Program-made: the position numbers and the translations under genes
Part shown: positions 1-64,000 of the stretch, in pieces
How positions within the stretch are numbered: position 1 is the first letter of the stretch
How the letters are laid out: each line of letters begins with the position of its first letter
The notes under the pieces: generated by a model
What the model saw: the letters and a program-made list of their open reading frames with translations, nothing else
Told to the model about the DNA's origin: nothing
Database searches by the model: none
IMG/VR virus record: IMGVR_UViG_3300017720_000003
Span: 1-64,000 of that record
Reading direction: 5' to 3' (one strand)
DNA length: 64,000 bases
From: a virus

Positions 1-917
1 CATACAAAGATGCAATAAGACATTCCTACTGGATAGACACAGAATTTAATTTTACAGAAGACATACAAGATTTTAAAATAACAATTTCAAATAATGAAAA
101 AGATGTTATTAAAAAAACTATGTTAGCAATTGCACAAATAGAAGTTAATGTAAAGACTTTCTGGGGAGACTTATATAAACGCATGCCTATTACAGAAATA
201 GGTGATGTAGGTTTTACTTTTGCTGAATCAGAAGTAAGACATAAAGATGCTTATGCAAGACTATTAAGAATTCTTGGTCTAGAAAAAGAATTTCAAAATG
301 TAGTTGAGGTGCCTGCTATTGCTAATAGAATCAAATACTTAAAAAAATATTTAGATGGCACACGCTCTAGAGATAATAAAATGTATACTAAGTCTGTATT
401 ACTATTCTCTTTATTTATAGAACATGTAAGTCTATTTAGTCAGTTCTTAATTATGATGAGCTTTAACAAAGAAAAGAATGTGCTCAAGGGTATATCTAAC
501 GTTGTTGAGGCTACCAGTAAAGAAGAAGAAATACACGGAAACTTTGGTGCAGAAATTATTAACATTATTAAAAAAGAAAACCCTGAATGGTTTGATGATG
601 AATTTAAAAGTTTAATTAATTCTGCATGTATTAAGGCTTATGAAGCAGAATGTGGTATATTAGATTGGATTTTTGAAAAAGGAGAGCTAAGTTTTTTACC
701 TAAAGAAACAATTAAAAACTTTATTATGAATCGTTTTAATAATTCTTTAGAAAAAATAGGGATGAAATCAATATTTAATGTTGATGAGAACTTACTAGAA
801 GCAGTAGAATGGTTTGATATAGAAATAACAGGAACCAAAGAAGGAGACTTTTTCTACAAGAAAAGTGTTGATTACAATAAAAAAAGCAAAAGCATCACAG
901 TTGATGACATATTTTAA
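1..917 (+). CDS. nrdB: Class I ribonucleotide reductase small (radical) subunit, 5'-truncated by window edge
   Basis: This is the beta subunit of class I RNR, which holds the di-metal/tyrosyl radical cofactor needed to make dNTPs. The frame is open from base 3 without a stop, so the gene begins before the window; the ATG at 120 is an internal Met. The visible N-terminal stretch (YWIDTEFNFTED) is typical of NrdB. Carboxylate/His ligands can be placed: ExxH at bases 231-242 (EVRH), with the radical Tyr codon at 252 in the usual +4 position after His; Glu at 420 (SLFIE); ExxH at 525-536 (EEIH). The first ligand is probably Glu at 141 rather than the E. coli Asp84. The C-terminal tail ends in VDDIF, like the acidic-hydrophobic peptide that docks on NrdA. 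The gene lies 11 bases before nrdA, in one operon. The family call is secure; the exact subclass is not. Confidence 0.93.
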   Translation, partial: YKDAIRHSYWIDTEFNFTEDIQDFKITISNNEKDVIKKTMLAIAQIEVNVKTFWGDLYKRMPITEIGDVGFTFAESEVRHKDAYARLLRILGLEKEFQNVVEVPAIANRIKYLKKYLDGTRSRDNKMYTKSVLLFSLFIEHVSLFSQFLIMMSFNKEKNVLKGISNVVEATSKEEEIHGNFGAEIINIIKKENPEWFDDEFKSLINSACIKAYEAECGILDWIFEKGELSFLPKETIKNFIMNRFNNSLEKIGMKSIFNVDENLLEAVEWFDIEITGTKEGDFFYKKSVDYNKKSKSITVDDIF

Positions 918-928
918 AACCAAAATAA

Positions 929-2554
929 ATGGAGTATAATAAATACTATTGGCTTAATGAAGATAGCCGCAAATTTTTATCAAGAGGATATATAACAGAA
1001 GAACCAGAACAAAGAATAAAAGACATAGCAAATACAGCTGAGAAATATCTACACATGCCTGGGTTTGCTGAGAAGTTTGAAAAATACATGTCTAAAGGAT
1101 TTTATAGTCTATCAACACCTGTATGGATTAACTTTGGAAAACAAAAAGGATTACCTATTAGTTGTTATGGTTCTAACATAGATGACAATTTAGATAGCAT
1201 ACTTAATGCAGGTCGTGAAATAGGAATGATGTCTAAGTATGGTGGAGGTACAAGTTGTTATCTTGGGAATATAAGACCTAGAGGATCTGTCATATCTACC
1301 GGTGGTTTGGCTGATGGTCCTGTACACTATGCTAGAATATATGATACTGTAGTTGATGTATGTAAACAATCAGAAGCAAGAAGAGGTGCTTGTGCAGCTT
1401 ATCTACCAATTGAGCATGCAGACATAGAAGAATTTTTAGATATTGGTACTGAAGGAAACCTAATACAAAATTTGCAGTATGGTGTTACTGTTAGTACTAA
1501 TTGGTTAGAACAAATGCGTGGGGGAGATAAAATCAAACGTAAAATTTGGGCTAAAGTAATTCAAAGAAGAAGTGAATTTGGGTATCCTTATATAATGTTT
1601 ACTGATAACTCAAATAACAATAGCCCTTACAAAGAGCTAGGAATGAAAATCAATGCATCAAACTTATGTTCAGAAATACAATTACCTACTGATACTTATA
1701 ACTCTTTTGTTTGTTGTTTAGGATCTATAAATTTATTACACTGGGATGAAATTATTAAAACAGATGCTATAGAAACATATGTGTTCTTTTTAAATGCTGT
1801 TATGGATGAGTTCATCAAAAAGGCTGAGGTCAAAGCTGGCCTTAAAAGGGCTTATAACTTTGCTAGCAAACATAGAGCTATTGGTTTAGGAGTATTGGGA
1901 TATCATAGTTTATTTCAATCAAAGCTGATAGAGTTTGAGTCACTAGCAGCTAAACAACTAAACAATCATATTTTTAAACATTTAAAAGAAATATCAGATG
2001 AAGCATCAAGATGGTTATATGAACACAGAGGATATAGATCCTTACGTGAAGGTTATGCAAACACAACTCTTATGGCTATTGCTCCTACTAAATCTAGTTC
2101 ATTTATCCATGGTGCTGTGTCTATGGGTATTGAGCCAATAAAATCTAATTATTTTATTAAGGATCTTGCTAAGTCCAAAACAATATACAAGAATCCATTT
2201 TTAGAAGAAGAGTTAGAAAAGTATGGATTAAACACTAAGAAGACTTGGGCTAGTATACTTAAGAAAGATGGGTCTGTACAACACTTAGACTTCCCTACTA
2301 AAACTGTATTTAAGTCATTTGTAGAAATAACGCCTAAAGAATTAGTTCTACAAGCTGCCCAAAGACAACAGTATATTGATCAATCTCAATCTTTAAATCT
2401 TATGATACATCCATCAGTATCAGCTAAGGATATTAATGCGTTGTATTTATATGCACATGATGAAGGAGTCAAGACTTTATATTATCAATTTAGTCAAAGT
2501 AGTGCTCAAGATTTTGCTCGTAATATATTAGAATGTTCTAGTTGTGAAGGTTAA
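929..2554 (+). CDS. nrdA: Class I ribonucleotide reductase catalytic subunit, compact form without ATP-cone
   Basis: This is the catalytic alpha subunit that reduces ribonucleotides together with the adjacent NrdB. Visible catalytic residues are C79 (PISCYGS) and its redox partner C262 or C263 (FVCCLGS), the N245-C247-E249 active site (NLCSE), the Y518-Y519 radical-transfer pair (LYYQF) and the C-terminal CxxC at 536-539 that takes electrons from thioredoxin/glutaredoxin. At 541 residues it is much shorter than the usual 700-760. Only 78 residues precede the first active-site Cys (224 in E. coli), so the N-terminal ATP-cone that carries allosteric activity control is absent and the N-terminal helical region is trimmed. 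The spacing between the two redox cysteines is also shortened (about 184 versus 237 residues). All catalytic residues are kept, so it should be functional. The lipoprotein gene overlaps its end. Confidence 0.93.
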   Translation: MEYNKYYWLNEDSRKFLSRGYITEEPEQRIKDIANTAEKYLHMPGFAEKFEKYMSKGFYSLSTPVWINFGKQKGLPISCYGSNIDDNLDSILNAGREIGMMSKYGGGTSCYLGNIRPRGSVISTGGLADGPVHYARIYDTVVDVCKQSEARRGACAAYLPIEHADIEEFLDIGTEGNLIQNLQYGVTVSTNWLEQMRGGDKIKRKIWAKVIQRRSEFGYPYIMFTDNSNNNSPYKELGMKINASNLCSEIQLPTDTYNSFVCCLGSINLLHWDEIIKTDAIETYVFFLNAVMDEFIKKAEVKAGLKRAYNFASKHRAIGLGVLGYHSLFQSKLIEFESLAAKQLNNHIFKHLKEISDEASRWLYEHRGYRSLREGYANTTLMAIAPTKSSSFIHGAVSMGIEPIKSNYFIKDLAKSKTIYKNPFLEEELEKYGLNTKKTWASILKKDGSVQHLDFPTKTVFKSFVEITPKELVLQAAQRQQYIDQSQSLNLMIHPSVSAKDINALYLYAHDEGVKTLYYQFSQSSAQDFARNILECSSCEG

Positions 2555-2729
2555 GCTGTTATTGCTCTTGGTTTGCCTAGGCTGTAAATCGGAGTACAAC
2601 CCAGATACGGATCCTGAAGTCTTAGACTGGTACATTGATAATAATGATACTATTATCTATACTAAGCAAGACTCAATACAAGATGCATATGATAGAGCTA
2701 TTTACATTCGTTCTTTGACTGATGAATAA
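2544..2729 (+). CDS. Small lipoprotein overlapping the nrdA end
   Basis: A 61-residue product starting at a GTG that overlaps the last 11 bases of nrdA in another frame. Residues 2-13 form a short basic-hydrophobic signal (KVKLLLLLVCLG) followed by Cys14, a plausible lipoprotein attachment site, although position -3 is Cys rather than Leu. The mature part begins CKSEYN. Lys at +2 followed by an acidic residue resembles the lipoprotein surface-export signal known from some Bacteroidota. The mature protein is only about 48 residues and strongly acidic. It could be an outer spanin, a superinfection-exclusion lipoprotein, or neither. No inner-spanin partner lies next to it on the same strand, although a one-TM coiled-coil protein is encoded at 3223-3513 on the opposite strand. 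The translational overlap with nrdA supports real translation. Confidence 0.6.
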   Translation: MKVKLLLLLVCLGCKSEYNPDTDPEVLDWYIDNNDTIIYTKQDSIQDAYDRAIYIRSLTDE

Positions 2730-2835
2730 AATGTATAGAATCACATGAGTTACAAAAGAAAAAGGGGCCATCTTCAATGGTCCCTTCATAGTATGTCATG
2801 GGTTTACCACAACTACATGTTTGTGAAGAACTAAT
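2698..2835 (-). CDS. Zinc-ribbon reading frame without a standard start (possible frameshift extension)
   Basis: On the - strand, about 46 codons are open after the thioredoxin-like gene, in its +1 frame. The frame encodes a four-Cys ribbon: C-S-C-G-K-P, about 17 residues, then C-N-S-C-D, a pattern expected of a small zinc ribbon. It ends at a TAG at 2698-2700. No ATG, GTG or TTG precedes the first Cys pair; the only Met lies inside the ribbon, and an in-frame TAA lies upstream within the thioredoxin gene. The options are initiation at ATT (2833-2835), a +1 shift at the thioredoxin stop (TAT TAG T) giving a fused product, or a decayed gene. It also overlaps a terminator-like hairpin and the 3' end of the + strand lipoprotein gene. 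The cysteine pattern is seen directly; expression is inference. Confidence 0.35.
   Translation of the reverse strand: MSSSQTCSCGKPMTYYEGTIEDGPFFFCNSCDSIHFIHQSKNECK
2764..2784 (-). terminator. Hairpin with T-tract at the convergent junction
   Basis: An 8-bp stem (GGGACCAT/ATGGCCCC read on the - strand, one G-T pair) with a 5-base loop, followed on the - strand by TTTTTCTTTT. This is a good intrinsic terminator for the leftward envelope cassette. The + strand side lacks a T-run, so it would stop the nrd transcript less well. The hairpin lies inside the zinc-ribbon frame described at 2698-2835. Confidence 0.7.
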
Positions 2836-3220
2836 AAGTATTAGCTTTAGTTACTGCTTCCTGTAGTTCAGAAAGATCTATTGGGCATACTAGATCAAGA
2901 CCCGCTCTATAGTCTTCATATTGTATACCTTCTGCAAAGATTATTATAGTAGGTGCCATTCTAACTTTATAACTCTTTTTTGCTTTAGGTGCTTCTTTAA
3001 TATCACACTTATAATATTTAACTCCTGTAAGTTTATCCCATTCTTTAAATTCATTATCTTTATTAAAGTCAGCATAAAATTCTACTATTACAACAGCATA
3101 TGATTCCCCATAAGAATTTGTTCCACTAATTTTAGTATCAAAATTATCATCCGTTATCCATTCCTGTGCATGCATAGTATTGCAAGTAATGAATAATAAA
3201 ATTAACATTAAATTTTTCAT
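2831..3220 (-). CDS. Exported thioredoxin-fold protein lacking the CxxC active site
   Basis: A 129-residue protein with an N-terminal signal peptide (hydrophobic core at residues 3-13, probable cleavage after MHAQ near residue 19). The rest fits a thioredoxin fold: strand VVIVEFYADF, a strand carrying YYKCDI, then YKVRMAPTIIIF with the conserved cis-proline, and a C-terminal helix. The position of the WCGPC motif is FNKDN, so the catalytic cysteines are missing and disulfide exchange is not expected. The only cysteines after the signal peptide are isolated ones (YYKCDI and LVCPID). It is probably periplasmic and may bind or scaffold a protein rather than reduce it. It is the last standard gene of the leftward cassette, two bases after the TM coiled-coil gene, and is followed by a terminator. 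It is unlikely to be the RNR reductant, being exported and lacking CxxC. Confidence 0.75.
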   Translation of the reverse strand: MKNLMLILLFITCNTMHAQEWITDDNFDTKISGTNSYGESYAVVIVEFYADFNKDNEFKEWDKLTGVKYYKCDIKEAPKAKKSYKVRMAPTIIIFAEGIQYEDYRAGLDLVCPIDLSELQEAVTKANTY

Positions 3221-3222
3221 GT

Positions 3223-3513
3223 CTATCTTTGACTTAGTTCGTATAAACGCTCTTCCATCTTAGCTAAGGTTTGTTTGATTTCCTCAACATCTTCTTGTGT
3301 GGTCATTATAGTTTCTCTTATTAGTTCATCTTTTAGATCATATTCTACTCTTTCAATTGGGGGCTCAGGCCTCTCCATAGCTAATGCTATATCCGCCTTA
3401 AGTGTAAACCACATAGTTGACAGAGAAACTACAAATCCTACTATCATACCAATTGTTTTTAAATCTAAAGTTACTTTAGTTTGTTCCCCTATCTGAGGTG
3501 CTTGTTGTGCCAT
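3223..3513 (-). CDS. One-TM protein with C-terminal coiled coil (phage membrane protein, function unknown)
   Basis: A 96-residue protein with a short polar N-terminus (residues 1-20), one transmembrane helix (about residues 21-39, IGMIVGFVVSLSTMWFTL), a Pro-rich linker with PEPPIERVEYDLKDE, and a C-terminal charged heptad region (about residues 62-95) likely to form a coiled coil. I recognise this layout from Bacteroidota phages, where it is usually left as hypothetical. It resembles an inner-membrane spanin or a holin-associated protein in topology, but no lysis role is shown here: no endolysin gene is adjacent. It lies between the outer-membrane barrel gene (6 bases upstream) and the exported thioredoxin-like gene (2 bases downstream), so all three are probably co-transcribed and act at the host envelope. 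Confidence 0.7.
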   Translation of the reverse strand: MAQQAPQIGEQTKVTLDLKTIGMIVGFVVSLSTMWFTLKADIALAMERPEPPIERVEYDLKDELIRETIMTTQEDVEEIKQTLAKMEERLYELSQR

Positions 3514-3519
3514 TATTTA

Positions 3520-4779
3520 TTATTTAAATGAAAAATTTAATCCAATGCTACTTTGATATAGTTCACTATCCCAAAATTTGCCATATTCTCCTTCTATAAA
3601 GACTCCAAAGTGTCTACTTAATTTCCATCCTAAGTTAATTCCCACATTGTAATCATCCCATTGTTCATGTTCAGAATCTTGTCTTAGTCCACCTTTACCC
3701 CAGTTATTTCTATTTAAATAACTAAAGTCTACATCTCCAGAGATGTATTTATGATTAGGTAGTATGTAGTTAGCATAAGCATGCAACCAAAACTTACTTT
3801 TATAGTGGTAAAAATCAAAACCAATTATAGGTGCTATCTCTCCAAATCCACTTAAAAGATCCCATTGTTCGTTATTGTATCTATTTATTAAATCTCTAAA
3901 AACTGTATTTCTAAAATCAATATCAGAATAAGCTACTATATTTCCATCAGCATCTTTCCAAATCCAATCAGTAGTTTCTTCCCCTGTAGCCGCATCAGTA
4001 TATGTAGTGTAGTGATCAGTATAACCATATTCAAATCCTAAAGAATACCAAGGGTTTGATGGAAACTCAATAGGATTACCATTCTCATCTAAAAAAGGAT
4101 TACCATCTTGGTCAAAAAACTGTTCAGTTTCATTAAGCCATATCTCAATTGGATTATAACCATAAGCACGTTCATGTGTACGGTAGATTGCACCGGCTGA
4201 AATACTAAACTTTTTACCTAGTGGTAGTCTTAGTCTGGCTTCAGCTGACTTGTAGTTTAAGTTAATGCTTCCTACTTCTCTTGATTCAGCTTTAACTATA
4301 TGATACTTACCAGTATGCTTAATAAATATTCTATGGTTATTAAATTCTTCACCACGTAATCTTTCTTTTTCAAAATGCAACTGATACTCTAATCCTGTTA
4401 GAGCTGAAGATGGGGCTGTGAATGCTAATTGTTGTTCAGTTCCGTCATACCAATTTCTTGGCTTTCTTTCATAGTTAAATCTAGCTAGTTTCCTTATTCC
4501 AAATCCTATTCTATAATCAAAGTCAAAGTATTCTGTTACATCTATTACACGGGGAATAGCATAAAGATCACCATCCGCTGGTCGTTCTACAAAAAAGTCT
4601 TGTCTGCTTGTCTGGTAAGAATTGCGTGCATCTCCTGCTGCATATATAGTTCCATACTGTAAAAAGTCTTCGTACAATGCTTTGAAGAATTTACCTTTTT
4701 GTTTTACTTCTTGTGAGTGAGAAGTATTAGGTAAACAAAGAACCACAATAAAAACCAACAGACTTAAATATTTTTTCAT
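3520..4779 (-). CDS. Predicted outer-membrane beta-barrel protein encoded by the phage
   Basis: A 419-residue protein with a clear signal peptide (MKKYLSLLVFIVVLCL, probable cleavage after HSQ near residue 23). The mature part is rich in alternating aromatic/polar strands and Gly/Asn/Asp turns, for example KFWLHAYANYI, FGVFIEGEYGKFW and SIGLNFSF at the extreme C-terminus, which resembles the terminal strand recognised by the BAM machinery. Turn segments include DQDGNPFLDENGNP. These features fit an outer-membrane barrel of perhaps 12-16 strands. Outer-membrane proteins are uncommon in phages; possible roles are receptor masking, superinfection exclusion or a lysis aid. It heads a three-gene leftward cassette and has its own promoter-like element and about 95 bases of spacer from the giant cargo gene upstream. 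No specific family was recognised. Confidence 0.7.
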   Translation of the reverse strand: MKKYLSLLVFIVVLCLPNTSHSQEVKQKGKFFKALYEDFLQYGTIYAAGDARNSYQTSRQDFFVERPADGDLYAIPRVIDVTEYFDFDYRIGFGIRKLARFNYERKPRNWYDGTEQQLAFTAPSSALTGLEYQLHFEKERLRGEEFNNHRIFIKHTGKYHIVKAESREVGSINLNYKSAEARLRLPLGKKFSISAGAIYRTHERAYGYNPIEIWLNETEQFFDQDGNPFLDENGNPIEFPSNPWYSLGFEYGYTDHYTTYTDAATGEETTDWIWKDADGNIVAYSDIDFRNTVFRDLINRYNNEQWDLLSGFGEIAPIIGFDFYHYKSKFWLHAYANYILPNHKYISGDVDFSYLNRNNWGKGGLRQDSEHEQWDDYNVGINLGWKLSRHFGVFIEGEYGKFWDSELYQSSIGLNFSFK

Positions 4780-4821
4780 ATTTAAATATTAATATTATTT
4801 TAAATTCAGTTGGTTTATACT

Positions 4822-4830
4822 ATAATATAG
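4822..4830 (-). promoter_or_regulatory. Promoter-like element upstream of the outer-membrane cassette
   Basis: On the - strand the spacer reads CTATATTATAGTATAAACC about 43 bases before the barrel start. It differs by one base from the GTATATTAT element found before several other late genes. Just upstream, an imperfect CAGTTA...TAACTG inverted repeat (about 4840-4862) may end transcripts from the 1890-aa gene. This suggests that the cassette is expressed separately. Confidence 0.4.
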
Positions 4831-4874
4831 AGAATATCTCTCAGTTATTAAAACATTTTAACTGTAAATTTGTC

Positions 4875-7800
4875 TTATTTAATGAAGTAGTTGTTCATTC
4901 TTAAGTAAGCATCATACTTTTGTATAGAATATAGAATAGGAATTACATCTTTCCAGTTTTTATAAACTTTAAGTTGTCCTTTTCTAGGTTTTTGTTGATA
5001 TACATAATTAGAGTTAGTTCTAAACTCCTCATCACTATAATACAAATACGCCATTGGTGTTGTTATACTTAATGATATTGCTTCACCTAATTCACCCATA
5101 GTTCTTGTTGCTGCTATTGGTGATTTAAACATTTGATATTGCTGCTCTAAACCATCAGGTAATGGTGTAAACATTACAAGTTCCTTATAAGTTCTATCTG
5201 CCTGGTATCTTATTATATTCTTTAACCTTTTAGTTGTATCACTATCATCATCTTCACCGGCTAGTAAACTTGATAATACTTGAGATAAAACAAAAGTAGA
5301 TAACATAATACCTATCTCACCCATACTTCTATAAAACCCATATAGTTTATTTTTAGCTCTTTGGTCTAAATTACCACCTTCACCTGTATAACCATAGGCT
5401 TCTAAGAAACCTTCATCATATTTAGAAAATTCTTTATTACCTTTTACTAACTCACCCTTAACATAGTTTAAAAACTTAAATGCAGATATATATCTTCCTT
5501 CCATCCAACCTAAGTTCTGATCAAAATATTCTCTTTGATATCTTGCTCTAATAGCTGGAGCAACCCATTTATGAAATTGAAAAGCTAATTTACCTATGGT
5601 AGTACTTTGCATAACAACTCTATCTTCTTTTGCATAGTTACCATGAATTTGTTTATTCACCTCTCTTATTTCATTTCTTATTTCATATCTGAATTCATCA
5701 GTATATGGTACCTCTTGTCCATTTCTTTTTATTACAGTATCAAAACCATCTTTTATTTTATTTTTGTGTGTTTTAGGGTCATATGTAAAAGCATCATATA
5801 AAGACATTGATTCACCCGTTTCACTATTTTTAAGTTGAGTATCCATTAATATTGCCATACCAACTTTAGTTTGAACATTATATTCTGCAGCATCTTGAAG
5901 TATATATCCCCATTCACTTGCTCTAGAAAACCAACTCCTGCCAGTGCTTGTATCTGTTGTTTGTTCACGTAGATCTGACATTTTATCCATCATTCTAAAC
6001 ATATCAACAAATGCTTCATATTTACTATTTGGTTTTTTAGCATCATATGTTGAATTTTTTAAACCTGGAACTAAACCAAAAGTCAATACATCACCTAAAT
6101 CACCAACAACATAAGAAGACCTTTGGACTAAATCCGGAACTGCCCTTTTATTAAATTCCCAAGTTGCTCTTCTATATGCTTTCTTACTAAAGAACCTTGA
6201 GCCAAGCATTTCTATATTATTGTTAATCCTACCAATAACATAGTTATTAAAGTTACCAAATGGGTTAAATGCTACATAAGATAATGAAGATAGCTGAATC
6301 AATCCATCAGATATTTTATCCACTGCACCTTTGCTCATGGAATCTTCTTCATAGTATGTCATAGACATCCATTTCTTTGCTTTCCTTAATATATTAGAAT
6401 CAGCACCTTTTATTATACCTCTTTCTTTAAAAGCACCATCTATTCTTGTCCCTGTTGTTATAGCAGGATCAGCGGGTTGATATTCTCTTTTTTCAATTAC
6501 ATTTACAAAAGCAAGAAGAGTATCTTCAATAGTACCCATCACCTCATAGTTTTCTGCCATAGCACTAAACTTCATTAATGATTCACCAAGATCTCTGCTA
6601 ATTTCATTTGTTGCTGGTTGAGCAAGTAGTTTTGACTCTTTACCTTTTAGTTCAGCAAGTTCTTTAGAATAAGCAGATGGTCCAATTAAACCTTTCTTTT
6701 TCTTATCTTGTAAAGTAACTATTTGTTTTTGTATATCTTCTAACTCACCTTCAAGCCTTGGTCTGCCAACATAATAAATAGGTAATGAACTTATTAAGTT
6801 TCCATTTTCATCAGTTACTATACCTCGTTGTTGTGAAGTTGATTGGAATATTTTCCAGGCCTCATTACCAATCGTTTTTGCATATGCCCTTGTAAAAAAG
6901 CTTGGTTTCTTTTTAAGCTCATCTATAAAATTATTCTTTACCAAAGGAGTTCTACCCATCATTTGTGTCATAATGCCCACGGGAAGCTTCTTTAATAAAT
7001 CATTCTCATATATATCTATATACATATCATAGAATTCTTTTTGTGCTTGTCCTAATGCATCTGTAGGATTCATTATAGATCTGTATTTAGCACTAGCCAT
7101 ATCTCTACCATCAGCAGTTTCTAAACGTACATCTCTGTACTGTTCTTTTACAGCTCTAAATGTTTGACCACGCACTACTATACCAGTTGCTTCACCTAAT
7201 GAATTACGTTGTGCTTTGGTGTAGTCAATTATATCATAATATTTTGCTTCATATATTGAATACTCTTTATCTGAAATAGTTCTTGAGTTCTTTCTTCTCC
7301 AAGTTCCATATGGATTATTTTCTGTACCTGGTGTCCAATATTCATATTTTTTTCTTTCTTCTTTAAATTCTGATGTGTATCTATGGTACATTCCGTCAAC
7401 TAAATTACCATCTTCATCTTTTACCTCAGCAGCAAAAAACTGACTAAATGCTCTTTTATCATTTGCTAACTTGATGTTATAATTAATATCTTCTTGTGAT
7501 GCTGAATCTAAATCAGTAATATCATTATAAACATAAGGATGACCTTCATTGTCGTAAAGTACACTACGTAATTCATCTTGTAGATCATAATACTGTTGAC
7601 CAATGGGTTTAACGTATCTACCATCAGATTCATGCATAAAATCATAAATCTTTTGTCTATCATCAGTAGGTGAAAGTTTAAGAAGTTTATTTGATGTTTT
7701 TGCTAATATCTCATTTCTAGATCCTATATTGTCTAACAACCTTTGTTTTTTAGCTTTGAATAATCTATCCATTACAGCAAGTAAAACTTTTGGAGATGTT

Positions 7801-10547
7801 GCCATGTCTCTAGTTTGTAACGCAACTGTATCAATATCTTTAACACCATTGCCTTCTATTAGATCTATAAGATCTTGCTCAGTAAATGCACTACCCACAC
7901 CACCAAAATCATTGTTAGAATTAAGCCTTACTTGTTCAGTAACAAAGTTAGATACTGCTTCATTAATAATACCTGCCCCATCAGTTTGGCTACCGGCTAG
8001 TTTATTTAAAGAAAGTTGTAGTGATAATAGTAAAGATCTTTGAGTTGCATTTAATTCACCAGACTCTTCAATAGAATATAAACCTTCAAATGTTTTGATA
8101 AATCTGTCAAAATTATTTACATAAGTAATAAACTCCGGTTTAGCAAAATTTTCAGGATTTTCAACATATTCTGTAAATGCTTTAATTTGTTTAAGAGCAT
8201 CTCTTAACAATGCTGAATATGCCTGAGATTGAGATACAGGACCTTCTGCAATAGCAATCCCAATATATGCAAGATGACTTGCAATATCTTCTTTCATATC
8301 CTTTTGACTTCTATCCATAAAGACACTACTTCTTACAGAATCAATAGCATCTCTCTTTTTGATCAAACCAATTCTATAAGTTTCTAATGCACCTAAAATA
8401 GTATTATATTCAGGATAATCATTTATATCTATATTATCTGCTATTTCTTCATCTTTTTTAAATTGATCTTCTGGAACAAATGGTGCATTATATTGATCTG
8501 CAATAGCCTCTTCAAGCTTTTTTGTTTTGTTTGCAGAATCTAATGATTCAGGGACAATCATATTTACCATATCTAAGTTCTGGCTAGGCGGGTGATCCAC
8601 AACACCATCTGCTTGAATCTTACCACCAAACTTTTGATCTTTGCCTTTGCCAGTTATATCTGCTACAAAGTGTATAGTTGCAGCTGCATAATCACCTTCA
8701 TATACTTGATACCCCATATTTTCAGCCATCCTTCTGTAGATGTTAACCTGTAAATTATGTTGCTCTCTAGTAGATAATGATTGAACTCCTTTCTGATATA
8801 GCAAGCTTTCAGAACTCAAATCCCAAGATTTATCATATTTTTTAAGTGTTAATGATCCACCTTTTGTTGGTCTAAAGTATTTAGATTGAATTGAATTCTT
8901 ACTTGTCTTTAAATCTAATATTCTAATTTTACCGTTTTTGTCAATAATCATTAAATCAACTGTACCTGCTGTTTTAGTGGCATCATCAAAAAGAACTACT
9001 TGAGATAGTGCTATTGAATCTTCAGGCATCAAAAATTTTAAACTTGATTCTAATTGATTGTATACTTGATTAGCAATTTCAGGTGTAAGCAAACTTAAAC
9101 TTACACTATCTAAAGCTTCACCAGCAATAATAGCATCTAATAAAGCATCTACATCATTACCTAAGTCAAGATTTAATTGTACATCTTCTTGATTTTTTAG
9201 TTTACCTTTTATAGCCGTAGTGACAGAAGTATATTGTTCACCGGTATTTATATTATAATATGTATGATCTTTTTCATTAAGAATAACAATTGACCCATCA
9301 GAGGTATCTTTTAGATTTGCTGATAAAAAATCAATATCTGTTTCTGTTGTCTGTGCAACATGAAACATTTTATCTAGTATAATTTTTTGTACACCATTTG
9401 CTGAATTCCTTTGTATGTCTAAAGCCTTTTTCTTTTGTGGAGAAAGGTTATATCTAATTTTACCATTTACTCTTTTCTCAAGTTTGAATTGAATGCCTTC
9501 GGTATTTAAGAGTTTAGCAAGATCAGTAAAGTTGGTGTCTGAATTTATTGCAGATACCGGTGCTGATCTCCCTGTAAGATATTCATTTAAGTTGTTTATA
9601 ACATTCATAAACCACTCTAACACATCTTGTATTAAATTTGAAAATCTACTTGTTGGTGTAGTTTCATATTCTTCTCTAAAATGTCTAGCTAATGCTTGTG
9701 TAACTATCTCTAGATTTCTGTCTGTTTCACTAAAGCGTCTTTCTTTATTATATGAATCAGTAATTTCTTGTACCATCTCTGGAAAATTAATTCTTGCTTC
9801 AGCTAATAAATTATCAAATAATGTTTGATTATCTACTTTAATTGCATCTATAAATGGATGTAGCATTTCTTCTATTGCTACTTCATTTGTTACTCTTCCT
9901 TTTATTAAATATGCTGTTCCGTCTACATAAAAAGATCTCACCTTATCAAAAGGAACATTGCTTTTTTTCCATGATGGCATTTCGTTATACATAGCCTCAG
10001 CATCAGATACAGATAACATTTGAACATTGACTTGAGGAAACATTCTTTTAAGATGCATTACAACTGCTCTGGCTCTAGGGGTATCCCAAGCCCTTGATGA
10101 TTCAATCATATCTTTAGTTGTAAACATATCTTCATTTACAATAACTCTATATGATTGTGGTGTTCTTTCAATAGTTACTCTATTTTCTGGAATATTATTT
10201 ATAGAAAGATATCTTTTAAGTCTTTTTAAATTACTATTTAAATAAAACTCATCATACTCTTGTGTATTAGGATTTGAATTATTTATATAAAATTGATTTT
10301 GAAAGCTATGACCTATTCTTTCTCTTCTTAAATTATTTAATAGGCTTTCAGAAAAATTTCTTTGTTTTAAAGCAAATAATAATTTTTGATTACTTACAAA
10401 ATCAGCAGCTTCAAGCACGGTAGGAAAAATGTCTACATTATTAAGATCTTGCCACTGATTTATAACATTGTTTGTAGCAATCTCTGTTTTGTATACATTC
10501 TGTAATACTTTATATTCTGCAGTATTTTTGTTAGGACATCTAGCCAT
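4875..10547 (-). CDS. Giant virion cargo protein with pseudo-zincin and PD-(D/E)XK nuclease domains
   Basis: An 1890-residue protein. Around residues 215-330 it matches the zincin-type domain found in large phage polyvalent proteins, but the metal motif reads EEMLH (226-230) instead of HExxH; a later Glu and a Trp-Phe helix (LEWFMNVINNLNEYL) complete the pattern, so it is probably an inactive relative. Residues about 430-640 form a PD-(D/E)XK nuclease of the RecB/Cas4 type: D531 in AGTVDLM, D545-x-K547 in ILDLKTSK, and a following QxxxYRR helix. The central part is long helices; the C-terminal 500 residues include a hydrophobic segment (IGIMLSTFVLSQVLSSLLAG), followed by an acidic run. It lies 3 bases after the RNA polymerase giant, so it is probably packaged and injected with it. 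The nuclease could trim host or phage DNA; the target is unknown. Confidence 0.75.
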   Translation of the reverse strand: MARCPNKNTAEYKVLQNVYKTEIATNNVINQWQDLNNVDIFPTVLEAADFVSNQKLLFALKQRNFSESLLNNLRRERIGHSFQNQFYINNSNPNTQEYDEFYLNSNLKRLKRYLSINNIPENRVTIERTPQSYRVIVNEDMFTTKDMIESSRAWDTPRARAVVMHLKRMFPQVNVQMLSVSDAEAMYNEMPSWKKSNVPFDKVRSFYVDGTAYLIKGRVTNEVAIEEMLHPFIDAIKVDNQTLFDNLLAEARINFPEMVQEITDSYNKERRFSETDRNLEIVTQALARHFREEYETTPTSRFSNLIQDVLEWFMNVINNLNEYLTGRSAPVSAINSDTNFTDLAKLLNTEGIQFKLEKRVNGKIRYNLSPQKKKALDIQRNSANGVQKIILDKMFHVAQTTETDIDFLSANLKDTSDGSIVILNEKDHTYYNINTGEQYTSVTTAIKGKLKNQEDVQLNLDLGNDVDALLDAIIAGEALDSVSLSLLTPEIANQVYNQLESSLKFLMPEDSIALSQVVLFDDATKTAGTVDLMIIDKNGKIRILDLKTSKNSIQSKYFRPTKGGSLTLKKYDKSWDLSSESLLYQKGVQSLSTREQHNLQVNIYRRMAENMGYQVYEGDYAAATIHFVADITGKGKDQKFGGKIQADGVVDHPPSQNLDMVNMIVPESLDSANKTKKLEEAIADQYNAPFVPEDQFKKDEEIADNIDINDYPEYNTILGALETYRIGLIKKRDAIDSVRSSVFMDRSQKDMKEDIASHLAYIGIAIAEGPVSQSQAYSALLRDALKQIKAFTEYVENPENFAKPEFITYVNNFDRFIKTFEGLYSIEESGELNATQRSLLLSLQLSLNKLAGSQTDGAGIINEAVSNFVTEQVRLNSNNDFGGVGSAFTEQDLIDLIEGNGVKDIDTVALQTRDMATSPKVLLAVMDRLFKAKKQRLLDNIGSRNEILAKTSNKLLKLSPTDDRQKIYDFMHESDGRYVKPIGQQYYDLQDELRSVLYDNEGHPYVYNDITDLDSASQEDINYNIKLANDKRAFSQFFAAEVKDEDGNLVDGMYHRYTSEFKEERKKYEYWTPGTENNPYGTWRRKNSRTISDKEYSIYEAKYYDIIDYTKAQRNSLGEATGIVVRGQTFRAVKEQYRDVRLETADGRDMASAKYRSIMNPTDALGQAQKEFYDMYIDIYENDLLKKLPVGIMTQMMGRTPLVKNNFIDELKKKPSFFTRAYAKTIGNEAWKIFQSTSQQRGIVTDENGNLISSLPIYYVGRPRLEGELEDIQKQIVTLQDKKKKGLIGPSAYSKELAELKGKESKLLAQPATNEISRDLGESLMKFSAMAENYEVMGTIEDTLLAFVNVIEKREYQPADPAITTGTRIDGAFKERGIIKGADSNILRKAKKWMSMTYYEEDSMSKGAVDKISDGLIQLSSLSYVAFNPFGNFNNYVIGRINNNIEMLGSRFFSKKAYRRATWEFNKRAVPDLVQRSSYVVGDLGDVLTFGLVPGLKNSTYDAKKPNSKYEAFVDMFRMMDKMSDLREQTTDTSTGRSWFSRASEWGYILQDAAEYNVQTKVGMAILMDTQLKNSETGESMSLYDAFTYDPKTHKNKIKDGFDTVIKRNGQEVPYTDEFRYEIRNEIREVNKQIHGNYAKEDRVVMQSTTIGKLAFQFHKWVAPAIRARYQREYFDQNLGWMEGRYISAFKFLNYVKGELVKGNKEFSKYDEGFLEAYGYTGEGGNLDQRAKNKLYGFYRSMGEIGIMLSTFVLSQVLSSLLAGEDDDSDTTKRLKNIIRYQADRTYKELVMFTPLPDGLEQQYQMFKSPIAATRTMGELGEAISLSITTPMAYLYYSDEEFRTNSNYVYQQKPRKGQLKVYKNWKDVIPILYSIQKYDAYLRMNNYFIK

Positions 10548-10550
10548 GAC

Positions 10551-13500
10551 TTATAAATTACATTTTTTAATTTGATCTATGAAACTTTCTTCATTTTCAT
10601 AGATTCCGTTATTATATTCATCAATGAAGTCTTCCAAAGATAGGATATTATTTTCTCTCAAAGATGCCATTGCTTCTTTATTTCCTTGTATGTTAGCATC
10701 CCAAAAATTAGTAAGTGTTGGAAATTGTTCTTCTAGTTCCATTTCAAAATCTAAAGTCATCTGGCTTTCCACCTCATCTATTTCAGGTAATGATGTATCA
10801 ACATTATCAATAACATTTGCTTCTAATTCACTTTGATCTTGTGCATCTTGATTTAACCCAAGTTGCTCTAACAGTAATGCTGTGTCAGCAACATTAGTCA
10901 TAGTTGCTTCAGGATCAAGTTGTACTTCAATACTATTTTCATTTGCCTCAATATTTACATTATCAGCTTTTAATATTTCCTCTTGTATTGCTACGGCATC
11001 ATCTATTGCTACTGTAAAATCTGATGGATCTTCTTGTGTTGTTCCATTTTTAGAATCTACAAAAGCTCTTACTTCTTTATACGTAGGTCTAGGTCCAAAC
11101 ATAAAACCAATATGTGTTTGTTGATTAGAGCCAAACGGATCTATTTCCTTATATGTTTTAGATTCTGAATCTAACTTATATGTTTTGATTACACCTTGTA
11201 CATCACCAATTCTAACATAGTTTGGTGTAACATCTCTACTTAAACCAACTGCCATCCAGTTTACTGTTACTTCATTGTCTTTTACTTGAACGCCCTTTTG
11301 TAAACTTCCCGTTGCTGAAGACCTTTTAAAAGTCCAAAGCTTTGATCCATTAATGTTAGACTCAAGAAAACCTTCTGTAAATTCTTTTGTTAACTCTTCT
11401 TGAGATAACCCAAATACAGATTCAAAAGAAACATCTCCTCTAACCGCTTGTTCAACAGTATTAATATGAGATAAAAATTTGTTTATTGTAAATGGAGCAA
11501 TTGCTTCTAATAAACTACCATATCTTAATTGTAACCCATCTTTAACCATGATATAGTTAATTATTGTCTGAGCTTGATTTTTAGTATCAAGAGAGCCATA
11601 TAGTTGTGCAAAGCTATTTTGTAAATCCACCTTTTGTGGAGCAGATAAGTTTCTAAATGTATTAGCCATTGCTATATTAAGACCTGAATTATTACCTACA
11701 TCGGATGCAGATTCTGGTATAACAAAATTATCAATAAAGAAATTTGATTCATTTTTTGATTCTAATACTTCTTTTATTTCATTTATAACATCAACAATAG
11801 ATCTATCTGAATTAGGATATATTAAATCATTACTTAATACTTTTTCATTAAGCGTCCCGTTTTGTAGAAGATTATACTGATAACCTTTTATATTAAGATA
11901 AGATAAAAGATCCAATGCAATATTTTGCACGTCTTCTGTTTTTAATGTTGTAGCCCTTGTATCTATATTGTCAACTACATTATCTAATATATCTTGAAAA
12001 ACAGGTGAACTACTTAAAAATGTTACCGGTAATAATTCATCAGTAAGCTGTTTAAACAATCTTAAATATGTACTATTCCATGTATTACTACTATAAATTT
12101 TAGTTAAATCTAATGGGGCATCTTGAGAAAGCAATTCCTGTATTTTTTCTTTCTTATCTAATACGGTTGCAATATTTTTACCTAGACCTTTAGTAAGACT
12201 TGTGGGTGCACTCATTTTATTTGTAAAAGTTTCAAGATCCATAAACTCTTTAAACTTTGACAGTATACTTACAGTCTCTTGATCACTTACCCCCTCTGGT
12301 TCATTAATGACATTTAGTAATAATTCATCGTTAACTTTTAATGTTGATTTAGATCCATCTTCAACTAATTCCTTTATTTTGTTTTCTACTAATTTTTCAA
12401 TGCCCGGATCAAACTTATCTTTTTTATTTAATGCTTGAGAATACAAATCTTGTATAACGGGATTGTTTATTAATAATATAGATGTTCTAATAGGTACACT
12501 TAATGAAGTCATCATTGATACCAAACCTAATGCATGTCTATTTAAACCCAGCTTAGAAAACAAACGCTCTTTAGCATTATCTGTAGCCATAGTAATAAGA
12601 GAGGATATTGTATCTTGCTTTCTTTGATTACCCTCATTCTTTTTTTCTGTAGTATATTTAAATGAGTCGTAAGTTACACCATCTATGCTAATTGGGCTTT
12701 TTAAATCAATATCATATTCAGTGAGCAAACTAAGATATAAATTAGGTAATACAGCAGCTCCAATAGAAGCTCCTTTATTTGCTTTGAAAGCAAGTATCTT
12801 ACCAACCAAATCATCTACATCATTATTTTCCTCTAACATTCTATTCTCAAATAACTTTGATTCTTCAGCTAATAATGATAATGTAGTTTCAAGTATATCT
12901 AATGTAGCAGGTGAATAAGAAATAGGATTTTCTCCAGATGCTACACTATCATTTCCAAGTAATGCATATTTATAATCTAAAATTTTGTTATTTAATGGAG
13001 CAGCATATGGTTCACCAAATTTAGCAACATACTCACCGTATTGTGCTTTGGTAATAGGTAAACCAAGCATTTGTAATGCCTTTACACCTGCTTCTTTTAA
13101 TCCTGCATCTGTAACAATATTTTGTTTTGTTAGAAATTGATAGTATGCTTTTTCTTCAGATTCTGAAAGGCTATTTTCAATTTTAGCTGCATCTAAATTT
13201 TCATCATAAGTTAAATAAGCTTCAGAGTATATTGTTCCAGACTTACTTACATTAGTATTTACATATCTAATATAATCTGAATAATTTTCTTCAACTGTAT
13301 TTTTATTACCATACTCAAAAAATTCTCCATCTTTTACATAGAAGTCTTTAAACTGTGCAAAGACTTTATCAATATCAAAATCTGCACCAGATACCTCAAT
13401 TAATTCTCTAGCAAACATTGCTGATGAACCAAAATACACAGGCATAAAATCAACCCATTTAATATTCATTGCTGAGTGATTATCTTGAGATGGTATTCTT

Positions 13501-16500
13501 ACACCAAACATTTTTGATATTACTTCAGGCATAGTTGCTGAAGGTGTATTTTCAATTAAATCCATTACAGATTTATGATGTGATGGCATCATCATCTCAG
13601 TATACCTTTGACCTGTAGGTTCACCATTAGCATCATATTCCATTACACCATGTCTTAATCTATCTAATACAACAACGCCTTCTGGACCTATATTCTCTTG
13701 TGTTAAAGAATCAATATTAAGTAAATCATTTTCATTTCCTTGCCAAGCAGCTCTTCTTATAATTTCAGATCTAATTGGTATTCCATCTTTAATTTCAAAT
13801 ACTCTCCTATAAACTTTATTTCCAAAGTCTGATACTAATGTAAGACCTAAGCCAGGTGTTCTTTCTGAAAATACCCCTTTACTAAAGTAGCTTAAAAATA
13901 ATTGCTCAAACTTTCTTATTGTGATTTGATTATTTAAGTTATAATTTGGTACTCCATTAGTCATAGAAAAGAATTCAAGTATCTGGCTACTAGATTGTGA
14001 GGCTTTAAGACCGCTTAATGCAAACTCTAAAAATGCAGCAAGCTTAGGTGTAACTTTACCAGAAGCTTGAGATATACTTAATTCATCCATTGCACCATCA
14101 AAACTAAATATTAAATTTCTTTTATCTTTAAATCTTAAACTAACTCTTTCTGATACAGCTTTATTATATTCTGTTCTAATTTCACCAACAGTCATATTTA
14201 ATGCTGGAACAAATTGATTATCATTTTGTTCAGATGTTAATATCTGTTTTATTTGTGTAGGATCAACTTGCTCTAATTTATTAGATGGATTTAATTGTTG
14301 TAGACCCATAAATCTAGCATCTAATGTAGTATAACCCTTGGTAAATGGATTACCATCGGCTAGTTCTTCAAGTGAATTAACACGTTGTTTTTTCATTTTA
14401 ACTGCACTTAATGGAGCAGCAATTGCAATTGTTTCTTTTTCTTTTTCAATAGCTTCTAACTTTACTCTTAGATTATGAAGTGATTCCAGTCCTGGTTTTG
14501 GCAACCACATCTTTATATCTCCATCCCATATAGATGTATATTCTGGTGTTAAAGTAAAAGCAGACATTTTAAGAAATGTACTTCCATCACCATAAACAAA
14601 CTTTTTGGAATTTAACAATGCTTGCATCTTAGCATAACCTTCAGGTGTAGCTTCATTTCCAAATACTGAATCAGAAGTTATTGTTTGACCTGTCTCAATT
14701 CTATTAATCAATTCAGCTTGAGCTGCTGTTAATTTACCAAAACCAAACCACATATATCTAAATGCTTTTGTTGTAATATACATTTGAGCATCAGCAATAT
14801 CAATTCCACTGTCTTCCGGTTCTTCTAATGTAACTAAACTTATATCATCTACAGGATGGATAACACCATGAGATGGAGCCGTTATAGCTGAGTATGCACT
14901 ATAGTATGCACCGTTTTGCATTTTAGCTCTTTTAATCTGATCTACTGAATCTTTTAAAGAAACAGCTTGATCACCTAAAAGAATCTCATTTATAGAGTAT
15001 GAATTTATAGCATCATTAAAAAATATCTGTTTAAGATTATGTCTGTAGTTATCATTAAGATTTAATAATGAAGCAGATTGTACAAGAGCAGTTCTACTTA
15101 CACCAGCTGCTATAATAGGACCTGATTTTACTTGATTAGATATTTGGTCTTCTATTTTTAATTCATCTATTAACTGTTCAAATACTTGAAAACGGCTTTC
15201 TAAGCTATCAACTACACCTTCTCTTAATGCTGTCATTCCAGATACCTCATTGGTAACCTCACCAGTTTGTTGTGCAACTGTCACTGTTCCTGCTAAAGCA
15301 TCATCTAGTGTGATAACATTACCTGCATTACCTGCTTGAATTGCTGCGTTAATAAGAAAAGTCTGTTGTTCTTCAGACATTAATGTCTTAGTGTTAAAAA
15401 ATGTAAGTGCTCTTCCGTCAGTATATCCTAATATATCTTCTTGAGTTTTTGTTGCATTATTTGCTTCTCTGTTTATTCTAGCAAACTCAGTTCTAATTTT
15501 ATCAATATATATATCTACAGCCTCTTCAGTTAAAACAGCTTCTTCATTAACCATTTCCACAGTCTTAATTACCGGAAGATTAATCATATCTCCTGTATTA
15601 GACGCTTCCATTACTCTTATAAGCACCGGTGCTAATCCAGTAGTAATTTTATTACCCTCATCATCTAAACTTTCTACATTAGATACTTTATAACTTTTAC
15701 TATTTAATAAGCCTGCATAATTATTTATTAAGTTCAGAGCAAACTCTTGTGGGGTAAAATCACCATATGTTGAAGTTTGCTTGACCCCTTGTAAAGAATC
15801 ATTTAGTTCTTCTTCAGTTGATAACAGGTCACCTATTTTATTTCCTGCTACTCTTATTATTTGCAATCTTGATTCTAATGATAGCTGATTAAAAGCTGCA
15901 TTATTTAATAAAAAGTTATTTGCCAAATAAGGATCTGATTTTAATAACTCTTCTAAACTATCTGCATTATTTAATTGTGCTACCTTTTTTAAATGATATG
16001 TTGGTAGTTGGTGTGCATAAACTAAATCACCATTAGGATTTTTAAATACAGATGCTCCAATTGTTTCATCAAATGGTGCATTACCAACTGCCATTTTCTT
16101 TAATCTAGAATCCATACCAGATTGATCAACTGCAAAGATATCATTGTTGTCTTGAATTAACTGACTCATTAAAGCTATAGAACTTTCTTTATAAGGCTTG
16201 CCGTCTAAATCATGAGTTAATGTTGGCGTTTCATTTTTATTTAAATCTAAAAAAACACGTTGATCAGAGTTTAAATTAGATCTGTTATATAACATGCTAT
16301 ACTGAAGATAAAGTGGACTAATTTTAATACCAGAAAGATTAAATAATTGCTCAGAGTATTTTTTAGAATCTTTCTTAAGTTTTGTACTACTAATACCTTT
16401 GCTGTTTGGTATTATTTCACTTTGAATTTCAGCAAGTAAAGTTATCAGTTCTGTTTTCAAATTAGGATTAGACAAAAGTTGTTTTCTTTTACTAATAAAT

Positions 16501-19500
16501 CCTTGACTCCATCTATCTAATTGAGAATTAGTATCATCTCTTTCTGACGCAGAATATACTATTGTGTTACCTGCATTGTCCCTTTCATTAAATAAGTAGT
16601 CAACTCTAAAGTTTTCAAAACCTTTTAGTATTGACTGAAATAATAAAGGAGAATTAACTTCTAACGGAATGCTATTGTCACTTAACAATTGTTGTTCAGT
16701 TATTCCTACATCATTTAGGATCCTACGCACAACAGCTGCTGTTTCTGAATTATCTTGTCCAAAGAAATACATGCTTTGTAATATCTGTTTAGGATCAGTT
16801 AAGTTTTTAACAGCTTTAAGTAAACCATTATAAGCTTCTACAAAATCAACAGCTATTATTATTGGCTCACCGTTTGTTAATTCAGTATTTCCAAAATAAT
16901 CAGTTGCTTCTACAGAAGTTGTTGCTATATAAGCTCTAAGCTGACTAGATAAAGATCTAAATCCACCAATCATTGATGCATCTTTATCATACTCAGATGT
17001 AGTTCTCAAACCAGTAGAGTCTTCAAACTCTTCTACTTGAAATTCTTCTTCATTGGCCTTATCACTTATTTGATTAATATACTTTACACTTTGATTTCTT
17101 ATCTCATCACTATAATTATCAAAAGCTGATTGTATTTCAATTAATTTTTGTTTCTGTAAATCAGTTTTATTTTCATTAATAGGATTATCTATACTATATA
17201 AAAATTCAAAATCATCTAGTATAGAATCCATTTGTTCTTTAGGATTATAAGATTCATTTAATTTAGATATACGTTGTAAAAACATAGCTGATATATTTCT
17301 TACTAAAGGATCTGCTATATCACTATCTAAATAAATAAACCCTAAAGTATCATCTTTACTTATTGAGTCATGTGGTATTAATGCATTAGCCTCTATAGTA
17401 GTTCCTACATCCAATGCTGTAGTAAATTCATTATTAGCTATTTGTGCACCTTTGAATTTACCTGAGTCAATATTTTCAAATAAAGTACGTAATTCATTTT
17501 TTGAATATGAATTAAAAACACCTTGTATCCATTCTATAATTCTAGTAAATAAAGATTTAACACTTGCATCAGTGTTTGTATTCTTAGGATTTATTTTGAA
17601 CTTTTCAAATTCATCTGCTAAATATTCTTCATAGTATTCATTCTCTAGTTGTTTCCTAGTCATGTTACTATATGTATCTGCAGAGTTTTTAAATTTTTCA
17701 AGTTCTTTCTCAAAGCTTTTTCCTTCAGCTCTAAGTTTAGCTCTTACTTCTTTTCTTGCTATACTTCTATATTTAGTTATCTCCTCATTACTAAGTAACA
17801 TTCTAAATACCCCATGAAAAGCCTCATGATATTTGTATGGAGATGTTGCACCAGTATAAATAGTTCCTGATACTTTTTGTCCACCAGCTACATGATTTAA
17901 TCCTAATACAAACGCACCAACACGTACACCACCAGCTTTTAAATTATTTCCTAATGTTGTTATATCAGCTATATTAATAAAACTAGGTAAGTTACTTGCA
18001 GCCCAGTCAGTAAAAATATCTATATCTTCTACATCTGATAAACTTAAATCAGAAGAAGACATAATTTTATTAGCTTCTTTTTCAATTGCTTTTCTTTGAG
18101 CTAATAATTTTTGATACTCTTCATTTGTTCTAAGAGTCTTACCTCTTTCTTTAGGTTGTACACCTTCTAACAGCTGTGCCTTAAGAGTTTCAAGTTTTTG
18201 TTTTATATCTTCAAGCTTACTAACTTCTTGTGTTGGTTGTGAACCTTCGCCACCTTTTTTAGAAACCATTACATTAATAGTAGCAGCTCTCATATTATAA
18301 ACTTCTACTTCTCTTGGTGTTAGATTATCCACACCCTCTCTAACAATTTTATTTACTATATGATTAATGTATTCAGAAGGTAATGTAATAAAATCTTTAG
18401 CTGCAAATTCAGCAAATGCTGGATCACTTAAATCTAATAAACTAAACTCCGCTTCTTCAGAAGTAAAATTAGATTCTTCTACTACTTCAATAATATCTTC
18501 TTTTATGTTACCCTTATCAACTTCAGCTTGAATGGCTGAGGAATCACCTATTGCTCTAGCTGAATTATTTAATACTACTTCTGGTCTCACATTAGTAGTA
18601 GTAGCATCTATAAGATCAGCAGCAGATACCTGTGTTGGAAATGATTGTCTAAAGTTTTTATTTGATATTTTATTTCCTGATTCTGCTATATCTGCGTTAT
18701 TATTAAAATCATTAATTAATGCTTGTATATAACCATTGATAGATGAATCTGATACAAAACTTTTTGCATTTCCAGCAGGTATATCTATAGTAATAGTATC
18801 TCCTATTTGTTTACCTATATCTGTATTATATAATTGTAGTTGTAACTTACCCCATGGAGTAACTTGTAAAGAAATATTATAACCTTCTTTAGCTGATATA
18901 AATACAGACCCTCTTATATTCTCTTCATTAAATTGAGTGTTATATGCTAAGTCTTTAGCTTTACCATCTTTATCTAAGTTTTCCTTTTTAGTTTTTTGTG
19001 CACGGTTAACAAGATCTGCTGCTAAATTATCTCTTTGAGATTTATTAAATGTACGGGCTTTTAAATTAACAGGTCTGTAAGATCCATCAGGTAATTGTAC
19101 TATAGCTATATATCTATCAGTACCATTCTTAATATCATCCCACATTAAATCTTTTTCAAGTCTAGATTTTATTTTATTAGATAGCTTAACTCCCTCACTA
19201 CCTTCTAGTGAAGTAATAAATTCTACTGATCTAGCACCTCCCTTTTTCCTTTTTAAATCAAAAATAAAATAGTTACCATTTTCATCAGCGTGTTCATAGC
19301 GTAAATCTTTTAAAGATCTTGTTGAACTATTGTCATAAGACATTCCTCCTTTTTGAGCAACAAATCCTAATCCAAATGGTAAATCATTTAATGATACAAT
19401 ATTCATATCTACATTACTCTTCATTACACCATCAGCATATGAAACCAATAATGCATTCAGAGCAAAATTATTTCTTGCTAACTCTAAAGCTTGTTTTGGA

Positions 19501-22500
19501 TCTAATTTATTTCTTAACTCAGGACTAACAAATAAAGTATTTAACGCTTGTTCTCTGGATATGTTAGATAAAGATTTTATTGTTTTACCCTGAGCATCTT
19601 GCATAGTTACATTACCGTTAGGAATATATGCAAATACACCATTTTCATTATCTGTTAAAGGAATATTGTTTTCTCTTAATATTCTATTGATTTTTGTTTT
19701 TGTCTCTCCATCAGGAATAGCAAGCCCTATACTATACTTAGATTGTTTTATATCAACATAAGGATTTTCTTCTTTACCTGATACAATATATTTAGATGAT
19801 TCGTTGTTAACTATTTTATTTGATGTAATAACAAGTTCAAGATTATTAATTTCTTCTTGTGTTAAATTATCTAATATAATATTTAACCTATCATCTGCAT
19901 AACTATAGTCTCTTTGTCCATCTACAGTATCTGCATGAGGATACAATTTATTTATATCGGTTATATTAACTCTAGATACATTTGTTGGTAATAAGTCAAA
20001 TTTAAATTCTTGTATGGAATAAGAATTTTTAAACTGCCCTGCTTGTAATGTAATAGGTTTGCCTTCAAAGTTATTAGGAAGTAAACGTAAGTTTCCACCC
20101 TGTATAAATTTAGGAGTGCTGATTACTCTATACTCTTTACCATCTTTATCATAAACCAATTGACCTTGAAATAACATTTGACCATCAAAAGGAAATGGTG
20201 TAGTATCTGGTGCACGTTTATCTAATTCTCTCATAGCTGCAATAGCAGATCCAGAATCACTAAAAGCATTAAGTGTAACGCCTATTTGTGATAATAGTTC
20301 AGAAGATACATTATTTCCTTTCTTATCAATTAATTTATATAAAGCCTCAGCTTGACCTTGCTGATTTATTGTTATTATTTTAAGTACATCTGTTGTTGCA
20401 CCTAATTGAAAAATACTTGGTTTAGGTGGATTAGCAGGATCAATTTCATCATCTTCATTACCTACTGCTGGAGTAACTGTACTTGGATCTGACTCAATTG
20501 GTTCAGTATAATACATTTCATTTAATGGTATACCCGCTGCTTGAAGTATTTCTTTTACTAAATCATTTTCTAATACCTCTCTGCTTTTTAACCAATTTTC
20601 AAAACCTTTTTCAGATTTAATATCTTCATCAGTTAATTCTCCAAATACAGGATTACCTTGAGCATCTAATACTGGAAGTTTACCTGATATCCATAATTTC
20701 TTTAATGCATTAAATGTATTTTGCCAGCTCAACCCTTCTTCGTTTCTCCACTCCTCAAAGCTTTTAACTTTTTCACCAAGAACAGTTTGAGTACCAGCAT
20801 ACTTTCTGTACTGTCTATCTAATAAAGCTCTTAATAATGGAGTATTATTAGATTCAGGTAAAATAACATCTATATCAGCTTCTTCTAAGATTTCTTCTTG
20901 ATTACTTTTTGTTTCTTGTACCTCAATGTCTTTACTCTTTTGTTCAGTTGTTTCTCCTGAGTCATCAGTTTTTTCTGACATCTTTCTATATGTATCAAGC
21001 AATCTTTGAATTTGATCATACTTTACTTTATCTAATTGAGGATCTATATCACCTTGTTCATCATAAAAGTTTTTTAGCTCATTTACATTTCCTGTAAGTA
21101 AGAATTTCTTTACTTGTTCAGGATCACCAACATAACCAGCTTCAAATAATTTATTCATTAAAGTATTAGCTTCTTTTATATTGATATACTTTTCTATTTG
21201 TTGCTTATGTATTTTACTAAGACTTTTATATATATTTTTATTAACCTCTATTTGTCTTTCAACAATTTCATTAAGTCTTTCTGGATTGTTTAAATACTCA
21301 ATTGCTTTATCATAAACTTTAGCTCTACCTTTTAATGCATGATAATCAACCATTTGTTTAAGAGCCTCTTGAATTTTGGATCTATCTACAAAAGAGTTAG
21401 TTGATTGCGCCATGAATTGAACATAGTCCTGAAATGCAGTAGTAAGTCTGTTTATTTTTCTTCTATCAAAAGAGCCATCTTTGGTTAAATTTTCTGGAGC
21501 AGTTAATATTTTTTCAACAGCTTGAAGTTTTTTAATTTTATCTGTTTTCTGTTCAATAACTTTTTTACCGTCTTTGCTATCTTTATCTTGAACAGCAATA
21601 TCTTGTAATAGCAATCCAATTTCATTATTAATGGAGTCTATGTCTAATAATACTGTAATATCATTAGCTGCCATTTTCTCAAATAATGGATCATTACTTA
21701 AGTTAGTATAAATACTATCAGCTCTTTCTATTGCACGTTTAAATCCGTCTTCAGTAAACATATAAAGATATGTAGCATGTTCAAATGCTTTTTCTTTAAT
21801 AGCTTCTAAAATATATTGTCTGCTACCTTTATCATATTGTGATCTATCATAAGGATTTTTAAATTTATTTCTGTTGTTTTCAAAAGTAGTTTCATACTTA
21901 TCTATGTTATTAACTAAATCTTGAAGTCTTTGTCTTGCTTTACCACTTTTAATATCTTTTTTTTGATTAGGAAATGCTTGAGCTAATTCTTCATCACTCA
22001 TTTTCATAAAATCTGTAAGCTGAGATCTAAAATACTGAGATGTTCCATTTTGAAAAATAGTATAAAGTTGTTGAAACTTTGCAAAATCTTTCTCATCTGT
22101 AAAACCAAATCTATCTAGAGTAAAAGCATTTTTTTTCATTGCTGCAGCAACTTGCTTTTGAACTAAAAAGTTTAATTTAGTTGGATCAAATAAACCAGAA
22201 GGATCATTAATTGTACTATTCCATGCTTCGTTATGTACTTTAACTAAATCTTTAACATATTTTCTTTTTTCCTCTTGGAATTCTTTAAATGCTTTCGGGT
22301 CACTAATTCTATTATATAAAGCAGGCATCCCTTGAAACACTAGTTTTTGAGGTCCTTGTACAATACCACCCATTAAAAATCCAGATAAAAAAGTCTCTAC
22401 ACCTTGTCCACTAAACTGAGAACCCATTCCAGAAAGAATCATATCATTCTGTAATTCTACACCACCTGCTAATGGATCTTCCATTACAGCAGTATAATAA

Positions 22501-24104
22501 CCTTTAGTACCTACAGCAATAGCCTCTTGCCCAATTTCTTGTAAACCTTCTGCTACGTTTGCAGCAAAGTATCTTGCAGTTGCTGCTATTGCCATTCCAG
22601 TATTACCCTTAATACCACCGGCTTTTACTTTAGTCCACCAACCTTTAATACCAGATCCTGCATCTTCAAATACATCTTTAATTTTACCGGTAGCAGCATC
22701 TTTTACACCTTTCCCTTTAAATAATCTTCCGTTTAGACCTTTTTTATATGTATCATTAAACACCCTACCCAATGATCTATTAAATCCACCCATTGCATTC
22801 CCTAATACAATTTGGTTACTTAAAAAGATTAATGGTGCATTAGTCATTGTAGTATAAAAAGCACCTTCACCTGCTTGGTTTTGTATAAGTGCCATTTGTT
22901 CAGGTGTTACATTACCTGTTTTTTTCTTCTGTATAGCCACACCTTCTCTTACAAGTTCATTATAGACCATAGCACCTTCAAGCTTACTTTCAGCTAATGC
23001 TAAATTTACTGATCTAAAATCTCTATAAAAACCACCAAATCCAGCTTTAGCTTTTGCCAAATTGTTTGCATTTTGTGTAGCATTTTTAGCAGTCTTGAAA
23101 TTTTTAAGTGCAGAATAAGTTTGTGGAGTTAATATATTACCTACTACCCTTCCTCCAGATTTTGCAGCTTGCCAAAAAGCTTTAGCTGCATCATAATTTT
23201 TTAATTGATTCATTAAAGCTCTGGTAGAAGCTTGCATGTTTTTTATATTAAAAAAGTTTTTTGTACCCTTTGCAAGTCTTGCAACATTCATTGCTGTTCT
23301 TGCTCCAGCCACAGGAGCTGCTGCACCGCCAGTAACATATGTTGCACCGGCAAGTATTAATTCTTCTAAGGCAATAGATCCAATTATACCAAATGTATAA
23401 CCACTATTTAAAAGCAAGTTATTTGTAAAACCTAGTGCTCCTCCTCTTGATGAGTTACCAATAGCCATAGCATCTTCAAACTCCATTCCTGAATCAATAT
23501 CTGGTGCACTAAGATATGCATCATCATCAAACAAATCTCCCAGACTTCTATATACACTTGAAAATCCAGAACCAACTAAACTACCAAACTCACCTCTCAT
23601 TCTAGACATATCATCCCAAATTGAAGAGTTTGCGTTATAATATGATTCCATATCTGCATAAGGAGTAAAACCTAACTGAGCAAAATCAGGGTGTTCATAA
23701 TACCTTAAAAAATTACTTTGTCTAATGTTAGCAAAACGTGGATCAACAATATCTGCCGCAGGTCCAGCTGACTCAGCTTTTAAAATACTCTTTACTGTAT
23801 TGTATGTATCTTGAGGAGGGTTCTGTTGTTTAACAGGATCAAATAAACCTGTAGCTAAAGAAGGTCTAGCTACACCTAAACTTGCCATTGCAGGTATACC
23901 ATACTTGTCTATATCTGCTTTATATGCACCTACATTTGCAATTGCACCAGGATCTGTAGCTAATACTTCAGCTAACTGAGTTTCTGGTCCTTCAAACATA
24001 TCTTCAACTGGTATAAAATTAAATTGTCCAGTTGGAACTACGCTTGTTTCTCTTTGATTGCTAGTTACAGCAGTCTGTAAAGGTGTGTTCCCTTGCTCTT
24101 TCAT
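10551..24104 (-). CDS. Giant virion RNA polymerase cargo protein with intact zincin domain (4517 aa)
   Basis: By far the largest gene here. The C-terminal half carries D3575-F-D-I-D3579, the metal-binding motif of the single-chain virion RNA polymerases of crAss-like phages (shown for Cellulophaga phage phi14:2 gp66), related to the DxDGD motif of multisubunit and QDE-1-type enzymes. It probably transcribes early phage genes after injection. A zincin motif H2093-E-A-F-H2097 followed by EEYLADEFE and a Trp-containing helix marks an intact metallopeptidase-like domain upstream of the polymerase core. Residues about 225-290 are hydrophobic and Ala/Gly-rich, which suits membrane passage. The N-terminal 1200 residues are otherwise helical and unassigned. 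The phi14:2 polymerase is about half this size, so several virion proteins seem joined in one chain. It sits 8 bases after one cargo gene and 3 bases before the next. Confidence 0.85.
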   Translation of the reverse strand: MKEQGNTPLQTAVTSNQRETSVVPTGQFNFIPVEDMFEGPETQLAEVLATDPGAIANVGAYKADIDKYGIPAMASLGVARPSLATGLFDPVKQQNPPQDTYNTVKSILKAESAGPAADIVDPRFANIRQSNFLRYYEHPDFAQLGFTPYADMESYYNANSSIWDDMSRMRGEFGSLVGSGFSSVYRSLGDLFDDDAYLSAPDIDSGMEFEDAMAIGNSSRGGALGFTNNLLLNSGYTFGIIGSIALEELILAGATYVTGGAAAPVAGARTAMNVARLAKGTKNFFNIKNMQASTRALMNQLKNYDAAKAFWQAAKSGGRVVGNILTPQTYSALKNFKTAKNATQNANNLAKAKAGFGGFYRDFRSVNLALAESKLEGAMVYNELVREGVAIQKKKTGNVTPEQMALIQNQAGEGAFYTTMTNAPLIFLSNQIVLGNAMGGFNRSLGRVFNDTYKKGLNGRLFKGKGVKDAATGKIKDVFEDAGSGIKGWWTKVKAGGIKGNTGMAIAATARYFAANVAEGLQEIGQEAIAVGTKGYYTAVMEDPLAGGVELQNDMILSGMGSQFSGQGVETFLSGFLMGGIVQGPQKLVFQGMPALYNRISDPKAFKEFQEEKRKYVKDLVKVHNEAWNSTINDPSGLFDPTKLNFLVQKQVAAAMKKNAFTLDRFGFTDEKDFAKFQQLYTIFQNGTSQYFRSQLTDFMKMSDEELAQAFPNQKKDIKSGKARQRLQDLVNNIDKYETTFENNRNKFKNPYDRSQYDKGSRQYILEAIKEKAFEHATYLYMFTEDGFKRAIERADSIYTNLSNDPLFEKMAANDITVLLDIDSINNEIGLLLQDIAVQDKDSKDGKKVIEQKTDKIKKLQAVEKILTAPENLTKDGSFDRRKINRLTTAFQDYVQFMAQSTNSFVDRSKIQEALKQMVDYHALKGRAKVYDKAIEYLNNPERLNEIVERQIEVNKNIYKSLSKIHKQQIEKYINIKEANTLMNKLFEAGYVGDPEQVKKFLLTGNVNELKNFYDEQGDIDPQLDKVKYDQIQRLLDTYRKMSEKTDDSGETTEQKSKDIEVQETKSNQEEILEEADIDVILPESNNTPLLRALLDRQYRKYAGTQTVLGEKVKSFEEWRNEEGLSWQNTFNALKKLWISGKLPVLDAQGNPVFGELTDEDIKSEKGFENWLKSREVLENDLVKEILQAAGIPLNEMYYTEPIESDPSTVTPAVGNEDDEIDPANPPKPSIFQLGATTDVLKIITINQQGQAEALYKLIDKKGNNVSSELLSQIGVTLNAFSDSGSAIAAMRELDKRAPDTTPFPFDGQMLFQGQLVYDKDGKEYRVISTPKFIQGGNLRLLPNNFEGKPITLQAGQFKNSYSIQEFKFDLLPTNVSRVNITDINKLYPHADTVDGQRDYSYADDRLNIILDNLTQEEINNLELVITSNKIVNNESSKYIVSGKEENPYVDIKQSKYSIGLAIPDGETKTKINRILRENNIPLTDNENGVFAYIPNGNVTMQDAQGKTIKSLSNISREQALNTLFVSPELRNKLDPKQALELARNNFALNALLVSYADGVMKSNVDMNIVSLNDLPFGLGFVAQKGGMSYDNSSTRSLKDLRYEHADENGNYFIFDLKRKKGGARSVEFITSLEGSEGVKLSNKIKSRLEKDLMWDDIKNGTDRYIAIVQLPDGSYRPVNLKARTFNKSQRDNLAADLVNRAQKTKKENLDKDGKAKDLAYNTQFNEENIRGSVFISAKEGYNISLQVTPWGKLQLQLYNTDIGKQIGDTITIDIPAGNAKSFVSDSSINGYIQALINDFNNNADIAESGNKISNKNFRQSFPTQVSAADLIDATTTNVRPEVVLNNSARAIGDSSAIQAEVDKGNIKEDIIEVVEESNFTSEEAEFSLLDLSDPAFAEFAAKDFITLPSEYINHIVNKIVREGVDNLTPREVEVYNMRAATINVMVSKKGGEGSQPTQEVSKLEDIKQKLETLKAQLLEGVQPKERGKTLRTNEEYQKLLAQRKAIEKEANKIMSSSDLSLSDVEDIDIFTDWAASNLPSFINIADITTLGNNLKAGGVRVGAFVLGLNHVAGGQKVSGTIYTGATSPYKYHEAFHGVFRMLLSNEEITKYRSIARKEVRAKLRAEGKSFEKELEKFKNSADTYSNMTRKQLENEYYEEYLADEFEKFKINPKNTNTDASVKSLFTRIIEWIQGVFNSYSKNELRTLFENIDSGKFKGAQIANNEFTTALDVGTTIEANALIPHDSISKDDTLGFIYLDSDIADPLVRNISAMFLQRISKLNESYNPKEQMDSILDDFEFLYSIDNPINENKTDLQKQKLIEIQSAFDNYSDEIRNQSVKYINQISDKANEEEFQVEEFEDSTGLRTTSEYDKDASMIGGFRSLSSQLRAYIATTSVEATDYFGNTELTNGEPIIIAVDFVEAYNGLLKAVKNLTDPKQILQSMYFFGQDNSETAAVVRRILNDVGITEQQLLSDNSIPLEVNSPLLFQSILKGFENFRVDYLFNERDNAGNTIVYSASERDDTNSQLDRWSQGFISKRKQLLSNPNLKTELITLLAEIQSEIIPNSKGISSTKLKKDSKKYSEQLFNLSGIKISPLYLQYSMLYNRSNLNSDQRVFLDLNKNETPTLTHDLDGKPYKESSIALMSQLIQDNNDIFAVDQSGMDSRLKKMAVGNAPFDETIGASVFKNPNGDLVYAHQLPTYHLKKVAQLNNADSLEELLKSDPYLANNFLLNNAAFNQLSLESRLQIIRVAGNKIGDLLSTEEELNDSLQGVKQTSTYGDFTPQEFALNLINNYAGLLNSKSYKVSNVESLDDEGNKITTGLAPVLIRVMEASNTGDMINLPVIKTVEMVNEEAVLTEEAVDIYIDKIRTEFARINREANNATKTQEDILGYTDGRALTFFNTKTLMSEEQQTFLINAAIQAGNAGNVITLDDALAGTVTVAQQTGEVTNEVSGMTALREGVVDSLESRFQVFEQLIDELKIEDQISNQVKSGPIIAAGVSRTALVQSASLLNLNDNYRHNLKQIFFNDAINSYSINEILLGDQAVSLKDSVDQIKRAKMQNGAYYSAYSAITAPSHGVIHPVDDISLVTLEEPEDSGIDIADAQMYITTKAFRYMWFGFGKLTAAQAELINRIETGQTITSDSVFGNEATPEGYAKMQALLNSKKFVYGDGSTFLKMSAFTLTPEYTSIWDGDIKMWLPKPGLESLHNLRVKLEAIEKEKETIAIAAPLSAVKMKKQRVNSLEELADGNPFTKGYTTLDARFMGLQQLNPSNKLEQVDPTQIKQILTSEQNDNQFVPALNMTVGEIRTEYNKAVSERVSLRFKDKRNLIFSFDGAMDELSISQASGKVTPKLAAFLEFALSGLKASQSSSQILEFFSMTNGVPNYNLNNQITIRKFEQLFLSYFSKGVFSERTPGLGLTLVSDFGNKVYRRVFEIKDGIPIRSEIIRRAAWQGNENDLLNIDSLTQENIGPEGVVVLDRLRHGVMEYDANGEPTGQRYTEMMMPSHHKSVMDLIENTPSATMPEVISKMFGVRIPSQDNHSAMNIKWVDFMPVYFGSSAMFARELIEVSGADFDIDKVFAQFKDFYVKDGEFFEYGNKNTVEENYSDYIRYVNTNVSKSGTIYSEAYLTYDENLDAAKIENSLSESEEKAYYQFLTKQNIVTDAGLKEAGVKALQMLGLPITKAQYGEYVAKFGEPYAAPLNNKILDYKYALLGNDSVASGENPISYSPATLDILETTLSLLAEESKLFENRMLEENNDVDDLVGKILAFKANKGASIGAAVLPNLYLSLLTEYDIDLKSPISIDGVTYDSFKYTTEKKNEGNQRKQDTISSLITMATDNAKERLFSKLGLNRHALGLVSMMTSLSVPIRTSILLINNPVIQDLYSQALNKKDKFDPGIEKLVENKIKELVEDGSKSTLKVNDELLLNVINEPEGVSDQETVSILSKFKEFMDLETFTNKMSAPTSLTKGLGKNIATVLDKKEKIQELLSQDAPLDLTKIYSSNTWNSTYLRLFKQLTDELLPVTFLSSSPVFQDILDNVVDNIDTRATTLKTEDVQNIALDLLSYLNIKGYQYNLLQNGTLNEKVLSNDLIYPNSDRSIVDVINEIKEVLESKNESNFFIDNFVIPESASDVGNNSGLNIAMANTFRNLSAPQKVDLQNSFAQLYGSLDTKNQAQTIINYIMVKDGLQLRYGSLLEAIAPFTINKFLSHINTVEQAVRGDVSFESVFGLSQEELTKEFTEGFLESNINGSKLWTFKRSSATGSLQKGVQVKDNEVTVNWMAVGLSRDVTPNYVRIGDVQGVIKTYKLDSESKTYKEIDPFGSNQQTHIGFMFGPRPTYKEVRAFVDSKNGTTQEDPSDFTVAIDDAVAIQEEILKADNVNIEANENSIEVQLDPEATMTNVADTALLLEQLGLNQDAQDQSELEANVIDNVDTSLPEIDEVESQMTLDFEMELEEQFPTLTNFWDANIQGNKEAMASLRENNILSLEDFIDEYNNGIYENEESFIDQIKKCNL

Positions 24105-24112
24105 CTAGTCTA

Positions 24113-27100
24113 TTATTTTATACCGTACTGTTCTTGGTCTTTTTTTCTAGCTAATCTATTTTCTTCTCTTATTGTTTTAAACCATGATTCTAATTTATAA
24201 ACTTGAGGGTCTAAACCTCTTATACCATAAGTCATATCTATTGGTTGTGTAAATTCCTCAGATCTATAATTACCTCCAGTTTTTGTTTCTGAATTGTAAG
24301 GTATATATCTATTAACAGTATAGTTAACTGAATAGTTGTTATTATCAATTCTGCTTATTCTATAGTTAGCAGTTGGTGTTAGCATATCCGGAACTGTATA
24401 ATCTGCATACCCATTTTCACTAGACATAATATCTGTGTTTATAGCAGAGTAATATTGATTAGAAGCTGCTTTAACATTTATATCTTCTTTTTGTTGAAAT
24501 ATAAATGATACACCACTTCCAACTGCTTCATTTTCACCTGCATCAGATAAGTATGTAATATCCTTTGTTGTTAAAGCACCGTATTGAGCACTTGGATCTG
24601 AGCCACCTTTAACTTTAGAAGCTAACCATTCAGGGCTAAAAATAACTTGATAACCTGCTGTAGTTTTATTACCATCTTGAGATTTACCATAAATAGGTTT
24701 GTATTGTAAAGTTGCAATAGGAGCTATAGCATCTGTATTAGACCTTTTAGGATTGTTATACCAAGTATTTAAATCTTCTTTATATAAGTTCCATGCTTTT
24801 TCTGCTATCGGATCACTTATTAAAATATCATCAACATTATCTATACTGCCTGCAACTATACCATATGCATTACCTTTTTTTTCTAATGTGTTTATTTGCT
24901 GTAGTAAGTTACCCAACTCTGCTTCACCTTGTGAATTACCTGTTAAAGGATTTATACTATAATTATATGTAGGAGATAACTTTAATCCATCTGATCCATC
25001 TCCATAACCAGCTAATATACTATCAACTGTACCGGTAGATAAATCTCCTTGTGTTCCAATTAATCCTTGTTGAAATAATTGATACAATTTATCATAGTAT
25101 TCTCCAGCTTCTTTGTTAATTTCTCTATAATCAGGTACTTTATTTCCTGTGTATACAGTTCTTGTTTTCATTGTAGGTACACCTGCTTCATCTCTACCTT
25201 CATATATTTCTGTTTTTGTTTCATCAATCATATACTTTACATCATCAGTACCATCCCATCCCCATAAATCTGGATTTTTAATTGTACCGTTAGCTATCAT
25301 ACCTTGTACTGTTTTAAAATACTCTTCTTTAGGTATAATTTGATTTTGATCATTCATAATTGATGGAAAACCAGCATCAGCAAGAAGTTTAGCATTTTTA
25401 TCAAAACCAGATTCCCCTCTACTTTCTAAGTTAGCTTTCATAAGATCATAGGTTTCTCTATGATTACTAAGTACTGTATTCATTGCTGTATTAAGACCTT
25501 TCATTTGAATATCTGTACTATTATTTGGACCAACCATAGCATCATATAATTCTTGATAGGGTGCAAAGTTTGCATCAACACCGGTTAAATTTGCATTTTG
25601 TTTAGTCTGATTATATGTATCTACAAAAGCATTTCTAGTTTTATCATATAAACCAGATACTAAATTTCTATTTGCATATCCAGTAATCTTAGCTTCTTCA
25701 CCTTCACCTTCTATTGTTGGAGCTGTAAGTTTTTCTTTTATTTGTGCAATAGTTCCCCTAAACTCTACTTCTTTACCATCTTGAATAACTTTAATACCAT
25801 AAGTACCATTTTCAGAAGCTGAATCTCCTCTTGGATTTATAATTTGTTTTGCAGCAAGAATATTATCTACTTGTCTTAAAAATAATGCATTATCTCTACG
25901 TAAAAATGCTTCATTATTCATATTAGTAACATCAGTATCTGGATCAATTACCCCATCTTCATCTGTAGATGCAACAAATGTTGATGCATCACCAAAAGAT
26001 ACATTAGTACCTTTTAACAATGATCTAAGAGAATTTGGGTCTCCATCTCCATCAACAATTTCTCCTTTAAGTCTTGCTAAATCTTCTGCATCTTTGGCTT
26101 TCTGAGCTTGTAATAGCATTGCATTTTCTGCGTTAGCTCTTATTTTAGCCATGTCATACTTGTATTGTTTTTCTTTTAAAGCAAAATCATTAGCCTCCAT
26201 AGTATACTCTTGATCACGTGCACTAAAATTAACAGCAGCTTTTTTCAAATCTCCACTAATATTGTAGTTCATTAATAAATTATATGCTTTATTAAGTGTT
26301 CCTTGTAAACTCTTTGACGGAGTATTTGCTAAAGTTTGTATTTCAACCTTAGCATCTAATGCAGCTTGCATAGCTTCTGCAGCACTTTGTTGCTCAACCA
26401 TTGCCTCTTCTAAATCTGAGCCAGGAACAATACCATTATTTTCTTGATAGTTCTGCCAGTTTACATTTGCATCTTGAGCTTTTTTTAATTCCTTAGTTGA
26501 TTCTTTAATTTCTGGAGTATTTAACTCATTAATTCTTGAAATAGTTTCTTGTGCCCATGCTTCTTGACCTTGTTCTACTGATGCAAACTGTCCGGCTTGC
26601 ATTCCTTGTGATGCAAAATCTCTACTTTTTACAAAAGCATCTTCTTGATATGCTCTTTGTACTGTTGGGTTATCTAATAAAGCTGACTGTACAGCCTGTA
26701 ATGCAGCTCCAGTAATTAGTCTACCATTCTGTTCAGTTATAATCCAATCCGTATTTGCAGTACCATCTTTATTTTCACCATAATGATTTATCTTCATTTT
26801 AAGTGGTGGATCCATGCTTTCTAAATATTCAGTTGCCAATTCAAATAAATCTGCATCTCCTATATACTTAGGTAATTGTGCTTGTAAAGCTTTTTGTTCT
26901 GATCCATTTATAAAGTCATCCATTCTATATTGCATTCCTCTTACACCAGTTTCCCAGTATCGTTCATGCATTTTTGGATCAGTTGAATCAAGCAATCTAT
27001 TGGCATATGCCATTTCATCTCTATACTTAGATGTAAACACAATATCTTTAACTGTTAAATCATCTTGATAAAAAGGAGCGAATACACTTCTTGCATTATC

Positions 27101-27367
27101 AGCATTTTGCTGTAATGATAAATCCATACCTGATATCTTTTCTATCTGCGGTCCTATTTGTTCAGCAAACTGATCTCTACGTTCTTTTGTATCTTCTCTT
27201 GATAGATCCGCATACACAACTTTATTGTATAAATCATTTGTTGCTTTAAAATTGGCATCATACTTATCTGTTCTTGTCTCCAAAACTGCAGACAAAAATT
27301 TATAATCCGGAGTAAATGGTTTAATATCCGGTACGTAAGATTTGCTTCCTTTAATATATGTTGCCAT
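24113..27367 (-). CDS. Large internal virion (cargo) protein, helical, function unknown
   Basis: A 1084-residue protein with no signal peptide or transmembrane helix. The N-terminus (YVPDIKPFTPDYKFLSAVLETRT...) followed by DLSREDTKERRDQF and GMDLSLQQNADNARSVFAPFY is a pattern I recognise from internal proteins of Bacteroidota phages, including crAss-like ones. Residues about 280-440 are rich in Gln/Ala/Glu helices likely to form coiled coils; the C-terminal third is mixed alpha/beta. No catalytic motif was found. It lies just before the RNA polymerase giant in transcription order (8-base gap), so it is probably co-packaged in the tail barrel or head and ejected with the polymerase. Its role could be structural: an ejection channel, periplasmic tube or chaperone for unfolded cargo. 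Confidence 0.65.
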   Translation of the reverse strand: MATYIKGSKSYVPDIKPFTPDYKFLSAVLETRTDKYDANFKATNDLYNKVVYADLSREDTKERRDQFAEQIGPQIEKISGMDLSLQQNADNARSVFAPFYQDDLTVKDIVFTSKYRDEMAYANRLLDSTDPKMHERYWETGVRGMQYRMDDFINGSEQKALQAQLPKYIGDADLFELATEYLESMDPPLKMKINHYGENKDGTANTDWIITEQNGRLITGAALQAVQSALLDNPTVQRAYQEDAFVKSRDFASQGMQAGQFASVEQGQEAWAQETISRINELNTPEIKESTKELKKAQDANVNWQNYQENNGIVPGSDLEEAMVEQQSAAEAMQAALDAKVEIQTLANTPSKSLQGTLNKAYNLLMNYNISGDLKKAAVNFSARDQEYTMEANDFALKEKQYKYDMAKIRANAENAMLLQAQKAKDAEDLARLKGEIVDGDGDPNSLRSLLKGTNVSFGDASTFVASTDEDGVIDPDTDVTNMNNEAFLRRDNALFLRQVDNILAAKQIINPRGDSASENGTYGIKVIQDGKEVEFRGTIAQIKEKLTAPTIEGEGEEAKITGYANRNLVSGLYDKTRNAFVDTYNQTKQNANLTGVDANFAPYQELYDAMVGPNNSTDIQMKGLNTAMNTVLSNHRETYDLMKANLESRGESGFDKNAKLLADAGFPSIMNDQNQIIPKEEYFKTVQGMIANGTIKNPDLWGWDGTDDVKYMIDETKTEIYEGRDEAGVPTMKTRTVYTGNKVPDYREINKEAGEYYDKLYQLFQQGLIGTQGDLSTGTVDSILAGYGDGSDGLKLSPTYNYSINPLTGNSQGEAELGNLLQQINTLEKKGNAYGIVAGSIDNVDDILISDPIAEKAWNLYKEDLNTWYNNPKRSNTDAIAPIATLQYKPIYGKSQDGNKTTAGYQVIFSPEWLASKVKGGSDPSAQYGALTTKDITYLSDAGENEAVGSGVSFIFQQKEDINVKAASNQYYSAINTDIMSSENGYADYTVPDMLTPTANYRISRIDNNNYSVNYTVNRYIPYNSETKTGGNYRSEEFTQPIDMTYGIRGLDPQVYKLESWFKTIREENRLARKKDQEQYGIK

Positions 27368-27426
27368 AATTCAAAATTAATATAATTTAATAAGTTTACA
27401 AAGTATTCATTATAAACTGTTTAAGT

Positions 27427-30315
27427 TTATACCCCCATCTTTCCACCATAAAATGGAAATGATTTTGGTAGTTTTTTTATTTCTTTACCTTTTTTTGATT
27501 GCACATTTGAACCAGGGTATCCAGGTATTCCACGTTGTTGCATATCAGCTACACCCTTTGTTGTACCAATAGCAGGTATACTACTATTACCTAAAGATAA
27601 ATATCTATCTAAAAAAGCAGCATCTATCTTTTGATCTGCTGGTAAGTTTTTCCTAAGTTTGGTATATGCATCTAAAAAGGCTTCTTGTTGATCTACTTGA
27701 TTTGCTTTATATAGCTGTTGACCATTTTCAGTAAACTCAACATCTCCATATCCTTGTGGATTAACATTATAATAAGGATATAAAGTATTTAAGTTATATG
27801 TGTTAGATGCATTTGTCATCATTGCATTAAAGAGTTCATTGTTTTTAGCAATCTTTTCATTATCAAAATTTTGCTTTTCTTGTAATGCAAACACTGTATC
27901 ATCATATAAACCTTTATCAATAGCTTTATTTCTCATATCAATCTGTGCATCCATTTGTGCTTGTTGTGATGCAGCACGGTTCATAATATTTAAATTAGTT
28001 CTATTAGTTCTGTCTATGGCTTGTGCAATTGCATTAAGACTTTTACCTTGAATATTACTTCTTGCTATTGCTTGAGGACCACCAGCAGCACCTAATGCAC
28101 TAGCCATAGTGTTTTGAGCACCCATAATTGCATTTACTTTACCAGTATAGTCATCTAATACATAGTCAATTTTTTGTTCTTCTAACTTAGGTGACCAAGG
28201 TAAATATAAATCATCTTGTATAGCTGCTAAAGCCATTAAGTTATTTTGGTCTTGTCTCCACACTTCTTTTATGGGACCGGGTGTAGTTTCTAATTCAGGA
28301 ATTACAATTTCTTCTTTTTCTTCTGCTTCTGGTATATCAATAAATCCTTCTTCTGCAGCTGTAAAGTCTATATCAAATCCAGGAGCATTAAATACTTTAG
28401 CACCTGCTTTACCATCTAAATCTGATCCAGTTTCACCAGAACCAAAGTAAGGTCTATATGGTGCACCTACTTTATCATAGAATTTCTTTCTTTCTTCTTC
28501 ATATAACTTTTGAAACTCTAACCATTGTGGATCATTTTTTCCTTTATTATAATCAAACCCTTCTATTTTCTTAGCTATCTTACCAACTCTCCTCATCCAA
28601 TCATCTTTAGCTTCATCTGATGCATATTGATCTGAACCATACCAACTATCTTGATTACCTGTAGAATATTGTGTTCCTGGTATATTACCATCTGAATACA
28701 TACCATAGTCAAAATAACCTATGTCTGATTGATTAATAACCTCTCCGGTTCCTCTTTCATCTTCACTATATATTGGATCTCCTTCAACATCTGATCCTAC
28801 AATATCTATTGCACTAGTTTGACTTCTACCCTCTCTACCTTCAAAATTAGATGATGCGGGTTTATAATATCTAAGCTTACCTTCATCAGTAAGAGAAAAT
28901 TCAAAACCTTTAGATTGTTTCTCTTGAATAAGCTTATATGTATCACTACCCTCTGGAAAATACTTTAACGGATCAAATGATTCTGAACTTGTTGTTGCTT
29001 CACCAGTCGTTGTTGCTTCATTATCTTCTGTTTGTGCATTAGATCTTACATTTTCAACATTATCCTGAACAATAGTTGTTATTTGATCAGATTGATTATT
29101 ATTAACATTACCGTAAGTTTCATTAAATTGCTCTTCTGTAATACTTAAATCTCCACTAGTATCATTTTGATTGAAAACATCAAAATCTTCTATGTTCATT
29201 AAATTCTTTCCATACATTTTGATTTCTGCATCAGACAAGTCTTTGATAAAATCTGGTTTTATATTACCATCAAAATCTCTATGTTGATTATTTCTAATTA
29301 CACTATCAATATATGTAGCTCTATCCACAGGTTGTCCATTAACTGCATACATTGTAGTAGAACTATCTGTATCAGTTTCTGTACCTGCTTGTGCCTTATT
29401 CAAAAAGTCTGACATTTCATTACCAAACCTAGCCATAGGCATTATATCATTATTTGCTTGAGCAAGTTGCATTTGATTAGCAGAGTCAATTGGTGGCGCT
29501 TGCATATTTTGTGCAGACATGCCCTGTTGTTGTTCTGCCTGAGCAAGCATTTGTTGCAACATTCTTAATTGATTTTGCTGATCCACAGGTAATTGTTCTA
29601 TTGCATTATTTTGTGCTTGTTGCATAGATATCTGTTCTACATTAGCTGTAAACTCTAATGGATCTAATCCTTGTGACATTAAAAAAGGATGTGATGCTAA
29701 AGGTACACCATCTTCAAAATTCTTTTTTGCTTCTTGCATAAAAGCTAATTTAGATAAGTCTTCCATATTTTTCTTTAACATTAACTCTGCACTTCTAGAA
29801 GAAATATTATCTGAAAATTGAGAATCTAATTCTGCATAATAGTTATTTAATCCAAACCTTTTAGAAATTTGTGCTGGGGTTCTTCTTGATCCGCCCATAT
29901 CAAATTCAGTCATTTCATCTTTACTAAACCTTAATTTAGGTGTATCAGAATAAATAAAAGATTGTTCAGGTAAAAACATAGGTACACCACCTCGTGAATG
30001 TCTAGGTCCTGTTATATTGTAAAGACCAAAATCACCATTGTCATTTAAATCAGTTAAAACTGTTTCTCCACCTTCTGCTTCTATATTAGCATCTTCTCTA
30101 GGTACACTAGATAAACTATATCTTACTGATTGATCATCAGTGTTATTAAACATAGTTTGTCCGTAATATTCTTGTGGAGTTGTAACTAAACCATAATCTG
30201 CTTGGTCACCTGTCAAATACATATCACCACCGTATTGCATAACTTTATCTTCAACAACTTTGCCGTCAACTAGTTTAAAACCTTTAGGTAATTTATTTAT
30301 TTTAATCTTTGCCAT
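27427..30315 (-). CDS. Large internal virion (cargo) protein with Gln-rich middle, function unknown
   Basis: A 962-residue protein starting MAKIKINKLPKGFKLVDGKVV. Residues about 70-160 contain EAEGGETVLTDLNDNGDFGLYNI then GPRHSRGGVPMFLPEQSFIYSD and a TPAQISKRFGLNNY segment, a conserved block I know from crAss-like and other Bacteroidota phage internal proteins. Residues about 220-290 are strongly Gln-rich (QQNQLRMLQQMLAQAEQQQG). The C-terminal region has a long helical stretch (IARSNIQGKSLNAIAQAIDR...). Short KAQ-G/LPK-type motifs occur near residue 306 (NKAQAGTE) and at both ends (KLPKGF near the start; KKLPKSFPFYGG at the end), shared with the two neighbouring cargo proteins. No enzyme motif was found. 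It starts 2 bases after the peptidase-bearing 1009-aa gene. Confidence 0.65.
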   Translation of the reverse strand: MAKIKINKLPKGFKLVDGKVVEDKVMQYGGDMYLTGDQADYGLVTTPQEYYGQTMFNNTDDQSVRYSLSSVPREDANIEAEGGETVLTDLNDNGDFGLYNITGPRHSRGGVPMFLPEQSFIYSDTPKLRFSKDEMTEFDMGGSRRTPAQISKRFGLNNYYAELDSQFSDNISSRSAELMLKKNMEDLSKLAFMQEAKKNFEDGVPLASHPFLMSQGLDPLEFTANVEQISMQQAQNNAIEQLPVDQQNQLRMLQQMLAQAEQQQGMSAQNMQAPPIDSANQMQLAQANNDIMPMARFGNEMSDFLNKAQAGTETDTDSSTTMYAVNGQPVDRATYIDSVIRNNQHRDFDGNIKPDFIKDLSDAEIKMYGKNLMNIEDFDVFNQNDTSGDLSITEEQFNETYGNVNNNQSDQITTIVQDNVENVRSNAQTEDNEATTTGEATTSSESFDPLKYFPEGSDTYKLIQEKQSKGFEFSLTDEGKLRYYKPASSNFEGREGRSQTSAIDIVGSDVEGDPIYSEDERGTGEVINQSDIGYFDYGMYSDGNIPGTQYSTGNQDSWYGSDQYASDEAKDDWMRRVGKIAKKIEGFDYNKGKNDPQWLEFQKLYEEERKKFYDKVGAPYRPYFGSGETGSDLDGKAGAKVFNAPGFDIDFTAAEEGFIDIPEAEEKEEIVIPELETTPGPIKEVWRQDQNNLMALAAIQDDLYLPWSPKLEEQKIDYVLDDYTGKVNAIMGAQNTMASALGAAGGPQAIARSNIQGKSLNAIAQAIDRTNRTNLNIMNRAASQQAQMDAQIDMRNKAIDKGLYDDTVFALQEKQNFDNEKIAKNNELFNAMMTNASNTYNLNTLYPYYNVNPQGYGDVEFTENGQQLYKANQVDQQEAFLDAYTKLRKNLPADQKIDAAFLDRYLSLGNSSIPAIGTTKGVADMQQRGIPGYPGSNVQSKKGKEIKKLPKSFPFYGGKMGV

Positions 30316-30317
30316 AA

Positions 30318-33300
30318 TTATAACATTTCTATGTCAGCTCCCGCTGCAATTAATTTAGCTAACATTTTAGAATCTACATTTATTGTCTCTCCTCCTTGTT
30401 GTGCCTTAGCCATTTCTCTTTTAATAACTTTATCTCTATTTGCTAAATAAGCTGCTTCACCTTTTTCACCACCATAATCATTCCTAAGCAACAACTCTCC
30501 TCTTGGTACTTGAATTTCAGGCAAAGCTATAGGGCTTGGTTCAATCTTAGATACTTTTATTGGTTCAACAAAATAATCTTTATTATCTAACTGAGATTGT
30601 AAAGCACTCAATTGATTATTTAAATCATTTGATGACCCAACATATCTGGTTACTCTTAATCCTGAGTCAGGATCACTAGTATCATTATAACCTTTAATAC
30701 TAGATAGAGGTCTATAATTTACTCCACTACCCACTCTTCCACCTGTATTTTCCATCATTATAGGAGAACCATTTTTATCATAATCTCCAGTAAATATCAT
30801 TGTATGTGCAGCACCAGATCCACCAGTAGTACTATAATTAGATACAACTCTATCACCTGGTTTTAAATCACTAAAGCCAGGTTCCATTAATTGCATTCCT
30901 AAGCCTCCTTCATTGCGTTCAATCATACTATTAAGTTGACTATTACCTGATATAATAGGAAAGGGTTTGCCCTCTTCTGTTGTTGCACCAGCTTGTCTTA
31001 ATATACCACAACCATAACTTGTACAGCCATATCCAGCTTGACCACTATCCGTTCTACTTTGTAACCAGTTTCTAGTTGCACTAGGAATACTATCTAAACC
31101 TACAACTGCATCTCCATATGCATCAGTTGTAACATTAAATAGATTTGGATTAATAGATGAATTTTCTAATATTTTATTCAGCTGACTTTGTCTTAATTCA
31201 TCACTATCCGCTTCTTTAGATGTTAAAAAACCACGGTATATTTTATCTATATTTGATTGAAAATCTTCAATCCTTGAGTTTTCAGTTTCTATTTGGTTTT
31301 GTAATTCTAATATTTCTGATTCAATCTCAGATCTACTTTTACGTGATCTTGTAGGTGTTTCACCTTTTTGTTGATATTCTTCTAAGTTACCTGTAAATAA
31401 TTTTAATGGATTAAATGGATCACCTCCATCTTGCATGTTTTGTAATATATTAGCTTGCACACTTTTTGGTAATGCTTTAAAGCCTGGATTATTAGTACCA
31501 CCATTTTTCATATAGTAACCAGTCACCCTATCGGCATCACTGCCAAACAAACCAGTATTAATATCAGGACCTTTACCTTTTTTAAATTGTGGATCTGTTT
31601 TAGTAGCATATGCATTATCAGCAATTATATTTTCACGTGCATCTACATAACCGCTATCATCAGCATCTTCCTTAAAATCATTTATGTTAGAAATAATACC
31701 AATACCTTTTCCAGCTATATCTTCAAAAGCTCTCATTGCATTACTATTATACCCTCTCTTTAAAGCTCCAAATACACCACCAGTATCAACATCTACAGAA
31801 CCAAAATCCACTTTATCAAATAATGAATCAGCATCTAATTCTGCATCTGCAAGTAATTGCTGGCTATTAACCTGTGTTTCTGACTCTAAAGGTGTATCAC
31901 CTAATCCAGGAAACCTTTGTTGTAATTGTGCATCTGCTACAGCTTGTGTGTCTGCTATGTAATCCGTTTGTAGTTGACCTTCTATATCAAACATATTTAG
32001 ACCAGAATTATTTGAAGAACCTGCAAATTGCATCTTTTTAAGATTAGGCTGCCCTCCTTTATCAAAACCAATTTTGTTTTTAAGTGCATCGTATAACCCT
32101 TGAGCTGAATCACTTAAACCAGTAATATTTTCATTAAGCCAGTTTTTTCCTTGTTCAACTACATTATTTATTTCTGATTGATTAGTTTCTATGTTTGGTG
32201 TAGGTAAATTAGATACAGCACTATCTACAGTAGGATTTTCTTTTTGATATTGAGTTAACCAATTTTTAAAATTATTTATATTTTCCTCACCTAAATCTAA
32301 GTTTAATGTATAGTCAGCATCAGCATATTTTTGTGCTTTGTTAGCAATTGTTTTATTTTTAATATCTCTTAATGATCCATCTTTAAGTCCATCGTTATCT
32401 TTATCTTGTCCACTAAATAAAGTTGTACCAAAATCCATTACTGAATTTACTAAAGAAGCTGGACTAAATCTTTTACCACTATGAAATGCTGAAGGATTAA
32501 TATAAAAAGGATTTTGAACTAAACCATCATCTTTATCATTTACTACATCTTGACCACCATATAAAATATTACCTTCTAAATCTTTTACGGTAGTATTGTT
32601 TTTATTAGCAAATTCATATGCTGAATCAATCATTTCATTTCCTGTCTGTGCTTTAGGTGCATCATGAGTATAACCAGCTTCTTTAAGTCTAAGATGTGTT
32701 TCCATATCTTTAGCTCTAATCTTCCTATCACCTTTATACATAAAGTGTGGCTCAAACTTTTTCTGTTCTCCCCCTTCTTCTTTTTTCCACCCAGCAGCAT
32801 TTTTTGCAAAATTAGCCATCTTTACTATTCTAGTAGGATATCTATCTTTATTAGCCATAACCTTCCTAGCCGCTTCCTGAACACTCATACCACGTGCCTT
32901 AGCCCATGCTGTAAACTTACCTTCATTTTCAGGTTTAATCTCTATGCCTGACTTAGCCATTTCAATAGGATCTATATTTACATTTAATCCTTGTTGATCT
33001 TCTTGTATTTCTTGTTGTCTTGCTAACTGCTGAGGGTCTTGATTTATTTGTTGTGCAGTAGGATCTGCTGGTTGCTGTTGTTCTTGAATGTTTTGAAACA
33101 AAACTTGTAAGTCATTTTCTTGATAACCCAAAGACATAAGTGCTTGTACAATAGTGTTTTGATCTACTTCTTGTTGCATTAAACCCATTACAACTTCTTC
33201 TGGTTTACCACCTTTATCAATAGACTCTTTAAAAAACACACTAACTTGTTGAATAGCTGGATCAACCTGTGGTTGCTGTTGCATACCGGGTTGATTAGGA

Positions 33301-33347
33301 ATCATCTGTCCACCTTGCTGTTTTACACTTATTTTGTTTAAGTTCAT
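30318..33347 (-). CDS. Cargo protein with CHAP/NlpC-like cysteine peptidase domain
   Basis: A 1009-residue protein. The Gln-rich N-terminus is followed at about residues 130-185 by GKFTAWAKARGMSVQEAA...RIVKMANFAKNAAGW, a short conserved block found in many phage virion proteins. Residues about 740-920 form a papain-like hydrolase: C775 or C780 (GYGCTSYGCGIL), the typical LKPGDRVV strand, H848 (GAAHTMIFTG) and a polar third residue in MMENTGG. This order (Cys, then PGD, then His, then Glu/Asn) fits CHAP or NlpC/P60 amidases that cut peptidoglycan peptides, so the domain could open the wall during injection. A coiled-coil (about residues 690-720) precedes it. PKAQ-G-like motifs occur near residues 234 and 985. 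It has its own promoter-like element 19 bases upstream of the start. Confidence 0.75.
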   Translation of the reverse strand: MNLNKISVKQQGGQMIPNQPGMQQQPQVDPAIQQVSVFFKESIDKGGKPEEVVMGLMQQEVDQNTIVQALMSLGYQENDLQVLFQNIQEQQQPADPTAQQINQDPQQLARQQEIQEDQQGLNVNIDPIEMAKSGIEIKPENEGKFTAWAKARGMSVQEAARKVMANKDRYPTRIVKMANFAKNAAGWKKEEGGEQKKFEPHFMYKGDRKIRAKDMETHLRLKEAGYTHDAPKAQTGNEMIDSAYEFANKNNTTVKDLEGNILYGGQDVVNDKDDGLVQNPFYINPSAFHSGKRFSPASLVNSVMDFGTTLFSGQDKDNDGLKDGSLRDIKNKTIANKAQKYADADYTLNLDLGEENINNFKNWLTQYQKENPTVDSAVSNLPTPNIETNQSEINNVVEQGKNWLNENITGLSDSAQGLYDALKNKIGFDKGGQPNLKKMQFAGSSNNSGLNMFDIEGQLQTDYIADTQAVADAQLQQRFPGLGDTPLESETQVNSQQLLADAELDADSLFDKVDFGSVDVDTGGVFGALKRGYNSNAMRAFEDIAGKGIGIISNINDFKEDADDSGYVDARENIIADNAYATKTDPQFKKGKGPDINTGLFGSDADRVTGYYMKNGGTNNPGFKALPKSVQANILQNMQDGGDPFNPLKLFTGNLEEYQQKGETPTRSRKSRSEIESEILELQNQIETENSRIEDFQSNIDKIYRGFLTSKEADSDELRQSQLNKILENSSINPNLFNVTTDAYGDAVVGLDSIPSATRNWLQSRTDSGQAGYGCTSYGCGILRQAGATTEEGKPFPIISGNSQLNSMIERNEGGLGMQLMEPGFSDLKPGDRVVSNYSTTGGSGAAHTMIFTGDYDKNGSPIMMENTGGRVGSGVNYRPLSSIKGYNDTSDPDSGLRVTRYVGSSNDLNNQLSALQSQLDNKDYFVEPIKVSKIEPSPIALPEIQVPRGELLLRNDYGGEKGEAAYLANRDKVIKREMAKAQQGGETINVDSKMLAKLIAAGADIEML

Positions 33348-33365
33348 TTCACCTATATTATATTA

Positions 33366-33374
33366 TTAATATAC
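33366..33374 (-). promoter_or_regulatory. Promoter-like element before the 1009-aa cargo gene
   Basis: The - strand reads TTTGTATATTAATAATATAG, with GTATATTAA about 19-27 bases before the ATG at 33347. It matches the GTATATTAT element at other cistron starts except for the last base. It follows directly after the hairpin at 33393-33420, the usual terminator-then-promoter order here. Confidence 0.4.
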
Positions 33375-33392
33375 AAATTATCTAAGAGATTT

Positions 33393-33420
33393 GCTAATCT
33401 TTAAAGGTTTAAGAATTAGC
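33393..33420 (-). terminator. Hairpin spanning the stop of the 780-aa gene
   Basis: A long inverted repeat, GCTAATTCTT on one arm and the matching AAGATTAGC arm, with one mismatch and a short loop, overlapping the stop codon of the 780-aa gene. The sequence after it on the - strand is AT-rich but lacks a clean T-run, so termination may be partial. Confidence 0.45.
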
Positions 33421-35751
33421 AATAACATTAGTAGCAATATAATTAGCTACACCCATTCCACGCTCTTTTGCATCTTTATAATGCATTCTGTTTAGTTTAT
33501 CAAATATATTTTTTGCAGTTTCACTATCATCAAGACCATTAATATAATTCATATAAATAGTATATGGGTTTGTAGTTGAACCACCTTCTTTAAAACCTAG
33601 TTTATTTTTCCACCAACCTGGTATATTTTTTACACCTTCAAGAGATACATCAAAGGGATTATTAGGTTTTATATATTGTTCATTTAATGCTTCTAGTGCA
33701 GCTGGTATTGTTCCTTCAGGAATACTTTCATACATATTAACAACATCTCTTTTAATCTTATCTATATTGTTTCTTGCCATTTGCTCTCTACCTTTACCAA
33801 CGTCAACAAATGGATTAAAATTAGCATTAAATAATGATGTTAAGTCTCTAAATGCCCTATCTCCAATCTTACTAAGATCTCCATCATCCTTAAGTATTTT
33901 TAATGCTGTAGGATTCTGAAGTATACTTTCTAATGTATTATTTATGTCATCTCTATTTAAACTATCTAAATAATTAGTAAGTACATCAATAGTTCCAGCA
34001 TTAACATTTTCTCCTAAATTATCTTTAACTAAATTTCTTAATCCTTCTTCTCTACTAGTTCTATATCCTGTACTGCTTCCCGGTACTATAAAATCATTAT
34101 ATTTTGATAAGATACCATCCATAACTAAATTTGGATCTGTTATACCCGCTTGAGTATTTTCTGGTGAATTAGGATCCATACCTAATCCCATACATACACC
34201 AGTAGCACAATTAGAATCTACAAAATCATAATCATAGATATTATTATCGTTTATTGATAAAGGTAACTTCCCTACACTTAATCCACTCTTAGTATGTTCT
34301 TTTCCTTTGTTTGTTCCTGTAAATAATTGGGCTTCAGTTATATAATTTTTAATTTCACTTTCTGATAAATTAAGATCTACTGTTCTTACATCTTCTTCTT
34401 GCTCATAATCTCTTTGTGTAACTCTTCTATTACCAGGACCCGCCCATCTATTTATATAACCTACAAGTTTAGTACCTGAAATTTTATTTACTTGTCTTCC
34501 TGTTTTTTTATCAACCAACACGGATTCAATATGACCTGGACTAAATTTTTTGCTACCATATGGATATTGTATAACTCTTACATTATATTTTGATAAATCT
34601 ACTCCATCAATTTCTTTCTCTAAATCAGAAGAAGTTTCATCACCATCTTGAGCTTTAGGTAATGAACCTCCGTATTCAGCATATCTAATATTATTTTCTT
34701 GAGATGCATCTATTGTTGCTACCTCATTCATTAATCTTAAAATTTCTTTATCTTCATATATATCATCTAAGTTAAATAGACCATAGTCACTTTCTTCTTT
34801 AAGTTTTTTTCTTAATTCAGGTAAATCATCTTTAGTATAAATCTTGTTGGGATCTATATTATTCTTTTTTCTGAATTTCATTAATTCAGCATAAATCTCT
34901 ACAGGAGGCAGATAATCTTCTGTTTCATATCCACCTTTTACAGGTATATTTTTTATAGCTTTATGTATGTTAGTTTCTGGAATTTCTTCTTTCATATCTT
35001 TTCCAGGTAAACCACTTGTTCCAATATCAAACACATGGCTTAGTTCATGAACATCGGTGTCTTCTTCTTTATTAGGTGAGAAGAATCTTGGATCAGAAAA
35101 ATAAATATTATCAGAAGGAACATACATTCCATTAGGAGCATTAAATTGCCAATTGCTAGCATCTTCATTGCCTGCCTTAACCATTTCTTCTCTAGAAACT
35201 TTCTTAACATCATCAAGGTTTTTAAAACCTTTTTCCATTTGTCCATTACCTAATTGATCTTCAAATTGACCAGTAGCATTACGTGTTTCTATCCAATTTT
35301 TAATCCATTCTTTATTTCCATATTGAGCTTTGGGTAATGTTTTAATTTTACCGTTCTTAGTTCTAGCATATCTATTCTTTTCATTTTCCATGCTAGGAAT
35401 AAGTGTACCTGAATATGATTTACCTTTCCAATTCCAACTTACTGAGCCACCGGATTTTGCTATAGGTATTTCAAGTACTTTATCTCCTGGAAAACTATAA
35501 TTTATACCAGGTGTCATTATTTCTTTATTACCTAAATTATCTATACCAAGTAAAGGTCCTTTTTTTAATGGGCTACCATCATTTTCAATCATACTAATAT
35601 TACCTGACTCAATAAGATTAACTGAATTGTTTTTATCAGGGCTATCATATCTATATCCCTCTACAGAAACAACCCCTGTAACATATGTTATTTCTTGATT
35701 GGGTCCTCCAGGTAATCCACGGCTTGTTATGTAATTAAAATCTTTAGTCAT
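33409..35751 (-). CDS. Cargo protein with zincin metallopeptidase and permuted papain-like domains
   Basis: A 780-residue protein. H235-E-L-S-H239-VFD is a textbook zincin motif, and a later Glu (E285 or E289 in PPVEIYAEL) can serve as third ligand, so residues about 190-300 look like an active metallopeptidase. A second region (about residues 385-570) has H407 in SPGHIESVLVD and C515 in DSNCATGVC, 108 residues apart. His-before-Cys with GH and NC contexts is the order of permuted NlpC/P60 or LRAT-type hydrolases, which act on peptidoglycan, lipids or peptide bonds. Two PKAQ-G motifs (near residues 142 and 363) flank the zincin and a Gly-Gly linker lies near residue 720. It starts within TAATG at the end of the muzzle gene, indicating coupled translation, and is probably packaged in the muzzle and ejected first. 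Confidence 0.7.
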   Translation of the reverse strand: MTKDFNYITSRGLPGGPNQEITYVTGVVSVEGYRYDSPDKNNSVNLIESGNISMIENDGSPLKKGPLLGIDNLGNKEIMTPGINYSFPGDKVLEIPIAKSGGSVSWNWKGKSYSGTLIPSMENEKNRYARTKNGKIKTLPKAQYGNKEWIKNWIETRNATGQFEDQLGNGQMEKGFKNLDDVKKVSREEMVKAGNEDASNWQFNAPNGMYVPSDNIYFSDPRFFSPNKEEDTDVHELSHVFDIGTSGLPGKDMKEEIPETNIHKAIKNIPVKGGYETEDYLPPVEIYAELMKFRKKNNIDPNKIYTKDDLPELRKKLKEESDYGLFNLDDIYEDKEILRLMNEVATIDASQENNIRYAEYGGSLPKAQDGDETSSDLEKEIDGVDLSKYNVRVIQYPYGSKKFSPGHIESVLVDKKTGRQVNKISGTKLVGYINRWAGPGNRRVTQRDYEQEEDVRTVDLNLSESEIKNYITEAQLFTGTNKGKEHTKSGLSVGKLPLSINDNNIYDYDFVDSNCATGVCMGLGMDPNSPENTQAGITDPNLVMDGILSKYNDFIVPGSSTGYRTSREEGLRNLVKDNLGENVNAGTIDVLTNYLDSLNRDDINNTLESILQNPTALKILKDDGDLSKIGDRAFRDLTSLFNANFNPFVDVGKGREQMARNNIDKIKRDVVNMYESIPEGTIPAALEALNEQYIKPNNPFDVSLEGVKNIPGWWKNKLGFKEGGSTTNPYTIYMNYINGLDDSETAKNIFDKLNRMHYKDAKERGMGVANYIATNVIANS

Positions 35752-38700
35752 TATCTCATTGATAATTGTAGTTTAGTATTATTAAGTCTTAATAGCATTT
35801 TTCTGTTTGATGATACATTTTTTCTAAGTATAACGTGATTAGAGTAATGTCTAAACTTCTTACGTTGTGTAGGAGGTTTTTGATAATTTAAATTAATAGG
35901 ATTTAAAGGTCTTATATAACCATTACAATCTGTATTAAAAATAGATTGTTCTGCATTAGTAAACTCACCTCTATCATTTGTAATATCCCAAAACTGATTA
36001 AACCTAAATTTATGTTCTACTTTTGAAACTTCTATATCAATAGTATTGGAACCTATAGCAGGGTATTGTAAATTACCCCAAGGGTTATTAAACTCAGCAA
36101 TATTTAAACTTAATAATCCTGATGTTTGATCATTATTATATACAATGGCTGCATCAAAATTAAAGTCTAAATCTTCCCATTTGTCTCCACCACACATATT
36201 ATATTGAGGATCTCCTTTATATACATAGGTTTCTAATTGATATTCAAAACTTCTTACTGTATTAACTGCTTGACCTGTATTAGATATTAAATCTATTTCC
36301 CAAGGATAATTAGTCTCATAAAAATTAGCAAATGAATCACATCTAAAATTATGTCTCCAAAATCCTCCTACTTCAAAATTTGCTGGAGTAGATTCATAAC
36401 TAAAATAATTACATAATCTGGGATCTGCTTGCGGAGCATTAGCATCAACCATTTGATAAATTAGTGGTGCAGTATCTGGACAAGTTCCTGTCTCAGTAAC
36501 AACAGAACCTGGTACTGTACTTGTAGGACATTGACAACTAACTTTTCTACAAATCGGTGGTGTAATATCATCACATACACCTGTACTTTCAGTATAAGCA
36601 GTTGTTGTAGGATTTTGAAATACTTTAGTATAACCTGCTGGACAATCACAAACAAATGGTGTACCACATATATTTGCCGTTAATTCATTTGCAACAACAT
36701 CCCAATTAGTAATAGGATAACTTGCATCAATAGTTGATTGAATTCCATACATATATGCATTTGTAGTTACCCCCACTGTCCCTGATGTAATTGTTATATC
36801 ATTAAGAAGTTCATTAGTTTGACAAGCAATTTGATTCATTACAGGACTATCTGGATCATTATTGGGGTATGGTGAATTTATACCACAGAATAATGCATAC
36901 ATATACTCGTTACTTTGTCCTGTACCTTGTGCAGATGCATTTGGTGATTGTAAATTACATTGATTTCCTGGTGTACCTCCTGTATCTGTTACTGTAACAA
37001 CTACCCTTCTATATGTTGCATCACTAGATCTTGCTGGATATTGAGCTGAATAAGATGAATTTACAGTGTCTGAAGCTAAAGTTAGGCCTGCTTGCATTCC
37101 TTCAGGAATATCTGTACCACCACCCGTCCAATTATTTAAGAAAAAACTTTCAACATTATCTACTCCATTTTGACCTATTAAATTTGTACTACCCATACTG
37201 TGAGGTGAAATATAACCTGCTGGATTAGTAGTACCTGGACCTGAGTTATCCCAATTTCGTACTCTAAACTGAGCGCCTCCTCCATCATCAGACCATACTG
37301 CAAATCCCATTTGCATGGTTCCAGTACTTATTGCATTTTGTATATCTGCATTACCAACAAAAGACTTTATCCATTCTAACTGTGCATAAGCTCTATCATT
37401 ACTATCTGTTGGATCTCCTGTGCTTCCTGATACATCAACTGTAATTACTATATCAATTAAACATGCTGCAGCACCACCTGTTGTATCTGATCCTATATTT
37501 TCTACTGTAACTGTAGATGGTATTGTTTCATTAATACCTCTTTCACATAAACCATTTGTAGGATTATAATTAAATCCTGGTGGACATTGTGGATCTGTTA
37601 CTGTAGTTTTGTTAGTAGTGAAAAAGTGATTAATACTAGGTAAAGCTAATTGTGGATGCCAATCATGAAAAGATATCCATGCTTTTACTTTTGGATCATA
37701 ACTTATAGTCCATGAGCAATCATCAAAATATAATGGATCACCTATATCAACTGGAATAGATATACCTAAACTTGTTACAATTTCTACTGGTTTAGTATCT
37801 CTATCTGTGAATGTTGCACCTGCTATAAACTCCGGCTTAAGTTGATAGTCTTTCTTCATAAAATATACAACATCATCAACAGAATCATACATTGCTTGAC
37901 AACCTACACCATGTACAGGATTATCTGTCCAAACAGAAGTTTCTGAATTTGCAAATTGTTTTATAAATCTAGATGGTAAATATTTTGCAAACCACCATTT
38001 CATTCCCGCATTTGATATTGGCACTAGCCCTTTACCTCCATATTGAAATATTTTACCTTGTTGCTGTGATATAAAAAATAATCCTATAGGTGAATTTATT
38101 ACACCTCTTATACTTTCACATGATCCATATTCATTTGATATATCAGCATTAGCAACATTTTGGAATGGTTGACTAAATAATTTACCATCTCCAATAGTTA
38201 CATTATTATTTGAACCTAATTTTAGTGTATCTACTCCATTAAATAATTGAGGAGATAAATGTGGGAAAAATATTAATGCTCCATTCTTACTAATAGGTTT
38301 AATAACACTTACATCATTTTTAAAATCTTTGTAATTAAAGTTTAAGAAAACTCTCCAGAAATCTTTTCTTTCTTCATCTTGTGCTTGTAATGAATATATT
38401 AATCTTTTTGGATATGAAGTAAAACATGTTTCAGAAACTAATGGATCATAATATAATGGTTGAACTTCACCAAATGAGCCTAACTGTGTTGGAAATTTAC
38501 CTGGACTTAATGACTCATCATATTTAAAGAAATTATCTTTCTTTTCTATTTGAGCATGAAACAATTCATCTATATCATTATAATCATATGTGCTATAAAA
38601 TCTTTTTGAAGGCTCATCTTCATAATCTCTTTGTGATAAATTTATTTCTGACTCAACAAAAAAATCAGTAATTCCGTTAACATGCGTATACATATATGCA

Positions 38701-41700
38701 AATTCCATTGCAAATGCAGGATTTGGATCACTAGCACTACCAAATATTTGAGATATAGAAGAACCGCATGAATCATTCCCTCTATCTAAATAATATAAAT
38801 CACCTGGATATTTATTATCAACTGCATTTTCTGATGCAAATCCAAAAGTAACTATTTCTCCAGCTAAAACGCTCATGTCAAACCTTTGAGAATTAAGCCA
38901 AAATCTTGGGTATGGTATATTAACATATAATGAATAATCATATGTATACCCATCTGGTTGACCCATTAAGTAATCTGTAAATATTGGCATAATACATTTT
39001 TCTGTATATCTACCTATAAATGTATCTCCTGAAAAAATAGGTTTACTTTTATATAAAAACTGATCAGGTTTAGTAGGATCTAATAACTCCACACAACCTC
39101 TCATTTGTACTTGCTTTATACCTGCAAGTTGACCATATTGATTATCAAAATTAAACTTAAGTGCACCGTAATGAGCTGATATAGTAGTTTTTCTATTTGC
39201 CCTTGGATCTAATAAATAACTATCAGAAAACTGATTTACTGATGTGGTTGAATACTCGCCTTGAGGATTCAAATATAAATTCATATCTCCACCTATTGCG
39301 TATCTTGATGTATCTTCTACAATAGGATCCTTTATTGGTTTATCTAAACTAACAGCAACTGTTGTAGGTCTAAATAAATTATTTATTTTAAATTGACCCT
39401 CATCAAATGTTTGAAATGATTGACCTATATAATTTGATGCATTATTTTTAATTCTCCACAATCCATTTGTTTGATTATTAAAATCTGTAAATTGTCCATA
39501 TGAATTAAACTTCCAAGTAAAAGATGAATAATTAACAAAATTATACATTAAGTCAATTATTTCATTCCCACCTATTGCTATATTAGTTTGTGATGTTATT
39601 AACCCAGTTATAGCTTTAGCAAATACAGGTAAATTAGAAAGGCTAGTATCAGCAGCATTTGATGTTTCTAGTTGTGCGCCTACAACACCCGGAATTGCTG
39701 CTGTATTAGTACCTGCTAATAATAAAGCTTTTTCTAAACCATATTTAACTGCACCACCTGTATATATATCATCAAAAACAAATGCTGTATCATAAAGTAC
39801 ATCTAGAGCAATAGCAGCTAATGTTGTTCCATTAGTAAAACCCTGCCCTAAACCTATATATCCAGGCAAAAGTGCCGGTGTTGTTGTAACTCCACTTGAA
39901 ACACCAACAAGGGCACCAACAGCACCAGCACTATCATATTGTGCATATGGAGGTTTTTCATTTTTAGTTTTAGTTCCTCTAACTTGATGTAGTGCATAAC
40001 CAAGCCCCATTATAGAAGCTATTAATCCTGAACTACCTCTTAATAATTTAAATTGAGGGTGATCTTCTGAAGGTTTAAAGTAACCAGATGAGTTACCACT
40101 TAACTGCCCGTAAAGTTTAGTTTCAGATGCATTTAAAAACGGCTGAGTAAACATTAAGTCTGGTGAATGAAATGTAAATACTTTTCTTGAAAATCCGCTT
40201 GGCTCACCGTTAACATCAGGCCTATCACCTAATGCACGGTATGTTGTAAGGGATTGTTCAAAATTATCACAGCCATCTGTTCTTTTTAATGATCCACCAT
40301 TTAACCCATCATGAAAATATACATCTGGTCTTAAATCATTGTAAGGGTAGTTAGGATATAATCCTTGTACATTTCCACCTATTAAATTTTCAGAATTAGG
40401 TACAGTATATTTTCTCATATTTTTAAATATACCTTTACCTAATATTGATTTAGCACCTAATCTTGAACCTCTTAATATTTCGTATCCTACAACATTTTCA
40501 ATATAAGTTCCATCATTATATTTTGGACGGCCAATGTTTTCAAATTCAACACCAAGTATGTTAATTTCATCACCTAATGTACTTGTTAAATGTAATGGAG
40601 AAGATGCACCTCCAATAGATTCATCTGGCATTTTATGATGTCTAATTGGCTTACCACATAAATCTCCCCAAATATCAGGTTTGTTACTAGGATATAATTC
40701 TGTAGATTCCCAGTATCCCATTTCTCCTCTTGCAATAACTCTAGTGCCATCTTCTAAAAATTCTGCAATATTTTGTTGTGTTATACCTGCTGTATTATAA
40801 ACTTTATATAGTGGATCACCATCAATATCTAATACATTATCTCCAAAAATAACATCGTTCTCTAAATATGTATTACCATTATCTGTAGTATAGTTACGTG
40901 GAGCTCTACCAGGTATATGATAAGATGAAGATCTTTCACCAGTATTATATATCCATCTTATAAAAAAAGCGTATTGTTCATCTCTCAAAAAATTAAATCT
41001 ATTCCCACCTTTTGAGTAATAGTTTGAAGGTACTGAATTGATAACCCAGTTAACTTTTATTTCATTTGCTATAGGTTGATAGTTAAAATCAAATTGTTCA
41101 GTTGGTCCTTGTCTGAGTAACCAATCATTTACTACAAACATTGACTCTGATTTTTCATAAGCAGGACTACGCAATGGTATATTCTCTAAATTTATAGATA
41201 CTAATGCCGGGTCAATAAAATCAATATTTATATCTTTTTGTTGTGTACTATAAAAACCTATTCTTTTTGCTGATGTTTGACCTTGATTTCTTCTTAATAA
41301 TACTAATTCAAAATATTCATAATCTTCATCTAAATTAGATAATGAAATATTTAATGAACTATTACCACCATCATGACTCCATAATGTTTGTATATTTGAT
41401 ACACCAATATAATCAGTTACAGGTTGTTCATTTTCTGTATACGCAACAAACACTTGATATGCTCCATTAGGAAGCAATCCTCCATCAATAGATTTATCTA
41501 ATTTAATACAAGGCGTATCTAACAAAGGTGCTAGCCTAATTTGTTCACAGTCTAATTTTTTTGGTTCTATATCTTCATATCTAACACATGAATCACCATC
41601 AATGTCTGGTCCAGATACTTGGATTTGTTTATATGGTATATTGTCTATATTTAATGCTCTTGATGGGTTATTACCATCATCCCAATATACTTCCCACGTA

Positions 41701-42134
41701 CAGTCAAAATTTTCTTTGGCAGCCCCCGTTATTAAATATTTCCTATTAAAGTTTAAACACGGATCATTTACTAATGTAGTATATTTACATTCACTATCAT
41801 CAAATGTGCCTATTTCACTATTTGTATCATCTGTAGAGTATACAATCCATTCATCACCATATCTATGTATTGCACCAATAATTGTATAAGGTATAACACC
41901 ACATAGTAAATTTGATGGTTCATTACCTATCACACCTAAGTCACCATCTTCTGAATTGTTTACAACATTACGTGCATGCCACCATGATTGGTTATTTTCC
42001 AATGATGGTGTAATATCCTTATTCATCCCTTTAATAAAGGAATTTGTTTGTATAGATGAACTGTTTTGTGATCTAGGTTGTCTACTAGATCTGCTACGGT
42101 TACTATTAGAAGAAGATGTTCTCTTTTTTGCCAT
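35751..42134 (-). CDS. Tail barrel ('muzzle') protein with inserted von Willebrand A domain
   Basis: A 2127-residue protein. After a Ser/Arg-rich N-terminal 30 residues comes TNSFIKGMNKDITPSLENNQSWWHARNVV, the start I associate with the large tail-barrel protein of crAss-like phages (gp44 of phiCrAss001). The core continues with DDCSWTISYDP, WISFHDWHP and, near the C-terminus, GFWRHNFRCDSFANFYETNYPWE. Between these last two blocks a cassette of about 320 residues is inserted: Cys-rich EGF-like segments (CPPGFNYNPTNGLCE; CDCPAGYTK; CQCP) flank a complete VWA domain with MIDAS residues D1567-x-S1569-x-S1571, T1674 and D1717. VWA domains bind protein ligands through a metal ion, so this suggests an adhesion role on the outside of the tail. 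The gene sits directly after the ring protein genes and overlaps the next cargo gene. Confidence 0.78.
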   Translation of the reverse strand: MAKKRTSSSNSNRSRSSRQPRSQNSSSIQTNSFIKGMNKDITPSLENNQSWWHARNVVNNSEDGDLGVIGNEPSNLLCGVIPYTIIGAIHRYGDEWIVYSTDDTNSEIGTFDDSECKYTTLVNDPCLNFNRKYLITGAAKENFDCTWEVYWDDGNNPSRALNIDNIPYKQIQVSGPDIDGDSCVRYEDIEPKKLDCEQIRLAPLLDTPCIKLDKSIDGGLLPNGAYQVFVAYTENEQPVTDYIGVSNIQTLWSHDGGNSSLNISLSNLDEDYEYFELVLLRRNQGQTSAKRIGFYSTQQKDINIDFIDPALVSINLENIPLRSPAYEKSESMFVVNDWLLRQGPTEQFDFNYQPIANEIKVNWVINSVPSNYYSKGGNRFNFLRDEQYAFFIRWIYNTGERSSSYHIPGRAPRNYTTDNGNTYLENDVIFGDNVLDIDGDPLYKVYNTAGITQQNIAEFLEDGTRVIARGEMGYWESTELYPSNKPDIWGDLCGKPIRHHKMPDESIGGASSPLHLTSTLGDEINILGVEFENIGRPKYNDGTYIENVVGYEILRGSRLGAKSILGKGIFKNMRKYTVPNSENLIGGNVQGLYPNYPYNDLRPDVYFHDGLNGGSLKRTDGCDNFEQSLTTYRALGDRPDVNGEPSGFSRKVFTFHSPDLMFTQPFLNASETKLYGQLSGNSSGYFKPSEDHPQFKLLRGSSGLIASIMGLGYALHQVRGTKTKNEKPPYAQYDSAGAVGALVGVSSGVTTTPALLPGYIGLGQGFTNGTTLAAIALDVLYDTAFVFDDIYTGGAVKYGLEKALLLAGTNTAAIPGVVGAQLETSNAADTSLSNLPVFAKAITGLITSQTNIAIGGNEIIDLMYNFVNYSSFTWKFNSYGQFTDFNNQTNGLWRIKNNASNYIGQSFQTFDEGQFKINNLFRPTTVAVSLDKPIKDPIVEDTSRYAIGGDMNLYLNPQGEYSTTSVNQFSDSYLLDPRANRKTTISAHYGALKFNFDNQYGQLAGIKQVQMRGCVELLDPTKPDQFLYKSKPIFSGDTFIGRYTEKCIMPIFTDYLMGQPDGYTYDYSLYVNIPYPRFWLNSQRFDMSVLAGEIVTFGFASENAVDNKYPGDLYYLDRGNDSCGSSISQIFGSASDPNPAFAMEFAYMYTHVNGITDFFVESEINLSQRDYEDEPSKRFYSTYDYNDIDELFHAQIEKKDNFFKYDESLSPGKFPTQLGSFGEVQPLYYDPLVSETCFTSYPKRLIYSLQAQDEERKDFWRVFLNFNYKDFKNDVSVIKPISKNGALIFFPHLSPQLFNGVDTLKLGSNNNVTIGDGKLFSQPFQNVANADISNEYGSCESIRGVINSPIGLFFISQQQGKIFQYGGKGLVPISNAGMKWWFAKYLPSRFIKQFANSETSVWTDNPVHGVGCQAMYDSVDDVVYFMKKDYQLKPEFIAGATFTDRDTKPVEIVTSLGISIPVDIGDPLYFDDCSWTISYDPKVKAWISFHDWHPQLALPSINHFFTTNKTTVTDPQCPPGFNYNPTNGLCERGINETIPSTVTVENIGSDTTGGAAACLIDIVITVDVSGSTGDPTDSNDRAYAQLEWIKSFVGNADIQNAISTGTMQMGFAVWSDDGGGAQFRVRNWDNSGPGTTNPAGYISPHSMGSTNLIGQNGVDNVESFFLNNWTGGGTDIPEGMQAGLTLASDTVNSSYSAQYPARSSDATYRRVVVTVTDTGGTPGNQCNLQSPNASAQGTGQSNEYMYALFCGINSPYPNNDPDSPVMNQIACQTNELLNDITITSGTVGVTTNAYMYGIQSTIDASYPITNWDVVANELTANICGTPFVCDCPAGYTKVFQNPTTTAYTESTGVCDDITPPICRKVSCQCPTSTVPGSVVTETGTCPDTAPLIYQMVDANAPQADPRLCNYFSYESTPANFEVGGFWRHNFRCDSFANFYETNYPWEIDLISNTGQAVNTVRSFEYQLETYVYKGDPQYNMCGGDKWEDLDFNFDAAIVYNNDQTSGLLSLNIAEFNNPWGNLQYPAIGSNTIDIEVSKVEHKFRFNQFWDITNDRGEFTNAEQSIFNTDCNGYIRPLNPINLNYQKPPTQRKKFRHYSNHVILRKNVSSNRKMLLRLNNTKLQLSMR

Positions 42135-42148
42135 AATAGATTACGTAT

Positions 42149-43102
42149 TTAACAGGTTGGACATGAAGCTGAGTCTGATGAGCTAGCAACTGCGTTTGGG
42201 GCTGATACTATTTTTGGTTGTATAGGTGCATAACTTAAAAACATATTATAATAATTATGATATTGTGCTCTTCTATTCATAGTCCACACTTTTCTCATTT
42301 CTTTGAAATCTGGAGTATTAACAAATGTAAGTGCATTATTTCTTGCTCCTCTTAATCTACCCTCAATTAAATTTAATTGCTGAGAAACGTTTTCTCCTTG
42401 CCAAACCATATTTTCTAATATTCTTTGTTTAACAGCATACTCATAATATTCATTACAATATGGATGATCTAAAACTAATAAATCACCTGCATTATCTTCC
42501 ATTGCTCCTTGATAACTTAAATATACTTTTCCTGTTTTAAATGTTGTAATTAAATATCCATCTCTTACTTCTGCAATATCTAATGCTTGAGCACCTAAAC
42601 TAGGACAATAACATACTGAATCATTTACATCTTGTATTCGCAATTGTGTCCAATGATCAAAGCATCTATATTGATCAGGACCTATTCTTTGAACTAACTG
42701 ATAGCTTTTCTTATCATCACATGTTTTAATAACACATACATCTTTGCATGTATCATCTTTACTACAAGGAGACATTTCTCCTGGAGCAGGTACATATGGA
42801 ACATCATTAAAGGTTTCTACATGAGTTCCTGAAGGCATAGATGCATTAACTTTATAACTACCACACCTAAATGCATAATTAATATATTTAAAATCTACAG
42901 GCAATTGACCACGTCCATGTTCAATATCTACTATAACTTGTTTTGTTCTATGTATTTTTAAACCCAAATCATAATTAACTCTTTGTGCAACTTTAATTAA
43001 TTGTTGAGGTTCAATCATACCTTCAAGTGCATATGTTGAAAAGTCAATAGATACATCATCCATTAACTGACTAAATGTTCTATATTTTTGTGATACTCCC
43101 AT
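42149..43102 (-). CDS. Tail ring protein, Crassvirales type (probable)
   Basis: A 317-residue protein immediately upstream of the muzzle gene. The N-terminal helical part (FSQLMDDVSIDFSTYALEGMIEPQQLIKVAQRVNYDLG) and the C-terminal part (YYEYAVKQRILENMVWQGENV...MNRRAQYHNYYNMFLSYAP) match the pattern I know for the ring/tail-tube protein next to the muzzle in crAss-like phages (gp43-like). The middle has cysteine-rich insertions (CSKDDTCKDVCVIKTC; VCYCPS) and the C-terminus ends CPTC, which may bind metal or form disulfides. Its start overlaps the stop of the preceding gene in a TAATG, so the two ring-type proteins are translationally coupled. The assignment rests on position and remembered pattern; no search was made. 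Confidence 0.6.
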   Translation of the reverse strand: MGVSQKYRTFSQLMDDVSIDFSTYALEGMIEPQQLIKVAQRVNYDLGLKIHRTKQVIVDIEHGRGQLPVDFKYINYAFRCGSYKVNASMPSGTHVETFNDVPYVPAPGEMSPCSKDDTCKDVCVIKTCDDKKSYQLVQRIGPDQYRCFDHWTQLRIQDVNDSVCYCPSLGAQALDIAEVRDGYLITTFKTGKVYLSYQGAMEDNAGDLLVLDHPYCNEYYEYAVKQRILENMVWQGENVSQQLNLIEGRLRGARNNALTFVNTPDFKEMRKVWTMNRRAQYHNYYNMFLSYAPIQPKIVSAPNAVASSSDSASCPTC

Positions 43103-43773
43103 TATTGTCTATTTATGTTACGTTTGTTATCAGAATCTTCTGATGGTATTTGCATTGTATTAGACATTGTTGCAACAACTTGACTTTCTATTTCTGCAAA
43201 TAATGCTTCTGGAATAAATATTTGTTGTTCATATCTAGGTGTACAATCATTTTCTGTATCACAATCCCATTTTGTTATATCTGAATCAAATACGCCTTCT
43301 ACTTTAATAGCATCCCATTCTATATTTGGACAATATATATAACCATCCAACCACCAAAAATATAATGTTTTATTATATTTGAAAGTAGTTGTTTTAGTCA
43401 TTGATGTAAATGTTCCAGGTTGTGTAGCTTGTAATTCTTGAGATCCATCAATTGAGCTTATAGTACGTATAAGAGGACCCCAATAACCTTCAAACATTGA
43501 TGGTAGTTTAGATTTTGTACGTTTAATTGTACAACCACTTTGAATACCTGCACAGTGTGCTTCTACTTTATCTACCTCAATTAATTCTACATAAGGTAAT
43601 GTTTTCCATACTGAATTAAATTTTATAAGTTTATTTGCATAGTCTTGTCTCCTCATTAAAAACTGAGCATACTTTTCTATTAAACTATATATATATCTAT
43701 CAGTAACAAAAGCATCTTGAACTTCAGCTTTGACTTGACCTCTAATTCTAGATATTGTTTCTGCTATTGTCAT
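43102..43773 (-). CDS. Tail ring or stabilisation protein, Crassvirales type (probable)
   Basis: A 223-residue protein with a helical N-terminus (IAETISRIRGQVKAEVQDAFVTDRYIYSLIEKYAQFLMRRQD), a beta-rich centre and the C-terminal block FIPEALFAEIESQVVATMSNTMQIPSEDSDNKRN. The IPxAL...IPxDxxN ending is typical of a small head-tail connector or ring component upstream of the muzzle in Bacteroidota phages. Two short Cys segments (CAGIQSGC; CDTENDC) are inserted in loops. It is coupled by a one-base overlap with the next ring gene. Its exact place in the tail (portal-side or muzzle-side ring) cannot be decided from sequence alone. Confidence 0.55.
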   Translation of the reverse strand: MTIAETISRIRGQVKAEVQDAFVTDRYIYSLIEKYAQFLMRRQDYANKLIKFNSVWKTLPYVELIEVDKVEAHCAGIQSGCTIKRTKSKLPSMFEGYWGPLIRTISSIDGSQELQATQPGTFTSMTKTTTFKYNKTLYFWWLDGYIYCPNIEWDAIKVEGVFDSDITKWDCDTENDCTPRYEQQIFIPEALFAEIESQVVATMSNTMQIPSEDSDNKRNINRQ

Positions 43774-43778
43774 TTTTT

Positions 43779-44345
43779 TTATTTTTCAAATTCATTATAA
43801 TACTTTAATGCTTTATTGGTCTCCTCAAAGTTTTCATCATATAAATGAGCAACTCTGTATTTATTTTTCATTACTACATATTTTGTCCAATTGGTTGGGT
43901 ATAGTTTAGCAACAGACCTTTTAAAATCTCTACATGCTACAAAACGCCATAGTTCTCTATTTTTGAATCTATATTTTGTAGAATAATTTGTATAAAATAT
44001 CTTTCCTAAATTACCATCTGTTTCCCAATTTTTATTTTGTAATACTTTACCATATTGTTTTGATAATGCATAATCTGTATTAACTGACTTAGATGGTTTA
44101 CAGGTTCCTATAAATAAGAAACCAAGTGAGTCAGGTAATTCTACACCATCTCTATTTTCTATAACAGTATTCCAAATTTTAACATTATATAATTTTATAA
44201 TCTTTTTTAATTTGACATTATCAATATCAGAGTACATAGGTTTTTTATCCTTAAACTCTCTTATTGTTTCTTCATTCAATAAACCCAATCTTTTTTCTCT
44301 ATATCTTGGAGCATTAAGATTAGGCTTTTTAAAATTATTAATCAT
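43779..44345 (-). CDS. Conserved phage protein of unknown function
   Basis: A 188-residue basic protein (MINNFKKPNLNAPRYREKRLGLL...). The central block NRDGVELPDSLGFLFIGTC followed by KNRELWRFVACRDFKRSVAKLYP is one I associate with an uncharacterised family of Bacteroidota phages; no catalytic motif is visible. It has no signal peptide, TM helix or coiled coil. The gene lies between the metallophosphoesterase gene and the ring genes, 5 bases before the latter, so it could be an assembly or packaging factor. A terminator-like hairpin precedes it, so it may begin a transcript that runs on into the tail genes. Confidence 0.55.
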   Translation of the reverse strand: MINNFKKPNLNAPRYREKRLGLLNEETIREFKDKKPMYSDIDNVKLKKIIKLYNVKIWNTVIENRDGVELPDSLGFLFIGTCKPSKSVNTDYALSKQYGKVLQNKNWETDGNLGKIFYTNYSTKYRFKNRELWRFVACRDFKRSVAKLYPTNWTKYVVMKNKYRVAHLYDENFEETNKALKYYNEFEK

Positions 44346-44373
44346 ATGTCTACATTTATAATTTACAAAAAAA

Positions 44374-44401
44374 ACCCCACTAAATGAAATTTAACAGGAG
44401 T
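44374..44401 (-). terminator. Imperfect hairpin with T8 tract after the phosphoesterase gene
   Basis: On the - strand, directly after the stop at 44404, ACTCC pairs with GGGGT and an inner AAAT/ATTT pair extends the stem around a small internal loop; TTTTTTTT follows. It is a probable intrinsic terminator of the phosphoesterase transcript. Confidence 0.55.
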
Positions 44402-44403
44402 CT

Positions 44404-45624
44404 TTATAATACTTGATGTGCAAATTCTGCTATATTACCTAAAGATGGGTGTTGAAGCTCTAATTTTCCTGACCTTCTATTGCCTACATATTTATTAGAA
44501 TAATGGTAATAATCAGTTTTTCCTAAACTAGGCAGTGTTTTTTCTATAAAACCAGCTGTCTCATTAGATGTCATATATTCTACTTTTCTATCCGTATGTA
44601 TATGACCTTTAAATAAAGTTCTGTTTATTGTTTCTCCCCATTCTCTAGGATATTCACTTGCATAAATTAATGGATTATTTTTACTTCTTTTATCTCCATG
44701 TTCAAATGCATTAAAATTATTATGCCACACATGTACTTTTCTTTCTTCATATTTTATATCCCAAATAATTTCATCACTTTTAATTGACTGAGATAATGCA
44801 TGAACTAAATGAAATGAAGATAACCTATCATGATTACCAGGGACATAAACTATAACTAGTTCTTTACAAAAACGTTTTATATATCCAATGGCCCAATGCA
44901 TTGCGTCAAAGGCCTGTATATATGCCTCTGTAGCTGTCATACAGTTATCCAATGGTGTTCCTGATGTAGTTGTACCATCAAAGGTATCCATGTTTATTAA
45001 ATCACCTCCAATTACAAAAAACATTTTTTCAATATAATGAGATGGTGTTGCTCTTGATAATAAATTTATAATAGTTTTTTCAAAGTCATCATCTATAGTA
45101 TCATTACCTTGTTTACCAAAATGAATATCTTGTAAAGACATTACACCACAAACCACTTCACCTTTATTCTGTAAATTTGTTTTAGGTAAATTATATGTTT
45201 TAGGTTTCCAATTTTTAAGAAGATCTTCAAAATGTTTTTCTTCTAGATTTTTTATTTGTGAAACTAAAGCAGATACCCTCCAATGGTCACCCATTTGTTT
45301 ATTCCAATATTGTGATAACTTCCATTTATTTGTATCTATCTTTAATAATGAAATTATTTCTTCAGCACTTTTGGGTTCATAATCAAATGTTCCTGATATT
45401 TTACCTTCACCTTTTTCTAAATCAATTGATTCAACTAATTGAGAATTTTCAGCAGCATTTTTAAAAAATCTACTTTTCTTTTTTTCCTTCTTTCTTTCTT
45501 TTAATATTTGTTTTTTTATTTTAACATATTCTTCTTCAGAAACGCCTATTCTTTCAGCACTAATACGTGGATTTTTTTTCCACCTCAATGATTCTAATAT
45601 TCTTTGTTTTAAGTAATTTGACAT
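44404..45624 (-). CDS. Calcineurin-like metallophosphoesterase
   Basis: A 406-residue protein. The first 110 residues are basic and helical (PRISAERIGVSEEEYVKIKKQILKE is helix-turn-helix-like). From about residue 155 all motifs of the calcineurin-like phosphoesterase fold appear in order: D166-x-H168 (LQDIHFG), GGDLIN, G263-N-H-D266 (VPGNHD), HGD (AFEHGDK) and G-H341-x-H343 (FKGHIHT). These bind two metal ions and cleave phosphomono- or diesters; the substrate could be nucleic acid, nucleotides or a protein phosphate. Similar genes occur in many Bacteroidota phages. It stands apart from replication genes, between fibre and ring genes, with its own promoter-like element about 24 bases upstream and a terminator after it, so its expression is probably separate. 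Confidence 0.88.
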   Translation of the reverse strand: MSNYLKQRILESLRWKKNPRISAERIGVSEEEYVKIKKQILKERKKEKKKSRFFKNAAENSQLVESIDLEKGEGKISGTFDYEPKSAEEIISLLKIDTNKWKLSQYWNKQMGDHWRVSALVSQIKNLEEKHFEDLLKNWKPKTYNLPKTNLQNKGEVVCGVMSLQDIHFGKQGNDTIDDDFEKTIINLLSRATPSHYIEKMFFVIGGDLINMDTFDGTTTSGTPLDNCMTATEAYIQAFDAMHWAIGYIKRFCKELVIVYVPGNHDRLSSFHLVHALSQSIKSDEIIWDIKYEERKVHVWHNNFNAFEHGDKRSKNNPLIYASEYPREWGETINRTLFKGHIHTDRKVEYMTSNETAGFIEKTLPSLGKTDYYHYSNKYVGNRRSGKLELQHPSLGNIAEFAHQVL

Positions 45625-45647
45625 AAAAAAATTTTTGTGGTTGTTGT

Positions 45648-45658
45648 AAAAATACGTA
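45648..45658 (-). promoter_or_regulatory. Promoter-like element before the phosphoesterase gene
   Basis: The - strand reads TACGTATTTTT ending about 24 bases before the ATG at 45624. The same 11 bases occur upstream of the gene at 61334. It resembles the GTATATTAT element used elsewhere, so it may be a variant of one late promoter. Confidence 0.4.
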
Positions 45659-45693
45659 TAATTAATTTAAAGTAAATAAATTTTATAAAAAAA

Positions 45694-45715
45694 GAGACTG
45701 AGTCACCCCAGTCTC
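45694..45715 (-). terminator. Strong intrinsic terminator after the Cys-headed appendage gene
   Basis: A perfect 7-bp stem (GAGACTG/CAGTCTC) with an 8-base loop, followed on the - strand by TTTTTTT. It lies about 50 bases after the stop at 45766 and ends the appendage cistron before the phosphoesterase promoter. Confidence 0.85.
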
Positions 45716-45765
45716 TCCCAACGTTTGTAGTAGAAAAACCAACAAACCACCACTTGTTGTTTCTT

Positions 45766-46326
45766 TTAAGCTGCTAAAGTAGAAAATAATATTTCTATTG
45801 GTTTACAACTAGCACTATTACCATTATCAACTACTTTGACTTTATATGCAGTTGATGCTGTTAAATTAGTTATTTTAAAATTATTTATTGTAGTTACTAT
45901 TGGTGTAGAGTTTTGAAGCACCCAACCTCCTGGTGCAATTTGAGTATCAATATAAATATTTACACCTGTACTAGAACTCCATATACCATTCCATAATACT
46001 TCTGCAGAATCTTTAGTAATAGTTCCTGCATATACATTATATGGATCATGTTGTAAATCAGCAGAAGTACATGCACCTAACCCATTTGATAATATCATAG
46101 CATATTTTTGTATAATAGAATCTAATCTTTCACCAGAAGTTATAACTATTTGACTACCGGTTGCACCAATTTGAAAAGATGTGCCTGTATAACTAACACA
46201 TGATGCACTTTGTATATCATCGCACCTCTCACTACCTACACTACAATCAGTATAAGTACATGGATTAGTTAATGCTGTATCAGCACAGCTACATTTTTGA
46301 CTACATTTTGTACAATTACATGCCAT
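45766..46326 (-). CDS. Cys-headed virion appendage protein with FN3-like C-terminal domain
   Basis: A 186-residue protein. The first 40 residues are very rich in cysteine (CNCTKCSQKCSC, then CTYTDCSVGSERCDD), followed by SASCVSYTG, a motif recurring at the head of Bacteroidota phage tail appendage proteins and related to the SSNCVVWQGPDI segment of the next gene. A short helix (LDSIIQKYAMIL) follows. Residues about 100-185 look like a fibronectin-III-type beta sandwich (SAEVLWNG...NFKITNLTASTAYKVKVVDN). The Cys cluster probably forms disulfides or binds metal in the particle. The gene is 20 bases after the VWA fibre gene and ends at a strong terminator, so the pair forms one cistron and probably one appendage. 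Confidence 0.6.
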   Translation of the reverse strand: MACNCTKCSQKCSCADTALTNPCTYTDCSVGSERCDDIQSASCVSYTGTSFQIGATGSQIVITSGERLDSIIQKYAMILSNGLGACTSADLQHDPYNVYAGTITKDSAEVLWNGIWSSSTGVNIYIDTQIAPGGWVLQNSTPIVTTINNFKITNLTASTAYKVKVVDNGNSASCKPIEILFSTLAA

Positions 46327-46346
46327 TTTTTTTATTTTTTATTTTA

Positions 46347-48557
46347 TTAAGTACAAGCTGCTAGTATTTGACTATTTATAGTTGCAGTGCTAAATGTGTT
46401 ATTAAACGCTCCACCTGTTTGAGTAGCTAAATATCTCCATGGGAATACTGCAGCTTGACCTGGAGGTGTGTAAGTTAAGTCAACACCAGGACCTAAAATA
46501 AATATTTTAACTCCTTGAGTTAAAGCTTGTGTTGCTAATGTTTGAATAAATGTCCAATCATTTGCATCAAAATCTCCATCATCACCACCTGGCAATTCGT
46601 CTGTACCAACAATAATATATTTAGCAACATTAGCTCTCCATGCATTAGCAAAGCTATTATTTAATACTCTATTAATAGCTTGGTCTGTACATTCCGGACC
46701 TGTAGATCCACCATAACCCATTTGTACACATGCTCCTGATCCACCACCATTTAATAAATTTAATGCTGTTGTTGCAGTTGTTGCATTATTATCTTGGAAC
46801 ATTTCCCAAGCAGTAATAAATAATTGATGATTATTATTACCTGGGTAATTTAATCTTTGTGCTGCTGGTAAACTTGTATATTCTGTACAACCACTATAAT
46901 TTGGTGTAGTACTAGTATTATCCTCATCTGCTGTAACAATAGACAGTCTATAATTATTTGCTCCAGATGAAGTAGATATAGTATTAATTAATGATGCAAA
47001 ACCAGTTTGTAATGTAGATATATCGGTACCCATTGAACCTGAATAATCCATAATGAAAGCTACATCCATACCATCAGAACATCCTGCAGCTGCAGTGCTT
47101 GTGTTAAATGCTTGTTGTGTTGAAGTACAAACTTGTGTTGCTCCATTAAATTGTACAGTTAATCTTGCAGTATATGCTGTACCAGGAGTTAATCCAGTTA
47201 GTGTTCTTGACTCACTAGTTGTTGGATTAGTTACTTGAGCTGTTGCTACTACTACATTTGCACCGTCTATAATATCAATTGTGTAAATAGCTGTTGTGCC
47301 TAATAAATTACTAAAAGTTACAGTCACTTCTGTTGATGTTATAGCTGATGTAACCGGTGTTGAACAAGGTACTAGACCTGTAATTACACTGCTTTGATTA
47401 TTTGAACATGTGTCTGTACCATCTACAAAACTATAATTAACAGTTACACTAAGATCTTGTGCAGTATTTAATGCACCGGTACTAAATAAATATCCAGCTG
47501 CATTATTTTGTAAAGATGTTACACTTACTGTAGTAGATAATGAAGTTCCCGTTACATCTGTTAAAGTTATTAATGTATATCCTGATGCATCTGTAAAAGT
47601 TGATGGTATACTTGAACCTATAAAATTAAATAAAATACCATTAATTAAACCGCTAGAGGCAAAAGAATTGCTTGTTGTATAATTATATACTATTGCATCA
47701 CAACCACCAGGACAACAGTTTGTTTGAATAGATGCAACTGCTGTATATAGATCATCAATAACTACCCATGCATTTTGAACAGATTGTGCTAATGTTGATG
47801 CACTATTATTCCACCCACTTATACTACCATATGATACACTTGAATCTGTTAAGCTATTACTTGAACCTGTAATTACACTTTGATTTATTGCTAAATTAAT
47901 TGCAGATGGTAAACCTACTGCAGTTTGTAATGAACAAAATGCAGTTTCTAATGCAAGTACTACTACTGATACATTAGTTAATTGACCAACATTGCTTACA
48001 CAAGTTGGTATAATTTGTGCCTCTACAACACCACCACTACATGGTAATACGCAAGCTTCTAAAACATCTATTCTTGTATCTAAACTAGTTAGTGTAGTAT
48101 TAATAGTATTTATACTTGCTAAATTTGTACATACTTGATTTGCTATAAGCGTAGCAAAAGCATCTAAACGTAATTCAGTTACAGGATTACCACTTGCATC
48201 ATTATATTGTAAACAAGCTGGTAATACCATCATAGGTAGCGTAGTAGTAGTACCACCACTTGATGATGCGTTTGCACAAATTTGAGTAACCATAGCCTGA
48301 AGTACAGGAACTAAAGTTGTAGGTGTTTGACCTTGTATATTTAAACAACTTAAATCTAATCCTGTTAAACTTGGATTAGCTGTTACTCCATCTGTAATTA
48401 TTTGACATACCTTATCCCCAATCTTTTTAGTTACCTCACTGATTGTGTCTCCACTGCATAGGTCTATACATGCAATATCCGGTCCTTGCCATACTACACA
48501 ATTGGATGATATATTATCACACCCATTAGTGCTTATACTTGAATTAGTTGGGATCAT
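46347..48557 (-). CDS. Tail appendage protein with FN3-like and von Willebrand A domains
   Basis: A 736-residue protein. The N-terminal CDNISSNCVVWQGPDIACIDLCSGDTISEVTK block is a recurrent attachment motif of Bacteroidota phage fibres; a second Cys-rich segment (CCPGGCDA) lies near residue 285. The middle is beta-rich, with an FN3-like domain at about 395-485 (ESRTLTGLTPGTAYTARLTV). Residues about 495-736 form a VWA domain: D504-x-S506-x-S508 (MDYSGSMG) and a later acidic residue D653 (VGTDELPGG) give most of a metal-ion-dependent adhesion site; the usual Thr is not obvious and may be replaced by Ser. It is the second VWA protein in the window, after the muzzle insertion. A likely role is metal-dependent binding to a host surface protein. 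Confidence 0.7.
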   Translation of the reverse strand: MIPTNSSISTNGCDNISSNCVVWQGPDIACIDLCSGDTISEVTKKIGDKVCQIITDGVTANPSLTGLDLSCLNIQGQTPTTLVPVLQAMVTQICANASSSGGTTTTLPMMVLPACLQYNDASGNPVTELRLDAFATLIANQVCTNLASINTINTTLTSLDTRIDVLEACVLPCSGGVVEAQIIPTCVSNVGQLTNVSVVVLALETAFCSLQTAVGLPSAINLAINQSVITGSSNSLTDSSVSYGSISGWNNSASTLAQSVQNAWVVIDDLYTAVASIQTNCCPGGCDAIVYNYTTSNSFASSGLINGILFNFIGSSIPSTFTDASGYTLITLTDVTGTSLSTTVSVTSLQNNAAGYLFSTGALNTAQDLSVTVNYSFVDGTDTCSNNQSSVITGLVPCSTPVTSAITSTEVTVTFSNLLGTTAIYTIDIIDGANVVVATAQVTNPTTSESRTLTGLTPGTAYTARLTVQFNGATQVCTSTQQAFNTSTAAAGCSDGMDVAFIMDYSGSMGTDISTLQTGFASLINTISTSSGANNYRLSIVTADEDNTSTTPNYSGCTEYTSLPAAQRLNYPGNNNHQLFITAWEMFQDNNATTATTALNLLNGGGSGACVQMGYGGSTGPECTDQAINRVLNNSFANAWRANVAKYIIVGTDELPGGDDGDFDANDWTFIQTLATQALTQGVKIFILGPGVDLTYTPPGQAAVFPWRYLATQTGGAFNNTFSTATINSQILAACT

Positions 48558-48607
48558 AAATATTTTTTTAAATTATAAAGTACTAATTGGTTAAAGACTG
48601 TACAATT

Positions 48608-48616
48608 ATAATATAC
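48608..48616 (-). promoter_or_regulatory. Promoter-like element before the VWA appendage gene
   Basis: The - strand reads TTTTTGTATATTATAATTG, with GTATATTAT about 51 bases before the ATG at 48557. It abuts a long inverted repeat on its upstream side, again in terminator-then-promoter order. Confidence 0.45.
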
Positions 48617-48661
48617 AAAAATTTTTAAAAGCAAACAAGAAGTCTGCTCTTAAAAATTTTT
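48617..48661 (-). terminator. 17-bp AT-rich inverted repeat, probable terminator
   Basis: The arms AAAAATTTTTAAAAGCA and TGCTCTTAAAAATTTTT are complementary except at one position and are separated by 11 bases. The repeat lies about 27 bases after the stop of the small coiled-coil gene, and a TTTTT run closes its downstream arm on the - strand. It would end the fibre-operon transcript. Confidence 0.6.
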
Positions 48662-48687
48662 AAGATTATTTATGTAAGAGAAAAAGT

Positions 48688-48945
48688 TTAAGCTTGTTCT
48701 TCTTCTATTTCTTTGATATTACCTGTAGCTAAATCTACATTAACTTTACCATATTTTTCTTCTAATGTATTTGCATTAGCAGACCATTCTTCTTGCACTT
48801 GAACATGTTTAGTTAAAAGTTGAGATTTTACTACTTCAGCATTACCAATTTGTGCAAGTATATTAGTAATTTCTTTTTGTAATTTTGTAAGAGTTTCTAA
48901 TTCTGCTTTAGAAATCTTATTTGGTTTTTTTGCTTTTGCTGCCAT
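48688..48945 (-). CDS. Small coiled-coil protein of the tail operon
   Basis: An 85-residue protein with a basic N-terminus (MAAKAKKPNKISKAEL), a central heptad-like region at about 15-62 (ELETLTKLQKEITNILAQIGNAEVVKSQLL) and an acidic C-terminus (KEIEEEQA). The pattern LQKEI...IGNAEVxKxxLL is one I have met in small prefoldin-like proteins near fibre genes of Bacteroidota phages. It has no catalytic motif or signal peptide. It follows the two fibre genes and the 105-aa gene, so an assembly-chaperone role for the trimeric fibres is a reasonable guess, not shown by sequence. Confidence 0.6.
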   Translation of the reverse strand: MAAKAKKPNKISKAELETLTKLQKEITNILAQIGNAEVVKSQLLTKHVQVQEEWSANANTLEEKYGKVNVDLATGNIKEIEEEQA

Positions 48946-49016
48946 TTTTAAAATTTTATATTAATTATATATAGACAAATATAATAAAATAACTTTAATA
49001 CTAAAAAAAAATAATA

Positions 49017-49334
49017 CTATTCTGTATAAGTAAACTTTAAAACTTCATATTCTTGTTTAGCTAAATCAGTTACTTCATTTATACAAGCTTCTGTTAATTG
49101 ATCTGAATAAGGCTTAGTCCATTCTATTACTTGAGCTTTAAACTCAGGTGTGTCTGCCCATTCAATAAAATTATCTTTATCAAAAGGTATATATTGCACT
49201 CCATTCATATTATGTGTATATGTACCATCCGTTGCTGAAACATCAAAGCTAATAGATGTAATAACGTGATCTTTTCCTTCTAAAGACTTTTTAGCATCTA
49301 TGTTTGTAATTTCTATTGTTGTTGTAATTGCCAT
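49017..49334 (-). CDS. Small conserved phage protein of the tail operon
   Basis: A 105-residue protein, beta-strand-rich at first (TTIEITNIDAKKSLEGKDHVITSISFDVSATDGTY) and helical at the end (NEVTDLAKQEYEVLKF). It contains a YIPFD...FIEWADTPEFKAQVIEWTKP segment. Proteins like this occur near tail fibre genes in many marine phages, without known function. The gene starts 6 bases after the stop of the 1577-aa fibre, so it is probably co-translated with it. A fibre assembly or tip accessory role is possible. Confidence 0.6.
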   Translation of the reverse strand: MAITTTIEITNIDAKKSLEGKDHVITSISFDVSATDGTYTHNMNGVQYIPFDKDNFIEWADTPEFKAQVIEWTKPYSDQLTEACINEVTDLAKQEYEVLKFTYTE

Positions 49335-49340
49335 AATTTA

Positions 49341-52300
49341 TTAAGTTAAAGTTTGGTCTACGTTGTTTCTAAATATATCTAAATCTATTAATGAATATTC
49401 TACTGTAATATACCATGTTGGTTGGGTTGATAAAGTTGAATTCAACATTAATTTTACAGGTGCTCCTAAACCTCCTAAAGCTTCGTTTTGAGGATTACTA
49501 AGGCCATAAAGCTGGTGAGCGTTATAATACCAAGCTCCACTACCGTTTATAATAACAGTTCTTGCTACACCTCCTAAAATTGCATATACACCATTTTGTT
49601 GTTGCTGTACAAATTCAACAGGGTAAGTACTTGTTGACCACCCTTGACCTATAGTACTACCCGCTTTGTGAACAAATATATTTTTCACTATTAATACTTG
49701 ATCATTATCTGGTGTTGGCGTTACATTAACTCCATTAGAAGAACCAGTACTTGTTGGCCAACCACCAGTTTCTATTTTAGTGGTATATAATCTTGTTGCC
49801 ATTAATACTTTTCCAGTTGTTCCAAATCCAGCGGTGGATCTTAACAAACCAACGTTTGTTTCACCTCCCATATAATTACCAGCGTTAGATGGAGTATAAT
49901 TACCCATCTTAACATAATATGGGCTTGAACCTGATACAAAAAAGTTTTGCTCTGTAGTTGCACCAATGTTTAGTTCATTTCTTGCTCTAAACGTACCATT
50001 AACATCAAATGCAGAACCAGGTGTTTCAGTTCTAAATCCAACTTTTCTACCAACAGGATCTATATATAGAGTAGAAGTACTAGCACCATCTGGTCCAAAA
50101 TATGTTTCTCCATTACCTCTAATTTTAAATCTTTCATTAGCACCACTAGTTTGAATTTTAAATGAAGCATTTTCTTGATTTGTTATTGTAAAATTTGAAG
50201 TACCTCTATGAATAATTTCAGAAGATGTATTTGCACCACCATTACCTCTGATTATCCTTAATCCATAATCACTGTAAGTAGCATCACCTACTAAATCAAT
50301 ATAAGCATAACCATTATTAGTTCTGCCTTTACCTAACTCTATAGTATATTCTGATGCATTAGCACTCCCTCCTAGTTGAAGAGTTTGTCCACTCCATAAA
50401 AAGTCTGCTTCTGAAGTTATACCAGTGCTTGAATTCCAAAATGCAACTCTACCTGATGCTCCAGTACCAGTTACAGTTCCACTTCCTGTCCCCGCTCCTA
50501 TAAAAGCTCTAATAGCAGAAGGACTACTACAGTATCTTGTATAGTTATCTGTACTATTATTAACTCTAAAGGCAATTGCTCCAGATATTGTAGATTGATT
50601 AGCGTAAGTAGCTCTAAACAATCTTGCAGCAATATCAGCAGAACTATTTCTATAAGCAATAGTATTTGCTGCATCACTAGTTGATGCGTTTGAAGTTACT
50701 GTGAACGTAGTGTTACCAGTTTGATTTGCAGTTGCATCCATTGAACCACTTAAACCAAGACCTGCAGTTCTACCATCTATTTGACCATTTCCAGGAGTTG
50801 ATCCTGCATTATCATCAACATACTGTTTATTTGCAGCGTCATTACTATTAGTTGGAGTTTCAAGATTTATAATCTTATTAGTGTCCATATCTATTGAAGA
50901 ATCTGGTTTCCCAAATCTATTCATAGGTATATCTTCTATTTGTACTTTTTCAACTTGATCATTAGCAATTCCAGGATTAGAGTCTGCCATAAGAATATAT
51001 GGCGTATAAGGTGCAGTAGATATTGAGCTACCCCAAGCATTAGCACTAAAAATTAAATTGTCACTACCTGTACTATAGTCTACACTAACTGTACCAGTGC
51101 CTGTTATTGTTCCACCCGTAAGTCCATTACCAGTTGCAACGCTTGTTACTCCTGAACTTGTTACATATCTACCATCTAAGTCTACCGTAACTGCACTAAG
51201 ACCACTTCTATTAAGTGTTAATACTCCGTTACTTGTATTAAATGACGCACTTGATACATAGTTATTTGATCCACTATCATCAGTCCAAGATGCAGTTAGT
51301 GTACCACCATCTTGTTGTGTAGCAGTTAATGTTTTTGTAGTAGTACCTGTAACAGCTAAACTATTAATTTTATCATTATATGCAGCATCCCAGTTTGTAT
51401 TAGTTACATTAGATAATACTCCAGAGTTAGACAGTCTAATAGTACCAGCTGTATATATAGCAGAATCTACAAAATCTGAAATAGTACCTCCTTTTATTAT
51501 TAAAGGATACTTGTCAAATGCAGAACCTTGATAATCATTAACAAAAAATACAAATCTATCATTTGTAGTTGCATTATCTCTTAATTCAAATGTTAAATCA
51601 ATTGAATCACTTGATGGTTGTATTGCATAAATTCTTGCACCATCATTATTTAATGTCCAATCAAATCCTTTTCCTGAAGTTGGGAAAGTACCTGCTGTAT
51701 CTACAAACTTTAGATCTGCAGTATTAGCCATTGTTAAATCATTACTAAATGTCTTTGCGCCTGCAATTGTTTGTGTGCCTGAAGTTCTTACTACAGTACT
51801 ATCTAATTGAATAGTTCCTGATCCTGTTATTGTACCTCCTGTGATACCATTTGTAGTGGCCACAGATGTTACACCTGAACTTGAGCTTGTTCCTGCCCCT
51901 ATAAGAGTTCTTACCTCTGCTGCAGTGATACCAGTATTTAATGTTGGTGTGCTACCGTTAGATAGAATAGCAGGAGTACCTGTATCATTAATAACACCTA
52001 AATTAGTTCTTGCTGCTGCAGCTGAACTTGCCCCTGTACCACCATTTGCTACAGATAAATCTGTACCTGACCAATCTGAATTATTAATAGAAAGTGTACC
52101 GCCCAATGTTAAATTACCAGAACTTGTTACAGTACCAGTAAGAGTAATTCCATTGACAGAACCTGTAGTACCAACACTAGTAACTGTACCTTGCGGATTA
52201 CTAAATGATGTAGTTAAACTACCACCGTCTTGTTGCGTAAGGGTTAATGTTATTGTAGAAGAACCTGAATCAGTAAATCCTGTTATTTTGTTGTCATATG

Positions 52301-54074
52301 CATCAGACCATTGATCAGAAGTATTTCCATTAACTGTTAGTACATCACTTACAGAATTCCAAGTCATTTGACTATCACTTGTAATATTTGATGCGCTATT
52401 CCAAAAGGCTACTCTACCAGATGAACCACTACCTGTTACATTACCTACTTGAGAGTTGTCAATCTTAGTCCATGTTGTATTAGCAAATACAGCCCAATCC
52501 CCTATTGCCCAATCTGTAATGCCATCTAAGTTTGTGCTACCTGCAACAGATACTATATAATAGTCTCCCGATGTACCCGTACCACTTGATAAAGATGGTG
52601 AATTCGTACTTGCATTCCATGTTCCATCAAATTTTAACACTCCTGTTACAGCTGTATCAATAGCGGATTGTATTTGTGATCCTGTTGCTAAATTAAAAGA
52701 ATTACTACTTACTGCAGCAGTTATTGTAGATATTGTTGATGTTGTACCACTGGCTACTGATATTGTAGATAAATTACCTGAGTTTATTTGATTAACTTGA
52801 CCTGTAGCTCCAGTTGTTACTCCTGTTACCCTTCCATATGCATCTACTGTAATATTATCTATTTTAGTACTGTTAGATGTAGAACCATAAGTTCCAGCTC
52901 CAACGCCACCAGTGGCCATGTTAATAGTAATTGTTTCATTACTACTCTGATTAGTTGTAAAATCTCCACCAGTAGTTAAATTTGTACCTGCTTGTATAGT
53001 TATAGTAGAATTGTATACTGTTGGAACATTAGATGATAAAGCATATCTGCCATCCAAATCAACTGTAACTGCACTCAAACCAGATCTATTTAACGTAAGA
53101 ACACCATTACCTGTGGAAAATGAAGCGCTTGATAAATAGTTGTTAGTATTAATCATAGTCTGAAGTTGTCCTATCTCCAGTAGTTGATTTATATTATTTA
53201 CATCATCATTATTATGAAGTATCATAGAAAGAGAACCAGTATCAGCAGAACCTGGAGTACCTGTATAATTAGGTAAACTTTCTGGGTCAAGACCAACGGT
53301 AGCTGTACCACCTGAGTAAGAAAGACGTAGACCATCATAAGTTCCTGCTCCATTTACATTAACATTACCTGCACCTATTGCAGATGCAGTTGCTGTAGTA
53401 ATACTTATTGTTCCAGATCCTGTGATTGTTCCACCTTGTATTGGAGAAGTTGTGGCTATTGATGTAACAGATCCACTACCAGTTCCAGCTCCAATATCTG
53501 AACGAACTTGTGCACCAGTTCTGTATTTAATCACACCATTGTCTGCTACTACAAACTTATCAGTATCGGTAGAGGCGTTTGCTATGTTATCTAATGAAAG
53601 TTCACCATTTATAAGTAAAGTATTTGATATATAAGCAGTTCCATTTACATCTAAATTATATGCAGGTAATTCAAAATCACTTAAAGGATTTATAAGTATT
53701 GCTCCTGTAGCTGAGTTATTTGTACCAATAGCAGAAACATTAACTGCATGAATAAATGCACCTGAACCATTACCTTTATTAGCAGATAAAGTTAATATAG
53801 ACTGATTGTTTGATGCATCTGCTATTCTTGAGTAAATAGCATTATAAGTAAGTGGAGTCCCTGAACTTGGTACCATACCATTCTTACCCTTATACTCTAC
53901 AACACCCAAGGTGTCTGAATCAGCAATAGCAGCATTTCTATATAAAACGATATCTGGTGCAGATGCCGAAGATGTGTCCGTTGAAGTTAATATTAAATTG
54001 TCAGTAACTCCACTTGTAGCAATAGTTACATTACCAGTGATTGCTTGACCATTTAAAAAATTAATGTTTGCCAT
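49341..54074 (-). CDS. Large tail fibre protein
   Basis: A 1577-residue, low-complexity beta-rich protein dominated by Gly, Ser, Thr and Asn, as in trimeric phage fibres. The N-terminus ANINFLNGQAITGNVTIATSG is a typical fibre attachment start. The repeated modules include TSVATTxxIxGGTITGSGTI blocks (about residues 205, 770 and 990), ANRSGL-type strands with LTLNRSGLSAVTVDLDG (about 331 and 953), a FDGTWNASTNSPSLSSGTG...DYYIVSVAG module also found in the next fibre, and NLGVINDTGTP segments. The C-terminal 150 residues (YTPSNAGNYMGGE...YSLIDLDIF) are more complex and probably form the receptor-binding end. It is followed at once by two small accessory genes. Confidence 0.75.
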   Translation of the reverse strand: MANINFLNGQAITGNVTIATSGVTDNLILTSTDTSSASAPDIVLYRNAAIADSDTLGVVEYKGKNGMVPSSGTPLTYNAIYSRIADASNNQSILTLSANKGNGSGAFIHAVNVSAIGTNNSATGAILINPLSDFELPAYNLDVNGTAYISNTLLINGELSLDNIANASTDTDKFVVADNGVIKYRTGAQVRSDIGAGTGSGSVTSIATTSPIQGGTITGSGTISITTATASAIGAGNVNVNGAGTYDGLRLSYSGGTATVGLDPESLPNYTGTPGSADTGSLSMILHNNDDVNNINQLLEIGQLQTMINTNNYLSSASFSTGNGVLTLNRSGLSAVTVDLDGRYALSSNVPTVYNSTITIQAGTNLTTGGDFTTNQSSNETITINMATGGVGAGTYGSTSNSTKIDNITVDAYGRVTGVTTGATGQVNQINSGNLSTISVASGTTSTISTITAAVSSNSFNLATGSQIQSAIDTAVTGVLKFDGTWNASTNSPSLSSGTGTSGDYYIVSVAGSTNLDGITDWAIGDWAVFANTTWTKIDNSQVGNVTGSGSSGRVAFWNSASNITSDSQMTWNSVSDVLTVNGNTSDQWSDAYDNKITGFTDSGSSTITLTLTQQDGGSLTTSFSNPQGTVTSVGTTGSVNGITLTGTVTSSGNLTLGGTLSINNSDWSGTDLSVANGGTGASSAAAARTNLGVINDTGTPAILSNGSTPTLNTGITAAEVRTLIGAGTSSSSGVTSVATTNGITGGTITGSGTIQLDSTVVRTSGTQTIAGAKTFSNDLTMANTADLKFVDTAGTFPTSGKGFDWTLNNDGARIYAIQPSSDSIDLTFELRDNATTNDRFVFFVNDYQGSAFDKYPLIIKGGTISDFVDSAIYTAGTIRLSNSGVLSNVTNTNWDAAYNDKINSLAVTGTTTKTLTATQQDGGTLTASWTDDSGSNNYVSSASFNTSNGVLTLNRSGLSAVTVDLDGRYVTSSGVTSVATGNGLTGGTITGTGTVSVDYSTGSDNLIFSANAWGSSISTAPYTPYILMADSNPGIANDQVEKVQIEDIPMNRFGKPDSSIDMDTNKIINLETPTNSNDAANKQYVDDNAGSTPGNGQIDGRTAGLGLSGSMDATANQTGNTTFTVTSNASTSDAANTIAYRNSSADIAARLFRATYANQSTISGAIAFRVNNSTDNYTRYCSSPSAIRAFIGAGTGSGTVTGTGASGRVAFWNSSTGITSEADFLWSGQTLQLGGSANASEYTIELGKGRTNNGYAYIDLVGDATYSDYGLRIIRGNGGANTSSEIIHRGTSNFTITNQENASFKIQTSGANERFKIRGNGETYFGPDGASTSTLYIDPVGRKVGFRTETPGSAFDVNGTFRARNELNIGATTEQNFFVSGSSPYYVKMGNYTPSNAGNYMGGETNVGLLRSTAGFGTTGKVLMATRLYTTKIETGGWPTSTGSSNGVNVTPTPDNDQVLIVKNIFVHKAGSTIGQGWSTSTYPVEFVQQQQNGVYAILGGVARTVIINGSGAWYYNAHQLYGLSNPQNEALGGLGAPVKLMLNSTLSTQPTWYITVEYSLIDLDIFRNNVDQTLT
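51160..51265 (-). repeat. Fibre repeat copy 2 (encodes the LTLNRSGLSAVTVDLDG module)
   Basis: This is the second copy, around residue 953 of the fibre. It encodes a nearly identical 32-residue module to the one at 53035-53140, but the DNA differs at many synonymous sites, so it is not a recent duplication. Confidence 0.7.
53035..53140 (-). repeat. Fibre repeat copy 1 (encodes the LTLNRSGLSAVTVDLDG module)
   Basis: This is the first copy, around residue 331 of the fibre, preceded by YLSSASFSTGNG. Its partner at 51160-51265 is preceded by YVSSASFNTSNG. Protein identity is clearly higher than DNA identity. Confidence 0.7.
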
Positions 54075-54106
54075 TTATCCTACTTTTAATTTCAAATGTA
54101 CAAAAA

Positions 54107-54132
54107 TTAAAGTATTAATTAAAATACTTTAA
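54107..54132 (-). terminator. Perfect 10-bp AT-rich hairpin between the two large fibre genes
   Basis: The arms TTAAAGTATT and AATACTTTAA enclose a 6-base AATTAA loop, followed on the - strand by ATTTTTG. It lies about 22 bases after the stop of the 792-aa fibre. It is a probable weak terminator or processing site; a GTACATTTG promoter-like stretch follows before the next start. Confidence 0.5.
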
Positions 54133-54154
54133 CCCTTGTAATTTTATGTTATGT

Positions 54155-56533
54155 TTAAGCTAAAGCTGTAACTAATACTCTTAAACTATCAACACTTTGT
54201 GCTGCAGAACAATTAATAGTAACATTATCAACATCCGTTCTTACAATATCTGGATAAACATTTGCTCCTGTAGATTTTAAAAATACCTGAACTAAAACAT
54301 CTAAAGTTCCTAAACCATGATTAACTGTCCAAGATGATACTGATGTAGCTGGATAATCATCTGCAAAACTTGTTAAAGCTGGTAATTGTTCAGCTAAATT
54401 TTGAACTGTTACTCTTTTATTAGTTGATGCTGATGTATCATATATAAGTAATGAATCACCTGATGCTGGTGAAGTATCTTGTGTTCTACCAATAATATCT
54501 AAACCTACTACAGCAGCTTGACCTTCACCTGTTGCACCTGATACATCTATACCTAATCTATTATTACTTGTAGATTCTGCTACAGTAGCTGTATAGTTAC
54601 CTGATGTTTCTGTACCTAATGTTACATCTGTTATTTGTACCCATCCATTTGCAGTTACACTAAAGTTTGCACTATCAAAACCAGCAACACCTTTATTTGT
54701 TCCACCATCTGTAGATCCTGCACCTGCTATATTCTGATCTGCTATTACAACAGTATAGTCAGACAATGCAGGAGATGATCCTGCTGTTATATCTGCATCT
54801 GCAAATATAAAATCACCTGGCTCTAGTTGTGTACTAAAGAATGCATTACCTGCAACACTTACTACATAAAAATCACCTTGATTCATTGCAACGTTACTAC
54901 CACCACTTAATGCTGGTGAGTTAGTACTTGCATTATATGCTCCTTGGAATGTACCTACTCCTGCTGTTTCAGATAAAACAAAAGCTTTAGAAGCTGCATC
55001 AGTTGCCGCACTAGGTGTTGTAGGAACTGTTACTTGACCTCCAAAACTTGATTGACCTGTACCTGTTACCTTCAATACTCCAGACATATTTACTGCCTCT
55101 TGACCATTTGTAGTATCTATTTCTAAAATACCTGTTTTACCTGAAGCGTCAAATGATAATGCAGAAGTGTTGTTATCTATAAGATCTACATCTGTTGCTG
55201 CTGGTAACTTAAGAGCACCTCCATTAACAGTTAAATCACCTGTAATTGTTACATCATCTGGTAACCCAATAGTAATAGTACCATTATTTCCTGTAGATTC
55301 AGTAATTGCTATTTCACTTGTAGTACCTGCAATAGTAAGAGTACTATCAGTACCTGAACTTGCATCAAGTGTTACTACTGCTGAATTTGCAGCACCAGCT
55401 GAAACTGGTAATGTATATGTTACTATACTAGAAGAAGTAATAAATCCTGCATCATTATTAAATATACTTAAACCTATTTCAGATGCTTCTTTTTGTTTAC
55501 CTTGATTCTTTCCTGTCTCAGAAACATCTAATACAAAAAATGCATCACCTGTTAACATTGTTTGAGTCATATCAACTAACTCACTAGCATCAACATCTAA
55601 TGTTATGTTTGCTGCTGCTGTTGGGTTTGCAACTGAACTATCTATCAAATAACCATCTGTTACTGCAACTGAAGTTACTGTACCACCTGAAGTTGGTAAC
55701 TGTGAAATATTTACATATTTTGCATTTGAATCTGTTGCATCAGAAATTAATACTTTATCTGTAACCTGTAATGTACCTAAACTAGTACCATCTGTTGCTG
55801 ATAAAACTACGTTATCTGAACCTGAATAATCTACATTTACTGCACCAGTTGTAATAGCTATACCATCACCTGATCCAACAGTTAAAGTTTGAATGTGTTC
55901 TCCTTGAGTTGTATCTACGGATGTACCACTTAAACCATTTCCTGCTGTTATATCAACTCTTGTTATATCTCCTGTTGTTCCAGCAGCATTTATTTCTGCA
56001 ACTGTAACATATTTATTTGTTGATGTATCTACATCATAAATTAATAACCTATCTGTAGTTGATGCAGTTGCTCCTAATGCCGTTTGATTAGCAATATCTA
56101 ATCCAACTATTACATTACCTGTAGTAGGATTAACTTCAATACCTTTTAAAGCATTATTTGTTGATTTAGCAACAGAAGTTACTGCATCAGTTGTAGTAGT
56201 ATCAATTGTTATTTGTGAAGCACTATCTCTAGTTAATGTAATGTTTGTACCACCAACTAATACAATTGCATCATCTGTTCCATCATTTCCTTTTAAATTT
56301 ATATTTGTGGTTCCAGAAGGTACATCTAAACTATAAGTAGTATCCCCATCTGCACCAGTAGTTACATCTACCCATCCTGTGTTATTTCTTAATCTTAACT
56401 TGTTGGTAGCAGTATCATAATACAACTGACCAACTCCGTATACGGTAGGTGCTGTACCAACGGGTTGTACGAGGAAGTTTTGTATCTGACTTCCTTCTAG
56501 TGAAATTGAGTTTAAAAATTTTATTGCTGCCAT
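54155..56533 (-). CDS. Tail fibre protein with HxLG-type C-terminal module
   Basis: A 792-residue, Thr/Ser/Asp/Val-rich beta fibre. The N-terminal GVGQLYYDTATNKLRLRNNTGWVDVTTG is the usual particle-side module of marine phage fibres. Repeated segments with DRLLIYDVDTSTNKYVTV, DKVLISDATDSNAKYVNI and DSLLIYDTSASTNKRVTV (about residues 160, 265 and 710) mark repeating units. A TNSPALSGGSN...GDFYVVSVAG module is shared with the 1577-aa fibre. The C-terminus (SWTVNHGLGTLDVLVQVF...VYPDI) is a variant of the HNLG tip module seen in the next gene. It starts 21 bases after the short tip gene and is probably the main fibre or spike shaft. Confidence 0.72.
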   Translation of the reverse strand: MAAIKFLNSISLEGSQIQNFLVQPVGTAPTVYGVGQLYYDTATNKLRLRNNTGWVDVTTGADGDTTYSLDVPSGTTNINLKGNDGTDDAIVLVGGTNITLTRDSASQITIDTTTTDAVTSVAKSTNNALKGIEVNPTTGNVIVGLDIANQTALGATASTTDRLLIYDVDTSTNKYVTVAEINAAGTTGDITRVDITAGNGLSGTSVDTTQGEHIQTLTVGSGDGIAITTGAVNVDYSGSDNVVLSATDGTSLGTLQVTDKVLISDATDSNAKYVNISQLPTSGGTVTSVAVTDGYLIDSSVANPTAAANITLDVDASELVDMTQTMLTGDAFFVLDVSETGKNQGKQKEASEIGLSIFNNDAGFITSSSIVTYTLPVSAGAANSAVVTLDASSGTDSTLTIAGTTSEIAITESTGNNGTITIGLPDDVTITGDLTVNGGALKLPAATDVDLIDNNTSALSFDASGKTGILEIDTTNGQEAVNMSGVLKVTGTGQSSFGGQVTVPTTPSAATDAASKAFVLSETAGVGTFQGAYNASTNSPALSGGSNVAMNQGDFYVVSVAGNAFFSTQLEPGDFIFADADITAGSSPALSDYTVVIADQNIAGAGSTDGGTNKGVAGFDSANFSVTANGWVQITDVTLGTETSGNYTATVAESTSNNRLGIDVSGATGEGQAAVVGLDIIGRTQDTSPASGDSLLIYDTSASTNKRVTVQNLAEQLPALTSFADDYPATSVSSWTVNHGLGTLDVLVQVFLKSTGANVYPDIVRTDVDNVTINCSAAQSVDSLRVLVTALA

Positions 56534-56554
56534 TGTTTTATATATTTATTATTT

Positions 56555-57100
56555 TTAATTTAAATATGCACAACCTGAAAAGGCTGATGCAAATGTTACT
56601 GTTAATATGTTTGAGTTAGTATAATCCACGTCTCCTATTACTGTACTGTTTCCACTATCTACTACCGTTACTGAAGGAAATTTACCCAAATTATGAGTAA
56701 TAGTCCATACAGATAAAGGTGCATCTTGACAAAAAGTGAATGTACCCGTATCAGCTACTATTTCTGCCAAATCAATTATAGTACAAACATTAGTTGGTAC
56801 ACTTGGGCAAGATTGACTTGCTTTTGTGTTTACTGAAGCTAATGGTTCTACAAATACTCCTTTTTCTTCTGTTGCAACTACAATTTTATTACTTGCTGCA
56901 TTTTGCCAATCACATAGTTCTTTTTCAATTATTGCATTAACAAAATCGGTGTAACAACAAGAAGCAATACCAAACTTAATTGATTTAAAGTTTGCATAAG
57001 CTTGATTAGCAAAATTTTGCTCAACCTTAATTTGCTTTAACAATCTAAGCTCTTTTTCTTGAGCTGCATTTGATGATGCTACAATAGTTGATGTTGCCAT
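56555..57100 (-). CDS. Short fibre-tip-like protein with WTITHNLG module
   Basis: A 181-residue protein. The first 70 residues are helical (KELRLLKQIKVEQNFANQAYANFK), resembling a coiled-coil stalk or adaptor. The C-terminal 55 residues, VWTITHNLGKFPSVTVVDSGN...GDVDYTNSNILTVTFASAFSG, are a widespread phage fibre tip module that probably forms a trimeric receptor-binding or capping domain. Single cysteines are scattered through it (CCYTDF, CDW, CPS, CTI, CQD). It sits between the small zinc-finger gene and the 792-aa fibre and may form a complex with the latter. The module match is by recognised pattern. Confidence 0.65.
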   Translation of the reverse strand: MATSTIVASSNAAQEKELRLLKQIKVEQNFANQAYANFKSIKFGIASCCYTDFVNAIIEKELCDWQNAASNKIVVATEEKGVFVEPLASVNTKASQSCPSVPTNVCTIIDLAEIVADTGTFTFCQDAPLSVWTITHNLGKFPSVTVVDSGNSTVIGDVDYTNSNILTVTFASAFSGCAYLN

Positions 57101-57107
57101 ATTTTAT

Positions 57108-57287
57108 TTACTTATTCCTTAAATCTTGTATCTGTTGTTTTGCTAGCTCTAAATTTAAGTCTCTTGATGTTGATACATTTGCTTCAGCTTTTGCTTTACA
57201 TTGTTTACATACTATTACTCCATTTCCTAAACTAGCTTTTTGACATCCACAAGTAAATACTTTATTACAGTGAGCACAATTTGCCAT
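57108..57287 (-). CDS. Small Cys-rich zinc-finger-like protein
   Basis: The chosen start is the Met of MANCAHC at 57287, which gives 59 residues and a 12-base gap to the preceding stop; a longer frame to 57344 would overlap that gene and adds a basic tail without homologous look. The protein has seven Cys: CAHC, CGC, CKQC (ANCAHCNKVFTCGCQKASLGNG...VCKQC), so two or more CxxC knuckles likely bind one or two zinc ions. A helical tail (LNLELAKQQIQDLRNK) follows. Small proteins with the FTCGCQK pattern occur near tail genes of Bacteroidota phages. The role is unknown; it may bind nucleic acid or act in fibre assembly. Confidence 0.65.
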   Translation of the reverse strand: MANCAHCNKVFTCGCQKASLGNGVIVCKQCKAKAEANVSTSRDLNLELAKQQIQDLRNK

Positions 57288-57298
57288 TTTGTGTTGGT

Positions 57299-57874
57299 TT
57301 AAATTAAATATTTTGAACTTGATCCGCAGTTTCCTGTTGGACATGAGATCTTATTCAACCTTTGTTTTGCATAACTATATAATTGCATACCATGAGCTGA
57401 TGATTGACAATATTCTACATTAGCTACTGCTGCATCAATCATAGTTTTTATGTAATACATTTCAGAAAGCAATGCTTCTTTATCTGAATCAGGCTGGCAA
57501 GCTTGTACATTTAAATCACATAATACTTCATAATAAGTAGTAAGTAATTCAGTTACTCTTAAGTGGTTATATTCTACATATACTTTAGAGTTTGGAGATA
57601 CACTGTATTTAACAATGTATATTCCATCAGGAATTTTATCTTGCGTGGTTCCACAATCTTTTGTTTGCAGTGCCATTGTACATGCAGTTAAACACATATC
57701 AAAGTTTTTATCTACTTTAACAAGTACAGGTACAGAATATCCCGGCAACGTTATTAACAGTTCTTCACAATCCACAGCTAACTCTGATGAATATTGACTT
57801 GTATCTTTAATACATAATAAATCACAGTTAGATACTGTAGGAATTTCTAAACTTAATATATGTCTGCTTGCCAT
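57299..57874 (-). CDS. Conserved tail-module protein, probable virion component
   Basis: A 191-residue protein. The N-terminus (SLEIPTVSNCDLLCIKDTSQYSSEL...CEELLITLPGYSVPVLV) and centre (KIPDGIYIVKYSVSPNSKVYVEYNHLRVTELL) are beta-rich; the C-terminal half is helical (LLSEMYYIKTMIDAAVANVEYCQ...AKQRLNKISC) and ends with a CPTGNCG pair. I recognise the PDGIYxxxYSVSPN...H.R pattern from Bacteroidota phage virion proteins at the head of the fibre operon, probably an adaptor between tail and fibres. It starts 29 bases after a promoter-like element and heads the 57874-48688 fibre operon. Confidence 0.6.
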   Translation of the reverse strand: MASRHILSLEIPTVSNCDLLCIKDTSQYSSELAVDCEELLITLPGYSVPVLVKVDKNFDMCLTACTMALQTKDCGTTQDKIPDGIYIVKYSVSPNSKVYVEYNHLRVTELLTTYYEVLCDLNVQACQPDSDKEALLSEMYYIKTMIDAAVANVEYCQSSAHGMQLYSYAKQRLNKISCPTGNCGSSSKYLI

Positions 57875-57902
57875 TTTTTATTTGCTTTAATACACTATAT
57901 AG

Positions 57903-57911
57903 ATAATATAC
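57903..57911 (-). promoter_or_regulatory. Promoter-like element before the fibre operon
   Basis: The - strand reads TTTTGTATATTATCTATATAG with GTATATTAT about 29 bases before the ATG at 57874. It is placed directly after the terminator at 57940-57966. Confidence 0.5.
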
Positions 57912-57939
57912 AAAAAAAACAAGAATATATAAAATAAAA

Positions 57940-57966
57940 AGAGCAGGAGTTTATCACCCCTGCTCT
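57940..57966 (-). terminator. Intrinsic terminator after the 493-aa virion gene
   Basis: A perfect 8-bp stem (AGAGCAGG/CCTGCTCT) with an 11-base loop, followed on the - strand by TTTTATTTTA. It lies 26 bases after the stop at 57992 and separates the head module from the fibre operon. Confidence 0.85.
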
Positions 57967-57991
57967 AATTAAATTTAAGATATTAAATATC

Positions 57992-59473
57992 CTACCAGTA
58001 AGCGTTTGTTTCAACAGAAATCTTATTTCCATTATCACCTGCCCAGTTAGCAATATTAGTAAGTAATTTTTCTACTGCAGTTTGTGCGGCTGCATCAGAA
58101 CATTTTACATAAATCTTATATTGGTATTGGTCATTATCAAACACCCCTGTTGGGTTGTTAAATCTAGGTACTGAGTGCTGAACATAATATGCTCTATATG
58201 TAGCAGTTCTATCTACAGCAGCTAAAAGCTCATCAGATAATTCAATTTGTCTGATTCTAGCACTATCAGCGTTTCCTTGATTATAAGGAGACTGACGGTA
58301 TCTTTCTGACATAATTAATTCTCTAATTACTTCTTCACCTTGAGTTTGTTGCATTGATCCAGGAGTTTTTGAAGCTACGCCACAATCATTACATGGATTA
58401 CCTGTTTCATCTAATTGTGAAACAATAATTTCAACAGGTTCTTTGTTATAATGATCTCTTGTATCAAATGAACAGTTACCAAACACAGTGTCTACATATG
58501 CACCAACAAACTTCACTTCAGCAGATACTTTCGCACCAGCTGCATTAGGAGTTGTAGAAGGAACATATGTTCCATCTTGTGTTTGTTCAATAGTATAAAT
58601 AGATTGAACTACTTCACCAGCTGCATCAGTTACTGAAACAACAACACCACCAGCGCTAACTGAATCAACAATAAATGTTGCATCACCACCACCACCGGAA
58701 ATTGTTATTACATCGGCTGCAACATATCCACTACCTACATTTGCAATAGAAAAAGTAGCAATACCGCCTGCACCAGTGACTGTATCAATGTTCACCTTTA
58801 ATCCTGATGAACCTGAAGAACCACCTGTTGTTGCAACGTCAGATGCAACAGCATATCCAGAACCAGCAGCAGATAATGTTGCTGCAGAAACACCATTCAA
58901 TGCAGCTTCTGCTACAAATGGTTTAATTAATGGATCACCAAGAGCCATTTTTGCCATAGCACCAAGAACTAGTGCAGGATCAATATACTCTTGTCCATCA
59001 ATACAACATACATTAGCTGAGTCAGCAATTGCATATGCATTGTGATTTAAGAACCTTAGTGCAGGAGATCCCTTCACATCAATTCTCATAAATTGAGTTT
59101 TACCACATGGTGCACAATCAGAAGCTAATGATAAGCTAGCTGTTGCTTGAGATGCAGTAAGACAGTTTGTACTCCAAAGTTTAGTAATATATCTTGGATT
59201 TAATCCTTTAGATTTTACTGATTCTTTGTACCCCCCATGTCCTGGGTTGTTTCCAATTGTATCTTTACTATAAAATGAACCTTGCACAATGTAACCCAAG
59301 TTATCAACAATCGTTGGTACACCAGCTCCTGCTTGAAGTGCAACTGATTCCCAGTCACTACCATCAACCAAAGCTAATTGACCTGCTGTCAATGCACTTG
59401 TTGCTGTATTGGCGTTCTCTTCTACTGAAGATACAACAAACGTTTTGTTAAACGCATGATTAAAATAAGCCAT
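57992..59473 (-). CDS. Virion structural protein with Gly-rich beta insertion (head or tail component)
   Basis: A 493-residue protein beginning MAYFNHAFNKTFV with ALTAGQLALVDGSDW and NPGHGGYKESVKSKGLNPRYI. The C-terminal part (VEIIVSQLDETGNPC, GEEVIRELIMSERYRQSPYNQ, YRAYYVQHSVPRFNNPTGV, KIYVKCSDAAAQTAVEKLL) looks like an abundant, oligomeric virion protein. An insertion at about residues 200-290 has two GSGYxxAxD...GGSG repeats (SAAGSGYAVASDVATTGG; VGSGYVAADVITISGGG), a beta module known from many surface-exposed phage proteins. It is expressed as its own cistron with promoter-like element, leader hairpin and strong terminator, which fits a high-copy protein. Auxiliary capsid protein and main tail component are both possible; I cannot choose. 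Confidence 0.6.
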   Translation of the reverse strand: MAYFNHAFNKTFVVSSVEENANTATSALTAGQLALVDGSDWESVALQAGAGVPTIVDNLGYIVQGSFYSKDTIGNNPGHGGYKESVKSKGLNPRYITKLWSTNCLTASQATASLSLASDCAPCGKTQFMRIDVKGSPALRFLNHNAYAIADSANVCCIDGQEYIDPALVLGAMAKMALGDPLIKPFVAEAALNGVSAATLSAAGSGYAVASDVATTGGSSGSSGLKVNIDTVTGAGGIATFSIANVGSGYVAADVITISGGGGDATFIVDSVSAGGVVVSVTDAAGEVVQSIYTIEQTQDGTYVPSTTPNAAGAKVSAEVKFVGAYVDTVFGNCSFDTRDHYNKEPVEIIVSQLDETGNPCNDCGVASKTPGSMQQTQGEEVIRELIMSERYRQSPYNQGNADSARIRQIELSDELLAAVDRTATYRAYYVQHSVPRFNNPTGVFDNDQYQYKIYVKCSDAAAQTAVEKLLTNIANWAGDNGNKISVETNAYW

Positions 59474-59489
59474 AATTTATTTAATTTGT

Positions 59490-59509
59490 GAGAGGACCAT
59501 TACCCTCTC
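59490..59509 (-). other. Leader hairpin of the 493-aa virion gene
   Basis: A 6-bp GC-rich stem (GAGAGG/CCTCTC) with an 8-base loop lies 17 bases before the ATG at 59473 and downstream of the promoter-like element. No T-run follows, so it is more likely an mRNA-stabilising or translation-affecting leader structure than a terminator. Confidence 0.45.
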
Positions 59510-59565
59510 TGGTTATATAAAAAGATTTAAAACAGTTTACTCTGGCGTAACAACATGCTACTATA

Positions 59566-59574
59566 ATAATATAC
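59566..59574 (-). promoter_or_regulatory. Promoter-like element before the 493-aa virion gene
   Basis: The - strand reads ATACGTATATTATTATAG with GTATATTAT about 93 bases before the ATG at 59473. It combines the TACGTAT form and the GTATATTAT form, suggesting that both are one element. The 93-base leader holds the hairpin at 59490-59509. Confidence 0.45.
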
Positions 59575-59600
59575 GTATCTTTTTAATAAAAACAAATATA

Positions 59601-60305
59601 TTAATTGTTTCTTTCTGCGGCTTGTGTACCTCTTTGTTGTTGATATATATTCTCTATATCACCAGCAATTAATGCAGCGGTATCATCAAGCATTACTTCC
59701 ACTAAATCATCTTTAAATTCACAGTTTACATTTTGTGTACTTACTAACCCAGTATATGGATTTACACAATCTAATACTTGTATGTTAGTTGGTTTTCTAT
59801 AATATGTTAATACTGGATCAACAATATCAAAATTAGTATTTCTATAAATTCTTATTGAATTATTTAACATTGTACAAAATGTTTCACCCCATTCAAAATC
59901 AGGATTTTTTAATGGATCTCTTAATAATAATGGAACATTAGCTTCCTCAGCTAAATAAACAGTCATTGATCTAGGATTACAACAATCATCTTTTGCTTGT
60001 GCAGTTACCTTTTTAAATTCTAAATATTGATTAACTGGAAAATTATTTGTTTCAAAATATGTATCCGAAGTAGATCCCGTTAGTGATAATTCAATAAGTA
60101 AAGGTTGGAGATCATCTATTCTTTTTTTGGATAGCTCATCTCCTTCCTTATACATATTACCACCATGTAGATTACGTCTACACCACTCTATTTGTGCTTT
60201 ATTAAAAGCCTCAATAAATTGCCAACATTCAATGTTATCATAATCATTGCTATCAAGCTTATTCAGTCTTTGTTTAAGTTTAATTAAGAGTGTACTATTT
60301 TCCAT
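59601..60305 (-). CDS. Conserved virion/connector protein, Crassvirales type (probable)
   Basis: A 234-residue protein: helical N-terminus (LIKLKQRLNKLDSNDYDNIECWQFIEAFNKAQIEWCRRNLHGGN), a beta-rich centre with PVNQYLEFKKVTAQAKDDCC and FEWGETFCTMLNNSIRIYRN, and a C-terminal part (VLTYYRKPTNIQVLDCVNPYTG...LVEVMLDDTAALIAGDIENIYQQQR). This arrangement recurs in head-tail connector or tail-hub components of Bacteroidota phages between capsid and fibre genes. Its exact role cannot be fixed from sequence. It starts 9 bases after the 339-aa gene and is probably translated with it. Confidence 0.55.
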   Translation of the reverse strand: MENSTLLIKLKQRLNKLDSNDYDNIECWQFIEAFNKAQIEWCRRNLHGGNMYKEGDELSKKRIDDLQPLLIELSLTGSTSDTYFETNNFPVNQYLEFKKVTAQAKDDCCNPRSMTVYLAEEANVPLLLRDPLKNPDFEWGETFCTMLNNSIRIYRNTNFDIVDPVLTYYRKPTNIQVLDCVNPYTGLVSTQNVNCEFKDDLVEVMLDDTAALIAGDIENIYQQQRGTQAAERNN

Positions 60306-60314
60306 TTTAATATA

Positions 60315-61334
60315 TTATGCATTCCAATACGGTTCAACTTTATCTAATAAAGATAAAAGCACTTCTTCATTTAAAGGATCTTTAAGAAACTCTAAACATT
60401 CATTAGGTCTTTTACCTAATCTAATACCACTATCCATTGGTTCAATCCATCCACCAGCTTTAGTTAACAAAAATCTATAGTATAATGAATCTTTAATTAA
60501 TGCTCTAATTTTTAATTCTTCCATATCTAATTGTGCAACTTCTAAAAAGTTTGATGCAGCACGTTTTTTATTGCTTTCTGCACCTTCACCTGTAATATAT
60601 ATATCCATGTTTTCATACATAATATCATTAGGTGTATTTTTAGTGTATTGTACACTATCTATGTCTACTACTTTAGAAACATACATTAATTTTGTAGTAT
60701 CAGTATCATACAATTTTTGCAATAATGAAATTGATTTGTTTTTTAATTTAGTAAGTTGTGTTCTAGTAGTTAATGTTTCTTTAACAGTATCTAAATAAAA
60801 CTTAGGTTCATTCTGTGATTTTTTTGCATCTGATAGTGATTTAGCAACAATAGAAAACCCACCTGCTTTAATAGCATATAGTTTAATTTTATCATACGGA
60901 TCAACATCTGGCTCTAAAAACACTGGATCATTACCACATCTTAATTCTATTTTATCCCAAAATTTAGAATTATCAGGTTTCATGACAGTTAGTTTATTCC
61001 AAAAATCTTTATCTTTTGGATCAACTTGATTTGCTGCTAATTCAGCTTCTAATTCAGAAACAACTTTTCTGATTTCTGCAATTTTTGCCTTCTTTTTATC
61101 TGGAGGTAACATTTTTACTTTAGGATCAAATTCATTTAATCCTGTTATATATCTTTTTACTCCATTCATTTCTAAACATGCTAAACTTTCTTGATGCCAT
61201 ACTCCATCATGTAAAGCTAAGCCATATTGTTCTAACCCCATATTTTCTTTACTGGAGTTAAAATAAGGACGAATAGCAATTGAGCTATTCTTTTTTGTGT
61301 GTTGATACTTCTCAACAATTGTGTAATCTTCCAT
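60315..61334 (-). CDS. Conserved head-module protein of unknown role
   Basis: A 339-residue protein with mixed alpha/beta composition. The N-terminal part (GLALHDGVWHQESLACLEMNGVKRYITGLNEF) is followed by a charged helical segment (PPDKKKAKIAEIRKVVSELEAELAA) and, from about residue 120, NKLTVMKPDNSKFWDKIELRCGNDPVFLEP. The C-terminus (LLTKAGGWIEPMDSGIRLGKRPNECLEFLKDP) is distinctive. I recognise it as a conserved member of the head gene cluster in Bacteroidota phages, without known function. It is preceded by its own promoter-like element and a hairpin that follows the small gene at 61450-61647, so transcription probably restarts here. Confidence 0.55.
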   Translation of the reverse strand: MEDYTIVEKYQHTKKNSSIAIRPYFNSSKENMGLEQYGLALHDGVWHQESLACLEMNGVKRYITGLNEFDPKVKMLPPDKKKAKIAEIRKVVSELEAELAANQVDPKDKDFWNKLTVMKPDNSKFWDKIELRCGNDPVFLEPDVDPYDKIKLYAIKAGGFSIVAKSLSDAKKSQNEPKFYLDTVKETLTTRTQLTKLKNKSISLLQKLYDTDTTKLMYVSKVVDIDSVQYTKNTPNDIMYENMDIYITGEGAESNKKRAASNFLEVAQLDMEELKIRALIKDSLYYRFLLTKAGGWIEPMDSGIRLGKRPNECLEFLKDPLNEEVLLSLLDKVEPYWNA

Positions 61335-61373
61335 TTGTTTGGTTTTAAAATTTAATAATATTTATTCATAGTC

Positions 61374-61384
61374 AAAAATACGTA
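61374..61384 (-). promoter_or_regulatory. Promoter-like element overlapping a 14-bp palindrome
   Basis: The - strand reads TACGTATTTTTGACTATG about 40 bases before the ATG at 61334, identical for 11 bases to the element at 45648-45658. It overlaps TACGTAATTACGTA (61379-61392), a perfect 14-bp palindrome that could be an operator. Confidence 0.45.
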
Positions 61385-61414
61385 ATTACGTACATTTATT
61401 ATTAATATTTCTAA

Positions 61415-61434
61415 AGCAAGGTATTACCCTTGCT
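61415..61434 (-). terminator. Hairpin after the small gene downstream of the capsid gene
   Basis: A perfect 7-bp stem (AGCAAGG/CCTTGCT) with a 6-base loop, 15 bases after the stop at 61450. The - strand downstream has only TTTAGAAAT, so termination may be incomplete. Confidence 0.6.
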
Positions 61435-61449
61435 ATAGTCTTTTGACTC

Positions 61450-61647
61450 TTAACTTATAACTATTTTCAAATCTCCTGCATTGTGATATAAATCACCTTT
61501 AACTAATCCAGATGCTTTTGCAGCTGCATCATTTGCATGATTTCTACTTACAACATCTAAACCAACTGCTTTTGATGCTATAATTTTTGAAACACTTGAA
61601 TTTGAAAACTCATATGTTTTGTTTTGTTTTTTAATATCTAGTGCCAT
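61450..61647 (-). CDS. Small protein next to the capsid gene, possible decoration protein
   Basis: A 65-residue protein (MALDIKKQNKTYEFSNSSVSKIIASKAVGLDVVSRNHANDAAAKASGLVKGDLYHNAGDLKIVIS). The ending GLVKGDLYHNAGDLKIV matches a short GLxxGDLYxxxGxLxIV module that I know from the C-termini of various phage virion proteins. No signal peptide or TM helix is present. Its place, alone between two hairpins just after the capsid gene, suggests a small capsid-associated or decoration protein made in high copy by partial read-through of the capsid terminator. The function is inferred from position only. Confidence 0.6.
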   Translation of the reverse strand: MALDIKKQNKTYEFSNSSVSKIIASKAVGLDVVSRNHANDAAAKASGLVKGDLYHNAGDLKIVIS

Positions 61648-61678
61648 TTTTTTAGTATTTAAAGATTAAAATAAAAAA

Positions 61679-61700
61679 GGGAGGAGGTTTAACCCCTCCC
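61679..61700 (-). terminator. Strong intrinsic terminator after the capsid gene
   Basis: A GC-rich stem (GGGAGG/CCTCCC, extended by an inner GG/CC with one bulge) followed on the - strand by TTTTTTATTTT. It lies 16 bases after the capsid stop at 61716. It probably sets the capsid-to-downstream expression ratio. Confidence 0.88.
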
Positions 61701-61715
61701 CTTTAATTATTAGTT

Positions 61716-63335
61716 CTAGAATGATCCTCCTGTAATAGGGTTTCTCATTACAATTTTAAGAACTTTGGTTGGATCTTTAACCCAAATAGCTGGCATGGTT
61801 TGAGTCATATAAACTCTATATCCATTGAATTGTCCAGTAGAAGCAAAACCTTGAGTTCTTCCCATGTAGTCCATAGTACCATTTTGGTAGAACCACTTAA
61901 GTTGATTATCCCAAGAAAGTTTCAACAAGTGAATGTTGTCATTTCCTTCATCAGTTACATCAAAGATAATAAAGCTAAATGAACTTAGAGGTCTACCATC
62001 AATTAATGGATTCTCAATGTCATTTGTATTTAAGTTATCAAATGCTGGATTCAATACAAACTTAACGTTAGCTAAGAAAGGAATAGTAAAGCTTGTGTAA
62101 GCAAAACCATAATCTAAATCCATACCTGAACCTGTTACAGCTCCAATATCAGATGCGTTTTGAACTAAACCAGAACCATACACTTCATCAGCAATTGCTT
62201 TATTGATTAACTGCATACCACCAATACCTGTTTGTACAACAAGTGATCTTTGTGGGTCTGGCCCTTTGAATTCAACTTTACCTTGATAGAAGTTATAAAG
62301 TTCAGACTTAAACATGTCAAGAGTAAATGAAGACTTGTTATATACTCTTTTGAAAGAGTTGTCTAACTGTGCCCATAAACCTACAGATAATCTAATATCA
62401 TCTGGTCCATCTTGTTTAATTCTACCACCTTTACCCCACATTAGGTAAGTTTCAATATCCGTTGCAATTTTAGATAAGTGAGCTGCTTCCATATTTGTAA
62501 TGAAAGTTCTTGTAAGAGTTCCATTTTCAAATGCTTCTCTTTCTCCTGCTTTACCCATGTTTGCTACTAAGCCTTCTATACTTGGTACAGATGGATTATT
62601 AGGATCAGTGTCAAAGTTTCTCCAAATTTCAGTTACTGGTACAGTACCATCAGCATTTAAGCCACCTTTGATCATAAGATCAGCACGGCTAGAAATAGAA
62701 TAATGTACGTGTGCTTCTGCTCCTCCTACAAAGTTGTAGAATTCACGGAACCCAGATCCTGTTTCAATATCAGAAAATCTTTCACCGTATTCACCTCTTG
62801 CAGAACCTTTTCTAAAGAACTTAGTTCCTTTAGCAAGATACTTATTGTCTAAAGATGCAGCATTGTTGTTGTTAACCAACTGTACTGTATAGACATAACC
62901 ATCACCTGCAGGAATAATATCATCTGCTGTAATGTATAATTCAAGACCATTATATTTGTCATATGTGATAATATCACCATGACCAAATGTTCTTTTGTTG
63001 ACCTTAATCTTAAATAGAGTACCATCTACACCTTTGCTAGCATTAGCTGGTTCAATGTCTGCCACTATATAAGGAAGATCTTGTGCAATAGGAGTTTGCC
63101 ACTTGTACTCACCTCTAGCATTATCCACCATGATAGTATTCTTTCCACCAAAAGAAGCCATTTGATATAAAGGCATTTCTACCTTCTGGGTCATTGCCCA
63201 TAAATCAATTGGTCCCATATCCATAGGCTCAGGGTTACCAAGCATTTGGGTAAGGTGATAAGAATCAACATGTGAACTAGCTTTGTAGCTTGTATCACGT
63301 AGGAAAATCCCATTATTTAAAACTGGAGTTGCCAT
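61716..63335 (-). CDS. Major capsid protein (HK97-fold, Crassvirales-like)
   Basis: A 539-residue protein that forms the icosahedral shell. Its pattern fits the capsid family of crAss-like and related Bacteroidota phages: N-terminal part with MGPIDLWAMTQKVEMPLYQMASFGGKNTI, then RGEYKWQTPIAQDLPYIVADI, an IDGT-like KGVDGTLFKIKVN strand, GHGDIITYDKYNGLELYI, FREFYNFVGGAEAHVHYSISSRADLMIKGG and a C-terminal SLVVQTGIGGMQLINKAIADEV...TIPFLANVKFVLNPAFDNL. There is no obvious N-terminal scaffold (delta) domain or protease site; a coiled-coil, scaffold-like gene lies just upstream. A strong terminator follows, as expected for the most abundant protein. The call rests on pattern, size and position. Confidence 0.75.
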   Translation of the reverse strand: MATPVLNNGIFLRDTSYKASSHVDSYHLTQMLGNPEPMDMGPIDLWAMTQKVEMPLYQMASFGGKNTIMVDNARGEYKWQTPIAQDLPYIVADIEPANASKGVDGTLFKIKVNKRTFGHGDIITYDKYNGLELYITADDIIPAGDGYVYTVQLVNNNNAASLDNKYLAKGTKFFRKGSARGEYGERFSDIETGSGFREFYNFVGGAEAHVHYSISSRADLMIKGGLNADGTVPVTEIWRNFDTDPNNPSVPSIEGLVANMGKAGEREAFENGTLTRTFITNMEAAHLSKIATDIETYLMWGKGGRIKQDGPDDIRLSVGLWAQLDNSFKRVYNKSSFTLDMFKSELYNFYQGKVEFKGPDPQRSLVVQTGIGGMQLINKAIADEVYGSGLVQNASDIGAVTGSGMDLDYGFAYTSFTIPFLANVKFVLNPAFDNLNTNDIENPLIDGRPLSSFSFIIFDVTDEGNDNIHLLKLSWDNQLKWFYQNGTMDYMGRTQGFASTGQFNGYRVYMTQTMPAIWVKDPTKVLKIVMRNPITGGSF

Positions 63336-63413
63336 AATTTTTGATTGTTTTAGTTAATAATTGTTTTACTCTGTTTATATTTAATTTACTTAATTAAATT
63401 TCTTTAAATATTT

Positions 63414-64000
63414 TTACATTCTTTTAAAAATGTTTGTTGGTCTTGTTAATTTTCTTTTAGAACTTTTCTTTTCTGCTTCTGCACTATTTACACCTAATGA
63501 TGCTCCTCCTGCATTTGATTGTTCAGTTTTAAGCTTCCTTACAGTTTTTTCAACACTTTTTTGTGCACCTTTATCCATAATTTTTGCCTTATAACTTACC
63601 GGGTCTTGCAATAACCATAAAGCTTCAGATATAAGAGCATAATTTGGTTCAACAAATTGATACTTTTCTAATAAGTGACCTAATAAATTTGTATTACGTC
63701 CACTTACTGAAGGATAATTAGGTTGAACTAAACCATTATATAACATGGCTTGTGTTTTTCTATCAACTTTAATTTCACCTAACTTACCATCTTTTAATGT
63801 ATCATATACATTTTTCATATATGCTTTTGATGCTTGTTCTTGTTGTTTCTTTTTTAACTCTTGTTCTTCAAGTTTTTGTGCAACAACTTTTTCTTGCATC
63901 TTATCTAATTTAGGTTTGAACTTATTTGCTTGTTGTTCAAGCTTACCTAAATCTTTCCATATTTCAATTTCTTCTTGAATCTCTTCTTGAGTGCCATATC
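63414..64000 (-). CDS. Scaffold-like coiled-coil protein upstream of the capsid gene, 5' end outside the window
   Basis: The frame is open to the right edge, so the Met at 63899 is internal and the N-terminus is missing. The visible 190 or so residues begin with a charged helix (TQEEIQEEIEIWKDLGKLEQQANKFKPKLDKMQEKVV...QKLEEQELKKKQQEQASKAY) predicted to be coiled coil. A globular part follows (KLGEIKVDRKTQAMLYNGLVQPNYPSVSGRNTNLLGHLLEKYQFVEPNYALISEALWLLQDPVSY), and the tail is basic (EKKSSKRKLTRPTNIFKRM). A highly charged helical protein with a basic C-terminus directly before the capsid gene is the usual place and shape of a phage scaffolding protein. An alternative is a head-associated portal accessory protein. 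Confidence 0.55.
   Translation of the reverse strand, partial: YGTQEEIQEEIEIWKDLGKLEQQANKFKPKLDKMQEKVVAQKLEEQELKKKQQEQASKAYMKNVYDTLKDGKLGEIKVDRKTQAMLYNGLVQPNYPSVSGRNTNLLGHLLEKYQFVEPNYALISEALWLLQDPVSYKAKIMDKGAQKSVEKTVRKLKTEQSNAGGASLGVNSAEAEKKSSKRKLTRPTNIFKRM

What the first reader, a model, noticed from the sequence alone, without database searches (positions are those of the whole stretch)
10551..24104. RNA polymerase and intact zincin domain joined in one 4517-residue virion protein
Seen: D3575-F-D-I-D3579 polymerase motif and H2093-E-A-F-H2097 zincin motif in one uninterrupted frame. Known: the crAss-like phi14:2 virion polymerase (gp66) is a separate chain of about half this length. Inference: the metallopeptidase may cut the chain after packaging or injection, releasing the polymerase, or may thread or clear host proteins. 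A protease built into an injected polymerase would be an unusual activation mechanism.
Basis: partly seen in the sequence, partly recalled or inferred. Interest (0 to 1): 0.75.

Follow-up and report, generated by a model that had tools for sequence, protein, structure and literature searches.

The report
Phage RNA polymerase fused to protease
A phage distantly related to the gut virus crAssphage makes one giant protein that joins the RNA polymerase its relatives carry inside the virus particle to a conserved zinc-protease domain; most relatives keep these as two proteins, so the join is a real, conserved gene fusion, but nothing shows that the protease cuts the polymerase free.

Summary
ORF 10551-24104 is one open 4517-aa frame with a single HEAFH (2093) and a single DFDID (3575). 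The C-terminal part is a Crassvirales two-barrel virion RNA polymerase: its model (pLDDT 83) matches one solved structure at E<=0.001, phi14:2 gp66 (6VR4, E 4.5e-24). The zincin is conserved and under strong purifying selection, but its fold was not proved (model core low, no PDB match).

The fusion is not unusual. It sits in one ORF in 71/75 RNAP-anchored and 76/78 zincin-anchored contigs tested, and in named genomes cr118_1 (one 4946-aa chain, same spacing) and cr108_1 (across a group I intron in the active site). PhiCrAss001, p-crAssphage and others keep zincin and RNAP as separate proteins. N4-type RNAPs were reported in 2017 to be always fused to zincins, with self-processing already proposed and N4 packaged uncut. 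Since the zincin persists unfused, cutting to release RNAP is unlikely to be its general role.

Beyond the finding: in close relatives, unrelated domains are inserted in this chain beside an invariant 19-base DNA linker. That is the more novel lead.

New variant of a known kind.

The parts
10551..24104 (-). 4517-aa fused chain: zincin-bearing RNAP-associated protein (about residues 1-2215) joined to virion RNAP (about 2216-4517)
   Evidence: relatives
17460..24104 (-). N-terminal half (about residues 1-2215), counterpart of PhiCrAss001 gp47 / p-crAssphage gp45, ending in the zincin; the boundary is approximate
   Evidence: similarity outside the zincin is weak
17487..17969 (-). zincin domain (residues 2046-2206), the most conserved part of the N-terminal half; dN/dS 0.09-0.13
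   Evidence: hhalign 98% (E 1e-13) to cr108_1/PhiCrAss001 zincins
17814..17828 (-). HEAFH (2093-2097), predicted Zn-binding/catalytic helix; H, E, H identical in all 73 aligned members (rows were chosen for HE[AG]FH)
17607..17630 (-). EEYLADEF (2159-2166), predicted second helix with the third zinc ligand; E2159 and E2160 invariant in 44 non-redundant members
10551..17459 (-). C-terminal half (about 2216-4517), counterpart of phi14:2 gp66 / PhiCrAss001 gp50 two-barrel virion RNAP
11115..14672 (-). modelled RNAP core (residues 3145-4330)
   Evidence: pLDDT 82.8, pTM 0.82; 6vr4_A E 4.5e-24, prob 1.00
13368..13382 (-). DFDID (3575-3579), catalytic Mg-binding loop
15255..15278 (-). degenerate linker at residues 2943-2950 (VAQQTGEV); relatives L012, L013, L051 carry unrelated inserted domains here
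18213..18236 (-). degenerate linker at residues 1957-1964 (PTQEVSKL), just before the zincin; insertion site in L012 and L014/L015
4875..10547 (-). 1890-aa downstream protein, counterpart of phi14:2 gp65 / PhiCrAss001 gp49; PHROG exonuclease match at 416-613

Best explanation
[quoted passage not shown] The chain is most likely packaged, ejected partly unfolded ahead of or with the DNA, and refolds in the host to transcribe early genes (inferred from phi14:2 and PhiCrAss001). The zincin is most likely an active protease acting during or after entry on co-ejected cargo or on a host protein. Its job does not depend on being joined to RNAP, and cutting RNAP free is at most an extra consequence in fused clades. 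Shown by computation: open frame, RNAP fold and family, zincin motif conservation, fused and unfused states. Inferred: packaging, protease activity, target, timing.
For: RNAP: single PDB fold match 6vr4 E 4.5e-24; homology to gp66. Zincin: H-E-H and EE invariant, dN/dS 0.09-0.13, at or below the RNAP core, profile match to zincins of PhiCrAss001 gp47 and cr108_1. Fusion conserved: 71/75 RNAP-anchored, 76/78 zincin-anchored including one with DHDGD, cr118_1 with spacing 1475 against 1482 here, cr108_1 across a group I intron. Unfused or rearranged: PhiCrAss001 gp47/gp50, Intestiviridae and Crevaviridae, phi14:2 zincin in gp65; the RNAP chain of Flavobacterium phage FPSV-S29 carries a HExxH near its C-terminus. 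Both subunits are virion proteins in PhiCrAss001.
Against: No protease activity, target or metal has been shown; the zincin model is low-confidence in its sheet and had no PDB fold match; no Pfam zincin family matches; the best PDB sequence match, a pro-pro endopeptidase, is weak (E 0.011); the profile match to alpha/delta crAss zincins is weak (68%). Packaging is untested for this phage. Persistence unfused does not exclude cis-cleavage in this clade.
Confidence: 0.6

Rival explanations
1. Release model: the zincin cuts its own chain, in the capsid or after ejection, freeing an active RNAP of about 2300 aa like gp66.
For: The zincin sits next to the approximate junction, so a cut there would restore the two-chain state of relatives. 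Self-processing by zincins was proposed for polyvalent proteins, and P1 DdrB is processed before packaging (PMC5512222).
Against: The zincin is kept where there is nothing to separate (PhiCrAss001 gp47, p-crAssphage gp45) and lies in gp65 in phi14:2; N4 virion RNAP with a zincin is packaged uncut; no cleavage motif was identified near the junction (only conservation inspected).
Confidence: 0.22
2. Entry tool: the zincin clears or opens envelope proteins for the ejected chain and DNA; fusion only ensures co-delivery.
For: Cargo proteins must cross the envelope and are thought to be extruded partly unfolded (PMC10172136). A phage with a related large N-terminal-type protein and no RNAP motif in the proteins checked (Lbo-JY46) has HExxH motifs.
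Against: No envelope-targeting or transmembrane feature was tested; the Lbo-JY46 zincins were identified by motif only.
Confidence: 0.13
3. The zincin is a structural or packaging domain with vestigial catalysis.
For: In N4 the zincin-containing region is needed for encapsidation (PMC5512222).
Against: Invariant H-E-H and EE and dN/dS about 0.1 argue for a kept active site.
Confidence: 0.05

Closest known systems
phi14:2 gp66 virion RNAP (PDB 6VR4), Crassvirales
   Same: RNAP fold, DFDID loop, position between gp67-like and gp65-like proteins
   Different: gp66 is a separate 2180-aa chain without a zincin; in phi14:2 the zincin is in gp65
PhiCrAss001 gp47 + gp50; p-crAssphage gp45 ('putative RNAP associated protein fused to zincin protease') + gp44
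   Same: same parts; zincin near the C-terminus of the RNAP-associated protein; gp47 also has HEAFH
   Different: two chains; in PhiCrAss001 encoded on opposite strands; p-crAssphage gp44 is annotated as RNAP fused to another RNAP subunit
cr118_1 gp14 (annotated 'exonuclease V', 4946 aa) and cr108_1 gp054+gp053
   Same: HEAFH/HESFH then the RNAP motif in one chain; spacing 1475 in cr118_1, 1482 here
   Different: low identity; cr108_1 has a group I intron within the DxDxD codons
N4-type virion RNAP with MPTase (zincin) domain; polyvalent proteins (PMC5512222)
   Same: one giant virion chain with RNAP and zincin
   Different: the N4 polymerase is T7-like single-subunit, an unrelated fold, so the pairing arose separately
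P23-45 gp96, RNAP fused to tape-measure protein (PMC10770324)
   Same: virion RNAP as part of a giant virion protein
   Different: the partner is a tape-measure protein; the searched text reports no protease domain

Membership tests
Crassvirales two-barrel virion RNAP (gp66 family) | catalytic DxDxD loop in homologous context | tested here: met
   DFDID 3575, aligned with gp66 and crAss RNAPs
Crassvirales two-barrel virion RNAP (gp66 family) | overall fold like 6VR4 | tested here: met
   Foldseek E 4.5e-24, prob 1.00, TM 0.67 by query length
Crassvirales two-barrel virion RNAP (gp66 family) | beside a gp65/gp49-like protein in the transcription block of a crAss-like genome | tested here: met
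   4875-10547 matches gp65 and p-crAssphage gp44 C-terminus; terminase matches Crassvirales terminases
Crassvirales two-barrel virion RNAP (gp66 family) | packaged in virions and transcribes early genes | not testable with these tools
   known for relatives only
Gluzincin metallopeptidase | HExxH plus downstream glutamate ligand, conserved | tested here: met
   invariant in 44 non-redundant sequences
Gluzincin metallopeptidase | zincin fold | tested here: inconclusive
   both key helices predicted, sheet below pLDDT 50, no PDB fold match
Gluzincin metallopeptidase | catalytic activity with zinc | not testable with these tools
   none
Pfam MPTase-PolyVal (PF18818) | match to the family profile | tested here: not met
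   no Pfam match for the full chain nor PF18818 for the zincin; one search is uninformative because its controls did not ring
N4-type virion RNAP | T7-like single-subunit polymerase | tested here: not met
   polymerase is the two-barrel type
Polyvalent protein | unrelated enzymatic domains in one delivered polypeptide | tested here: inconclusive
   RNAP and zincin in one chain; NADAR, DUF7831 and P-loop inserts only in relatives; delivery untested

The most novel reading that the evidence does not exclude
The giant virion RNAP chain of these phages is a modular delivery vehicle: effector-type domains are exchanged between phages as cassettes by recombination at an invariant short DNA linker (CCAACACAACAAACTAGTG) inside the RNAP gene, ride into the host on the polymerase, and may be cut loose there by the built-in zincin. 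Exchange at the linker is well supported by sequence; delivery and cutting are untested.
Probability: 0.35. Interest if true: 0.78.

Novelty: new variant of a known kind. Interest (0 to 1): 0.5.

Why it matters
Two unrelated virion RNA polymerases (T7-like in N4, two-barrel here) are both joined to zincins, and crAss-like phages show joined, adjacent and moved states of the same parts. That makes the role of the zincin, a common but untested domain of injected phage proteins, open to direct test. The linker finding suggests how such giant chains gain and swap domains.

Tried and rejected
Frameshift, intron or assembly artefact in the window: rejected (98% identical relative with the same frame; no Rfam match in the window). 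Internal start giving a separate RNAP: no methionine conserved across the family near the junction. Zincin fold by structure search: no usable match. Pfam and PHROG naming of the chain: nothing. A comparison of zincin profiles was circular (window in both) and was replaced. Literature: no paper in the held library joins 'crAss-like' with 'zincin', and neither the linker peptide nor its DNA was found; subscription papers, including the 2018 crAss genome paper and the phi14:2 structure paper, were not available. Host from genome contigs: four MAG matches of mixed Gram-negative labels, probably binning, not interpreted.

Full report
Observation. On the minus strand 10551-24104 is one 4517-aa ORF. 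HEAFH occurs once at 2093 and DFDID once at 3575. A plain DxDxD is expected about 1.3 times by composition, HExxH 0.011 times, so the polymerase call needs homology. The window is part of a 77,450-base IMG/VR virus record.

What the halves are. tblastn of the C-terminal half finds Crassvirales RNAPs, including phi14:2 gp66; alignment shows the GSDFDID/GADFDID core and an invariant RIP motif. An AlphaFold2 model of residues 3145-4330 from 42 environmental sequences has mean pLDDT 82.8, and the only PDB match at E<=0.001 is 6VR4, the phi14:2 virion RNAP. The N-terminal half matches public phages only weakly, best at the zincin (cr108_1). The zincin profile matches the zincins of cr108_1 and PhiCrAss001 gp47 with 98.1% probability and those of alpha/delta crAss phages weakly. 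The fold itself was not shown: the model is poor in the sheet and found no PDB match.

Fused or not. With an RNAP alignment 80 IMG/VR loci were fetched. Of 75 with enough upstream DNA, 71 have HE[AG]FH and DFD[IVL]D in one ORF, three are split between frames, and one (L049) lacks HEAFH. Starting instead from the zincin, 75 of 78 informative loci (viral contigs and MAG contigs) have both in one ORF, and a further one has DHDGD. Many of these loci overlap between the two sets. The spacing is mostly 1461-1527 residues, with longer spacings where the chain has insertions. In the alignment of 73 chains the zincin is the best conserved part of the N-terminal half; rows were selected for HE[AG]FH, so the unselected counts above carry the motif argument. 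dN/dS of the zincin is 0.09-0.13 against 0.13-0.23 for the RNAP core.

In named genomes: cr118_1 gp14, annotated 'exonuclease V', is a 4946-aa chain with HEAFH 1734 and DFDID 3209, and gp66 aligns from residue 1871 on. cr108_1 has HESFH in gp054 and the RNAP running into gp053, with a group I intron at L001 22370-22688 splitting the DxDxD codons. PhiCrAss001 has HEAFH near the end of gp47 and the RNAP in gp50 on the opposite strand. p-crAssphage and other Intestiviridae and Crevaviridae have the HExxH near the end of the protein just upstream of RNAP. phi14:2 has it in gp65. FPSV-S29, a cultured Flavobacterium phage, has a 4419-aa 'structural protein' with a gp66-like RNAP (DYDID 3240) and a HExxH at 4197; the resemblance of that motif region to the phi14:2 gp65 zincin is by eye, not significant by search.

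Mechanism. Packaging and ejection are inferred from PhiCrAss001 and phi14:2. Because the zincin survives whether or not it shares a chain with RNAP, its main role is more likely on other cargo or host proteins than on freeing RNAP. The same release idea was published for zincin-containing polyvalent proteins, including N4 virion RNAP, which is nevertheless packaged uncut (PMC5512222). A 2024 paper also notes fusions of virion RNAPs to large proteins in crAss-like and N4-related phages (PMC10770324). Cis-cleavage in this clade stays open.

Linker and cassettes. In relatives 86-91% identical to the window, unrelated 100-262-aa domains are inserted after window residues 1956 and 2949. At 2949 the inserts are flanked by a repeat encoding PTQQTS[E/G]V-like peptides; at 1956 the repeat is more degenerate. 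A scan for the exact DNA (21 bases) hit 30 viral contigs. A second scan allowing synonymous codons (except serine TCN) hit 34: 31 lie in large ORFs and all share the identical 19 bases CCAACACAACAAACTAGTG; the other three are in short ORFs with different DNA. Some of these contigs are near-duplicates, so the number of independent cases is smaller. Many of the ORFs are RNAP chains, including types distant from the window. The same upstream domain is joined to different downstream ones and vice versa. Named inserts are DUF7831 (1.6e-36), NADAR (5e-11) and a possible P-loop domain (2e-4); most have no Pfam match. Both sites in the window are empty and degenerate. The linker was not found in cultured phages beyond chance-level matches.

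Verdict. Observation confirmed; interpretation partly supported; new variant of a known kind; the linker-flanked cassettes are the more novel lead.

Noticed in passing
L012, L013, L014, L051, L018, L034 and others; degenerate copies in the window at 15255-15278 and 18213-18236: An invariant 19-base linker (CCAACACAACAAACTAGTG, PTQQTS) joins swappable domains, including NADAR and DUF7831, inside giant RNAP chains.
   Followed up: partly
L001 22370-22688 (NC_055878.1): A group I intron interrupts the codons of the RNAP catalytic DxDxD motif in cr108_1.
   Followed up: yes
NC_055872.1 16381-31221 (L142): cr118_1 gp14, annotated 'exonuclease V', is a 4946-aa zincin-RNAP chain.
   Followed up: yes
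MK764449.1 33971-47230 (L141): Cultured Flavobacterium phage FPSV-S29 has a 4419-aa 'structural protein' with the RNAP and then a HExxH motif near its C-terminus; a possible test system.
   Followed up: partly
L049 / L026 (IMGVR_UViG_3300024221_000011): Everything upstream of the window-2942 linker, zincin included, is replaced by unrelated sequence and cassettes, while the RNAP part stays about 78-80% identical.
   Followed up: partly
L117 ORF: One chain with HEAFH at 717 and a further HExxH motif (HEYAH, 2265) before the RNAP; about 1200 extra residues between.
   Followed up: no
window 61716-63335: The capsid protein's best match in the phage collection is the cyanophage Lbo-JY46 (29%), then Cellulophaga phi17:2, while the terminase matches Crassvirales (25%); host unknown.
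   Followed up: partly
PP438436.1 62354-75260 (L127): Lbo-JY46 has a protein resembling the N-terminal part of the chain and a 2748-aa protein with two HExxH motifs; no DFDxD motif was seen in the seven large proteins checked.
   Followed up: partly
L179: RNAP motif reads DHDGD instead of DFDID in an otherwise similar fused chain.
   Followed up: no
window 120-2554, + strand: Ribonucleotide reductase small and large subunit genes (PHROG matches).
   Followed up: no
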